NCBI GenBank assembly: GCA_963681505.1
Contig: OY811985.1
Coordinates: forward strand, 6,802,073 to 6,866,072
DNA length: 64,000 bases
Direction of reading: 5' to 3'
DNA from: Eunapius fragilis
Taxonomy: Eukaryota > Porifera > Demospongiae > Spongillida > Spongillidae
Shown: positions 1-64,000 of the stretch, in pieces
How positions within the stretch are numbered: the first letter of the stretch is position 1
Layout: each line of letters begins with the position of its first letter
Program-made: the position numbers and the translations under genes
The notes under the pieces: generated by a model
Told to the model about the DNA's origin: nothing
The model's input: only the letters and a program-made list of their open reading frames with translations
The model's database searches: none

Positions 1-77
1 TGTAGATGACATCTCATGGAACACAACATCATTGATAATTAGTGTTCAGAGATGTTTTTTATACTCGATATTTGACC

Positions 78-80
78 CAC

Positions 81-113
<33 letters not shown>
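78..113. repeat. (CA)n microsatellite
   Basis: Dinucleotide CA run, just downstream in gene sense of the 281-142 exon of the NTF2-like gene. Confidence 0.9.
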
Positions 114-117
<4 letters not shown>

Positions 118-141
118 TAGCATCACCACAGCACAACATAC

Positions 142-2057
142 TTTCCATGGTTAAAAACGCTGCCATCCTGCTTGTAGAAGGTGTAATGGCTTCGTTCATA
201 TGCCATGTTGATGTCAGCATTGAGCGGTCCAAGCTCATCAATCTTTAGGACAACAGTTGCTGCTCCAGCAGTCATAACACCCTGAAACACACTGGCCACA
301 CCTAGATGTGCACAAAATAGAATTTTATTTTACCATTCCGTATACTCATCTGATTTCGCGATGGCATATTCTGTTGAGTTCCGGGAAGCAGTGGCTTATT
401 CTCTATTGTGTGTTCACCTTCAAAGCTTTATGCTCAAGGCTAAGCAGGAGGAAGCTCTTTTCCATCTGTACAGTGGCCGAGATGTGTTCCCAACTGGGTA
501 CGGGAAGTCAATTTGCTACCAACTCCTACCATTCATGTTTGACTTCAAACTGAAGCGCACCACTCTAACAACACCATCCTAGTTAACAGACACCTGGTCA
601 TCAGGGAAACTAGTGGTGAAATAACTAGCACTGAGCTACATTTTGCCTGCAGAGCAGTGGTGCGCTTCAGTTAGATGAACGGTAGGAGTTGGTAGCAAAT
701 TTGCTTCCCGTACCCAGTTGTAAACCAGGCGAACACATCTCGGCCACTGTACAGATGGAAAAGAGCTTCCTCCTGCTTAGCCTTGAGCGTAAAGCTTTGA
801 AGGTGAACACACGATAGAGAATAAGCCACTGCTTCCCAGAACTCAACAGAATATGCCATTGCGAAATCAGATGAGTATCGGAATGGTTTCCAAAATAAAC
901 TACAAAAGTATACAATTACCACTTTTCTTAGCGCATGCGTGCTAGGGACTCTGGCAGTGTCTACCAGACCCTATTTTTTGCCCCTGTAACTTTAATATAA
1001 AAATAGGGCCTGGGGACGAGGCTACACTCCCGGTGGTTTGTACCACAGATAATAGAATAAATGGAAAAAGATACATCACCACAAGGACATATGTCTGCAC
1101 CATACTTCGATGAGTTACTTCTTAGATTTTGGAACCACAAACTCACATTTTTTGTAGGTCTCATTTTTGTGACAAATGTAGCTAGCAAGCCATTTGCTGT
1201 TGTAACACACAACAATTTGAACAGATGTACTGATGATACCACACACTAAGCATCCCTGACTCAATAACTTTACTGAAATCAGGACTAGCCAACTTGCTGG
1301 TAAACGTAAGCAATTTTACTAATCATATTCGCAACTACACTCCAAACCATTTACTATGTCTTACTAACCATTACGTGCTAAAACTGATCCATAATGTTAC
1401 TTAAATCACACAACCACGATTGAACAGGTGACAGCTACCTGAGACGTTTGTTGAAAAAAGACAGATTCGTACAGGGCTACCACACACACATCAGGTAAAA
1501 TACCATAACTGAACCACTTCCAACCCTTACAGTGATATGTAGTGGAATGTGACGTCATATCAATGTATATGCCGTTTCCAATCCATCTATGTTAGTACCG
1601 CCCCCTATCTTTAAGGAGGGAATGCCTCCCCACATCCTAACAGGTAAATACTCAGGGCTGTAGCAGAGAGGTCTGGCTGTGTGCCCCACACATGATGAGG
1701 AATAGGCGTGGGTATCATCACCAGCTAGGGTATATCTCTGCACACCTTTTAGGCAATATAGTTTGCCTTATATTAGCACAGCAATAAAAATCTATTTTTT
1801 CTGCCCCATCACCTTATCAGCTTGTAAAGTAACAAGTGGGTACAGAGCCCCAGGTTACAACCCTCGTTAGTACTATACCTCCTCCCCAGACTATCGGAAT
1901 GGCCCTGCCTCACCTGCCTTCCCTTCCACTACGTCACATCCTGAGGGGAGCAGTTTGCAATCGGAGGTGTAGAGCTCTGAAAGCCCGGCTGCGTCCTGTT
2001 GTCCGAACACGGCCATAAATCTTGCGTTCGCTGCCTCGATATCGCTGCGTAATGAAT
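142..2057 (-). CDS. NTF2-like (SnoaL/DUF4440-type) protein, partial gene
   Basis: Two minus-strand exons are visible. One, about 2057 to 1914, reads through ANARFMAVFGQQDAAGLSEL and then YTSDCKLLPSGCDVVEGKA to a GTGAGG donor. The other, 281 to 142, reads GVMTAGAATVVLKIDELG, then AYERSHYTFYKQDGSVFNHG, to a GTATGT donor. The first matches the helix plus 'LYTxDAxLLPPG' start of the SnoaL/DUF4440 fold. The second matches its AYERGxYxFxDxxGxVxxxGK strands. The two exons are out of phase with each other (phase 1 against phase 0), so a small exon of length 2 mod 3 must lie between them; I did not find it. The final strand would lie left of the window edge. No ATG precedes the upper exon in frame, so the 5' exon is also unlocated. 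In this fold such proteins are often small ligand-binding proteins or enzymes; no substrate can be inferred. The intron holds a RecQ-derived hairpin. Confidence 0.6.
332..887. mobile_element. Foldback element carrying RecQ-helicase-derived arms
   Basis: Two near-identical arms face each other: 332-564 on the plus strand and 657-887 on the minus strand, around a 92-bp spacer. Each arm reads as the start of a RecQ-type DEAD/H helicase domain: a Q-motif-like LKAKQEEALFHLYSGRDVF segment followed by the Walker A strand TGYGKSICYQLLPF (TGYGKQICYQLLPF in the right arm). The left arm lacks four residues just before Walker A relative to the right arm. Neither arm continues into the helicase, so these are fragments and not genes. 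RecQ-like genes often multiply with transposons in invertebrates, so a transduced fragment is likely. A transcript through it would fold into a long hairpin. Confidence 0.75.
964..1013. mobile_element. Small palindromic MITE-like sequence
   Basis: The sequence at 964-978 (CCAGACCCTATTTTT) pairs with 999-1013 (AAAAATAGGGCCTGG) around a short spacer. It resembles a short interspersed palindromic repeat I recall from sponge genomes. The outer boundary of the element and any target duplication were not established. Confidence 0.45.
1014..1913. other. Intron sequence without recognised feature
   Basis: This is the rest of the large intron of the NTF2-like gene. The predicted missing small exon should lie somewhere between 282 and 1913. 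I could not place it, and I see no other gene-like signal here. Confidence 0.4.
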
Positions 2058-2189
2058 CTAAGAGCCGTACACGCGTCAGGAGAACAAACGTTTGGGCACA
2101 GCCCAATGAGAGGGTCAGTCCAATAAGACCCAGGCTAAGAAACTACCCAGTAAGACCCCAAGTTGGCTGCAGAGTCCAACAAGACCCCG

Positions 2190-2560
2190 AGGGTACAGGG
2201 ACACCCCAATAAGACCCCGAAGGCTAGGGTACAGGGGCCCCCAATAAAACCCCGAAGGCTAGGGTACAGGGGCCCCCAATAAAACCCCGAAGGCTAGGGT
2301 ACAGGGGCCCCCAATAAGACCCCGAAGGCTAGGGTACAGGGGCCCCCAATAAGACCCCGAAGGCTAGGGTACAGGATCCCCAATAAGACTCCGAAGGCTA
2401 GGGTACAGGGGCCCCCAATAAGACCTCGACGGCTAGGGTACAAGGGCCCCCAATGAGAACCCGAAGGCTAGGGTACAGGGACCCCCAATAAGACCCGAAG
2501 GCTAGGGTACAGGGTCCCCAATAAGACCCCGAAGGCTAGGGTAGCCCCTAATAATACCCC
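2190..2560. repeat. 35-bp minisatellite, about 10 copies
   Basis: Tandem copies of a 35-bp unit containing AATAAGACCCCGAAGGCTAG and GGTACAGGGGCCCC, with degenerate copies at both ends from about 2105. It lies upstream of the visible NTF2-like exons in an otherwise featureless interval. Confidence 0.85.
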
Positions 2561-3716
2561 AGGGCTAGCGGAAACACCAACCAGTACATGCAGGTACTTA
2601 CCCATATTCATTCAACTCGTATATAAAAACGCTGAGCACGTGTCCAAAAATAGCTTTATCGGAACCTGCGGAAGCAGGTTCCATATAGGATTGATGCCGT
2701 ATAATGAAGTCATTAAAAAAACGTGACTCGCGTCTGGAGGGACGACGGTGAGTCGGATCATTTCCCTCTTTGTCGCTATCGAACGATAACACAAATGGTT
2801 TTGCGTTGGTTCTGTGTCACAACAGCGCGCTTTTAGAGAACGAAAATACTCGTGCCCATGTCTCGTACCCGGTCCAACTGTTATTCACCGCCATCTTTAT
2901 TATTCTTCTATTCTTCCTTCCGCCACGAAGAACTCGAGCTAGAAACGTTGTCCATGAGCGCCAACAGCATCGATCGCTTCAGCATATATCCGGAATTTAT
3001 CTTTAGGGGTCAGAAACATGTATGACGCTTCGGGTGAAATAAAAAAGCAAGTAGTAATTTAGGGCTGGATAAACAAAATATCTCGTACCCTGACCATACA
3101 TCTACTAATGCTATTCACCGACATACGGTAAGTCACACCTACGCGTTATGAATATTAAGTTACCAGTTTAACAAGGCGAGATGGCTATACCATGCACCAG
3201 AGATCATATTCTATATATCATCTCTGGCAGTACGTACTTTAGGCCTATGAAGTCCAAAACCACGCAATGTACTCAGCAGCGCTAGCGCTCTTGATGCAGC
3301 TACAAGGCTGATCCAGAAAAGGACTATGAGTGCGTCAGCTACAAGCTAGGCTAATCAAGGTCTATGAGCACGACAGCTACAAGACCCAGAAAAGGAAGCC
3401 TATGAGCGTGACAGCTACGAGGCTGACCCAGGAAAGTAGGAGACCTATGAGCGTGACAGCCACCTCTCACTCAGTGAGTCCAGATAATGTTATTTACATA
3501 CTAAAAGTCTACCTAGGCAGTTGCTGGTGACTCCGCCGGCTATGTACATGTATATTAAAACTGTCCGATTTGCTAAGCGAATTCAATACGAGACCTTGCT
3601 TCAAAGATGACGCATTGCCGTAGGATCTTAGAACTACCAACAGAACTACCATCAAAAAGGTAAAATCAATGGCATATACATTTATCAATTCGCGCGTGGG
3701 TTCACGTTGTAGATTG
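2561..3716. other. Intergenic DNA, no gene recognised
   Basis: Short open frames here have no domain similarity or splice context. The only structure seen is a short degenerate tandem repeat around CTATGAGCGTGACAGCTAC at about 3320-3465. Confidence 0.4.
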
Positions 3717-3957
3717 GATTGGAAGCACGTCACGTGAGAGCATACTTTTATAGTGACACTCCATGATACTGTAAGAACTATCCCTTGATCTTATCCTATG
3801 TGACTATTTTATAAAACATGTTCGTGTAGCTTGGTCTTTGCTGCATCCCACTGCGTAATTCGTTTCAAGACCATGTGGATGTGGATTGCGCAAGGGATAG
3901 TTCTTACCGTATCACGGAGTACAGAAGTATGCTCTCACGTGAAGTGCTTCAAATCCC
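3717..3957. mobile_element. Foldback element (MITE-like)
   Basis: The left arm, 3717-3788, is an imperfect reverse complement of the right arm, 3890-3957. Both contain CACGTGAGAGCATACTT and end in TAAGAACTATCCCTTG on the inner side, around a spacer of about 100 bp. There is no coding content. Long terminal inverted repeats on a short non-coding element fit a non-autonomous DNA transposon. A target-site duplication could not be fixed by eye. Confidence 0.7.
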
Positions 3958-4540
3958 TCTCTAAATAATGTATGGTAGTAGTAAAGGAGGTTCATTATCT
4001 GATGTATGTGTAAGGCATCACATGCAGGCCTGTGCATGCCTTGTTAACACCTGGTGTGCATGCCACTGCTATTTGAGTTACATATACCTGTGGCTAAAAA
4101 GTTTTTAAATGACTGCAATCATTTCCTATAGCTACTCCCTGTACGAACCCAGGAGTATAATGGTGGTGCTTGAAATAGCTCCGCAAGCTGTACTGTAATA
4201 GTGTCCATTGAACTTCCACCAGTGGACACCCTTCTAGCTCCCTTCATGTTGGGACATCCACACCACTACAAGGCCCCTTGCTCCTCCTCATCAGGGTACC
4301 CCCATTTCCTTGGATGCTGCACTTCCACATCAGGACACAGCCTCTCTAGGACCCCCCTCCACACAGTATACCCCTCCTGCTCCACCACTACATGCAACCC
4401 CCACTTCCACCTCCACAATTACACACCATTAGGGGATCTTAATACACCATCTGCATATCTGGGGAGGGTCTGCTGCAACTATATATTCTTGTAGCTCAAT
4501 TGGACACAATGTTCTTATCAGAAATTTAAAAACAGATAAA

Positions 4541-4825
4541 CAAGTAACAAAAACATTCTCTATGAGAAAGTTGGTGGCATATAGGATTGGAATAAGAAGG
4601 AATACTGATGTAAAAAGGAAGGAAACAAGGGTCTAATATTAAGGGGAAATGTATAATAGTCCTATATTTCGCACACAAACACAATGTCCTACAAATGTGT
4701 GAAATGGACTATTATACATTTCCCCTTCTTATTAGACCCTTGTTTCCTTCCTTTTTACACCAAAGTTGCCTTATTCCAATCCTATATGCCACCAACTTTC
4801 TCATAGAGAATGTTTTTAATACTTG
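4541..4825. mobile_element. Foldback element with arms of about 115 bp
   Basis: The left arm starts at CAAGTAACAAAAACATTCTC (4541) and the right arm ends at GAGAATGTTTTTAATACTTG (to 4825). Inner matching blocks include CTATGAGAAAGTTGGTGGCA, AGGATTGGAATAAG, AAAAAGGAAGGAAACAAGGG and GGGGAAATGTATAATAGTCC. The loop is about 50 bp. It is non-coding and most simply a MITE. Confidence 0.75.
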
Positions 4826-5063
4826 TAGTATAATATCTTATCGAAGATGTTTTTATTTACTTGAAGGGGGCACGTTTTTAATATCGAGGGTTACACTGGA
4901 TTGCTGCATGCAAGCAAGCTATTGTATACACTGAGTAATACACACCCTTTGTACTGAGGTGGTATCTTATATGACTCCATCAGTATACATAATATAAAAC
5001 AATAAAAATTATAAAATAATCTTATATGAGCCCATCTTGTTTGCATCACGTGACATCAGCAGG

Positions 5064-6674
5064 TCACATGACATCACCCCCTGACAGTATGAAGGTCCAC
5101 CTGACATCAGTAGGAGCTACCAATAGATCACGAGCCAATAATCCTCTCCTGTCCGTCACACTTTTCAGGTCTTCACTAAACAATAAAAGGGTGCTGGCAA
5201 CCTCTGGATGGCCTCCTTCAGCAGCCTAGGCTTAGATACAGGGTTACAATGACACCACATGCTCATAAACATTGTAAGCAGCTATTCAATGATATTTGGA
5301 CATGCACAAGTGCCCACGATACTGTAATCAAGACTCATAAGCCTAGGGGCAATGACTGAACCATCCAGTGGGGTGCATCAGGTGGTCTGTGTCCTTCCAT
5401 CACTCACTTTATGGAGGGCTGTCCTTCCATCACTGTCCACCATATGCACATCTGCTCCAAATTCTATAAGCTTTCGTACCACTTCAAGATGGCCGCAGTA
5501 GCTCGCTCTGTGGAGGGGTGTGGCACCCCCAGGTGTCTGGGCGTTGACGGTAGCCCCCACAGAGAGGAGGAGCTTGCAGATGTCAAGGTGATTGGTGCGT
5601 GCTGCATAATGCTAGGACGGGAAAACAATCAAGTCAATGCTTTTTACACTGTATATATCTAGGCACAGAGTCCCATGTTTAATATAATGCATGTGCCAAG
5701 CATAAGACCCTCATCTGGCTACACTCCACCAGTGCGTTTTTTCACAATGAGAACACAACAGGGGTGGTGGGAGGTACGTGTATTTGGGGGGGGGGGGGGT
5801 GCCGATTATTAATAAATAATGAGTTCATAACACAGTGACCTATAAATAAAAAAACACCACCGGGAGTGAGTCACAAGAAAGGACATGTGACAGACAGACG
5901 TGCAAATGAATACTCTATAGGAGCACGCATCCGAAACCACAACATTATGTTGCGGGGAGGGAGGCTGAGCACCACACCCCCTGTGCTATATTTGGTGGGG
6001 CTGGAGCACCCCCAGCCCCTCCCCCTTCCGCACAAGTATTGGTTTATGTTACTATAGTAACCAGCCATGTGGAGAGCATTTAATATTGCCTAATCATCAG
6101 TAGACACCTGCCACCTTATCATCAGTGGACACCTGCCACCTTATCATCAGTGGACACCTGCCATGATCAAAGCCACCATTTGGTAGACATGCTTGCTTAC
6201 ACAGCATGTATGTTCAACATTAAGTGACCATCCATTATGGATGTATAAAATCTTTGGAGTGGAATTACCAGTTTCAATACACTTTCTTTCTTAATCTCAA
6301 TTTTATAGTACATAATTTAACTATTCCATCATCACAAGCCTCCATCACAATAATCCTAGCTATTGGAGAAAGCAATGGTTGAATATGTTTGAGAACGTTC
6401 TACAACGAACTGTGGGGTTACCCCTCTAAACATGGTGCACACTCCTTACCAAAGGCATATACCCAGCAGCATCTTTAGCATTTGGGCTGGCTCCTTTTGC
6501 CAGGAGCTCTTTTACTTTGTTCACGTCACCATCCACTGTTGCTGACCAAATTCCACGCTCAAACTCCAGTTCCTAACGGAACGTTCAAGGCATAAAGTAA
6601 CCACGTTGGCAGCACAGCGTTACCTGTATGCTCTGTGAAGTACTGGCCGAGTGGCTATGACACGAGCAATCCAT
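5064..6674 (-). CDS. ANKRD39: Ankyrin repeat domain-containing protein 39
   Basis: Four exons (6674-6624, 6572-6450, 5611-5408, 5225-5064) join in phase to give 179 residues, against about 183 in vertebrate ANKRD39. The start MDCSCHSHSASTSQSIQ matches the Cys-rich N-terminus of the family. It is followed by ELEFERGIWSATVDGD, the family signature around FERGIWSA. Ankyrin repeats follow: HYAARTNHLDICKLLLSVGA, GGATPLHRASYCGHLEVV and DGRTALHK. The last repeat ends in RRGLLARDLLV before the stop at 5066-5064. The whole protein is ankyrin repeats, so it is probably a small protein-binding adaptor; its cellular role is poorly known. The first intron is only 51 bp. The gene is head-to-head with RYK, with 133 bp between start codons. 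Confidence 0.92.
6065..6165. repeat. 25-bp tandem repeat, three copies
   Basis: Copies of ATCATCAGTGGACACCTGCC inside the second intron of ANKRD39. Confidence 0.75.
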
Positions 6675-6807
6675 ACTTTTGTGTTACCGTATATTTTATT
6701 GTAGTGCTCGGATAAATAGATTAACATTAACTGCCAATGGTGGCGACACTGCCGTCGTAAGGACGTGGGCAACACAAAGAAGGACCACGGCAACGGGTCG
6801 TCGCGGT
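6675..6807. promoter_or_regulatory. Bidirectional promoter, ANKRD39 / RYK
   Basis: Only 133 bp separate the ANKRD39 start codon (minus) from the RYK start codon (plus). Both 5' UTRs and core promoters must lie in or overlap this interval. No TATA box is evident in a position serving either gene. Shared regulation is an inference from spacing. Confidence 0.6.
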
Positions 6808-7344
6808 ATGTGTGCAGCCTACATTTATAGCTTTGGCGCCGCTTTGCTGTCAGTGGTGCATTGTGAGACCGCCACTGTCCAGTGGTACTTACCAGTAGAG
6901 GAGTACAACAGGGTGTATGGTAAGTGAGTCGTTCTCTGTGATGTGTAACTATCGCCATGTCCCCAATGTGCGAGTAAACATACTTTGCGCGTAGGTGTTA
7001 AATTAAAGTTACAATAGAAACAATCCAGCTTCCTATTACATGTAGAGTCTACATAACCTTCAGTGTCACTTGAAATCGAAACGAAGCACTGCGATGTCTC
7101 TCTCACTCAATCATAGCAACCTAGTTCGAGTTGACCACGTCGTACGTAGCCAGGTGTTCGTTTTTGGCTGTTAGTGCGTTAGTATAGGAACTGATGGAAC
7201 GCTGATTGAGTGGGCGTCGTTAGTGCGGAAGGACGGATGTGGTGTAGCAAAAGCATGGCTGCGGTCAGACAGATTATGTCTCCTACCATCTGTTCTCCAC
7301 CTGCTGGGGACCAACAAGTTTGACTTCCCATGTGGGACACACAA

Positions 7345-7377
<33 letters not shown>

Positions 7378-8132
7378 GCGCACACACACACCGCACATAC
7401 ACAAGCACATGCACATATATACAGATACTTACACACACATATATTACACACACCACATATACACACCATGCCTGGTAGTGTTGCTTTTGTCCTTCGCCTC
7501 TACGTATTGATCAAACACTGCACTCATTCTGTAGGTAGGACAGATGGTGTTGATACTTACTTGATCAATAACAACACCATTCAGAAGTACAGCATGGAGC
7601 TGCCACCAGTCGCCATGGAGACTGGCATCACCTACAAATGGAAAAACAATCTGGTATGCTGGGATAAGTGATACACCATATATAGCCTATGGCTAGGGGT
7701 GTACAGCATATGGCCTATGGCTAGGGGTGTACAGCATATAGCCTATGGCTAGGGGTGTACAGCATATGGCCTATGGCTAGGGGTGTACAGCATATAGCCT
7801 ATGGCTAGGGGTGTACAGCATATGGCCTATGGCTAGGGGTGTACAGCATATAGCCTATGGCTAGGGGTGTACAGCATATGGCCTATGGCTAGGGGTGTAC
7901 AGCATATAGCCTATGGCTAGGGGTGTCATTAGACAGTTCCTTTGTGCACAAGAGCTGTCTAAATTTCAGTACGTGCAATTCATATCTGTCAGCTTAGCAC
8001 CATAGTGCTGTACAGCCTTTCAAATCACTCAAACAACACCAACGTCAGCAATAGTGTGTTGTACTCAGTTCCTTTGGAAGGGCCCTTCACCAATGGAGGT
8101 GAGTAGCATTGCATTCATGTAATATGCTGATT

Positions 8133-8176
<44 letters not shown>

Positions 8177-8796
8177 ATATGTCATGATGCATGTGTGCAT
8201 GTACTTGGTATGTTATGTTACCAGTATGCATTCAGTGATGTGGGGTGCTATTGGTTGTTGCTGAGCAGGTGTGTATAACCACGCCCCCTTATGGTTCGTG
8301 GTATTGCCCCGCCCCCTCCCCCATGTTCTGCAGACTTCAAGCTAACCTTCCCTTGCACCAATCTGACTGAGGGATATGCTTTACTTAACATCACCGTGGT
8401 GATAAGTGCAGCACCAGCCACAAAAGACAAGCTAAATTTATATGGTATGTTTTGAAGTGCTCATGTTTTTTGTAGCAGTGATGGAGATATGGGGGTACAC
8501 TGCATTACTTGGTGGTATATCCTCACTGTCACACATGTTTACAATTTTCTCTCTCCCTCCCATCCTCACTCTCACACGTGTTTTAACACCCGAGGCACAA
8601 GGTACTGTACCTGCAAAGATCACATATGTGCACAAGCCGGCTCTGGGGGTCCCTTCAGAGTGGATCTTGTCTTCTATGTCGTCATTGGTTCTGTAGGGTT
8701 TCTCATATTTCTCGTGGTTGGTGCTACTATCATGTATCATGTAGCACAGTGTTTGATAGCCACTCATCAACCAAGTCAGGAAGAAGAGGAGTAAGA

Positions 8797-8859
<63 letters not shown>

Positions 8860-8975
8860 GTACTTCTTGGTAATACCATATGTGTGTGTATATATGATGT
8901 ATATGTACTTGAGAACTTGAATATCTCTCTCACACCTGTAAACATATGCACACACGCCACACATACACACACACG

Positions 8976-9073
<98 letters not shown>

Positions 9074-10512
9074 CCCCAGAGACCTGAACCTCCATGATGT
9101 CATCCACATGCCTCGTGGGCCCCCACCCCCCTATGCTCCCCCCTACACCCCCCACATCACTCAGCTGGTGGACAGTCCCGGGCATTCAAACATGTACCCC
9201 TGTCAGGACTTAAGGCGAAGTATGAAAAGTGTGTATTCGTTCAAAGAGCTATTTGTCTCAAGGAAGAGGATAACCATTGGACCAGTTCTGAAAGAAGGTG
9301 TGAGAGTGTGTGTATGGCTAAAAGTTTGCAATTTCATTTGATCATCCACCCACCACCCAGGTGTGTTTGGGGTCATCTATGATGGCTACCTAAGCAATGC
9401 TGAAGAGGACGTTGAAGGAGCTATACCTGTCATCATTAAGACTGTGAAAGGTACTGTAAGGGGGTGCCCAAGGGAAGGGGCAGTCAAATTTTAAGCCATT
9501 GCTTTGTGCCTTGCAATGTATGATCTGCATCCTTGCAAGCAAACCCTTCATTGACCACGCCTTTCACTTCATATGACCACACCATGAATTCACTTCATAT
9601 GACCACGCCCTGAATTCACTTCATATGACCACGCCCTTCACTTCATATGACCACACCCTTCACTTCTACATCCTTCCCCTCATCACTTCCCCAGATAACA
9701 CAGATGACAGAGTGGTGAAGTCTCTCCTGGAAGGAGGGATGATCCTCAAAGGGATGGTCCATCGCCACGTGATGCAGCTACTGGGAGCCCATGCCAGCGA
9801 CACTGAGAAGCCAATGTTACTGTTCCCCAAGACGATGCATGGTACCTTGAAAGACCTCCTTCTCCACACCAGAGAGCAGAGGAGGGGGGCTATGGTGGGT
9901 GTGGCTGGTGGGTGTGGTTGGCTACTATCTATTTCCATGTTTAGTCTTATATATCGCCATGTATTGTATTGTAGTTAGCACAAAGTTACTTGCACTGTTT
10001 CAAAGGTGTCTGGGTGAATTGTAAGACTTATTTTTATGACAGTACATGTGTAAGTAGAGTTGCTATGTTGGTTACATCTGGTCCCATTCAGTGGTTGAAT
10101 CTCTCCAAATGATATACTCTTCTCTCTTCTCTTCTATCTGCTATCTCCTCCCTCTCCTATCACTGCCCCTCCCTCCTCTCCTATCACTGCCCCTCCCTCC
10201 TCTCCTATCACTGCCCCTCCCTCCTCTCCTATCACTGCCCCTCCCTCCTCTCCTACCACTGCCCCTCCCTCTCCTACCACTGCCTCTCCCCCTCCTATCA
10301 CTGCCCCTCCCTCTCCTATCACTGCCCCCCCCCCCCTCCCTCCTCACATCACTCAGTCCTTAGCCTCACAGGACCTGGTGTGGATGGCTGGTCAGATCTC
10401 CAGGGGTATGTACCATCTCAGCAAGAAAGGCTTGCTTCACAAAGACCTCGCCACAAGAAATATTTAGTAAGTTAGATTGCTGTATGATGGGACACATACG
10501 AGTTGGGGGTTC

Positions 10513-10543
<31 letters not shown>

Positions 10544-12020
10544 TAAGAGAACACATGAGGAACAAACATAAGGGGACACATCTGTAAGTCCCTGAGAGGA
10601 GGCATCGCTGTTGAATCTGAGATAGTAAAATTGATCTTATTAAAACTGTGTTTGAGCACTAATGTTTTGATTTTGACAGCAGTCAGTGTGCAGTGTGCGA
10701 TGTGATGTGTGTGGTGTGATGTGTGTGTCGTGTGATGTGTGTGATGTGATGTTTGCAGTGTATGGTGTGATGTGTGTGGTGTGATGTTTGCCGTGTGTGG
10801 TGTGATGTGTGTGTCATGTGATGTGTGTGATGTGTGTGGTGTGATGTGATGTATGTAGTGTGTCGTGTGATGTATGTAGTGTGTGATGTGGTGTGATGTG
10901 ATGTGTGTCGTGTGATGTGTGTGGTGTGAGGTATGATTAGTGTGGTGTACAGTGTGTGATTTGATCATACACTGTACCAGGTTGTCATGAGGATTCGCAG
11001 TTCAATCATGGAGAAAATTTATTGTGAATAGAGAACGTTGAGCAGTTATCATGGTGGTTGCTATGAACACTAACAGTTCACAAGTAACCTTTAGTCACCA
11101 ATAATTTTCTCTACTTATCAAATTGCAAAGTTCTCTATGAGGCTGGTAATGTTGATACATGTATGCAGTAGCAGCTCACACATCAGGACATGTGTACAGT
11201 AGCAGCTCACACACCAGGACATGTGTACAGTAGCAGCTCACACATCAGGACATGTGTACAGTAGCAGCTCACACATCAGGACATGTGTACAGTAGCAGCT
11301 CACACACCAGGACATGTGTACAGTAGCAGCTCACACATCAGGACATGTGTACAGTAGCAGCTCACACACCAGGACATGTGTACATTCACACATCAGAATA
11401 ACTACCCAGCTTTGCAGCAATCTAGGGGCGAGTAAGCAGTGAATTTCATTATCCAATCGATAGGGTTTGCTAAGGGTTTTTACAACTTCCAGATGTTGTA
11501 CATGAGGTATGTCCAGTGGTTAGTTTTCCAGATGTGTGATTCATTTTGGTACTGTGTAAGGCTACTGTGTTCAATAATTAATTCATCTATTCCTCACAGT
11601 GTGCATGAAAACCTTCATATCAGGATTGGGGACAGAGGGCTTAGTTGGGACTTCTACCCAAATGAATACCTGCGCCAGACCAATGGAGATATGGTTGCTG
11701 TGCGTTGGATGTCAGCAGAGGTCCTAGCTCAGGGTGCATACTCCAGGTTTTCTGATGTGGTAAGTGGCCCAAGGGGGGGGGGAGGGGGGAGGGGGAGGCT
11801 GAACTGTTTACTGAAACCCTGGCCTGTGGGGAACCTGGCAATGTGTGGTGTCAATGCAGTGTCGGTGTGTGTATGTCATTTTGGGAACCTTGGGTGGTGT
11901 CAACTATGTGGTGCTTACTGCACCAGTGTATTGACACGACATGGTCATCAATGGGTTAATGTATGTGTAGCCCTAACTATGCACACTGAGGTGTAATGTG
12001 CATGTCTGGTCACACACACA

Positions 12021-12054
<34 letters not shown>

Positions 12055-12055
12055 T

Positions 12056-12096
<41 letters not shown>

Positions 12097-12241
12097 CAGT
12101 GGTCATTTGGTGTGGTATTGTGGGAATTGATGACTCTAGGGCTGATGCCATATGAAGACACACCCCCAGAGGAAATGTTAGCATTTCTTACCGCCGGCCA
12201 ACGTTTGTGCCAACCCAAGAGTTGTCCTGATGAACTGTGAG

Positions 12242-12303
<62 letters not shown>

Positions 12304-12475
12304 TGGGATGTGGTGCTGCAGGACTTAGGTTATCACTGCCTTTGGGTCATCTCTTCTGCTTAGGTTTGTTCTGATGGGATGGTGTTGGGCCCTCACTCCC
12401 ACTGACAGACCTCACTTCAGTCACCTTACTATAAGACTGAAGGAGTTTCATGAGAAGATTGGGGCCTTTATCTGA
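6808..12475 (+). CDS. RYK: RYK-type Wnt co-receptor pseudokinase
   Basis: Twelve exons (6808-6919, 7535-7653, 7993-8098, 8334-8444, 8595-8790, 9074-9297, 9361-9450, 9695-9894, 10357-10466, 11600-11759, 12100-12236, 12364-12475) join in phase to 558 residues; human RYK has about 607. Order: signal peptide ([17 protein letters not shown]), WIF domain with [15 protein letters not shown] and an Asn-rich stretch, one membrane span ([18 protein letters not shown]), a Pro-rich juxtamembrane segment, then the kinase fold. Kinase motifs: Gly loop [10 protein letters not shown], Lys strand VIIKTVK, catalytic loop HKDLATRN, and [14 protein letters not shown] in the C-lobe. DFG is replaced by DRG in [12 protein letters not shown]. 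Vertebrate RYK also lacks DFG (DNA), so this is a pseudokinase as known for the family. RYK binds Wnts through WIF. The exon 2/3 join is the least certain. Confidence 0.93.
7341..7392. repeat. (CA)n microsatellite
   Basis: CA-rich run in RYK intron 1, with interrupted CA/TACA sequence to about 7460. Confidence 0.85.
7673..7927. repeat. 28-bp minisatellite in RYK intron 2
   Basis: Nine tandem units of CCTATGGCTAGGGGTGTACA, alternating ATATAG/ATATGG in the linker, so the higher-order unit is 56 bp. It starts 20 bp after a splice donor. Confidence 0.9.
8137..8173. repeat. (TG)n microsatellite
   Basis: Pure TG run in RYK intron 3. Confidence 0.9.
8800..8855. repeat. (TG)n microsatellite
   Basis: TG run starting about 10 bp after the donor of RYK exon 5. 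It faces a CA run (8979-9070) in the same intron, so the intron transcript could fold into a long GU/AC hairpin. Confidence 0.9.
8979..9070. repeat. (CA)n microsatellite abutting a splice acceptor
   Basis: Pure CA run that ends directly at the TAG acceptor of RYK exon 6, replacing the usual polypyrimidine tract. Confidence 0.9.
9540..9665. repeat. Degenerate 20-25-bp tandem repeat
   Basis: Copies of TTCACTTCATATGACCACGC in RYK intron 7. Confidence 0.75.
10141..10345. repeat. Pyrimidine-rich minisatellite
   Basis: Tandem CTCCTATCACTGCCCCTCCC units of 18-21 bp in RYK intron 8, ending at the acceptor of exon 9. The unit itself supplies a strong polypyrimidine tract. Confidence 0.85.
10515..10539. 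repeat. Poly-G run
   Basis: About 25 consecutive G on the plus strand in RYK intron 9. Its length is likely unreliable in sequencing, and it could form a G-quadruplex. Confidence 0.8.
10680..10965. repeat. GTGTGATGT-type simple repeat
   Basis: Variable GTGTGATGTGTGTGGT units in RYK intron 9. Confidence 0.8.
11160..11390. repeat. 31-bp minisatellite in RYK intron 9
   Basis: About seven copies of a unit containing GTGTACAGTAGCAGCTCACA, with an alternating CATCAGG/CACCAGG variant. Confidence 0.88.
12011..12093. repeat. (CA)n microsatellite next to a splice acceptor
   Basis: CA run ending at the ATGCAG acceptor of RYK exon 11. Confidence 0.88.
12243..12301. repeat. (CA)n microsatellite next to a splice donor
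   Basis: CA run beginning right after the GTGAGT donor of RYK exon 11. Confidence 0.88.
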
Positions 12476-12731
12476 CCTGTCCTTGTGATTGTCACCTACC
12501 CTGCCGAATCATCAAACATGTCACACCTCTGCCAAGTCATCTTTTGGACACTCAACTCCACCCCCTTTGTTCTCTTTGCCATTCAGCCATGCCATCCTCC
12601 CCCCTCCCCCCCTCCTCCCCTCCCTCCTTCTTCCTTCACTCACCATGCTGCATCAGTGATACTTGTATCAAAACATTAATATTCTGATCATTAATGCAAT
12701 CAACATGCCATCGACTATGGGTGGGTGTGGT

Positions 12732-15700
12732 TTACCATTTGTGTACTGGGATGGACCTAGACATGGGCTGGGACCTGCTTGGAGCATTCCATGTTCTCTC
12801 AGTTGCCCCTAAGAGGGGTATAGGCTTGATCTATTGGTACAGAGAGAGGAGGAGAAGGTATATAAGCCAGTTATACATTGGTTTCCACAGAGACTTACCT
12901 GTCTGAGCGTGACGTCTTTTTCCTTCTGTGCTTCTAGGCGCTTTTGTGCTATCCAATCCGATGCTTGCTTAGCTAATGATTGCTCCAACTCTCGATACTA
13001 CACAGAGAGAGTGATCCGGTGGGATAAGAGGGAAGGGGTGGGGTTACCTGTGTTTCTGTCCTGTCCAGTCTCCTTATAAGTTCCGCTCTGTCTGCCACAT
13101 TAGTCACAACTTGGTTCTGCATGTGATAAGCAGGGCATGTCAGCCATTGTGGTTATATTTAGGACCCTTATCAGTGAGGCATTTTATATTTTGATCACAT
13201 GGTTGTAATGTGCATAAACCAATGACCACACTAACACATGTCTCCAGCCACTAGCACGTGTCTCCAGCACACTAGCACATGTCTCCAGCACACTAGCACA
13301 TGTCCCCAGCACACTAGCACTCATACCCTCATGTAATATGCATTGGAGTCAGCAAAGCGAACTTTCTTGATCAGTTCGTCATTTTCAACTCGAAGTCGCT
13401 GGATTTCTGCCTTGAGACTAGCGTTCTCCACCAAAACTGTCTAATACAAGGAAGAGCAAAGGAAATTATGTCTTCATTTGGTGGTATGTCCAGGTCACCA
13501 GTATATCAGAATCTAAGCCCTCTCAAAACACACCCACCCTTGTATAAAACCAAAACTAAACAATATCAGCTGCACCAGGCTACCTACATGGGCACTAAAT
13601 GGACACCAGGCTACCTACATGGGCACTAAATGGACACCAGGCTACCTACATGGGCACTAAATGGACACCAGGCTACCTACATGGGCACTAAATGGACACC
13701 AGGCTACCTACATGGGCACTAAATGGACACCAGGCTACCTACATGGGCACTAAATGGACACCAGGCTACCTACATGGGCACTAAATGGACACCAGGCTAC
13801 CTACATGGGCACTAAATGGACACCAGGCTACCTACATGGGCACTAAATGGACACCAGCCTACCTACATGGGCACTAAATGGACACCAGGCTACCTACATG
13901 GGCACTACATGGACACCAGGCTACCTACATGGCATTAAATGGACGCCAGGCTACCTACATGGCCATGATTTCTGCATATACTGCAACTGAAGTTGATCTT
14001 TGTGGTCAAGTATTCAAAAATAACATGAATGCAATACTCCCACAGAATGCAGTCTCACCTCATTCTTTCTCACAATGTCATCTATACGCATTGGTGTCTT
14101 GGGCTTGTGTGGGTTGCTGAGCTGGTCAGACAGAGTAGCAAGGAAGGCCTTCTGAGCTGCTGGTGTGATGACATCAGCAGTGGCACTGCTCTTCTGGAGC
14201 TCTTGTTCAAGTGCATGCTAAGGTAAGGAAGTATGCCCCAAGACAAGATTGGCTTCACAGCCTCTGCAATCCCACTGATGCACCTAGTGGCTCTACACAG
14301 GTGGCCCGTCTTGAACTTACTGCAAGTCCCTTTTGCTTGCGTCTCTCAACAGCCAGAGTCTCCTGGAACCGTCGAGCGTGTTCTTGAGCCCTTTCCAATT
14401 CTGCAGCCATCTGAATCAGCTTTTGGTTGGCTACAGTAAGGTGATCAAATATTACATCCTGTGAGTACAGGTCTCTATGTAACATGCATACATACACCCT
14501 ATGTAATGTACATACATACACAGACCTATGTAATGTACATACATACACAGCCCTATGTAATGTACATACATACACAGACCTATGTAATGTACATACATAC
14601 ACAGACCTATGTAATGTACATACATACACAGCCCTATGTAATGTACATACATACACAGCCCTATGTAATGTACATACATACACAGCCCTATGTAATGTAC
14701 ATACATACACAGCCCTATGTAATGTACATACATACACAGCCCTATGTAATGTACATACATACACAGCCCTATGTAATGTACATACATACACAGCCCTATG
14801 TAATGTACATACACATATGTAATGTACATACATACACACACCATACAAGAGATATATGTGCCTATTTACATATTCAGATATTTTACTGGTGACAAAATAA
14901 GAAATGACTGGTGGTAAATTACACTACTCATACAAATGTACTTATATTCAGAACAAGCATGTATATCTCTAGTCTCGCAAGCCAGACATACTTCAACGTA
15001 CCGTACTATGATGTGGACTGGGAACTAGTACTACTCACGTCATAGTACGGTACGTAGAAGTACGTCTGGCTTGCGAGACTAGTATATCTCATGCTCTAAA
15101 ACATTTGCAGTATTATTCAGCTCTGTAGGGATTAATTATTACAAAACTTTGCAATATGAATAAGAAAGAAAAAACCCCCCATGCATACACAGCAATATAT
15201 AGCACTTACTCTCAGCTGTTTTCCTCTCAAACCCATGCATACACAGCAATATAAAGCACTAACTCTCAGCTGTTTTCCTCTCAAACCCATGCATGTACAG
15301 CAATATAAAGCACTTACTCTCAGCTGTTTTCCTCTCAAACTGTTTGACTGCTCTTGTTGCAGCCAGTTTGGAATGTACCAGTTCTTTTTGAAGCCGATTA
15401 TTTCTATTATCAGCAACCTTTATCAGCTCCTCCTTCTGGTGTAAGGCCAGCTCTGTTTTCAACAGAGCATTCTCCAACTCAATGTTCTGAAGTACCTGCA
15501 CAGAAGTCACACGAAATTATAGACTTCTGGCTCCCATTAATACCATAAGTTAAAAAAAAAAAAAACTCTTTGCCAGTTGCCATCATACATAACACACCCT
15601 ATGCCGTCATACATAACACACCCTATGCCATCATACATAACACACCCTATGCCATCATACATAACACACCCTATGCCATCATACATAACACACCCTATGC

Positions 15701-16929
15701 CATCATACATAACACACCCTATGCCATCATACATAACACACCCTATGCCATCATACATAACACACCCTATGCCATCATACATAACACACCCTATGCCATC
15801 ATACATAACACACCCTATGCCATCATACATAACACACCCTATGCCATCATACATAACCCACCCTATGCCATCATACATAACACACCCTATGCCATCATAC
15901 ATAACACACCCTATGCCATCATACATAACACACCCTATGCCATCATACATAACACACCCTATGCCATCATACATAACACACCGGCAGCATATAAAGTGCG
16001 CGTTAAAGGCTATCATCCTTAAATGGGCATTCGTCGGACAGCCTGGGAATGTACAACTCTACAAGTACAGCCATACTATAACCGTAGCCAAACTATATAA
16101 TCGGCGTGTGTTGGGAGTTACATATAGGCCTATGCATGTGTGAAGGTGTACGTTGGCAAGGTATTATTGATCCAGAAGGTTTACGGTATCATACGAGGCT
16201 TACTTGTTCGCTTAGTTTCTTTCTGATCGCTTCTGCCTCGGAGTCGGCTGCAAATCCAACAGATCGGAATAGTTTCTCTTCCTCAAATGCAATCCTTTGT
16301 GACGCAAGCTCGTTGGACTTGGCGTCTAGCGCCATTTTGGTACCAGTCAGCTGCTGGGAAAGCTGTGTCAGCCTGTCGTTCTGCTCCAATAGCTCTTGAC
16401 TTTCTCGTTCCCGTTCCTCCTTCCAATCTGCTCTCTCCTTCTCGAAAGTCTTCCTCTCTTCTTCGTAGTTCTTTAAGCGAATCTCCACATCGCGTTGGTC
16501 CTTCTGGAGCGCTCGATGGAGGTCTTCGTACGACTTTATGAAGGCTTGCAGCTCGTTGAACCGTTTCTCAAAGAGACCTGTTGAGTTCTCATTAGAGCCC
16601 AGCGGCCTCGCATTAACCTACCTGAGAAGGATGCGAGGTCCCTGCGTAAAGCCGAGCTAGGCGTATGTACTGCAGCCAATCGCGCTCTCAAATTCCTCAA
16701 TACAGAGATCTGAATAAAAATTTACAGAGTTTATTGCAAATCAGCCCCACCTCCCAGTGGGTGTTACCTCTCCTGTAGCTCCTGTCTCTGCTGCCTTTGC
16801 TTCTGAAGACTCAATAGCCTCCAGCAGACCCTCATTCTTGTCGGAGGATTTACTGAGATTCTCCTGAAGTCTGGTGAATAGCTCCACTAGTTCTTTGGAT
16901 TGTTTAAGTACTTGTTCCATTTTATCCAT
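12732..16929 (-). CDS. Coiled-coil protein, family not recognised
   Basis: Ten exons (16929-16768, 16709-16622, 16577-16204, 15495-15318, 14472-14321, 14217-14059, 13440-13327, 13116-13048, 12997-12899, 12830-12732) give about 497 residues. The start is MDKMEQVLKQSKELVELF. Most of the protein is heptad-rich helix: KNYEEERKTFEKERADWKEE and then RERESQELLEQNDRLTQLSQ in exon 3, VLQNIELENALLKTELALHQ in exon 4, and KAEIQRLRVENDELIKKVRF in exon 7. A short Pro-rich segment (NPHKPKTPMRIDDIV) breaks the coil in exon 6. The tail is basic and non-helical and ends SRSIPVHKW. No catalytic motif is seen. The exon 4/5 junction is the weakest: phases fit only with a GAG acceptor at 14473, which is poor because a minisatellite fills the intron. 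A centrosomal, ciliary or trafficking scaffold would be typical, but that is a guess. Confidence 0.75.
13225..13320. repeat. About 20-bp tandem repeat, four copies
   Basis: Copies of CCAGCACACTAGCACATGTC in intron 7 of the coiled-coil gene. Confidence 0.75.
13580..13962. repeat. 31-bp minisatellite, about 12 copies
   Basis: Unit GGCTACCTACATGGGCACTA plus AATGGACACCA, nearly perfect apart from the right-hand copies. It lies in intron 6 of the coiled-coil gene. Confidence 0.9.
14480..14842. repeat. 27-bp minisatellite, 13 copies
   Basis: Unit CCCTATGTAATGTACATACA plus TACACAG, with GACC/GCCC variants. In gene sense it runs up to the acceptor of exon 5 of the coiled-coil gene. Confidence 0.9.
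14961..15090. mobile_element. Mutator-like MITE with 9-bp target duplication
   Basis: A 112-bp palindromic element (14970-15081) begins TAGTCTCGCAAGCCAGAC and ends with the exact reverse complement. A second internal pair involves GTACCGTACTATGA. It is flanked by perfect 9-bp direct repeats GTATATCTC at 14961-14969 and 15082-15090. A 9-bp duplication with long terminal inverted repeats is the hallmark of Mutator/MULE transposons. It lies in intron 4 of the coiled-coil gene. Confidence 0.82.
15190..15350 (-). repeat. Triplicated exon end with splice donor
   Basis: Three tandem copies of about 55 bp. Each holds the last codons of exon 4 of the coiled-coil gene (TTTGAGAGGAAAACAGCTGA), the GTAAGTGC donor, and intron sequence ending ATGCATGGG. 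Copy 1 in gene sense is the exon end; copies 2 and 3 lie in the intron with intact donors. Confidence 0.85.
15585..15982. repeat. 24-bp minisatellite, 16 copies
   Basis: Unit CCATCATACATAACACACCC plus TATG, almost perfect, in intron 3 of the coiled-coil gene. Confidence 0.92.
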
Positions 16930-17012
16930 TGTGCAGTCTGTTGCCACGGTTACCTGGTTTCGATTATAGCGTAAGTGGATAATATTGAAAAAAAAAGCAA
17001 CTGCTGTAAATT
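16930..17012. promoter_or_regulatory. Bidirectional promoter, coiled-coil gene / NUBP2
   Basis: Only 83 bp lie between the two start codons, read outward in opposite directions. No TATA box is placed for either gene. Shared control is inferred from spacing. Confidence 0.6.
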
Positions 17013-19075
<2,063 letters not shown>

Positions 19076-19194
19076 AAGGGAAGCATATGGAAACACTTGT
19101 TGTGCGTATGTATACATATGTATGTGTTTTGTTCTATTTTCTTCCGCCACTTGGGTCAGTGATAAAGGAATGGATGCAAAAATTTTTTTCATGG

Positions 19195-19214
19195 TACATA
19201 TGTATGTATATATG

Positions 19215-19248
<34 letters not shown>

Positions 19249-19380
19249 TGTATGTATGTATGTATGTATGTATGTATGTATGTTTGTATGTATGTGTGTA
19301 TGTATGTATGTTTGTATGTATGTGTGTATGTATGTATGTTTGTATGTATGTTTGTATGTTTGTATGTTTGTATGTATGTT
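19195..19380. repeat. (TATG)n microsatellite
   Basis: About 45 tetranucleotide units with scattered TTTG and TGTG variants, between the convergent NUBP2 and membrane-protein genes. Confidence 0.92.
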
Positions 19381-19504
19381 TCTGTTTTTGTGTGTTGACT
19401 AGAGATGGCATTGGCTCATGTTAGATGTTGTTATACATGCTACAGTCAATCACTTACAAGGGAGACAGTCAATACCTACAATGTGCAGTATGAATGATGA
19501 AGTG

Positions 19505-21463
19505 TTAGTGTGCTGGCTTTGAGGGAGCATTGGCCTGGGGAGGAGGGGGGATGTTGTTTTGATGATCTTGTACAGTAGGCGGGGCTAGAGCTGGCATTGA
19601 TGAGAGCCTGCCAGCCCTTGAGCCATAAGAGGGGCGTGGTCCCTGCTCATTGTATCTGGAGGTTAGTAGAGCTATGCTTCTGGATGTAGTTTTCAATGGA
19701 GAAGGTGGTTGTGTGACATTGTGGAGTGTGTTGATCTGGGAGAGTGTGGGTGGATGTACATCTGGAGGGGTGGGTGTGGTCACCTCTGGGGAGGAGGATG
19801 CTTTGCTGACAGAGTGGTTTTCAGTTGGTGCAATTTCTTGTTTGGCTCCATGACCCTGGGGATTGGTTCCATGGCCCTGGGGATTAGTTCCATGACCCTC
19901 GGGATCAGTTTTGCTCTGTGGTTGATCAGTACCCTCATCTTCACTGTGAACCACATAGTTGCCCTGGGGTAGGTCTGTATACACTTTACTGGATGGATCT
20001 GCTTTTGGTACTTCCAGGTAACGGACATTGTCAGTCAGCTTTGCATAAAGGCATTTGATTCCCTGAATAAATGCACCATTTATTTGTCATGTGTACAATT
20101 GGTACAAATTTACATACCATCATTGGTATAAGAAGAAGGTACAATATTAATGTGTTGAATGAAGCCAGTATTAGAACCAATACTGGCTTGCTTTCAATTC
20201 GTAGTGTTAGGGCCATGTGTTCCATGACTTTGGTGGGTAGTGTTTTTGCTGGTGGGCAAAGCATTGCCTCTAAATGTATTGAACAAATGTGTAGAAAGTG
20301 TGGGGATATGTAAACTGTATTCTCTTAAGAACTGCCATTGCCATGGTAACACACCATCACTGGCCTGCACTATAGTGGTCTGTATCAGCTCCTCCCCTTC
20401 CTGGCACAGAGAGTACACCTCCAGGTAGCAGTCATCCATACGTTGGTGTGTGTACAGTTCTCTCACAGTGTCATTGTCACTTCAGGGGAGAAGAGCTATT
20501 AGTTGTGTGTGTGTGGTGTGTGTGATGTTAGTACCAGTCGGGGTAGAATCCAACAGAGATGAGCATAGCCTCCTGCCCTGGTTCTGGGGTTGGAAGGGAA
20601 AACCTACTCTCTAGCATTGTTGCTGATCTATCATGTTCCAATATGTTTCCATGCCGACAGCCATGATCAAGTGTAAACACATCCTGTAAAAAAGAATGTA
20701 TACGTATCTTGCATAAAGTATTGCAAGTCTATATATGCAAACATGTATATGTGTAGACATGTCATGGTGAAACACATAATGAGGTTACTGGAAGGGTGTC
20801 CTTACATTGGGTGACTCCTTGAAGGTGATATGAACTTGTGCCTCTTTGCTTCGCACTTCAGTTCTCTCTATGTAGGTGCGACCTAGCATGTGATAGAAGA
20901 CATATTTTACAGGCTATATAGGTGGGTGTGGTCAACAGCAATGTTTGTAGGTAGCTGTGATGCAGAAACTTACTTCTGTCTAAGTTACAACTGGGGAGAA
21001 TCCTTCCATGTGTACTACGTAGAGTCAGAAGACAGGCCACGGGGGTGTCATCAAGCTGACCGCTGGAGTCAATGGAGGCCATCTCAAAAGTGCAGCTGTG
21101 GCTAACATCGTCAACAGTGGTGTCATTCTCTGATAGGGACATTTTCACCACAAACTCAAGCGTTTCTGGTAACTTCTGCAGAAAATATTCCATGAGTTGG
21201 GCACTAATATCCCATTGTCCACAAATGGATCTACTTGTAAGGATTAGAATATAGTGCTATTTAGAGAATCTGGTGATATGCTATGGACAAAACACTTGTG
21301 TGTTGAGACTCCTTGGCATGCCAAGATGGAGTGAATTGTTGCTTAGTGTTAAACTCTATGATCCAAGTGTTTGGTGTTACCTTAAATCTTTGATGTCTGG
21401 AGCCCTCTACATCCAAACCTTCACAGGATAGTGTTGCTTCAAACTGAGCCGACTCCTCATCCC

Positions 21464-21499
<36 letters not shown>

Positions 21500-21765
21500 T
21501 TATGATGTCTATGAATACAATCATGCTTACAGCCTCATCTGTTGGAATGTAGAACATAATAGACGCTTGACCCTCAAGATAGCTGTTATTGAACGTAACG
21601 GACCAGAGGGTATCAGAGCACACTGGAGTGCTTGGCTGTAAAATGCAGATACGTACGCTAATAACACATTATACTGTGTCGCGTTACCTCTGCCATTTCA
21701 CCCAAAGAGGGTATGCAGCCACCAGCGGCTATGCACACCACTAATACTATTTGCGCGCCTTGCAT
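19505..21765 (-). CDS. Type I single-pass membrane protein, unrecognised
   Basis: Nine exons (21765-21688, 21635-21531, 21464-21381, 21175-20974, 20882-20806, 20683-20535, 20479-20355, 20269-20118, 20062-19505) join in phase to 509 residues. A signal peptide (MQGAQIVLVVCIAAGG) leads an extracellular region of about 290 residues with scattered cysteines and N-glycosylation sites such as NNS and NDT. The span VLVLILASFNTLILYLLLIP follows in exon 8. The cytoplasmic tail of about 190 residues is Pro-, Ser- and Thr-rich. It contains short repeats (GHGTNPQ, three copies in variant form) and ends with PPPPQANAPSKPAH. The extracellular part looks like beta-sheet domains, but I could not place it in a family. 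A receptor or adhesion role is likely from topology alone. It is divergent from the angiomotin gene, with 134 bp between starts. Confidence 0.78.
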
Positions 21766-21899
21766 AGTTGCAACCGTAAACAAAACATGGCCACTATGAA
21801 TGGACTTAGCAAGTGTTTCCTAGCAACGGTAGTTATGACTTCCTGCTTGGCACTATAAAATTGATGGATTAGTTTAATAACTTGATGTTATGCTTCTGT
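21766..21899. promoter_or_regulatory. Bidirectional promoter, membrane protein / angiomotin gene
   Basis: 134 bp lie between divergent start codons. A possible TATA-like CACTATAAAATTG (21851-21863) lies about 40 bp upstream of the angiomotin start codon. Confidence 0.55.
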
Positions 21900-24800
21900 A
21901 TGGAGGAGCCTAGGACGTTTGTCGACTGGACCGAAGATGAAGTATTACAATGGCTGTTGAAGCTCGACTTGACCAATGATTACTCGGAACGTTTTAGAGG
22001 TACGTTTGATGCGCATTGACCCTTAGCAATGTATCAATGCAACGACTAGTTGATGCAACAGCGAGGGTATATCTGTTAGGGGGTGAGGAGACACATAGGG
22101 TAGTTTAGTGTTTGCCCTGTGTGCGATGCAGCTGCATGACAACTGACGCGTTTTTGGATAAATCTTGGTGGCGTTTCGATTCCAGAGTTCATCCCACGTT
22201 CATCTGACGACGTGGCACGTACTCTGTACCCTATTACGATAGTTATTTCTTCCAGGTAGAAAAATCACTGGAGCGTCCCTGTTGCAGCTGAATCCCGAAG
22301 CTCTGGGTAATTAAGATCCGCCCATTCACGGACAATTCAATCACGTGGTCTCCCACATTTACCTCTGCAGACTCTCTTAATATCACAGATGGAGCCGATC
22401 GTCTTAAGATTATCCAATCCGTGACCACTATGCGAGCTGATCTCCTTGTATCTGCTGCCAGTTCTGGTCGCAACACCTTATCCCGCAACCACAGTAGTGA
22501 GGGAACTGTAACTACTACAAGGGCCCGAAACTTCAGCGAAGGGATGATCAAACGTTTCCCCAACACCCAGCGGGTGATTAGGAGACAGCCAAGGGTTGAT
22601 GGACATGATGCATCATCACCCACCCAGTTAATGAAACCTTATAACCTAATTTCACTGGATGAGGGTGATGATCGAAGGCAAATAGAGTCCATGCTAACCT
22701 TGAGGGCACACAACAAGAAGAAATATCTTTCCAGAAGCATGGATGGACTGCTAAAGGTGAGCGGAGCACTATCACCATTATCATTGTTGTCTGGACAGGG
22801 GGAAATTAGGGTGTGCTTAATCATTGCATTCTTTCATCTGTTGACTGCTGGCTGCTTCACTCTGTATGAGTTTGGCCTGGGATTAAGTATATATATTCAT
22901 AAGGAGTTTGTCATTTTTTGTACACTGTGCAGAGTTGTTATTGTGAAGGCCACACACATTGTTAGTGCGAAAGGCTTTAGTTGGACGTGCTACCATTTGT
23001 AATAGACATTTCTCGGCTAAATCACTTTGATTAGATTTGGATTTGTGTGTTGTATTTGTTTGGACTATATGTATCAGAATTGGAACACCTGGGGAGAGTA
23101 AGTACCTGTTCTTAGCTGGGAGACAGCCGCATACTGTGACTGCTTTCATTTACTAATGCATTCTTTCCTAAACAAGCTATGGTGCTCATAAGGTTGCAAT
23201 GCCTCTGCATGGCTTCTAAATCAGTTGATAACGCAATACTTCTATTCCAGGATGGAGGGTTGCAAATTACTGGGACCCTAAATGGCTCATCGCGGTTGGT
23301 GGAGGTGTTGAAACAAGAGAATTTTTCACTAAAAAAGGAACTAGAGACCTATTACCAGAAAGTTCGCAAACTCCTCAAGGTACAGTGGAAAAAAGAATGG
23401 GATATGTATCTGGGAACGGGGCCTGCCTAGGGACATGTATCTGGGAACGGGACCTGCCTAGATATTAATTAACACTAATAATATATCAGAGGTGAGATTA
23501 CACAAGGTGGGTAGTCCATTTCTGATGAGGATGGCTGGTATATTCAATGGTTATTCTGCCATTCATGGTTACACTATTCATGTCCTCATGTGAGTTGTTG
23601 ACTTGTACACACAGTGCATATGCCTCTGTGTGTGTCAGATCAGCATTTCTTAAGGAATTCCCTAGCTTCATTGTATACCATCCAGCTTTTCATGTGTTCT
23701 GCCAAAATAAATTAACTGTTTGTGTGCACAGCCAAAGTACCATAACCACAGACCATATGTGATGCCACACCCTTCCTCCATAATTAATATGCCACACCCT
23801 CTCCATAATTAATATGCCACACCCTCCATAATTAATATGCCACACCCTCTTCTCCTCCCTCAGCTTGAGCAGGAGGTTGAACATGTGCGTGATGCGTACC
23901 GTCTGCTTGAGAGCAGCAATCAGAAGAGAGAGAGGTTGGAGGCAGCAGTGAGGTCACGATTAGAAGACGACCTCAAGAGGCTGAGAGAAAGTCAACAAAG
24001 TTAGAATTAAATCTTATGTGTTATGTAACCTCACAAAATGTTCACAGTAGTGTGTGTGTGTGGTGTGAAATGGATTGGAGTGTAGCTGATATGCTTAGTA
24101 AAAAACCTCTGGAGTGTGTTGGTATAGTGTGTGTGCATGTGTGTGTATGTGTGGTGTGCATGTGTGTGTGTTGAATTTGGTGTCACATGTGTGTGTGTTG
24201 ACTTTGGTGTCACAAGTAGCTGATCAGGTGAACTATTCTGTTACTGCAATGTTGCATATGAATGTGCACCATATGGTGCACACCTCTATATGGTGCACAC
24301 CTCTGGTGTGATGATATGATAGACATAACAGGACAAGAGAGGGATATGCTGCATGATTATTCATTATTTGGCAACTTTGATACTCCAAGAGATATCTACT
24401 GGCCTCTGTAACTTCTTTCTTATGCACTGGAAATTGGTCTGCCCATCATGGTGTTACAGTGACCTGAATTTTTAATTATGCGTACATTTTAATTGTACTT
24501 GTCAACTTTGATGCTCCATCCTGTGAAAAATGTTATAGCATCGCAATTTTGCTTGTGTGTGATTTTATATTTGGGTGACTGGCCGATGACCTGTTATCTT
24601 CCTTTCCACACATGCACCCACCATATCAGTAGGAAGTGGTGCCAATGAAACGAGTTCACCAAAAAAGAAAACAGTGAGTGACCAGCAGCAGAGGTAGAGG
24701 GCGGGGTCAGCAGGTGTAGAGGGCGGGGTCAGGCTAGTGTTGTAGGTCTATTATTGAGTCAGGTTATGCATGATGTTGTAACCTTCCATGTACAGGGAGT

Positions 24801-27117
24801 TAAAAAGGAGATTGCAAGGAGAGATACTATGATCATGAAGTTGATTAAACAAAGTATGTTACACTGCAGCATATATCTAGCTATGTTACATTACTGTATT
24901 GCACCCAATTATTAACAACCATTAATGATTATACTTTGCTGGCTGATAACAAAATGAGAGTTGATGCAGTTTGCAATGGCTTTTGATTCAGTTTCTCATG
25001 CTAAACTTCTTTTAAAAGCCAGATCATATGGTTTTAATTCTCATTTATTGGATTGGTTATCCTCCTTTCTGTATGGTCAGGTTCAATGTATATATATTGG
25101 TGAATCTCAGTCCACTCTACTTCCAGTCATAAGTGGTGTCCTCAAGGTTCTGTTCTAGGTCCTCTGCTCTTTCTAATATACATCAATGATCTTCCAGACT
25201 GTCTAGTACCACCTGTTAAAGTCTTTCATGATGATATCCTGCTCATTGCATTTCAGAGAATACTGCATTCACAAACTTTTTATCTGAATATTGTAACTGG
25301 TCTTCCAAGTGGCAGCTAAATATTGCTTTCCAAAAATGCAGTGTTATCTCTTTTGGTCACCTAACAATTCCACCTACTAAATGGGGCAGTGCAAGAGAAA
25401 TTCGGGCTTATGTAGGATTTTGAGAAAATTCCAAGACAACTAAAAGAAAGTAATGCTTGCCATTGAAATGTATGGCTAATTAAAAATTCAGCGCTTTGTA
25501 GCTCTATGATACACTGTCCAATTTTGGATGCGTAAGAACTGTTTTGTAGAGAGCGCTATCCTGTATCCAAAAACTGTTAAATTTGAAAACTTGAAAAAAA
25601 TTGCAAAAGCCCAATTTTCTCTTGCACTGCCCCAAATACTCTATCAGGTGTAGTCCTAGAACAAGTATCTTCAATTCGCAATCTTGGCATCTTTCTCTCA
25701 TCTGATTTAAAGTTTCATATTCTCTGCTCGGTTATTGCTGCTAAGGCTCTTCTTTTGAAGGGTTTTCACACTAGTGATGTTTCAATACTGCTACGACTAT
25801 ACATTACCTATGTTCGGCCACTTATAGAGTCAAATACTCAGGTATGGAATCCTTGGCTTCATCAGGACATCAATTCCATTGAGAAAGTCCAACATTTCTT
25901 TACCAGAGCTGTCTGAAATAGAGCTAAGCTTTCATACATGGATTATGGCACTCGTCTAAGAAACTTAAATCTTCAATCTCTTGAATATCGCAAGGTTTAC
26001 TTTGACCTAGTGATGATAGTGTTTTTAATTGTTGATGTTGACATATCAGACTTTTTTGGTATTAACTCTAATCTTCATTTTACCAGAGGAAACCACTATA
26101 AACATGTCCAGGTCAATACCACATCATAATTTTCATCTAAACTTTTTTTCTGAACGTGTCATACCAGTTTGGAACACTCTGCCCAACTCAGTATTATCTG
26201 CATCCTCCATCAGCACTTTTAAAGCTCATCTGAGTCATGTGACCTATTCCCATATAGTAGGCAGTTTATAAGTGCATTCTTATGCCATTACTTGCCTTTT
26301 AGGTGTTCTTTTCACCTAATAAATTATATTATTATTATTATTATTGTATGCATAGATAACGGCACATGTATTACTTGGGTGGATATGAGATATGTATCTT
26401 GTACCACTTGATGTGCTGTTATGCACTCCCACACAGATAAAGATCAGGTTCTATATAGAGAGCAGCTGGAAAAGGACCTTATATCAGCAAAGGTTGCACT
26501 TCAAGAGAGGGTTGTTGAAAATGTTCCCACTCCTAATTCCAACCAGTTGAGCACAGAGGTTTGCACCATGGGATGGGTTATAAGGGGGGGTGGGGGTGGG
26601 AGGGTGGGGTGGTAATATGCCAAGCATGGCACCTACCTGCTCAAACTGATGGAACTTTCAAAGAAGGGAGTGGTTAAGTGTGCTCTGTGCACCACGTAAT
26701 GAGCATTGCTGTAGGCACCAAGAATACATTATGTCATGACCAATCATTTCAGTTACACCATCACCTTTACCACTCTGTTATCACATACACAATCACATCT
26801 CCAAATGTCACAGATCAGCAGTTACTCAACACAATATGCTGAAAGCATTGAGAAGCTCAAATCAGTCCTTGAAGCCATGCAGAAGTCGAGCCAGAAGAGA
26901 GAAAACTTGGAAAAGCGCCTGAGACAACAGTTGGAGGCAGAGGTGGGGAGGTTGAAGGCAACAGCCATTGGCCAGAGGTCAGTGGCTACCGGAGATGTGC
27001 AATCTGACATCAGGGTATGTACATTGGAGAGTGATGTGGCAAGATGGGAACAGAGGTGTCTGGAGCTGGTAGCTGAGAAACAGATGGCTCTAGAGGCAGC
27101 TACCATTCCCAGGTATG

Positions 27118-27179
<62 letters not shown>

Positions 27180-28316
27180 GAGGCATCTTTTAGGGGACAT
27201 GCAGAAACATAATAGCTTTATCTGTTCCTACTTCAGAGATAGTCGCATTGCCCAATTGGAGAGAGCACTGGCACAGAAAAGTGATCTTGCAGAAGAACTG
27301 AAGAGGCAGAAGACAAACTATGCTACTCAACTCCAAGAAGCCAACAAAGCCTTGTCAGAAATGGAAGTGAGGTGAGATATGGAAGATGAGATATGTGGGG
27401 AGGGGGGAGGGAGGGAGGGAGGGAGGAGGCAGGGAGGGAGGGAGGGAGGGAGGGAGGGATGTAAATGAGGAACCTAAACAAAAAAAAACGCGTGCACACC
27501 TGAACGTCTGCCTCTCCTCCTAGATGTGCTTCCATGCAGGCAGCATTAGCAGAGAAGGATAGTGTGATCCAAATGCTCCAGCAGTCATTCCTTGAGCCAG
27601 ACAGCAGCCCACCTGATGACTCACTTCTGACCTCCCTGGACTCCCCTGGGCTGGACAAGAAGCTTAGCTATGGCAGCCGTTCTCGTTCCTCCTCTCAACA
27701 CTCCCTCACATCCAACAGCTCCAAAAGCAGTGGTGACATGTTAGACCCCTCCCCCATCGGCAGGAGAAAGGTTTCCCAGGAGGTGGCCAGCCCACATGGG
27801 GAGAACAGGGGAGGCAGTGGGCGGATAGTTGAGGTGGGACAATCCCCTCCAAGCCATCACCAAATCCATTCAGAGAAGCCAACAAGCCACGTAAAGCAGC
27901 ACCTTGCTCCACCCACTCAGCCCCTCCCTCCATTTGTGCACTCAGACAGCCCTCTTGTGGTTGTTAAACATCCACAGTCCATCGCCATGGAGACCACACC
28001 TAAACGAGTGGCACTTCCAGCAGTTGTCTACTCTGAGGTGGGGAGTGGGCGTGGCCTTGCATCATCTGGCTTCTCTCCTGTGTCCAATCAGAAGAGCAAA
28101 TCAAAGACTCCACCTATGGCTCAACATGTTTCAGCGGCCTGGGAGAATGAAGATGTGGCTAATGGACTGGGGACCACACATGTCCAGCACACATCTCTTT
28201 TGGGTTCACACAACTCTGTTGAGTTCATAGAATCACTGTTCCATGATACCAACACTGGTGGATCACCTGCACCTGTACATGTATACTCTCATTCTGTGCC
28301 AACATGTCCTGTGTGA
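21900..28316 (+). CDS. AMOT: Angiomotin homologue with N-terminal SAM domain
   Basis: Eleven exons (21900-21999, 22256-22306, 22371-22756, 23251-23379, 23864-23999, 24630-24673, 24796-24853, 26437-26558, 26814-27112, 27237-27371, 27524-28316) join in phase to 750 residues. Residues 1-75 form a SAM domain: [18 protein letters not shown], then [17 protein letters not shown]. The coiled coil matches the angiomotin family: [20 protein letters not shown] followed by REALE-like [40 protein letters not shown] ending in MALEAAT, and [14 protein letters not shown]. The C-terminal 240 residues are Ser/Pro-rich and end PTCPV, not the EYLI-type PDZ ligand of vertebrate AMOT. No PPxY motif was noticed. 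Angiomotins scaffold tight-junction polarity proteins and sequester YAP. A SAM domain is not part of vertebrate AMOT. Intron 5 uses a weak GTTAGA donor. Confidence 0.88.
23760..23860. repeat. Short tandem repeat in angiomotin intron 4
   Basis: Three copies of CCATAATTAATATGCCACAC, ending at the acceptor of exon 5. Confidence 0.75.
24955..26335 (+). mobile_element. Decayed non-LTR retrotransposon (LINE), RT fragment
   Basis: Plus-strand reverse transcriptase remnants are readable in shifting frames: [36 protein letters not shown], then after a one-base shift [16 protein letters not shown]. The catalytic FADD box is degraded to FHDDILL. Later pieces include [14 protein letters not shown] and [18 protein letters not shown], and the end is an ATT-rich tail. 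The order and motifs fit the jockey/CR1-type clade of LINEs. Several stops and shifts make it non-functional. It sits in the 1.6-kb intron 7 of the angiomotin gene, 5'-truncated inside the RT domain. Confidence 0.85.
25384..25633. mobile_element. MITE nested in the LINE
   Basis: Arms GGGGCAGTGCAAGAGAAA (from 25384) and TTTCTCTTGCACTGCCCC (to 25633) are inverted and interrupt the RT reading. The flanks share AAAT, a possible short target duplication. Its position dates it after the LINE. Confidence 0.72.
27119..27179. repeat. (CA)n microsatellite
   Basis: CA run starting six bases after the donor of angiomotin exon 9. Confidence 0.88.
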
Positions 28317-28400
28317 TGATGTCATCATGTCCTGTGTGATGATGTCATCATGTCCTGTGTGATGATGTCATCATGTCCTGTGTGATGATGTCATGTCTTG
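28305..28400. repeat. 24-bp tandem repeat spanning the stop codon
   Basis: Four copies of CATGTCCTGTGTGATGATGT. The first copy contains the last codons and the TGA stop of the angiomotin gene, so further copies repeat the stop in the 3' UTR. Confidence 0.8.
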
Positions 28401-29107
28401 TAATGTGTGTATTTCAATGATGTATTTGTCACAGCTGCCATAAAATATCTTTAAGCCAAGTACATACCATGGGTCAACTTCAATTGACTTTTAGCTGGTA
28501 GCTCAAATGAATACGAGTAAAAGGTTGTTTATTGCGGGGCTAAAACTTGTGTGTAGGAATAAACAGAACATCTTGTATCACTCTTATGTGATAACCAGAG
28601 CTGCAATGGAATGTGAGGGTGTAGTAGGTCTTCTTACATCAAATCCCCCTTACAGCTTGCTCCATTATCAAATCCCCCTTACAGCTTGCTCCATTATTAC
28701 CACATGACACAGCAATGTATCAACAAAGCACGATGGAATGCAGTACACATTGGCAAGAGGATCTTGTGTTACAATTGAATACTGAGAGAGCATATGCATT
28801 GATATGACACCCTCAAAGGTCAGAACCAAAGATAAACACATAAACATCTCAATTACATCACCTGGTTACTTATGTTCAATTATTACTGTGTCAACCTCAG
28901 ACCTCCTGTTATGCAATATTGAGTAATGGTAATAATAATGCAGACAGTACATATGTAACAAAGTAGTGAATACATTCTTCTTTGTCCTAATACAAGCATT
29001 GCAATGTGAACGTAGCCCAACAAATACTATCCAGACGGCTGCTTGCAGATAATAACAACCATTAATGTGGTTAACAAATTATGCTGTGCATGTATCCGTT
29101 TGTCTCA
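28401..29107. other. 3' intergenic space between convergent genes
   Basis: It lies between the angiomotin stop and the stop of the minus-strand chimera. It should hold both 3' UTRs. No gene or repeat of note was seen apart from a short CCCCTTACAGCTTGCTCCAT duplication near 28645-28695. Confidence 0.5.
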
Positions 29108-30697
29108 TTAGTGTGCTGACTTCTTTTGAAGACGTGTTTTCATGGCAATGAAGTTTCCCTTCAGTTGAAGGCCATACTGTGGAGCGAAAGTAAAGTGTGT
29201 CCAAGTACGACAATACTATTTTATGGCTGCCATAATGAATTTCGATCACAATTATAACTGTGAAAGTATACAAACAAATGTATTAGAAAGTGGCTCACAC
29301 AAAAAAAACATGTGACACTCTGCTTAACAACAGGCATGTTCTATTAATAGCCACACCTGCTATTTGTAATCCATGCCAGGAATACATAGTGTCAAAGCTA
29401 TAAAACCAGGAAACAGGCATAGCATGATTCCTTAGCTGCATGCACACAAATGGCAGCTTACATACTATCTCCTTTCACTATTCTACACTGACCTTCAACA
29501 GACGAATGCTGTGAATCCACTTAGCAAGTTGATGATAGGAAGAGACACAGACAAGCTTTGTGTCTTTAGATTTCCATGAACTCACAGGCTAAAGATACAA
29601 CCACAAACACGAAGCAGTTATCAACGCAGTTAATTTAAAGAGGAACCCACTTTCACTCAGACACAAGCCATGTTTGACCATAATGTGAGGCTGCCTGTAC
29701 ATCTCACCTTCATCACAAAACAATACGGTGTGGGAGTGACAAGCGTGTTTCCCTGCATCACGTTTGGTGTGTAGAGGCAGTGCTCTATGGGACAAAACAG
29801 CTCCATCTCACCACCCTTCTGTCAAGAGAGCAAAGTGTTGTCATTGGTGAGGCACTACTGATGCTGCCTAACCCTACCCCATACACACACACACACACAC
29901 CTTGGATTCTCCGATGAGGTATATCCCCAGTGCACGTAGAGAAAGGGTACCCCTTTTCCACTGAAGCCTTGAGCCATTTGTACAGTACACCACATCGGAC
30001 GGCACATCAGGTATTCTGTTGTCATGGCAATACCTATGGATCTGAGTCTTTGGTATCTAAAGAGGGAATGCAAAGTTAGAAATGAGGTGTCTGGCCATGG
30101 TGGATCATGTGACTGCTATGGTCTGGCCAGGTGGATCATGTGACTGCTATGGTCTGGCCAGGTGGATCATGTGACAGCTGATATGATACACCACACACAT
30201 GATAAATTGTGCGATGATGTCACATGAGGTGTGCAAGTGTGATGGCACATGAGGGCGTGTCCAATGGGATGATAGGACTCTCAATTATATATATATAGAA
30301 CTGCAGTTTACTGGTACCCTTCATGTGTAAGGAGTGTTAACTGAAACATACAGGTGGTTCTGTGCTCCAGAGGGAGTGCTTGCTGTAGAATTCTTTGACC
30401 ATCAGGATGGGTTTGTTCTTCTCTGGCCACAACGACATCACATCACGGATCAACAGGTGGTCCTCCAAGACACGGACTGGAGAAAGAAAGCAGAGCATGT
30501 CTCCTGACAATGGAGAGCTTTAACAGATGGACATTACCTATCTTGAGGCTCTCGACCACTTCAAACAGTGCTGAATTGAGGGTTAGATGTATGCCTGCTA
30601 CCTCAGCAGCCCTGAACATCACAGACATCACAGGAGCGTTTTCCTTCACTGTGACCTGATGCACACCACTGCCATCCACATGAACAAGTATGGTAAT
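29108..30697 (-). other. RA-PH module of the chimera (MRL/GRB-like)
   Basis: The RA (Ras-association) fold begins [20 protein letters not shown] and continues [20 protein letters not shown] and [17 protein letters not shown]. The PH domain follows: [30 protein letters not shown], and the last helix [20 protein letters not shown]. The protein ends 17 residues later, so there is no SH2 domain as in GRB7/10/14. The preceding basic helix [10 protein letters not shown] mirrors the segment before RA in RIAM and lamellipodin. In those proteins RA-PH binds Rap/Ras-GTP and phosphoinositides and brings actin effectors to the membrane. Confidence 0.75.
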
Positions 30698-33672
30698 CTG
30701 CAGTAGGATAGCTATGGTAATCTGCAGTAGGATAGCTATGGTAATCTGCAGTAGGATAGCTATGGTAATCTGCAGTAGGATAGCTATGGTAATCTGCAGT
30801 AGGATAGCTATGGTAATCTGCAGTAGGATAGCTATGGTAATCTGCAGTAGGATAGCTATGGTAATCTGCAGTAGGATAGCTATGGTAATCTGCAGTAGGA
30901 TAGCTATGGTAATCTGCAGTAGGATAGCTATGGTAATCTGCAGTAGGATAGCTATGGTAATCTGCAGTAGGATAGCTATGGTAATCTGCAGTAGGATAGC
31001 TATGGTAATCTGCAATAGGATAGCTATGGTAATCTGCAGTAGGACAGCTATGGTAATCTGCAGTAGGATAGCTATGGTAATCTGCAGTAGGATAGCTATG
31101 GTAATCTGCAGTAGGATAGCTATGGTAATCTGCAGTAGTATATCTTGCCTATACTTACAGTGGTAGGTGATGCTACTGGCTTCTTCAGTAACTTGTTTTT
31201 GGCCTGCAAACGTATAGATTAGTTAAAAGGACATTTTAAATCCACATATCTCACTTTGACTGGCTGAAGCTGTGGTGACTGTGAAAGATTATCTGCAATA
31301 AGTGTGTGCATATCAGTTAGTGACGGTCCCAAATAGTTGATTATTTATATCACAGAAAAATATTTGAATATACGTGGTGTTACTTCCTAACTAGTAAGTT
31401 ACATGTATATATAAATCCCACACGCATACACACATACAAAAATCCCACACACATACACACATACACAAATCACATACACACACACACACACAAATCATAT
31501 ACACACATGTACATGCACAAAAAAAAATCCCTGTCCTACCTTCTGATGCAAGGTTACTGATGGATGGAGGTATCAAAGACCATTCACTCCTGTCATTTGT
31601 TGACTTCAAGTCTCTAATAGATACCTGAGTCTCTCCAACACCATGTGTCAGGTTTGGAAATGAAGATGACCTTCGGTGTTCAATGTGTGGTGCTGTAATA
31701 TTGGAAGATGACTGCGAGTGTCTCCGCAGCAAAGTCTCAAGGCCATCAATCATGTGTCCAAGGTCATCCACCATCTTGCTGACTGAAGTATACACAAACA
31801 CACATGACTTAGATGGGTTCGAAAAAAAAAAAAAAGACAAGGGTACAGAATGTTCCCACAAAGATGAGCAGGTGGTAAGTAAAGTAAGAAGAGATAAAGG
31901 GGAGAAGGAGAAGGTAAGGGAGGCGATGCAGTATGCATGGGGTATGAGGGTGTGGGGTATGAGGGTGTGGGGTATGAGGGTGTGGGGTATGAGGGTGTGG
32001 GGTATGAGGGTGTGGGGTATGAGGGTGTAGGGTATGAGGGTGTGGGGTATGAGGGTGTGGGGTATGAGGGTGTGGGGTATGAGGGTGTGGGGTATGAGGG
32101 TGTGGGGTATGAGGGTGTGGGGTATGAGGGTGTGGGGTATGAGGGTGTGGGGTATGAGGGTGTGGGGTATGAGGGTGTGGGGTATGAGGGTGTGGGGTAT
32201 GAGGGTGTGGGGTATGAGGGTGTGGGGTATGAGGGTGTAGGGTATGAGGGTGTGGGGTATGAGGGTGTGGGGTATGAGGGTGTGGGGTATGAGGGTGTGG
32301 GGTATGAGGGTGTGGGGTATGAGGGTGTGGGGTATGAGGGTGTGGGGTATGAGGGTGTGGGGTATGAGGGTGTGGGGTATGAGGGTGTGGGGTATGAGGG
32401 TGTGGGGTATGAGGGTGTGGGGTATGAGGGTGTGGGGTATGAGGGTGTGGGGTATGAGGGTGTGGGGTATGAGGGTGTGGGGTATGAGGGTGTGGGGTAT
32501 GAGAGTGTGGGGTATGAGGGTGTGGGGTATGAGGGTATGGGGTATGAGGGTATGGAGTATGAAGGTATGAGGTATGATCTAATTACAAGTGATCATCCCA
32601 CCTGCACAACTATCAATTGAAGAAGTACACAGGAACACACGGGTCACATGGATGGATAAGTGTTTGTTAGGGGGACTGCCATATGCTCACCTCTAACAGA
32701 TGAGACTGAGGTGTGGCCCACTTCCTCCACACCCTCACTAGTGGCAGGAAGGAGGGAGGGAGGGTGAGGACTAACAGGTGCAACCAACTGCTCATCTGAT
32801 GACCTTGAACCAACAGGTGCAACCAACTGCTCATCTGATGACCTTGGACCAACAGGTGCAACCAACTGCTCATCTGATGACCTTGGACCAACAGGTGCAA
32901 CCAACTGCTCATCTGATGACCTTGGACCAACAGGTGCAACCAACTGCTCATCTGATGACCTTGGACCAACAGGTGCAACCAACTGCTCATCTGATGACCT
33001 TGGACCAACAGGTGCAACCAACTGCTCATCTGATGACCTTGGACCAACAGGTGCAACCAACTGCTCATCTGATGACCTTGGACCAACAGGTGCAACCAAC
33101 TGCTCATCTGATGACCTTGGACCAACAGGTGCAACCAACTGCTCATCTGATGACCTTGGACCAACAGTTGCAACCAACTGCTCATCTGATGACCTTGGAC
33201 CAACAGGTACAACCAACTGCTCATCTGATGACCTTGGACCAACAGTTGCAACCAACTGCTCATCTGATGACCTTGGACCAACAGGTGCAACCAACTGCTC
33301 ATCTGATGACCTTGGACCAACAGGTGCAACCAACTGCTCATCTGATGACCTTGGACCAACAGTTGCAACCAACTGCTCATCTGATGACCTTGGACCAACA
33401 GGTGCAACCAACTGCTCAGATGTGGCTTGCACCTGCATCTCAACACTCTCCTCTGCCATTTTGACCTGACTATGTGAGCCCCCCTGGTCAACATAGTCAT
33501 CAATTCGGGTGACAGATAGTGCTTCTTCCTCCTCAACTGATTCCTGGGGCACAGAGTAAATAGCAGAACCACTTAGTAGCCCTGGAGCAGGCTATAGAGG
33601 GAGGGATGAGGGAGGAGGGAGGGACATAAACTGATGCACTAAAAAGCGCCATGTGTGTACGCACAAGACTAT

Positions 33673-33740
<68 letters not shown>

Positions 33741-33780
33741 CACACACACAGACACACACACACACAGATACACACACACA

Positions 33781-33812
<32 letters not shown>

Positions 33813-33813
33813 G

Positions 33814-33847
<34 letters not shown>

Positions 33848-33858
33848 ATACACACACA

Positions 33859-33902
<44 letters not shown>

Positions 33903-36900
33903 AATACTCTCACAACATCAAACAACACTTGGAGAAAAGTATGTGTACAGGCAGACCCTGGAAATAGGTCACACAGCCTGTACTACATGGCTACATAGGT
34001 CACACAGCCTGTACTACATGGCTACATAGGTCACACAGCCTGTACTACATGGCTACATAGGTCACACAGCCTGTACATGACAACGTACATACCAAAAGAT
34101 TGAAGACTCTCCAAAACACATCTCCTTCATGACCATCCCTCACAAATGTGATCACAAAGTCCCTCAAAGTCCTTTGGGAGTACTGCACACTGATAAAAGT
34201 CTGCAAGATGATAGAACAGCCAAGTGGCAAGTGGCCCCATTCAAGCAGTTACCCAATACTATGCATTTGGATCCCACATAGCATACCATTAGCAATAGAT
34301 GCCCACACTGATGGCCTAGATGCCCACACTGATGGCCTAGATGCCCACACTGATGGCCTAGATGCCCACACTGATGGCCTAGATGTCCACACTGATGGCC
34401 TAGATGCCCACAGTGATGGCCTAGATGTCCACAGTGATGGCCTAGATGTCCACACTGATGACCTAGATGTCCACACTGATGGCCTAGATGTCCACACTGA
34501 TGGCCTAGATGTCCACACTGATGGCCTAGATGTCCACAGTGATGGCCTAGATGCCCACACTGATGACCTAGATGTCCACACTGATGGCCTAGATGTCCAC
34601 ACTGATGGCCTAGATGTCCACACTGATGGCCTAGATGCCCACACTGATGGCCTAGATGCCCACACTGATGGCCTAGATGTCCACACTGATGGCCTAGATG
34701 CCCACACTGATGGCCTAGATGTCCACACTGATGGCCTAGATGTCCACACTGATGGCCTAGATGCCCACACTGATGGCCTAGATGTCCACACTGATGGCCT
34801 AGATGCCCACACTGATGGCCTAGATGCCCACACTGATGGCCTAGATGTCCACACTGATGGCCTAGATGTCCACACTGATGGCCTAGATGCCCACACTGAT
34901 GGCCTAGATGTCCACACTGATGGCCTAGATGCCCACACTGATGGCCTAGATGCCCACACTGATGGCCTAGATGCCCACACTGATGGCCTAGATGCCCACA
35001 CTGATGGCCTAGATGTCCACACTGATGGCCTAGATGTCCACACTGATGGCCTAGATGCCCACACTGATGGCCTAGATGTCCACACTGATGGCCTAGATGC
35101 CCACACTGATGGCCTAGATGTCCACACTGATGGCCTAGATGCCCACAGTGATGGCCTAGATGTCCACACTGATGGCCTAGATGTCCACACTGATGGCCTA
35201 GATGTCCACACTGATGGCCTAGATGCCCACACTGATGGCCTAGATGTCCACACTGATGGCCTAGATGTCCACACTGATGGCCTAGATGTCCACACTGATG
35301 GCCTAGATGCCCACACTGATGGCCTAGATGCCCACACTGATGGCCTAGATGCCCACATTGATGGCCTAGATGTCCACACTGATGGCCTAGATGCCCACAC
35401 TGATGGCCTAGATGTCCACACTGATGGCCTAGATGTCCACACTGATGGCCTAGATGTCCACACTGATGGCCTAGATGTCCACACTGATGGCCTAGATGCC
35501 CACACTGATGGCCTAGATGTCCACACTGATGGCCTAGATGCCCACATTGATGGCCTAGATGTCCACACTGATGGCCTAGATGCCCACACTGATGGCCTAG
35601 ATGTCCACACTGATGGCCTAGATGTCCACACTGATGGCCTAGATGCCCACACTGATGGCCTAGATGTCCACACTGATGGCCTAGATGCCCACATTGATGG
35701 CCTAGATGTCCACACTGATGGCCTAGATGCCCACACTGATGGCCTAGATGTCCACACTGATGGCCTAGATGTCCACACTGATGGCCTAGATGTCCACACT
35801 GATGGCCTAGATGCCCACACTGATGGCCTAGATGTCCACACTGATGGCCTAGATGTCCACACTGATGGCCTAGATGTCCACACTGATGGCCTAGATGCCC
35901 ACACTGATGGCCTAGATGTCCACACTGATGGCCTAGATGTCCACATTGATGGCCTAGATGTCCACACTGATGGCCTAGATGTCCACACTGATGGCCTAGA
36001 TGTCCACACTGATGGCCTAGATGTCCACACTGATGGCCTAGATGCCCACACTGATGGCCTAGATGTCCACACTGATGGCCTAGATGTCCACACTGATGGC
36101 CTAGATGCCCACACTGATGGCCTAGATGTCCACACTGATGGCCTAGATGCCCACACTGATGGCCTAGATGTCCACACTGATGGCCTAGATGTCCACACTG
36201 ATGGCCTAGATGTCCACACTGATGGCCTAGATGTCCACACTGATGGCCTAGATGTCCACACTGATGGCCTAGATGCCCACACTGATGGCCTAGATGTCCA
36301 CACTGATGGCCTAGATGTCCACACTGATGGCCTAGATGCCCACACTGATGGCCTAGATGTCCACACTGATGGCCTAGATGCCCACACTGATGGCCTAGAT
36401 GTCCACACTGATGGCCTAGATGCCCACACTGATGGCCTAGATGTCCACAGTGATGGCCTAGATGTCCACACTGATGGCCTAGATGCCCACAGTGATGGCC
36501 TAGATGTCCACACTGATGGCCTAGATGTCCACACTGATGGCCTAGATGCCCACACTGATGGCCTAGATGCCCACACTGATGGCCTAGATGTCCACACTGA
36601 TGGCCTAGATGTCCACACTGATGGCCTAGATGTCCACACTGATGGCCTAGATGCCCACACTGATGGCCTAGATGTCCACACTGATGGCCTAGATGCCCAC
36701 ACTGATGGCCTAGATGTCCACACTGATGGCCTAGATGTCCACACTGATGGCCTAGATGTCCACACTGATGGCCTAGATGTCCACACTGATGGCCTAGATG
36801 CCCACACTGATGGCCTAGATGCCCACACTGATGGCCTAGATGCCCACACTGATGGCCTAGATGTCCACACTGATGACCTAGATGCCCACACTGATGGCCT

Positions 36901-39900
36901 AGATGCCCACACTGATGGCCTAGATGCCCACACTGATGGCCTAGATGCCCACACTGATGGCCTAGATGTCCACACTGATGGCCTAGATGTCCACACTGAT
37001 GGCCTAGATGCCCACAGTGATGGCCTAGATGTCCACACTGATGGCCTAGATGTCCACACTGATGGCCTAGATGCCCACACTGATGGCCTAGATGCCCACA
37101 CTGATGGCCTAGATGCCCACACTGATGGCCTAGATGCCCACACTGATGGCCTAGATGTCCACACTGATGGCCTAGATGCCCACACTGATGGCCTAGATGT
37201 CCACAGTGATGGCCTAGATGTCCACACTGATGGCCTAGATGCCCACAGTGATGGCCTAGATGTCCACACTGATGGCCTAGATGTCCACACTGATGGCCTA
37301 GATGCCCACACTGATGGCCTAGATGCCCACACTGATGGCCTAGATGTCCACACTGATGGCCTAGATGTCCACACTGATGGCCTAGATGTCCACACTGATG
37401 GCCTAGATGCCCACACTGATGGCCTAGATGTCCACACTGATGGCCTAGATGCCCACACTGATGGCCTAGATGTCCACACTGATGGCCTAGATGTCCACAC
37501 TGATGGCCTAGATGTCCACACTGATGGCCTAGATGTCCACACTGATGGCCTAGATGCCCACACTGATGGCCTAGATGCCCACACTGATGGCCTAGATGCC
37601 CACACTGATGGCCTAGATGTCCACACTGATGACCTAGATGCCCACACTGATGGCCTAGATGCCCACACTGATGGCCTAGATGCCCACACTGATGGCCTAG
37701 ATGCCCACACTGATGGCCTAGATGTCCACACTGATGGCCTAGATGTCCACACTGATGGCCTAGATGCCCACAGTGATGGCCTAGATGTCCACACTGATGG
37801 CCTAGATGCCCACACTGATGGCCTAGATGTCCACACTGATGGCCTAGATGTCCACACTGATGGCCTAGATGCCCACACTGATGGCCTAGATGTCCACACT
37901 GATGGCCTAGATGTCCACACTGATGGCCTAGATGTCCACACTGATGGCCTAGATGTCCACACTGATGGCCTAGATGCCCACACTGATGGCCTAGATGCCC
38001 ACACTGATGGCCTAGATGCCCACACTGATGGCCTAGATGTCCACACTGATGACCTAGATGCCCACACTGATGGCCTAGATGCCCACACTGATGGCCTAGA
38101 TGCCCACACTGATGGCCTAGATGCCCACACTGATGGCCTAGATGTCCACACTGATGGCCTAGATGTCCACACTGATGGCCTAGATGCCCACAGTGATGGC
38201 CTAGATGTCCACACTGATGGCCTAGATGTCCACACTGATGGCCTAGATGCCCACACTGATGGCCTAGATGTCCACACTGATGGCCTAGATGCCCACACTG
38301 ATGGCCTAGATGCCCACACTGATGGCCTAGATGCCCACACTGATGGCCTAGATGCACACACTGATGGCCTAGATGCCTGCACATATTTACTTTGACAATG
38401 TCTAGCAGGAATAGGCCACCCCAGGATGAGGAGCCTAGCCACACCAACAGCTGTAAGAAGAACACCAGGTTAATTAGATCACATTTATAAATAGTTTTAA
38501 AATGCATACCTGGTCTTTGTGCACCAAGAGATAACACCTCTCGTGGATCAAGTCCTATTTAGGTATCATGTGCATGTGTGTGGTGTACATGGTGTACATG
38601 GTGTATGTGGTGTACATGGTGTATGTGGTGTACATGGTGTATGTGGTGTATGTGGTGTACATGGTGTATGTGGTGTACATGGTGTATGTGGTGTATGTGG
38701 TGTATGTGGTGTACATGGTGTACATGGTATATGTGGTGTACATGGTGTATGTGGTGTATGTGGTGTACATGGTGTATGTGGTGTATGTGGTGTACATGGT
38801 GTATGTGGTGTACATGGTGTACATGGTATATGTGGTGTACATGGTGTATGTGGTGTACATGGTATATGTGGTGTACATGGTATATGTGGTGTACATGGTG
38901 TATGTGGTGTACATGGTGTATGTGGTGTATGTGGTGTACATGGTGTACATGGTATATGTGGTGTACATGGTGTATGTGGTGTATGTGGTGTACATGGTGT
39001 ATGTGGTGTATGTGGTGTACATGGTGTATGTGGTGTATGTGGTGTACATGGTGTATGTGGTGTACATGGTGTACATGGTATATGTGGTGTACATGGTGTA
39101 TGTGGTGTACATGGTATATGTGGTGTACATGGTATATGTGGTGTACATGGTATATGTGGTGTACATGGTATATGTGGTGTACATGGTGTATGTGGTGTAT
39201 GTGGTGTACATGGTGTACATGGTATATGTGGTGTACATGGTGTATGTGGTGTATGTGGTGTACATGGTGTATGTGGTGTATGTGGTGTACATGGTGTATG
39301 TGGTGTATGTGGTGTACATGGTGTACGTGGTGTACATGGTGTATGTGGTGTACATGGTGTATGTGGTGTACATGGTATATGTGGTGTACATGGTGTATGT
39401 GGTGTACATGGTATATGTGGTGTACATGGTGTATGTGGTGTACATGGTATATGTGGTGTACATGGTGTATGTGGTGTATGTGGTGTACATGGTGTATGTG
39501 GTGTACATGGTGTACATGGTATATGTGGTGTACATGGTATATGTGGTGTACATGGTGTATGTGGTGTACATGGTGTATGTGGTGTACATGGGTGTGAGCA
39601 AGCAAGTAAGGATGTTACACATGTGGTATATAACACACCTCTCTGGTACAAACATCTGTCCTTGCAAACTGCGCTCTTCCCTCACTCCATAAACACTGGA
39701 ACAGTGCTGGGACAGGGTATGGTAGCCGCTAAAGGAAGTTTGAGATAGAAAGAATTCCATAATGTTCAAAGTGTTTATCCATGCACCTCCCCATATCTCC
39801 TCTCCACACATGCACCTCCCCACATTTCTCCACACATGCACCTCCTCATCCTCTCCACACATGTACCTCCTCATCCTCTCCACACATGCACCTCCTCATC

Positions 39901-42900
39901 CTCTCCACACATGCACCTCCCCATATCTCCTATCCACACATGCACCTCCCCATATCTCCTCTCCACACATGCACCTCCCCATATCTCCTCTCCACACATG
40001 CACCTCCTTATCCTCTCCACACATGCACCTCCTCATCTCCACACATGCACCTCCCCATATCTCCTCTCCACACATGCACCTCCCCACATCTCCTCTCCAC
40101 ACATGCACCTCCTCACATCTCCTCTCCACACATGCACCCCATATCTCCTCTCCACACATGCACCTCACCACATCTCCACTCCACACATGCACCTCCCCAC
40201 ATCTCTCCACACATGCACCTCCCCACATCTCCTCTCCACACATGCACCTCCCCACATCTCTCCACACATGCGCCTCCCCACATCTCTCCACACATGCACC
40301 TCCTCATCCTCTCCACACGTGCACCTCCCTATATCTCCACCCTCCACACATGCACCTCCCCATATCTCCTCTCCACAATTGCACCTCCATCTCCTTACCT
40401 CTAGTGTGTGAATGTGGGTATGTTCACCCTTGCCTCCCAGAAGTGACCAGAACTCTGGCGTCTCAAGTCCTTCCGCAAGTTTAACTGCATCACTGTCCAC
40501 AGAGCATATATACTAGTGATATTGGTACCTTACCATATTTGGGCATGCTGCAAACCATATTTGTACATGCTGCCATACCATATTTGTACATGCTGCATAC
40601 CATATTTGGCATATACTACACGTACCACATTGGTTTCAATGACACAGCTATTACCAACGCTGCCCTTCGTTCCACAGTAGAGGAGAAATGTCCACTCCAA
40701 GCAAAGATTTTGCTATCCGTGACAAGGACAAATGAGTGGGTGGAGTCAAGGGATGATGCAGTGGGTGAAACCTGCCATAAACCAAAGAACCAAAGTAGCA
40801 CAAGTGATAACAGTTCATACCTTGCAACAGATGGTCATACCTAACAACAGATGTGTATGCAGTTATATCATGAGTGTGAGTACAACTTGTTAGAAAGGAG
40901 TCACCCATCTCCTGCCATCAATCACACATCCACTTTACCCATATCTGCCTAACATCTATACCTCCCCACATACATACTCACACACCCACATACACACATA
41001 CACATGGACACACCCACAAACGCACCTCTGATGCTTTTATTCTCAATGTGGCATTTCCAGACACTTCATAAAGATGAATGCCTTTGATTTGCTGTTGAAC
41101 TTTATTTGATGATGGCTAAGTACAAGATAAGGCAATAAGGCATTAAGGCAGGATAAGGCATTAAGGCAGGATAAGGCATTAAGGCAGGATAAGGCATTAA
41201 GGCAGGATAAGGCATTAAGGCAGGATAAGGCATTAAGGCAGGATAAGGCATTAAGGCAGGATAAGGCATTAAGGCAGGATAAGGCATTAAGGCAGGATAA
41301 GGCATTAAGGCAGGATAAGGCATTAAGGCAGGATAAGGCATTAAGGCAGGATAAGGCATTAAGGCAGGATAAGGCATTAAGGCAGGATAAGGCATTAAGG
41401 CAGGATAAGGCATTTTTTAAGGCAGGGGTAAATTACCACCCAGTACCATCTCTAACAAGCATCTCCCTCCACCTTCCTCCACCCTTCCCACCTCCCTCCA
41501 CCCGTTCCACCTCCTTCCACCCCTCCCACCTCCTTCCACCCCTCCCACCTCCCTCCACCCCTCCCACCTCTCTCCACTTCTCCCTCCTCCCCCTTTGACA
41601 ATGTACCTGAAAGGCAAAGTTGCTGATTATAAACTTTCCTTTGAATACATTAAGCAGCTCATCTGTTTCTTTCCCCTGTGAGACAATCACTAGAGGCTGG
41701 TGGGTATAAGGGATTCACAATTAATGCTACCTCCAAATGCAAGCACTATATGTCATGCAACTTCAATTAATGCTCCTGATGCAAGCACTGAATGTAACTC
41801 TGATACTGGTATATCCATGTACCATTAATGTAACTCTGATACTGGTATATCCATGTACCATTATCATTTAGCACATTGTGGAGGGGGAAGAGCCACTCCT
41901 CCATCACTGCACTACATGCAGTAAGGTAACAGTGCAAAGCTAGCTACTAAAGTCTGCAACACCATCAAGGAAGTAAATGTTAATGGCTTTTTAATGAAAA
42001 TATTAAATTCATGCCCAATGTGTAGAAATCTACCAGCTATGTTGGGAACCTTGTGAAGCTTAACAATTAGTTAAAATTTAACAGGGGGTACTTTTAAAAT
42101 ATTTACTCAATTGGACCATTATTTTGTACCGCATCCAAAATAAACAATCATATTTTGATTCTACATGTATTGATACCTCTAATCTCGTCTTCTGCTTTTA
42201 CAATGTCTGTTCAAGAATACATTCTTTACTTTTTAGCCTCATTACTGGCGCCACCTTTAGACTGTGCAAACAAACAGTTCTCACTAAAATAACTGTTCAG
42301 AACCATAGTTTGCTTAGTGTTAGATAAGGGCCGCTCCTTGTACCTTTATTTGTTCTAGCTCCCAGAGGCCCTTTTTTATATGGACAGCGAGTCAGATACG
42401 GACGATATGTAATACATTCACACTTATTTGTTTGAGTTATGTAAACGTTTCGAAGTGTTTTCATGTGACATTAATTATCGTCAATAATAGTCTCGTTCAT
42501 TATATTCAACTCACTGAATTTTTAATAATACGTGATGGTCTGCGGAAAACATGTCTAACCTATTATTTAGACCCCAAAGACACCTTTTTTTAAAAAGGAG
42601 TGCATAATTTTTACTTCCTCAATGGTGTCGCGGACTTTAATAATGGTCAAGCAGCTGCCCTCATTACTCCATAGATAAGTAGCCAGATAAGGGTTAAATA
42701 TTTTTATGCACCTAGATAAGGGTTAAATCTTTTTATGCAGCTAGGTAAGTCTTTGTATGCAACCAAAGAAGTACTTACCACAGCCACACCCACCTTGGAA
42801 TCGCAGCCACGCCTACCTAGCACTCACCACAATGCCCCGAGGATCAAGATCAGCCAACTGCACAAGAGCCTTCATTGTTGCTTCTTCACAAGACCCTGCC

Positions 42901-43804
42901 TCCTTCCCCACCCACAGAAAGGTCACTCCACCTTTTTGAGAAATAAGGTAGATGCCTGCAGAGAAGAAGTGACCATACTGCTCCAGTGACACCAACTTTC
43001 TTTTGCCCTCAACAAGTTGATGTACCTGTGAGTGGGTGGGGTCAGGGGAGGGATTGGTAGAGGGAATGTGAGTGGGTGGGGTCAGGGGAGGGTTGGTATA
43101 GGGAATGTGAGTGGGTGGAGTCAGGGGAGGGGTTGGTAGAGGGAATGTGAGTGGTGGGGTCAGGGGAGGGATTGGTGGGTGGGGTCAGGGGAGGGTTGGT
43201 AGAGGGAATGTGAGTGGGTGGAGTCAGGGGAGGGGTTGGTAGAGGGAATGTGAGTGGTGGGGTCAGGGGAGGGATTGGTGGGTGGGGTCAGGGGAGGGGT
43301 TGGTGGGTGGGGTCAGGGGAGGGGTTGGTAGAGGGAATGTGAGTGGGTGGGTCAGGGGAGGGGTTGGTAGAGGGAATGGATATAGGATGGAGGCAGGAAC
43401 TCGTAAAAGTATAGGTGGGAGGGGTCAACATTCATGAACTCACTGTAGTTCCTCTTGATGCAGGGAAGACTACCTCATAATGCTTCTCTTCTTCAAGCTT
43501 TAGGTGCTCTGCACCTTGGGTCAATGAGAAGTCAACCAGAGGCCATGACAAGAAATGGGCACAAAATTCATCCGTCTCCCCTCCCTCTGTTACCACGGTG
43601 ATAGGCACCACAGAAGGGTATGACCGGTGGGTAAGGAACAGCTGCAAGTATCGAGACATGTAGTGACACTTTAACATGTGTTCTAAAAATGTCTGCAAAT
43701 GCAGTACCACTGACACATGTACACACATGCACATATAATAATATATATAAACACACACATGCTCAGATATACACACACACACACACGCATGCACACACAC
43801 ACAC

Positions 43805-43852
<48 letters not shown>

Positions 43853-46800
43853 TCTCATCTACCTCAGCTATGGGAAGACCGTTCATCCCAGCATGCTTTA
43901 CTGGTATCCAAACAAACAGCCTGGTAGCAGTATCCAGTACATGAGGCTCATGTGGTCCGAGAGAGGCGTGTACCAGAGGTGAGTTGACAATTTTGAAGGT
44001 AGAATTTGTATATCTGTAAAAACAAGTTGAATTGAAAAAATAGCCACCAAAATAAAAAATGAAAGGTACACCATTACGATATTCCACCCTTCTATAACCA
44101 TTATTACGCACCTGTATAGACATGCACCCTGTAAAGCATCGTTGTGGTAAGAAGTCTGCGGCTCTTGCAATTTCTCTTTGAACAGCTGCGCGAATGGCCA
44201 AGTCTCGTGACCCTGCACCTGCAATATTATGTAATAACTAGCTTGCACGGGCTGATTATTTACCACCTGTTCTAGCATACGTTACTACGCAACCTCTATA
44301 ACATGCCCGCGCAATACAAATACTTCATGAAATTATTAGTAACTACATGTTTTCGGCCTGTACTATGAGACTTGAGAGTGAACCACTACAATAGCGTTGC
44401 TTTAATTTTTACTGCATGTGATGGCCTGTACAGGCATGTAGGTTTTGTGGCACGTTGCTATGTAATTTTGTCCTATTGGTTGCTAGGTACGCGAACATAC
44501 CTAGCAACCAATAGGCGATGAGTTACGCGGACGTACGTACGTTGGAAATTATAGTATGTAATATCACCACGCCCATTGTCCACCCACTTTACCTCTCGAT
44601 GAACTACAACGCTTCCGGACAGTGAAGCGAGCAGTTGAAGGCAATACTGGTAGCTTGTTTGAATATCCACTGCGCTTGATTCTCTCCCTGTCCAGATATA
44701 TACGTGGTGAAACAGAGGACCATGTTTTTTTATCTGTGTACGGTATATAAATTCAAGTAGTTGCTTCGGCTGCATTTTTAATTCTCTTACCAGTAAGCAG
44801 ATAAATACAGAGTTTGGACTGAATGTGATCGTGTCCCATGACGTAACCTTGAGCAACGTGTTGGCCTGTAGAAGGAAAGGTTGTTAAGTTTGTGTGCGGT
44901 TGATATGGTATAGGCAATTTTTTTTTATTGGAGCACACTTCTGCGGTGATTTTTACAAGCACATGTAATTAAAATCGTCTATGAAATGTTTTATTTATGG
45001 CCTTCCCCGCCCCCCCCCCCCCCCCCCCCCCCCCGCGTAATTATGAAAACCTTACAAAAGGTACATACCTTTAGTTTCCATACAAAGAGTTGGTCACAGC
45101 TTGGCCCATGTCTGATCTCTCTGAATACTCGAGGGATTTTCCTGCTGCTCATTGCTTCCTTAATCAGCCTTTCAACTGCCACCTGCGCCATGGCAACCAT
45201 CTTTTCATGATGGTCCTCCAATAACTTGTTGAGGTGGGGAAGATTGGCAGGTGTCATGTACCGTGGAGAGCCATCTGACCCTCGCCTCGTCTGGAGTGGC
45301 GGCAGGGGTGCAGCAATAGGTGGGGCAGTAGGTGTGGCAGTGGGTGTGGCAATCTCCCTTTTCACGTTGCTGGCACTCTGGGATATGGTTAAAGGACTAG
45401 TGGAGGAAAGTGACCTTCTTTGCTTAGGTGGAGTTGGAGAGTCTTTCTCATCTGGTGAGATGGGACCTCTTGTTACCGTGCTACTGTTTGTCGGTCCTGG
45501 AGATGGTTGGGTACCCCTGGTGTCCATCACCTGCCTCTTCTCTTCTTCGTCTTCATCCTCAGACTCTGCTATTACCTCCAGTGACTGTGTTCTGGCTAGG
45601 CTTGGTGCAAAAGTGGTTAGTTCTATTGTGCCCTCATATGTCTCTACATTGGTTTCCATATTTTCTTTTGTTACTGATAGGTCATGTTTTACCTCTTCCC
45701 CAGACTTTCCTATCCCCCGAAACATCTTTAGCATGTGACTGACATTACCATTGATGACGACATCACTCCCTGCCAGGGGTTTTGTAATGGGCGGACCCTC
45801 TGGCTTGCTATCTCCCAGCTGGGCCATCCTTCGGTGGATTTCTGATGAAAGTTTTCGTTCTGGTATCATTGCCAAACCTCCCTGGCTACTTTGGGCCAGG
45901 TCGTCCTTGACAACAAAGGTGTCGTCACTAGCAACACTGCAGGCATCCACGTCATTGCTTTCTCTTTCAGTATGACCAGGCCACGCCTCCTTGATATGGT
46001 CCAGTCCTTCCATACTTCCCCACCTTTGCAGTGGGGAATGGTTGCTTTGCACGTCATGGCCGTCCATGGGTGCACTGTCATGGCCGTCCATAGGTGCACT
46101 GTCATGGCCATCCATAGGTGCACTGTCTTCTAAAGGTTCTGCAGATGAGGTGATGATGGTTGTATCAGATGTGGTTATGACTTGATGTGGGTGTTTGAAT
46201 GGTTTTGAGTGGTGGCCTCTTCCAGTCATGTTTTCTTGTTCACTGGTTGGGTCTTGTGTTCCAATAGAGGCACCCCTACTTTCTTCCTTGTCATTCATGT
46301 CATGGTATGGCTTAACCATCTTTTCAGAGACCTTGTCTGATAGCACTCCGTGGAAGATGTCAGTCAGCTCCTTTAAGTTGTCAGGTCCTTGGACTACCAC
46401 TGCATCTATACTCAAATCCCTTTCCTTGTTGGAGGCAGCAACAGTATGTTGAGATTCATGGATGTGTTTATTGGCCTTGCTAAGGTCCCCATCTCTATCT
46501 CCATGGTGATGGCCTGTCCTGCTAAGGTCCCCATCTCTATCTCCATGATGATGGCCTGTCTTGCTAAGGTCCCCATCTCTATCTCCATGGTGATGGTCTG
46601 TCTTGCTAAGGTCCCCATCTCTATCTCCATGGTGATGGTCTGTCTTGCTAAGGTCCCCATCTCTATCTCCATGGTGATGGTCTGTCTTGCTAAGGTCCCC
46701 ATCTCTATCTCCATGGTGATGGTCTGTCTTGCTAAGGTCCCCATCTCTATCTCCATGGTGATGGCCTGTCTTGCTATGGTCCCCTCCATCTCTCTCCTTT

Positions 46801-49800
46801 GACCTTCTTTTAACCTTCTTTTCTTCTGTGTTTGGTTCCAATAGGCTGACATTAACTCCCGCAATAGGAAATGTCTTGTCATAGGGTGAGTCATTATCAG
46901 CATCAGGGGAAGGAGATGGAGATGAACCCTGTTGTGTTTTTAAGATATGGTGTGGAGTGGTATGACTGCTGGCTTTGTGCTTTGGTTGAGAGACCTTGGG
47001 AGGTGTAGTGGCATTCTGGGTGGTTCTGAGGGGTGTGGCCTCCTTTTCATTGGTGGTATCTGTGTGTGAGAGCTATTAAGAGTTGTGGGGATCTGGCACG
47101 TGTTAGGATATGGCTAGACCATGGAAAGGAAAGGCCACATCCCAAAGGTCATGCATCCCTTCTCCCTCTCCTCCCTCTCATCCCTCTCCTCCCTCTCATC
47201 CCCTCCCCTCCCCTCTCCTTCCCTACTCCTGCTCCCTCCTTCCCAAAGGAAATGTGTCACCACACACATTTATTGACTTCTTACGTTTCTGATCCATTCG
47301 CTTAGTCATGTTTTGTTCTTCCATACAAGGTGCTGCCTCAACTACATGTGAGGAAGAAGTTTGGGTATCTTCCTCCTTCACCATCTTCTCCCCCTCCTTC
47401 ACAATCTCCTCCCCCTCATTCACCATCTCCTCCATTACTTTGTTCTTTGACTGTTTTTTAACCTGTTTTGCAGTTGGTTGCCCTAGGGCCTGCTTCAGCC
47501 CATGCTCCTTCTCTTCAGGTTGCCCTAGGGCTTGCTTCAGCTCATGCTCCTTCTCTTCAGGTTTTTTCTCTCTTCCCTTGGACCCATGGTGCATGTCTCC
47601 ATCATCCTGGGGCACCTCCCCCTCATCTGGAGTGCTTTTCTTATATGCTGATAGCTTTAACCTCATCTTCAGTGGCAGTTTGGTCTTCTTCTTAGTGGCA
47701 TCATTACCCTCTTCACCATTGCTCTGCTTCCAACTATTTTTCCATAACCTTTTCAGGATACTCAAGTTGGTAGATGAGCCTTCTAATGGCTTAATCCCAT
47801 CAGCAGAAAGGTCAGATAGTGGGGAATCTCCTGGATCAGCTGGGGAATCCCCTAGCTTTAATTTATCCTATGATGAATATGAATTGGATAGAGTTTAATG
47901 CTGCATGCTATTGGAGTGTGAGGTGGGGGGGAGGGGTGGGGTGGACATGAGGTGGGGGAGGGGAGGGGTGGGCAGGAGGTGTGGTGACTGCAGGATGGAT
48001 GTTGGATAGCCCAGGGGCAGGATCATAAACCACACACACCTTCACTGGTACATCCACTTGTATTGGGCCAGCATGTGTTTGAGAAGAGCCAGGCTTCTCA
48101 AAGAGGAAAGGCTGAAGTGGGGGCCTTGGCTTTGATGGTGTCTCTTTCAATTCCAAACCCTAGATGGATGATTCAGTTGATCAACATGCATTACCAAGTT
48201 AACTACCACACTAGGGGTCAGATCTTGAATATTGTAATGATACTGGCAATATTTGGTCTCATTCTACACACACCCACTTCATCCTCACCTCGTCATGTGA
48301 CCCCTCACCTTGTCATGTGACCCCTCACTTGTCATGTGACCCCCCTCACCTTGTCATGTGATGCATCTCACCTCATCACATGACCCCCACCTCATCATGT
48401 GACCCTCTCACCTCATCACATGACCCCCTCTCACCTCATCATGTGACCCCTCTTTGGTGTGCTTGTTCTGTGGTTGGCCACGCTGGGATCGTAAAGATCC
48501 GACGACAGCCACGTTGCTCAGAGAGGAGTATGCAGGGTTGAAAGGATCTATACCTTCTTCAAGGATCTGATGCAGCCCTGGTAGAGGTATTGTGGTCTGC
48601 AGAGGGTAACAGATCAATGCCCCAGCCCAGGGGACATATCAAAACACTTAAAGGTTCATTGGGGGTGCGGCTATATGAGGATGGCTAGGACAGTTCGGTT
48701 TGTTGTAATAAAATGTAATGGAAGGAAGGTAGGGAGGGTGTAGGAAGAGAAGGGGACTAATGATGGTGCAGGATAACGGTGGATGTGAGAGTACAACTGT
48801 GTTTAGGCTGGCCACACAGTCGCACACACAGCAGGAGGTACACACAGCAGGAGGTAAACACACAGGAGGTACACACAGCAGAAGGTACACACACAGTAGG
48901 AGGTACACACACAGCAGGAGGTACACACAGCAGGAGGTACACACAGTAGGAGGTACACACAGCAGGAGGTACACACACAGCAGGAGGTACACACAGCAGG
49001 AGGTACACACACAGCAGGAGGTACACACAGTAGGAGGTACACACAGCAGGAGGTACACACACAGCAGGAGGTACACACACAGCAGGAGGTACACACAGTA
49101 GGAGGTACACACAGCAGGAGGTACACACACAGCAGGAGGTACACACAGCAGGAGGTACACACACAGCAGGAGGTACACACAGTAGGAGGTACACACAGCA
49201 GGAGGTACACACACAGCAGGAGGTACACACACAGCAGGAGGTACACACAGTAGGAGGTACACACAGCAGGAGGTACACACACAGCAGGAGGTACACACAG
49301 TAGGAGGTACACACAGCAGGAGGTACACACAGCAGGAGGTACACACAGCAGGAGGTACACACACAGCAGGAGGTACACACACAGCAGGAGGTACACACAC
49401 AGCAGGAGGTACACACACAGTAGGAGGTACACACACAGCAGGAGGTACACACACAGTAGGAGGTACACACACAGCAGGAGGTACACACACAGTAGGAGGT
49501 ACACACAGCAGGAGGTACACACACAGCAGGAGGTACACACACAGTAGGAGGTACACACAGCAGGAGGTACACACACAGTAGGAGGTACACACACAGCAGG
49601 AGGTACACACACAGCAGGTGGTACACACACAGTATTTGCTTTGTTGTGATAAAATCTATCACCAGAGTGAACTACAATTAGTGTTTTAACCCATAGTTTA
49701 TGCAATCTCTAAATGACAAGTGGATGGGGTAGGTCAAATTTAAGAGGCCTCACAGCTTCCTTCTCTGCCTCCTTCCATTTGGCCTCCTGTTCTTCTGCAC

Positions 49801-50088
49801 TCACATCAGCCAAAAGTGCTTCTTCAAACTTTCGTTGCTTTTCAATGTCTTCAAACTTTAACAGAGACGAAAACTTTAAGGTAATCCAGAGGGGTAAGTG
49901 GTATGGAGGGAAGAAGGCATGAGGAAGAGGGCATGGGAAGAAGGCTTGGGGAAGAGGACACAGGGACATGGAGGGAAACATTACATAGGCTACAAACAGT
50001 TCTCACCTCCAATTCTTTAGGAAGCAAAGCTGCCTCACGATGTGGACTCTGAGATGGTGTAACCTATAGCAAATGGCAGATCATTAAA

Positions 50089-50149
<61 letters not shown>

Positions 50150-51644
50150 ACACTTCTGACCCTCTTAGGCTTGGTTGCTTTAAAAAGTAGGCTGACACAC
50201 TCCTGGTGGTTCTTTTCTTTAGCCAAGTCATAGGGTCGCAGGTGCTCATAGTCCTCTGTACCCATGTCAATTCCACGCCTCACCAGTGCTTTCAGCACCC
50301 CACTCTGTGCACATGACAACTTTATGAGGTATGTGGTTTGGACCTGGCTCTTTCCCTACCTGTCCTTGGTCAGCAGCATCATGAACTGGTGTGCCCCCCA
50401 AGTCATCCCTATCATACGCTGACCCCCCGTGGTCCAAAATCCACTCTAAGCATTGTACCTGAGAAGAGAATGCAGGGGAAAAAAAAAAAAATCAATGGAG
50501 TGATGGGGGGGGAAAAAAATCATTCCCCAGGGGAGGATCGAACTCCCGACCTTCGCATTACTCAATACTGCATATAAGTACGACGCGCTAACCGACTGAG
50601 CCACTGGGGAACCTGAAAGGTCTGCTCAAACGAACAGATTTTATGCCAAACTTATTAAAATTCCTTTTACCTGACCCCCAGCTGCAGCGAAGTGTGCAGG
50701 GGTAGCTCCATCGTCTGCTCTAATTCTTATGGACATTCCGACGGTATTCACCAGATATTCTAAGCAAGCTATTTTCCCAGCCTGAGCGGCTGCATGAATG
50801 GGTCCCATGCCGTCCAGTGCAGTTAAGTACGGGTCCCCTCGCCCATGTTCGACCAGCCACTGAAGACAATTGTAACTGAAGGGTTAGGCACGTGACGTTT
50901 ATATGCAAAGCATTTCAAACAACACTAGCTCACCTTCCTTCCTGTGCGGCGAAATAAGTGGCTGTTGCTCCATGAAGCGTTCGTTCATTTGGTTTGTACT
51001 GCGAATGACTGGTCAGCCACTGGAGACACTGCAACTGATCTGTGCTCAGAGAGAGAAAAATGTTGCGCATCCATTTCCTTCGGTCATAGACCAAAGTATT
51101 ATATCTTTACACCCTATTGTCTCTAACCCTCTCTCCCCACCTCTTAAATGTACTAGTACTCACTTGCAGCAGCGCACAGATGCACAGGGGTGACGTCACT
51201 GAATCCCTTCTCGCTTGGAGTCGACCCACAATGCTCCATGAGCCATTTCACAACATTCAATCGTCCGAACCTGCATGCCATGTGTAGTACGGTTGCGCCT
51301 TCCTTGGTAACGTCTTTGGCTGAGCAGTGGGTATTAGTAAGCAGATATTCAAGGCATTCCAGGCGACCTGCAGCTGCTGCATCATGGGCAGCAGTTGCTC
51401 CGTTTTCAGACACCGCATTTGGAGAGATGCCGCTTTTTATTACTAGCCAAACGAGACATTCGAGCTTGCCGCTTCTTGCCGCGTAATGGATGGGCGTGGC
51501 ACCATGTTCGTCCCTCTCGTTGAGAATATGCATCTCCTGATATGCTGTCGACAGGCACTCGATGTGGCCAAGTCGAGCCGCAAGAATGGCGGGCTTGCGG
51601 GCTTTCTTGCATTCTCCACATATGTTGGCCTTCTTCCTTCCCAT
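29108..51644 (-). CDS. Espin-like ankyrin / gelsolin-repeat / RA-PH chimeric actin regulator
   Basis: 35 exons, every junction in phase, total 7,560 nt (about 2,519 residues). Exons 1-5 (51644-51164, 51039-50934, 50875-50671, 50458-50360, 50304-50149): start [18 protein letters not shown], then espin-like ankyrin repeats ([40 protein letters not shown]). Exons 6-11 (50063-50007, 49855-49754, 48596-48435, 48159-48040, 47867-47285, 47059-45069): disordered, with an espin-like EAALLP motif and a 14-residue repeat. Exons 12-25 (44865-44791, 44733-44593, 44218-44112, 44013-43863, 43641-43474, 43025-42828, 41696-41607, 41115-41026, 40771-40655, 40512-40399, 39728-39639, 38554-38510, 38450-38391, 34200-34093): five gelsolin-like repeats. 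Exons 26-29 (33591-32691, 31782-31540, 31292-31255, 31203-31159): linker, mostly a 13-residue repeat. Exons 30-35 (30697-30538, 30476-30352, 30056-29901, 29818-29708, 29588-29493, 29176-29108): RA then PH. Exon 21's upper boundary is the least certain. Confidence 0.78.
30689..31137 (-). repeat. 24-bp minisatellite carrying a splice acceptor
   Basis: About 19 copies of CTACTGCAGATTACCATAGC plus TATC, read on the minus strand. The copy nearest the RA exon supplies its acceptor (CTGCAG) and its first codons, ATT ACC ATA. Every other copy reproduces the acceptor. Confidence 0.92.
31935..32570. repeat. 15-bp minisatellite, about 42 copies
   Basis: Unit GGTATGAGGGTGTGG in intron 26 of the chimera. 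The open plus-strand frame over it (GYEGV repeats) follows from the period being a multiple of three. Confidence 0.92.
32772..33421 (-). repeat. 39-bp coding minisatellite (13-residue repeat)
   Basis: About 16 in-frame copies encoding [13 protein letters not shown] in exon 26 of the chimera. The only variable positions are APV/TVG-type changes and one early S. It forms an acidic, Pro-containing spacer between the gelsolin repeats and the RA domain. Confidence 0.9.
33676..33900. repeat. (CA)n microsatellite with interruptions
   Basis: About 220 bp of CA with GACA/TACA variants in intron 25 of the chimera. Confidence 0.9.
34297..38384. repeat. 4.1-kb, 21-bp minisatellite, about 195 copies
   Basis: Unit GATGYCCACACTGATGGCCT plus A, where Y is C or T. 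It fills intron 24 of the chimera almost from donor to acceptor. Rare variants (CAGTGAT, GATGACC, ATTGAT) mark larger duplications: the GATGACC variant recurs at 36871, 37627 and 38047, that is 36 and then 20 units apart. Because 21 is divisible by three, one plus frame and two minus frames stay open over 4 kb; these are not genes. Confidence 0.95.
38578..39593. repeat. 9-bp minisatellite, about 113 units
   Basis: Mixed GTGTACATG, GTGTATGTG and GTATATGTG units over 1 kb in intron 22 of the chimera, with longer repeating blocks. Confidence 0.92.
39780..40385. repeat. Pyrimidine-rich minisatellite of 20-30 bp
   Basis: Variable units of CTCTCCACACATGCACCTCC in intron 21 of the chimera. Confidence 0.88.
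41133..41418. repeat. 18-bp minisatellite, about 16 copies
   Basis: Unit AAGGCAGGATAAGGCATT, almost perfect, in intron 18 of the chimera, ending near an acceptor in gene sense. Confidence 0.92.
41697..42827. other. Unusually plain 1.1-kb intron
   Basis: Intron 17 of the chimera. It contains no tandem array, apart from a 36-bp duplication around TAACTCTGATACTGGTATAT near 41795-41860. No exon or transposon was recognised. Confidence 0.45.
43025..43400. repeat. About 40-bp G-rich minisatellite
   Basis: Units built from GTGGGTGGGGTCAGGGGAGG and GTTGGTAGAGGGAATGTGA in intron 16 of the chimera. Confidence 0.85.
43768..43852. repeat. (CA)n microsatellite
   Basis: Interrupted CA run in intron 15 of the chimera, adjacent to the donor of exon 15. 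Confidence 0.85.
46460..46795 (-). repeat. 42-bp coding minisatellite (14-residue repeat)
   Basis: Seven to eight in-frame copies encoding [14 protein letters not shown] inside exon 11 of the chimera. It is rich in His and Asp, a possible metal-binding or purely flexible segment. Confidence 0.88.
48825..49632. repeat. 15/17-bp minisatellite, about 50 units
   Basis: Units of GGAGGTACACACAGCA with either one or two extra CA, in intron 7 of the chimera. Confidence 0.92.
50090..50146. repeat. (CA)n microsatellite
   Basis: CA run in intron 5 of the chimera, directly after the donor of exon 5. Confidence 0.9.
50511..50517 (-). terminator. Pol III T-run terminator of tRNA-Ile
   Basis: Seven consecutive T on the minus strand, a few bases beyond the tRNA 3' end. 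Confidence 0.7.
50524..50610 (-). tRNA. trnI-UAU: tRNA-Ile (UAU) with a 14-nt intron
   Basis: On the minus strand the acceptor stem is TCCCCAG paired with CTGGGGA. The A box is TGGCTCAGTCGG and the B box lies in GGGAGTTCGATCCTCCC. The anticodon arm is TCGTA / loop CTTATAA / TGCGA, with the intron inserted one base after the anticodon TAT, as in other eukaryotic tRNA-Ile(UAU) genes. A run of seven T follows just downstream (about 50511-50517), a pol III terminator. It lies in intron 3 of the chimera in the same orientation. 3' CCA is not encoded, as expected in a nuclear gene. Confidence 0.9.
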
Positions 51645-51889
51645 AGCAATAGGGGGTGGGGCTAACACGATGATTCAAAAGTGCTCAGTAATAGTATTCA
51701 TTAACTGTTACATATGCTCCACCCCATCAAGCTGGACGACCGGTTGAGTTATGTTGAATGAGTGAATTGTTAAAAGGCAAGGCAGTTCCACATTGATATT
51801 AGCACATTAAAAATTGCTCACACTAATGACATACAGAAAACTGAACATATCCAATAAAAGCCCCTCATAAGTGCTGACAACACTGGCTC
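51645..51889. promoter_or_regulatory. Tandem intergenic gap / chimera promoter
   Basis: 245 bp separate the start of the chimera from the stop of the next minus-strand gene. It must hold the promoter of the chimera and the 3' UTR of its neighbour. No core element was identified. Confidence 0.45.
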
Positions 51890-54800
51890 TCAGAACCACG
51901 GGGTTAGAGGGAACTTGTAGAAGCTAAGAAACAAGCCAAAGACAAAGAGACCAAAAACGATGTATTTAGGGTAGATGGACACGCCCACCAGCTTAGCCTG
52001 TAGGATGATAGATAATGCATGCACTTAACAACTAAGTCACATGGGGCCACTCACTCACCGTGTAGTTTGTTGCATTTGTATAGATGAGAAATGAGTCCAG
52101 CTCCTTCTGGGGTGTGTCAGAGTAGGTGTAGGGTCGGGCAGCTATCTCCAACCCCAGCCTCTTTAGGTGACAACACTCCCTTGTCAGCCTTGCAGCCTTT
52201 TGGAAGGGTTGAAAGGTTAATTAGCCTAACCCCACCTAAGAGTGCACACATACACTAGGCCACACCCACTTAAGAGAGTGCACACATACACTAGGCCACA
52301 CCCACCTAAGAGTGCACACATACACTAGGCCACACCCACCTATGAGTGCACACATACACTAGGCCACACCCAACCTAAGGGAATGTACACATACACTGCA
52401 CACATACACTAGCCACACCCACCTGGCAGACAGGGACAACAATGATAACAGACCACTGGATCATATTGAACACACCCACAGTATACGCAAGCTTTGATTC
52501 CCTGGGTACTTCAAGAAGGTTCTTGTAAGCTGTGGAGAATAAGAGAGAATGGATGGGTGTGGTAGGATGGGTGTGGTGTGGAGGTGGAAGATATGATGAT
52601 GGTGTGATGAGTGATATTACCATGGCTACCTAGGGGTACTCACATGTTACCGTGGTTACCTAGGGGTTGTTACAGTACTCACATGTTACAGTGTTTACTA
52701 CAAATATGAAGAGACAAAGAGATGTCATTGCTGACAGCTGTCCATTGAAGATATGAAGGATGGAGTGTGTATAGCGAATGTCCTGGGGAGAAACACCACA
52801 TACTCCATAAGCATCCTCACACCTCCTCCCTCCCCTCTACTCATATCTCCCTCACACCTCTTCCCTCTCACACATCCTCCACTCCCTTACCTTAATTGCA
52901 TCTCCCAGTGTCCCTAACTTGTTCCTAACTTTTTCCTTAATGCTTTTAACAAGATATATGACCAGCTCTCCCTGAGACACATAGTATATCACCACGGAGA
53001 TGTACAGGAAGTCAAAGAACACAAAACCAAACAGAGCGCTGATGACCAGAATATACCTCCTAGCATCATAGTCCTCCGGGACACTGCAAGGGAAGCATGT
53101 GACAAGTCAGGTGACTCCAGTGATGGTCAGATGGCATGCCATGTGCAACCATGGCAACAGTACTGACATTTGATAACTTGTTGTTAGCCAGTCGATAACA
53201 GTGTTATCTCCTAGCAACCTTAGGCTAAACAATCTCATCACGCTTGTCATAAAGGAGAAGGAAATCCACACGACACCAGAGAAGAGAGTGACTCTGTGTA
53301 ATTAATTAACCATTAATAACATGAACATAACCCCTCCCATCCAACAGCTCCACCCACTAACCACCCCTGCAACTCACTGCAGTACATAAATCAATCTGTT
53401 GCCATGGAGAACAGAAGCGCTTGAAGTGCAGCTAATGAACACCTGTAAGTAGCCACACATTGGAATGGAACTTCCACTGGACACACGGGAATGGGACTTG
53501 GGCATAGGGTCCACTGGACACATGGGAATGGGACTTGGGCATAGGGTCCACTGGACACATGGGAATGGATCTTGGACACATGGGTCCACTGCACACATGG
53601 GAATGGGACTTGGGCATATGGGTCCACTTGACACATGGGAATGAGTACCTGCCCCTACTTCATAATCAACTTACCTTTTCCATTAGTGAACTGAGATACT
53701 CGGGCTCCAAATAGAGAAACAGGTAAACTCCCCACAGGTATACAGCAAGGAGCACCCCATCACTTAGGATCACAAGTGTGACAATCTTCTCTCTGCATGT
53801 GATCGAGTTGTTAGTGGATGAGACGGCCTTTGAAAGGAAAGACATTGGTACCGTTATCTATAAGCAGCAGGTAGCTACTAGTACTAGCAGGTACTATAAC
53901 AGGCAGGCACAACAAGACATGTTGGTTGACTGTGCACATGGAGCTATTAACAGCCACATGCCACTAACCAATTGTTAATTAAAACTACTACTCAATTAAC
54001 CAAGCATACATACCCAATGATTAGATAACTATCCAGAGGGTACTACATACATCTGTTCTGAAGTAACAGGTCAATAACTGTGCCACAGAGGTGTATACCA
54101 GGATGACAAAGAACACGGATGGATAGATGACATTCACACAGCTTGCAAACTTGGATACTTCCAGGTCACGACTACCACTGTAAAGGCACCTCCAACCGAT
54201 CTGTTGGGTGAGTGAGAGGGGAAAGAGGGGGGATGTGAAAGGATGTGCATGAAAGACATGTGCAGGTGTGGGTGGATGTGCAGGGGTGTGGGTGGATGTG
54301 TAGGGGGTGGGTGGATGTGTAGGGGGTGGGTGGATGTGCAGGGGTGTGGGTGGATGTGTAGGGGGTGGGTGGATGTGCAGGGGTGTGGGTGGATGTGTAG
54401 GGGGTGGGTGGATGTGCAGGGATGTGGGTGGATGTGTAGGGGGTGGGTAAATGTGCAGGGGTGTGGGTGGATGTGTAGGGTGGGTGGATGTGCAGGGGTG
54501 TGGGTGTACAGGAGGATGTGTATGTGGGAGTGAAGCAGTTAGTTCACAGCTGGCCTTACCAACTTCTGGAAGGTCAGGTAAGGATATAGAACGGTCTTCT
54601 TGCATTTCATAAGAGCTTCAGCAGTGTGGCTGTCATTTCCGTATGGTGACTGTGAAATAGGAAAGAGTTAGACTGGGGAGGAGACGTTAATGGGAAGGGG
54701 GGTTGGTGTTGTATGTAGGAGTGGCATGTAGGAGTTGGTATGTAGTGGTATGGGTGAGTGTGCATAAGTGGTATGGGTGAGTGTGCATAAGTGGTATGTG

Positions 54801-55895
54801 TGAGTGTGCATAAGTGGTATGGGTGAGTGTGCAGGAGAGGTATGTGTGAGTGGTATGTGTAACTATGCAGCTGACCTCAACAGTTTCAAAATCGTCGTTC
54901 ATGCTGAGGTAATGCCCACTTCTGACTCCACCGCCCCACTGCTGGCTAGGGTCAGACAACTCTGTCTCCTTTTGAGATGAAGTGAGTGACCTCTGTGTCA
55001 TACGTGTGTGCTCCCCTGGTACACCAAGCAAGGCTTCTGTCACTACAGACACGTGTGTGCGACTGTGGGCTGAAGGTCAGAGGTCATCAATGTGATCATC
55101 ACCATAGCAACATCACTTATTAGCAGCACCATCACCACACCAACATCACCATCACTAAGCACCATCCCACCATCACTATAGCACCATCACAGTACCACCA
55201 TCACACCATCACTACAGCACCATCACACCATCACTATAGCAGCATCACAGTACCACCATCACTACAGCACCATCACACCATCACTATAGCACCATCACAC
55301 CATCACTATAGCACCATCACACCATCACTATAGCACCATCCCACCATCACTATAGCACCATCACACCATCACTATAGCACCATCACAGCACCATCACCAC
55401 CGTTCCAATGAAGTGAAACAAGCAATATCTTCATACCTGGCTTTTTAGCCCATGGTTTAGTCGGCCTACGGACATCGGTGGTCGACTCCGCCCTCTTAGG
55501 CTCATAGACTTCAGAAACCGATTCCACAGGGCAACTTGACGGCGCAAAGCTATCAGAGGATAGAAAAGACGGCCTGATACCTTACAAATATATATCCTAG
55601 CGATCTATTCTTTCACGATCTGTCCTACTGCTTATCAACACGGTAGTAGGGGGAGGGTTGCGTTAATCTTGCAACCGCAACCACAAACACACACACACAC
55701 ACACACATACCATACGTCTACACTCAAGTAACCATGCATGCACATACACACTACTAACATGCAAACCACACAGCGTTGCTTGTACGCTACTATAGCAACG
55801 AAGTAAGGACAGAGCTAGCTAGCTAGTTCTTACATCTGCTCGTCTGCAGAGCTTCTCTTCAATACCACGTTCACTGGCTCCGCTTTAGGCTCCAT
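51890..55895 (-). CDS. Multi-pass membrane protein, paralogue A (possible GRL-type)
   Basis: Thirteen exons (55895-55834, 55549-55437, 55069-54876, 54649-54560, 54200-54051, 53827-53675, 53442-53378, 53293-53168, 53083-52891, 52782-52683, 52529-52423, 52196-52059, 51997-51890) give 532 residues, all in phase. The N-terminus (MEPKAEPVNVVLKRSS) is hydrophilic and about 125 residues long. About seven membrane spans follow, among them VIYPSVFFVILVYTSVAQ, IVTLVILSDGVLLAVYLWGV, YILVISALFGFVFFDFLYIS and YIVFGLFVFGLFLSF. Family words shared with its two neighbours include LEPEYLSSLME, GQLSAMTSLCLFIF and RPYTYSDTPQKELDSFLIYT. An intracellular N-terminus, seven spans and a conserved end around the last span fit the insect gustatory receptor-like superfamily, but the TYhhhhhQF motif is absent. 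Function is unproven. Confidence 0.72.
52225..52420. repeat. About 30-bp tandem repeat
   Basis: Copies of GTGCACACATACACTAGGCC in the intron before the AARLTREC exon of paralogue A. Confidence 0.8.
53465..53640. repeat. About 35-bp tandem repeat
   Basis: Copies of ACACATGGGAATGGGACTTG within an intron of paralogue A. Confidence 0.82.
54245..54530. repeat. G-rich minisatellite
   Basis: Alternating GGATGTGCAGGGGTGTGGGT and GGATGTGTAGGGGGTGGGT units in an intron of paralogue A. Confidence 0.88.
55095..55400. repeat. ACCATCAC-type minisatellite
   Basis: Variable units of CACCATCACACCATCACTAT in an intron of paralogue A. Confidence 0.88.
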
Positions 55896-56199
55896 AGCTG
55901 AGTTTTCATATTATCTACCATAAATCTATTAACACGACCACGCTTTGTAATTTCTTTTATTCATTTATTTAAAAAAATGAGCTAAATGCTTTAAGGTTAT
56001 GTAGGTAGCCATATTTACTTAGCATTATCACTGCACTGTGTTGTTTAAGAAATGGACAATTTACAATTCATAACTGGACACACATTTTGACATAAACTAC
56101 TAAATTTAGTATATTCTATAGATACATGTTATGTAGAGAATACACGAAAGATATTTAAACTAAACTAAACAGAAATATAAAACTAAATAGAAGTGAAAT

Positions 56200-56310
56200 A
56201 CCACAATGCATCACATGATTAATAACCACAATGCATCACATGATTAATAACCACAATGTATCACATGATTAATAACCACAATGTATCACATGATTAATAA
56301 CCACAAGTGA
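56200..56310. repeat. 25-bp tandem repeat, four copies
   Basis: Copies of ACAATGCATCACATGATTAA immediately after the stop codon of paralogue B in gene sense. Confidence 0.8.
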
Positions 56311-59300
56311 CTATAGCCAGTCAACTGAAAAGTTTATCAGTGCAATAGTAATTCCAAACACAAACATCGTAGCCAGTATATATTTTGGGTAGACTGGAAA
56401 TCCAACAAGAGCAGCCTGGGGAAGAGGAGGCTTAATCTTCCACACAAGTCACAACCCATCAGCTCACCGAGTAATTGGTTGAAGTAGTGTAGAGAAGGAA
56501 GGAGTCTAACTCCTCTTGGGGTGTGTCTGAGTAAGTGTATGGTCGGGCAGCAATCTCCAACCCCAGCCTTCTTAAACTAGAACATGCTTTGGTCAGCCTG
56601 GCAGCCTAAGGGTTAAATGCTCCTGTTTCACACAATACATACTCCAGTACACTAGTAATGACACACAGACCTGTACCACAGGAGCTACAGTGATGGTCAG
56701 CCACTGTATCACATTGAATACAGCGACAGCCAGTGCCAGCTGTTCATCAGCACCTGCGCCCTTCAGGCCCAGAGCAGTTATGAAGTTTGCACATGCTGCA
56801 CAGGAATGAACACAAGCCGCTCATGAGGATCATTCCTTATAAGGAGTGCTCAGAAGATTCCTTATTAGGATACTTGTAATCAGATTTAATTTACACACAC
56901 TGGTGAACTCATCTACCATGTTATAGCATCATACGCACAATAGGAATGAGGGAGAGAGGGTGAGGGAGAGAGAGTGAGGGAGGGAGAGAGAGGGTGAGGG
57001 AGGGAGAGAGAGGGAGAGGGTGAGGGAGGGAGAGAGGGTGAGGGAGGGAGAGAGGGTGAGGGAGGGAGAGAGGGTGAGGGAGGGAGAGAGGGTGAGGGAG
57101 GGAGAGAGGGTGAGGGAGGGAGAGAGGGTGAGGGAGGGAGAGAGGGTGAGGGAGGGAGAGAGGGTGAGGGAGGGAGAGAGGGGGAGGGAGGGAGAGAGGG
57201 TGAGGGAGGGAGAGAGGGTGAGGGAGGGAGAGAGAGGGTGAGAGAGGGAGAGAGAGGGTGAGGGAGTGAAGGAGAACATTCAATTCAGCATCACTCTTGT
57301 ACCAATTGTGTTGTGGATGAGTGGAAAGGCAGGGGGGTCAGGAGGGAAAAGGGGGGAGGAAGGGGGAGGAGGGAAAGGGAGGAGGTTAATACCAACCTGA
57401 GTATAGAGCACGCACAAATATAAACAGGCACAGTGTCACCATGGTAGCTACCTGTCTGTTCAAAACATGGAGGAACTCTGAAGTATGATAGATGTCCTAC
57501 AAACCAAAAAATATGTAACCAAGGCAACATTAGCCATTATGCAATTAAGGTAATATCAGCGATGATGTAACCAAGGCAACGTCAGCCATGGTGTTGCTCC
57601 GCTATAATGTGTAGCACAGAGGAAAGAACACAGCTCACACTACCACCTCTCGCACACCTGCTCACACTACCACCTCTCGCACACCTGCTCACACTACCAC
57701 CTCTCGCACACCTGCTCACACTACCACCTCTTGCACATCTGCTCACACTACCACCTCTTGCACACCTGCTCACACTACCACCTCTCGCACACCTGCTCAC
57801 ACTACCACCTCTCGCACACCTGCTCACTTATGTTTACATAGTGATTTGGACTACATTGTGCAGCATGCTTTCATTGTGCTATGAATCTGTTCACTAAATC
57901 TGTTCACTCTGCAAACATGAGGCAAATCCCCTCCCCCTCCTCCTCCTCCTCCTCCCCACCCTCCCCACCATACCTTGATGGCACCTTGCAGGGAATGTGC
58001 CTTAGTGACAACTCTGTCAGTTATGCTCCTGATGTACACTATAATGAGCTGGCATTGCGATGTGTAGTTGATGACGACAGAGATGTACAAGAGGTCAAAT
58101 ATCACAAACCCCAGCAATGATACTACTACAAGGGTGTAGCGAAGGCTGTTGTACATCACTGCATGCTCTGGATAAGGTAGGCTGTGTGGGTGGACAGACA
58201 TGAGAGTAACATCTCCCTACAGTGTGTTACCAAGACCTCACTGGGGATGGTCAGGGTTGAGGTACTTGATGGTGGTGTTGGGATGGAGCAGCTGTAGAGT
58301 GAATATTCTGATGATGCTTGTGCATAATGAAAAGACGAGCCATGAAAATCCTGAGATGAGAAAGATCCTGCCAATGATGAAGGGGATAAGTTTTAGAAAT
58401 GGTCAAACCCCACTAATTATCAAGTTGGCCTTCTGTCAGATGTTCACCATGGTCACAGTTACGGTTATGGTGACCATGAACCCATATTAGGGCACTCACA
58501 TTAGGGTGACCATGTACACACATTAGGGCACTCACATTAGGGTGACCATGAACCCATATTAGGGCACTCACATTAGGGTGACCATGCACCCACATTAGGG
58601 CACTCACATTAGGGTGACCATGTACACACATTAGGGCACTCACATTAGGGTGACCATGTACACACATTAGGGCACTCACATTAGGGTGACCATGCACCCA
58701 CATTAGGGCACTCACATTAGGGTGACCATGTACACACATTAGGGCACTCACATTAGGGTGACCATGTACACACATTAGGGCACTCACATTAGGGTGACCA
58801 TGTACACACATTAGGGCACTCACATTAGGGTGACCATGCACCCACATTAGGGCACTCACATTATGGTGACCATGAACCCACATTAGGGCACTCACATTAG
58901 GGTGACCATGTACCCACCTTAGGGTCAAAGTCAGCCCAGAATGACTGTGTTTGACGTGCTTTGTGGAATAGTTCAGGAAAACCTGCAAAGTATTAGGGAT
59001 GTCAGCAAGTACCACATGAACTGGAAGGCATGACATTGTGGGGATGATGGAGCCAGATATGAAACACACACAATTCGTCCCCCCTCCATCTTACCGTCTC
59101 CATTAGTGTACTAAGATACTCCGGCTCCAGGAAGCGAAACAGATAAATACCATAGAGGTAAGCTGCAAACTTGAGGACATCACGAAGTACTGTAGTGGAC
59201 ACAACCTTTTCATCACAGCTTATCACATTGATATCTTCCTTCACCCTGATCTGAAATGCAATTTAAACTCGGTGCAACAGTGCTTTCATGAAGCTACACC

Positions 59301-60164
59301 TATTGCTGTTGCCACGGCAGCCAATGTCTACCTCAGATCTCCCAAAGCACGTTAGCTTCTGTGTCACAGCTGTTCCCAGAAGGAGTATGGAGAACAACAC
59401 AGGGTACAGTGCATTCAGTGCTTTTATGTAGCATGGACGCTCTAGGTCATAGCTAGCCGTGCGAAACCTACGCCAGCCAATCTAAAAATGGTGAGCATCA
59501 AATGAAGAAGACCAAGTTGTGGCCTTACTGTTTTCAGGAGAATAAGGTAAGGATTGAGAACAGTGGTTTTGCACTTCTCCAATGCACGTGTGGTGGTTTG
59601 ATAGTTACCGTTTGGTGACTAATTGAAGAGAGTAACAAAAGAACGGTTGAAGGTGGACCATACATGGTAGTGAAGGTGGACCATACATGGTAGTGAAGGT
59701 GGACCATACATGGTAGTGAAGGTGGACCATACATGGTAGTGAAGGTGGACCATACATGGTAGTGAAGGTGGACCATACATGGTAGTGAAGGTGGACCATA
59801 CATGGTAGTGAAGGTGGACCATACATGGTAGTGAAGGTGGACCATACATGGTAGTGAAGGTGGACCATACATGGTAGTGAAGGTGGACCACACATGGTAG
59901 TGAAGGTGGACCATACATGGTAGTGAAGGTGAACCACACATGGTAGTGAAGGTGATGGTGGACCATACAAGCAATTACATGTAGACATTATCACACACCC
60001 TACCTCCACTCGTTCAAAGTCTTCACCATCCACACTCTTGTAAATAGAACCAGTACTGCTTTTAGGGCTTGTCCCATGGTATGGAGGGATAGGGATCAGC
60101 TCATCCTGGTCGGAGTTGATAGATGTCACAGCTGAGACAGAACGCTTTGGACCTGCCCTTGTAG
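56311..60164 (-). CDS. Multi-pass membrane protein, paralogue B (5' exon not found)
   Basis: Eleven exons (60164-60004, 59618-59529, 59481-59332, 59250-59095, 58982-58918, 58367-58242, 58181-57974, 57496-57397, 56795-56671, 56605-56468, 56415-56311) give 474 complete codons plus an unplaced first exon; the visible part starts in phase 1. Junction positions and phases match paralogues A and C closely. Spans include ALYPVLFSILLLGTAVTQ, LKFAAYLYGIYLFRFLEPEY, YTLVVVSLLGFVIFDLLYIS and YILATMFVFGITIALI. The signature RPYTYSDTPQEELDSFLLYT is nearly identical to paralogue A. The N-terminal cytoplasmic part differs (PKRSVSAVTSINSDQDELIP). The start codon should lie between 60180 and about 60800. The same low-confidence GRL suggestion applies. 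Confidence 0.72.
56940..57265. repeat. AG-rich minisatellite of 16-20 bp
   Basis: Units of GGGAGAGAGGGTGAGGGA in the intron before exon CANFITAL of paralogue B. Confidence 0.9.
57630..57832. repeat. 27-bp minisatellite, about 8 copies
   Basis: Unit CACACTACCACCTCTCGCAC plus ACCTGCT in an intron of paralogue B. Confidence 0.9.
58470..58917. repeat. 36-bp minisatellite, about 12 copies
   Basis: Unit containing TTAGGGCACTCACATTAGGG and TGACCATGTACACACA, running to the donor of the VFLNYSTKH exon of paralogue B. The TTAGGG is part of a longer unit and is not a telomeric array. Confidence 0.9.
59648..59960. repeat. 23-bp minisatellite, about 13 copies
   Basis: Unit GTGGACCATACATGGTAGTG plus AAG in an intron of paralogue B. 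Confidence 0.92.
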
Positions 60165-60719
60165 CTGCAGAAGGGTTACCTTTGCACAATCAGAGCAATG
60201 ACTGGCCTATGTAACCCCAACCAATGCGAGCACACTAGAGTATAGACTCCACCCCGTCACGTGATCACACCAATTTACACCCACACCGTCATTTCAAATG
60301 GGCATATCAGAGATAATTATCAGCAGATGGAACCAGAAGAAGGTAATCTGTATATTATGTCTGATCGGCTTAGTGCACCTGAATGACATCACAGACGGAA
60401 AACACGTCACATAAGCTGTAGTTATTGTTTAAGACAGCACCGTACTGGCTGTTAAGTTTCAAGCCGTTGCTATACTAGTTATGTGCAGTAAACGTTCACC
60501 ACCGACACTGTTCCTCTGCTGCGTGCAGTCGAGGCTCCTATCCTTATGGGGATTACCAGATAACTGAACTTTAAGAAGTGCATACAAATAAGCGCGTGGG
60601 GGGTAACAGCGAACAAACCACACAGGTTCATCAGTTACCTACGGTACCTGGGCTGCTCTGAACTGACTCCATTAACGAACCGCTATCATAATATCGGTAC
60701 ACAGGGTGACCTATGTATT

Positions 60720-60865
60720 AATTAACTCAGGCCGCGTCCGGCCGGCCGGCCCGGTCACAGCTGGCGCCGCCAACTTGGAGGGCTAGTTTGTATGGCGCCA
60801 AAGGCGCCAAGATGGCGGCCGAGGAGCCAGAGGAAACATTGACTAAGTGTTTTTCGGAGAGACGG
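60720..60865 (+). other. CpG-rich promoter and possible first exon, plus strand
   Basis: 60729-60830 is rich in CpG and GGCC/GGCGCC motifs, unlike its AT-rich surroundings. It contains ATGGCGGCCGAGGAG at 60812 in an ideal Kozak context (AAGATGG). The frame MAAEEPEETLTKCFSERR runs 18 codons to a good GTGAGT donor at 60866. It looks like a first coding exon whose next exon lies beyond the window or was missed. It would have to span paralogue C. Confidence 0.4.
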
Positions 60866-61063
60866 GTGAGTTTTGGGTTCGGATTCGAGAAGCCCGTGAA
60901 AAATGGATACCAAGCGGCTCATTGCCTAAAGGAATGGCTTCGCGCGATACATAAGCCTTAGTCATACACATACAGATAGTGTTGCAATGGAAAATGCAAT
61001 GAATAAAAATAATCCGATTTAGAAACATTTGTACACACATATACACAGTTGGTGGTGATATGT

Positions 61064-63685
61064 TTATAACCATGTAACAGAAAATTTATGAACAGATGCA
61101 AAAATTAGTAACGCAAAAAGAGCAACAAATATGTATTCGGGATGAACTGAGAACCCAAATATCCTAGCCTGGTGGGAAAGACACCATGTGACTATTGTGT
61201 AATAGACAAGGCATAAGGCAACTACCGTGAAATTTGTGGAAGACGTATATAGCAGGAATGAGTCAAGTTCATTCTGCTTTGATCCAGCATAGGTGTATGG
61301 TCGAGATGAAACCAGCAGACCAACGTCTTTCAGCTTCTTACATGCAACAGTCAGTCTGGAAGCCTTGATGACAAAGAAGGAACGTGTTATGGGGGATGGA
61401 GGGAGAGAAGGATTGGGTCTGTACCTGAATTATTGGAGCCAGAGCAATAAGTGTCCATTGTATGATGTTGAATGCAGCAACGAAGTACCCTAGTGTCCTC
61501 ACTTGTTTGTTGACTATGTTTTCCCCAATGTAGTGGAGACCATTGACCCATGCTATGTACAGAGGAAGCCAAGCTTAAAGTGAAGAGAGGCAAAGTAAAC
61601 ATGGTCTTGAGCTCACAAAAATACATGGCTGGAAGAAAGATGTAAAGACACAGAGACACCATAGAAGCCAGCTGTCCATTCAAGATTCTAAGAAACTCAA
61701 ACACACGATAGATGTCCTGGAATGATGTAAAGAGACATGGAAGGATGGTAGAATGTGTTAAAAATAATCTGCTGATCCAGACATCTGGTCTGTTGCCATA
61801 TTATTAAATTGGCTCCATTTCAACTAAATTACGTGGAGTGAGGAAGTTTTTATCTGTCTACTCCCGAAATATCACCCATTCCACCCCCACCCCTCCCACC
61901 TACACCCCAAAATTAAATGTAAAGGTAAGCAAGCATGGTGAAGTCCTTATCCTCCCTCATACACACATGTTGCTTATCCTCATACACACATAATAAAACT
62001 AACAGGAGTCTTTATTTACCTTAACAGCTTCTGGCAAAGGTTTGGCCTTATTGGAAACACTTGTAACAATGCTTCGGATGAAGAATATAATGAGTTGGCA
62101 TTGGGATATGTAGTTTATAACCACCAGAACATAGAGAAAGTCAAAGAAGATAAACCCAATCAGAGAGATTATGACCAGTGAGTAATGGAGAGCATGGTAT
62201 GACTGGAGGCTGGTCCCTTCAGGAAGGCTGTAGAATGAAGGAATGTACTGCCTCACCACCTCTGGTTTAGGACAACTGCATGTGACAGCCTACCTATTGT
62301 TTAGGACAGTGATTGTAACATTGCTATCCAATAACTGGATGCTGAATGCTCTCATGAAGCTGGTGCAGAAGGAGAAGAGGATCCATAGCACTCCAATTAT
62401 GCGGAACCCTCTGAGAAGCAACCAATGAATGTAGCAGATGTAAGACACGGGGACACTCACCTGAGTAAGATGATAAGTTTCCTGTGACTATCTTTGTCAT
62501 GCCCAGTGGAATAGTTTATATATGCCTTTGTTGTGATGAGGAATAAATATGGTCAGTTGAAGGTATTCTTCTCTCTTGCTTACCGTCTCGATTAATTTGC
62601 TGAGATATTCGGGTTCCAGAAAACGGAACAGATACAGACCCCAAATGTAGATGACAAGCTTAAGTATGTCTCTCACTACAGTTCCTGTTATTATCTTTTG
62701 GTTGCAACTGATAGTGTCCCTTGTGGATATAACCTTTAAAAACAGCCAGTTAAAAATGGCAGGAATGTGCTGTACATACACCCACCTCAGCCCTTTTGAA
62801 GCAGGTGAGCTGCTGTGTAATGTCTGTACCAACAAGCAGTAGAAAAAACACTATTGGATAAACTATGTTCAGAATCTTCACACAAACTGGCTGTTCCAAG
62901 TCATGTTTGGTTGGATGAAAATGGCGCCAGCCAACCTGGTGCAGAACAGCACACATGGGTCAAATTAATGGAGAGAGAGGGGGTGTAATGAGGGGTGTAC
63001 AGATGGTGTAATGGAGCCCTGGGTGTAATGGAGAGGTGTACGGATGGTGTAATGGAGGACGTTGTGTAGAGAGGGGGTGTAATGAGGGGTGTGATTAACT
63101 TGCAGGCTACACTTTCAATTTAGTTGGAAATCAAGTTGATGTATGTTTTGTTGCTAATGCATTTTTATGTAAGTCACATGCCATCTATGAACGATGTAAT
63201 ATATTGCTAATTTCCCTGCTGTGTGGCAATATTGATTTGCTGGCTTGAAATATTTATTTCATTGATATATTAGTTTTATTCTTAATTTTCTATTGATTAA
63301 ACACTTACAGCCAGTTTATAGCCAGTTTACGTCATGTGACAATTTTACGATAACCTTTATCAATCTTCCCCTTCCTTCCCTTCTCCCACTTCCTCCCCCA
63401 ACATAGTACCAGTTTTATCAGGCTGAGGTAAGGCTGCAGAACGACCTTCTTGCAGTTTTCAAGAGCATCTGTGTCTGCATTCAGCTCATTGTTAGAAACC
63501 TTAGAGGGGAAAATCATTTTGTGTGAATGCAACAAATTATAATTTATAACTAGTACTGATGCGAGTGAGTTGTAAAAAGCACATTGTACTACTTAATGTC
63601 TCACGTAAATATACGCTTCCTGTTCATCAAAGCTATGAATGCTTCCTTCGACCCCAGTACGTTCTGTATCGTTTGGTTGTGCCAT
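61064..63685 (-). CDS. Multi-pass membrane protein, paralogue C
   Basis: Eleven exons (63685-63605, 63499-63410, 62935-62786, 62733-62584, 62525-62461, 62410-62294, 62275-62020, 61716-61617, 61552-61425, 61363-61226, 61168-61064) give 459 residues. The start is MAQPNDTERTGVEGSIHSFD; the cytoplasmic N-terminus is much shorter than in paralogues A and B. Spans include IVYPIVFFLLLVGTDITQ, LKLVIYIWGLYLFRFLEPEY, YSLVIISLIGFIFFDFLYVL and YIFVALFALLIFA. Family words: YLSKLIETV, GQLASMVSLCLYIF, RPYTYAGSKQNELDSFLLYT. It shares intron positions with its neighbours and is the most divergent copy of the three. Membrane receptor or channel is the safest statement. Confidence 0.76.
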
Positions 63686-64000
63686 CGTATCCGGAGCCCT
63701 TTAAACGAGTCACTTGTGGTTAGCTGGAGGGGACATACGGATGTGCTTTAATACCCTAATGATCACGTTAAGAACATAGAACCCGTAGTTACTCTAGAGG
63801 TTCAGCAGGGGAGGTGGACGTGCCCCCCCCCCCCGTTCATATAAGGTGTATTTCCTATAAGGTTCCTCCCCCTTCCCTCTTTTCCGCTAGGTACCGTGCC
63901 CTCCCCCCCTGTCCCTTCCCTCTTTTCCGCTAGGTACCGTCCCACATTAGTGCATTACATCCCCGGGCGCTCAACAATCACACTACGCCACTGTGCCCAT
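63686..64000. other. Upstream region of paralogue C
   Basis: It holds the presumed promoter of paralogue C and a direct repeat of CCTTCCCTCTTTTCCGCTAG near 63870-63940. No coding signal was seen. Confidence 0.45.

Follow-up and report, generated by a model that had tools for sequence, protein, structure and literature searches.

A sponge locus predicted to join espin-like ankyrin repeats, five gelsolin-type domains and an RA-PH unit

Espins carry an N-terminal ankyrin array followed by a proline-rich, WH2 and actin-bundling tail. ARAP proteins combine ankyrin repeats with PH and RA domains, and Dictyostelium villidin combines PH with gelsolin-type domains. To our knowledge neither brings ankyrin, gelsolin and RA-PH modules together; both are set beside the sponge protein by description only. 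Three further systems compare with parts of the locus described here: the gelsolin/villin superfamily, including supervillin, the MRL family (MIG-10/RIAM/lamellipodin) and the Grb7/10/14 proteins. The predicted three-part sponge protein is a new combination of already known domains.

The locus lies in a 64,000-nucleotide stretch of the Eunapius fragilis contig OY811985.1 (the window), whose reverse strand was read independently. A chain of 35 exons runs from 51644 to 29108 on the minus strand, with 7578 coding nucleotides, a multiple of three, a product of 2525 residues and a single stop at its end. All 34 introns have GT-AG borders. The chain was picked by eye for openness and spliceability, so its phase alone has no value as independent proof. 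The 35 exons of the first-pass annotation were rebuilt with the same chain, numbering, length and phase. The product reads as an espin-like ankyrin array, a long linker, five gelsolin-type domains, a linker of 13-residue repeats and an RA-PH unit. We infer from the genomic sequence that all 35 exons form one gene, and the three modules probably share one polypeptide of about 2525 residues.

Table 1. Positions in the window of the predicted gene and its associated elements.
Feature	Coordinates	Strand	Residues	Exon borders	Basis or remark
Exons 1-5: espin-like ankyrin array	50149..51644	-	1-349	51644-51164, 51039-50934, 50875-50671, 50458-50360, 50304-50149	Exon model, Pfam and PDB matches
Exons 6-11: charged linker	45069..50063	-	350-1354	50063-50007, 49855-49754, 48596-48435, 48159-48040, 47867-47285, 47059-45069	Matched in Em0021g45a; composition; 0 Pfam families
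Exons 12-25: remainder of five gelsolin-type domains	34093..44865	-	1355-1878	12-16: 44865-44791, 44733-44593, 44218-44112, 44013-43863, 43641-43444; 17-21: 43025-42828, 41675-41607, 41115-41026, 40771-40626, 40492-40399; 22-25: 39728-39639, 38554-38510, 38450-38391, 34200-34093	Pfam and PDB alignment
Intron 24: 21-bp minisatellite, 4190 bp	34201..38390	-			Inside last gelsolin domain
Intron 25: 501 bp, GT microsatellite	33592..34092	-			Contested gelsolin/RA-PH junction
Exon 26: codons before Met, then repeats	32691..33591	-	1879-2178		
Exons 27-29: helix-like start and Ser-rich linker	31159..31782	-	2179-2287	31782-31540, 31292-31255, 31203-31159	No Pfam match
Intron 29: 24-bp minisatellite	30698..31158	-			Holds copies of exon 30 acceptor
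Exons 30-31: RA domain	30352..30697	-	2288-2382	30697-30538, 30476-30352	PDB and Pfam matches
Exons 32-35: PH domain, short C-terminus, stop codon	29108..30056	-	2383-2525	30056-29901, 29818-29708, 29588-29493, 29176-29108	Exon model, PDB and Pfam matches
Candidate poly(A) signal AATAAA	28528..28533	-			About 575 bp 3' of stop codon

The ankyrin array matches Ank_2 at E 8.8e-56 (Pfam). Ankyrin chimeras and ankyrin-1 score higher in the PDB (best 1.7e-84), but their matches fall into four to five stretches. The match to the espin-1 structures 5et0/5et1 is a single co-linear stretch, with query residues 16-336 on espin-1 residues 5-325 (E 1.4e-64), nearly end to end, and the espin-like call of the first-pass annotation holds. 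Unlike in espin, the sponge array leads into gelsolin domains. The espin WH2 and bundling module was not found in the linkers, where residues 350-1360 and 1870-2287 gave no Pfam family at E 1, a search that a degenerate WH2 might slip past. The genome also has a separate espin-like gene, at C11:5824431.

An independent gene model, Em0021g45a (EukProt; apparently Ephydatia muelleri), is co-linear with the sponge chain through exons 1-16. Its identity is 78% over residues 1-511, 36% over 509-942 and 53% over 937-1572, and it shares the order of ankyrin array, linker and first two gelsolin domains. The join of the ankyrin and gelsolin parts in the predicted protein is supported by this model. Unlike the sponge chain, the model ends after exon 16. 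No relative that spans exons 17-35, and with them the exon 25-26 junction, emerged from protein searches. The domain order, to be sought in other sponge proteomes according to the first-pass annotation, thus recurs for the ankyrin-gelsolin part and was not found across the gelsolin-RA-PH junction.

The first gelsolin domain already begins at the 3' end of exon 11. The gelsolin block is recognized by Pfam (E 6.5e-21) and aligns to gelsolin in the PDB (E 1.4e-33), as first annotated, and its five domains were assigned as G1, G3-like, G4, G5 and G6. Taken singly, four of the five pieces match PF00626 and two of the five exceed the Pfam cut-off. The second piece alone has no PF00626 match; the PDB alignment passes through it in register with the region of gelsolin that we take to be domain 3. 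The alignment also spans the 4.2-kb intron 24 and reaches exon 25 near the end of the last domain. The exon 24 frame is open across this intron to 34166, a run of 1428 codons. Reading through the minisatellite would split the last gelsolin domain and meet exon 25 out of frame, and an intron is therefore preferred.

The Asp positions that we take to be gelsolin calcium sites were read by eye off the printed PDB alignment, in which the second domain is unaligned. The pairs GD, GD, ND and DD of G1, G4, G5 and G6 are NS, AG, TH and ER in the sponge protein, a substitution of the Asp in all four aligned domains. An exon-by-exon search for the villin/supervillin headpiece (PF02209) gave no match within the window; three matches occur genome-wide (C6, C9 and C16). 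With the calcium-site Asp replaced and no headpiece found, the actin severing proposed at first pass is not supported, and the sequence suggests that the gelsolin domains are probably not calcium-gated. Five gelsolin-type domains behind a long low-complexity N-terminal part recall supervillin in domain outline. The sponge protein differs from this superfamily in these same two respects and in its ankyrin N-terminus and RA-PH C-terminus.

The gelsolin block closes at the exon 25 donor without a stop, as first described, and we infer that it is spliced to exon 26 and so runs into RA-PH. The end phase of exon 25 matches the start of exon 26. Few acceptors of the gene outscore that at 33592 (leave-one-out score 9.7; 30th of 34 in ascending order of strength); by the full matrix it scores 10.9, and the runner-up within intron 25 scores 6.8. 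The in-frame TAG once cited as evidence here is the acceptor itself and carries no independent weight. The first Met of exon 26 is residue 45 of the exon, and the 44 codons ahead of it have a coding score of 0.67. Noncoding windows of equal length reach this value in 15 of 1250 cases, all within one minisatellite intron; none of 272 does so outside seven introns set aside as repeat-bearing, nor does any of 5000 base shuffles of the stretch while remaining stop-free. The score is insensitive: exons 17-35 include, besides exon 26, 12 that measure 90 nt or more, of which a single one attains the exon 26 value, and the scores of exons 24, 25 and 33 lie near or below zero. Given these coding-like codons without a Met and the low background, exon 26 would seem to depend on a coding exon upstream.

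Two adjacent genes would read the same interval differently, with an ankyrin/gelsolin gene ending past exon 25 and an RA-PH gene whose first exon, in the gap, is non-coding and whose start is the exon 26 Met. Continued past exon 25, the frame runs for 15 residues to a stop; the donor of that exon is fourth weakest among 34 and scores 6.0 against 6.1 for a donor-like site at 33914; and no relative was found that joins both halves. The frame of the upstream gene apparently stops at about 51890 (by eye), 245 bp before the ATG at 51644, so a 501-bp spacing between genes is possible in this region. A promoter, a 5' exon and a 3' UTR would, however, have to share those 501 bp, largely GT repeat, and the 44 codons and the strong acceptor also argue against a start at the Met. 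None of 12 poly(A) hexamer types occurs between 34092 and 33592. This absence is weak evidence: of the 14 other introns that are 250 bp or longer, 8 contain none of the 12 either, and where the upstream gene appears to end, AATGAA is the sole hexamer. Of the two signs of separate genes named in the first-pass annotation, a polyadenylation site between exons 25 and 26 thus finds no hexamer, with little force, and a start at the exon 26 Met is opposed by a coding score of low sensitivity. We consider two genes unlikely. An operon-like pair in which exon 26 takes a trans-spliced leader would fit the strong acceptor and the short spacing but finds no other support; the 44 Met-less codons after that acceptor speak against it, and we consider it highly improbable. 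The single gene first proposed is backed by Em0021g45a in its ankyrin-gelsolin part, and at exons 25-26 by evidence internal to the locus.

The locus might instead yield several products, with shorter main transcripts, for example ending in intron 16, and the three-part protein as a minor isoform. Em0021g45a ends 11 residues beyond its aligned part in exon 16, and the sponge frame past exon 16 stops after 3 residues. A protein ending there would retain the first two gelsolin domains, whereas exons 17-25 supply the other three, and the Em0021g45a model appears to be incomplete. Within intron 29, equivalent acceptors recur as a ladder: the site CTACTGCAG is in frame and stop-free 18 times, counting the real one of exon 30, and splicing here, hence the start of the RA domain, may be variable. 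This reading overlaps the single-gene one, and as a distinct explanation it is doubtful. Beyond its first 44 codons, exon 26 carries 39-bp units encoding 13 residues, with 16 exact SSDEQLV copies. The start of exon 27 was compared with the PDB as a talin-binding helix; no such match was obtained, a weak test with 33 residues, and spectrin alone matched, at E 0.21 or worse.

The RA-PH unit falls below the Pfam cut-offs (RA_2, 26.4 bits against 27; PH, 19.3 against 25.1), so the profile matches expected of the joined protein are secure for Ank_2 and gelsolin but not for RA and PH. By phmmer against the PDB, RIAM (5.9e-17) and lamellipodin (3.7e-16) score ahead of Grb14 (1.8e-11), and the lamellipodin match is a single stretch across RA and PH. 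The unit appears closest to RIAM/lamellipodin, which upholds that half of the initial "RIAM/lamellipodin or GRB7-type" assignment and not the other. Likewise, the stop codon comes soon after the PH domain, without the BPS and SH2 of Grb7/10/14, and Pfam gave no SH2 match at E 1. The Ras-contacting basic residues of Grb14 are K111, R120 and K140 (PMC3742580). Transferred to RIAM via their 9- and 20-residue spacing, these contact positions are K, K, K in RIAM, R, K, K in lamellipodin and L, H, V in the sponge protein, and the small-GTPase recruitment once suggested is unsupported. Unlike MRL proteins, which share the RA-PH tandem, the sponge protein places the unit behind gelsolin domains, has these lysines replaced and lacks a recognized talin-binding helix; the joined protein has no run of at least four prolines and no [FLWYMDE]PPPP motif. 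Judged from its residues, the putative actin-cortex scaffold is probably not gated by GTP or calcium.

By analogy with espin, the ankyrin array could dock a partner, for example a myosin tail. The gelsolin domains would bind actin in the scaffold fashion of supervillin, neither controlled by calcium nor severing filaments. As its GTPase contacts are substituted, the RA-PH unit may be a folded module that docks to membrane or protein and not a canonical reader of Ras/Rap, and it would occupy the place of the headpiece in villin or supervillin. Overall, cortical or filopodial actin would be tethered to the membrane and a motor. On balance we lean towards a sponge-lineage fusion of espin-type ankyrins, a gelsolin scaffold independent of calcium and an RA-PH unit no longer reading Ras/Rap, possibly with a variable RA start. 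One polypeptide would then dock a motor, bind actin and attach to the membrane, tasks that other animals divide among espin, supervillin and RIAM/lamellipodin. If the full protein exists, modules of separate animal actin regulators were joined in a sponge lineage, cooperating cortical-actin functions could be tested directly in an early-branching animal, and an RA-PH unit was retained after loss of its GTPase contacts. If the halves are separate, the ankyrin-gelsolin fusion is still an unusual architecture present in two genomes.

Ten RA_2 matches genome-wide, among them a sub-threshold one on C4, were considered as other RA-PH genes, and those on C15, C17, C9 and C11 were inspected. Those on C15, C17 and C9 were rejected, their frames resembling by eye MyTH4-FERM or RA-bearing myosins on motifs taken to be myosin-type; a sub-threshold match on C11 adjoins RasGEF-like frames (by eye) and was also rejected. 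The ten miss the RA domain of this gene, and another diverged RA-PH gene might likewise go undetected. A genome search with the RIAM RA-PH pieces likewise left this locus unrecovered, and a standard MRL gene could therefore exist elsewhere in the genome. The two matches it returned, on C22 (E 0.001) and C21 (E 0.97), both look like PH stretches and not RA-PH; that on C22 is a PH domain with an actin-type domain behind it.

The window (C15:6802073-6866072 in a 219-Mb assembly of 24 contigs) carries the proposed ankyrin-gelsolin-RA-PH gene on its reverse strand, where the exon chain was built from splice sites and homology. The 7578-nt coding sequence, stop included, specifies 2525 residues with no internal stops, and all 34 introns are GT-AG. 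This rebuild returned the 35-exon structure of the first-pass annotation with identical exon numbering. The introns range from 51 to 4190 bp, and several are minisatellites. The frame of exon 24, read into the intron 24 minisatellite, stays open for 1428 codons. Intron 29 holds 18 CTACTGCAG sites, counting the real acceptor, all in frame and without stops; therefore, splicing there could insert n x 8 residues (ITIAILLQ) ahead of the RA domain.

Coordinates of the gene, its internal features (window positions), and other loci in the same genome (G000, contig positions)
Feature	Position	Strand	Description
Proposed ankyrin-gelsolin-RA-PH gene	51644-29108	-	35 exons
tRNA-Ser gene	50522-50611	-	predicted, within intron 3
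Intron 24	34201-38390	-	4.2-kb, 21-bp minisatellite within last gelsolin domain
Intron 29	30698-31158	-	24-bp minisatellite, exon-30 splice acceptor within
L035	C15:6890001-6900000		frames resembling MyTH4-FERM myosin tails, by eye
L036	C17:77001-87000		frames resembling MyTH4-FERM myosin tails, by eye
L038	C6:10183001-10192000		gelsolin-repeat matches, then villin headpiece
L039	C9:1455001-1464000		gelsolin-repeat matches, then villin headpiece
L040	C22:321711-322019 (match)	-	PH, then actin-type domain
L044	C11:5821001-5831000 (match C11:5824431-5825240)		separate espin-like gene

Residues 1-349 are ankyrin repeats (Pfam Ank_2, 8.8e-56). Espin-1 matches this array in the PDB comparison as a single stretch (E 1.4e-64; residues 16-336 against espin-1 5-325). 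Ankyrin entries outscore it in sum, yet split into 4-5 stretches. Residues ~1340-1880 match gelsolin (1.4e-33, PDB comparison) and divide into what we take to be G1, a G3-like domain, G4, G5, and G6. Four of these five pieces matched PF00626 singly, only two of them over the Pfam cut-off. Residues 2288-2525 are RA-PH, with Pfam scores just below the cut-off for RA_2 (26.4 versus 27) and clearly below it for PH (19.3 versus 25.1). A phmmer comparison of RA-PH with the PDB, rerun with the core, gave RIAM (5.9e-17), lamellipodin (3.7e-16; one stretch spanning RA and PH), and Grb14 (1.8e-11). Pfam searches of both linkers (residues 350-1360 and 1870-2287) returned no families, the 2525-residue protein has no polyproline run, and no headpiece was found within the window. 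The first-pass annotation was right in its sequence observation and in reading the architecture as espin-like ankyrin, gelsolin, and RA-PH modules, a novel arrangement of familiar domains rather than a new type of system.

The contested junction joins exon 25, which ends the last gelsolin domain without a stop, to exon 26. The exon 25 donor is the fourth weakest of 34. The exon 26 acceptor, by contrast, ranks 30th of 34 counted from the weakest (leave-one-out score), and it clearly outscores every other candidate acceptor in intron 25 (10.9 versus 6.8 for the next). Exon 25 ends in phase 0, matching exon 26. Exon 26 starts with 44 Met-less codons and so, if these are translated, needs an upstream coding exon. 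Their codon score, with exons 1-16 and introns 1-15 as the training set, is 0.67 bits per codon. Of 1250 equal-length noncoding windows taken on either strand of introns 16-34, 15 reach this value, every one of them in minisatellite intron 18; with introns 16, 18, 21, 22, 24, 26, and 29 removed, none of the remaining 272 does. The score misses most true exons: 0.67 is attained by 1 of 12 others, and the values for exons 24, 25, and 33 are near or below zero. None of the 12 poly(A) hexamer types sought occurs in intron 25. Of the 14 other introns that span 250 bp or more, however, 8 likewise lack all 12, and the upstream gene's apparent end, 245 bp before the ATG, has AATGAA only. Phase, acceptor, and codon score together make it quite probable that exons 25 and 26 lie on one transcript.

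The gelsolin block, queried in full-length context against 5.8 billion proteins, gave one match among 7101 candidates: Em0021g45a, a 1719-residue gene model presumably from Ephydatia muelleri, judging by its name. It is co-linear with residues 1-511 (78%), 509-942 (36%), and 937-1572 (53%); the model terminates 11 residues further on. This ordered alignment places the ankyrins, linker, and first two gelsolin domains in one gene model in two genomes. A query of exons 27-35 found no relative at E 0.001 among 1659 candidates (length 521-1659), and an exon 19-35 composite found none at E 0.05 among the best 7997 candidates by shared words (length 270-859). Both searches depend on shared five-residue words and therefore speak neither for nor against the exon 25-26 junction. 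Within the genome itself, the RA-PH query matched this locus alone (6/6), as did 14 of 15 gelsolin block matches; the remaining one, on C6, is weak (33%) and adjoins a headpiece. The order of gelsolin repeats and headpiece makes L038 and L039 likely villin-type genes. No description of the ankyrin/gelsolin/RA-PH combination was found in titles and abstract openings among the papers listed from the open-licence PubMed Central literature.

The functions first proposed fare less well. Actin severing is probably wrong: the Asp at what we take to be the calcium site is replaced in all four gelsolin domains of the PDB alignment. The protein would instead be a calcium-independent actin scaffold, with the ankyrin array as a docking part and the RA-PH unit docking to membrane or protein. 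Supervillin is described as binding myosin II and having a large disordered N-terminal region (PMC6192639). Small-GTPase recruitment is probably wrong as well. Grb14 is described as forming salt bridges with Ras through Lys111, Arg120, and Lys140, and a hydrophobic cluster through Val109 and Ala121 (PMC3742580). These positions were placed on RIAM by residue spacing and on the sponge protein by PDB alignment. The three basic positions are K, K, K in RIAM and R, K, K in lamellipodin, versus L, H, V in the sponge protein, where T and Q replace the hydrophobic pair; canonical GTPase reading therefore appears unlikely. The RIAM RA domain is described as stabilized by its PH domain (PMC3327698), and by analogy RA and PH may be retained as a single folded unit for other reasons.

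L040 has one open frame in which TQPSEVVPVP-type repeats precede a PH domain (27.9 bits against a cut-off of 25.1). An actin-type domain (PF00022, 1.1e-59) comes directly after the PH domain, a further uncommon actin-related pairing of domains. The ankyrin frame of L044 is 35% identical, with a similar N-terminal CxxCxK..P motif, and is followed by charged and proline-rich frames. L035 lies ~40 kb upstream of the ankyrin-gelsolin-RA-PH gene.
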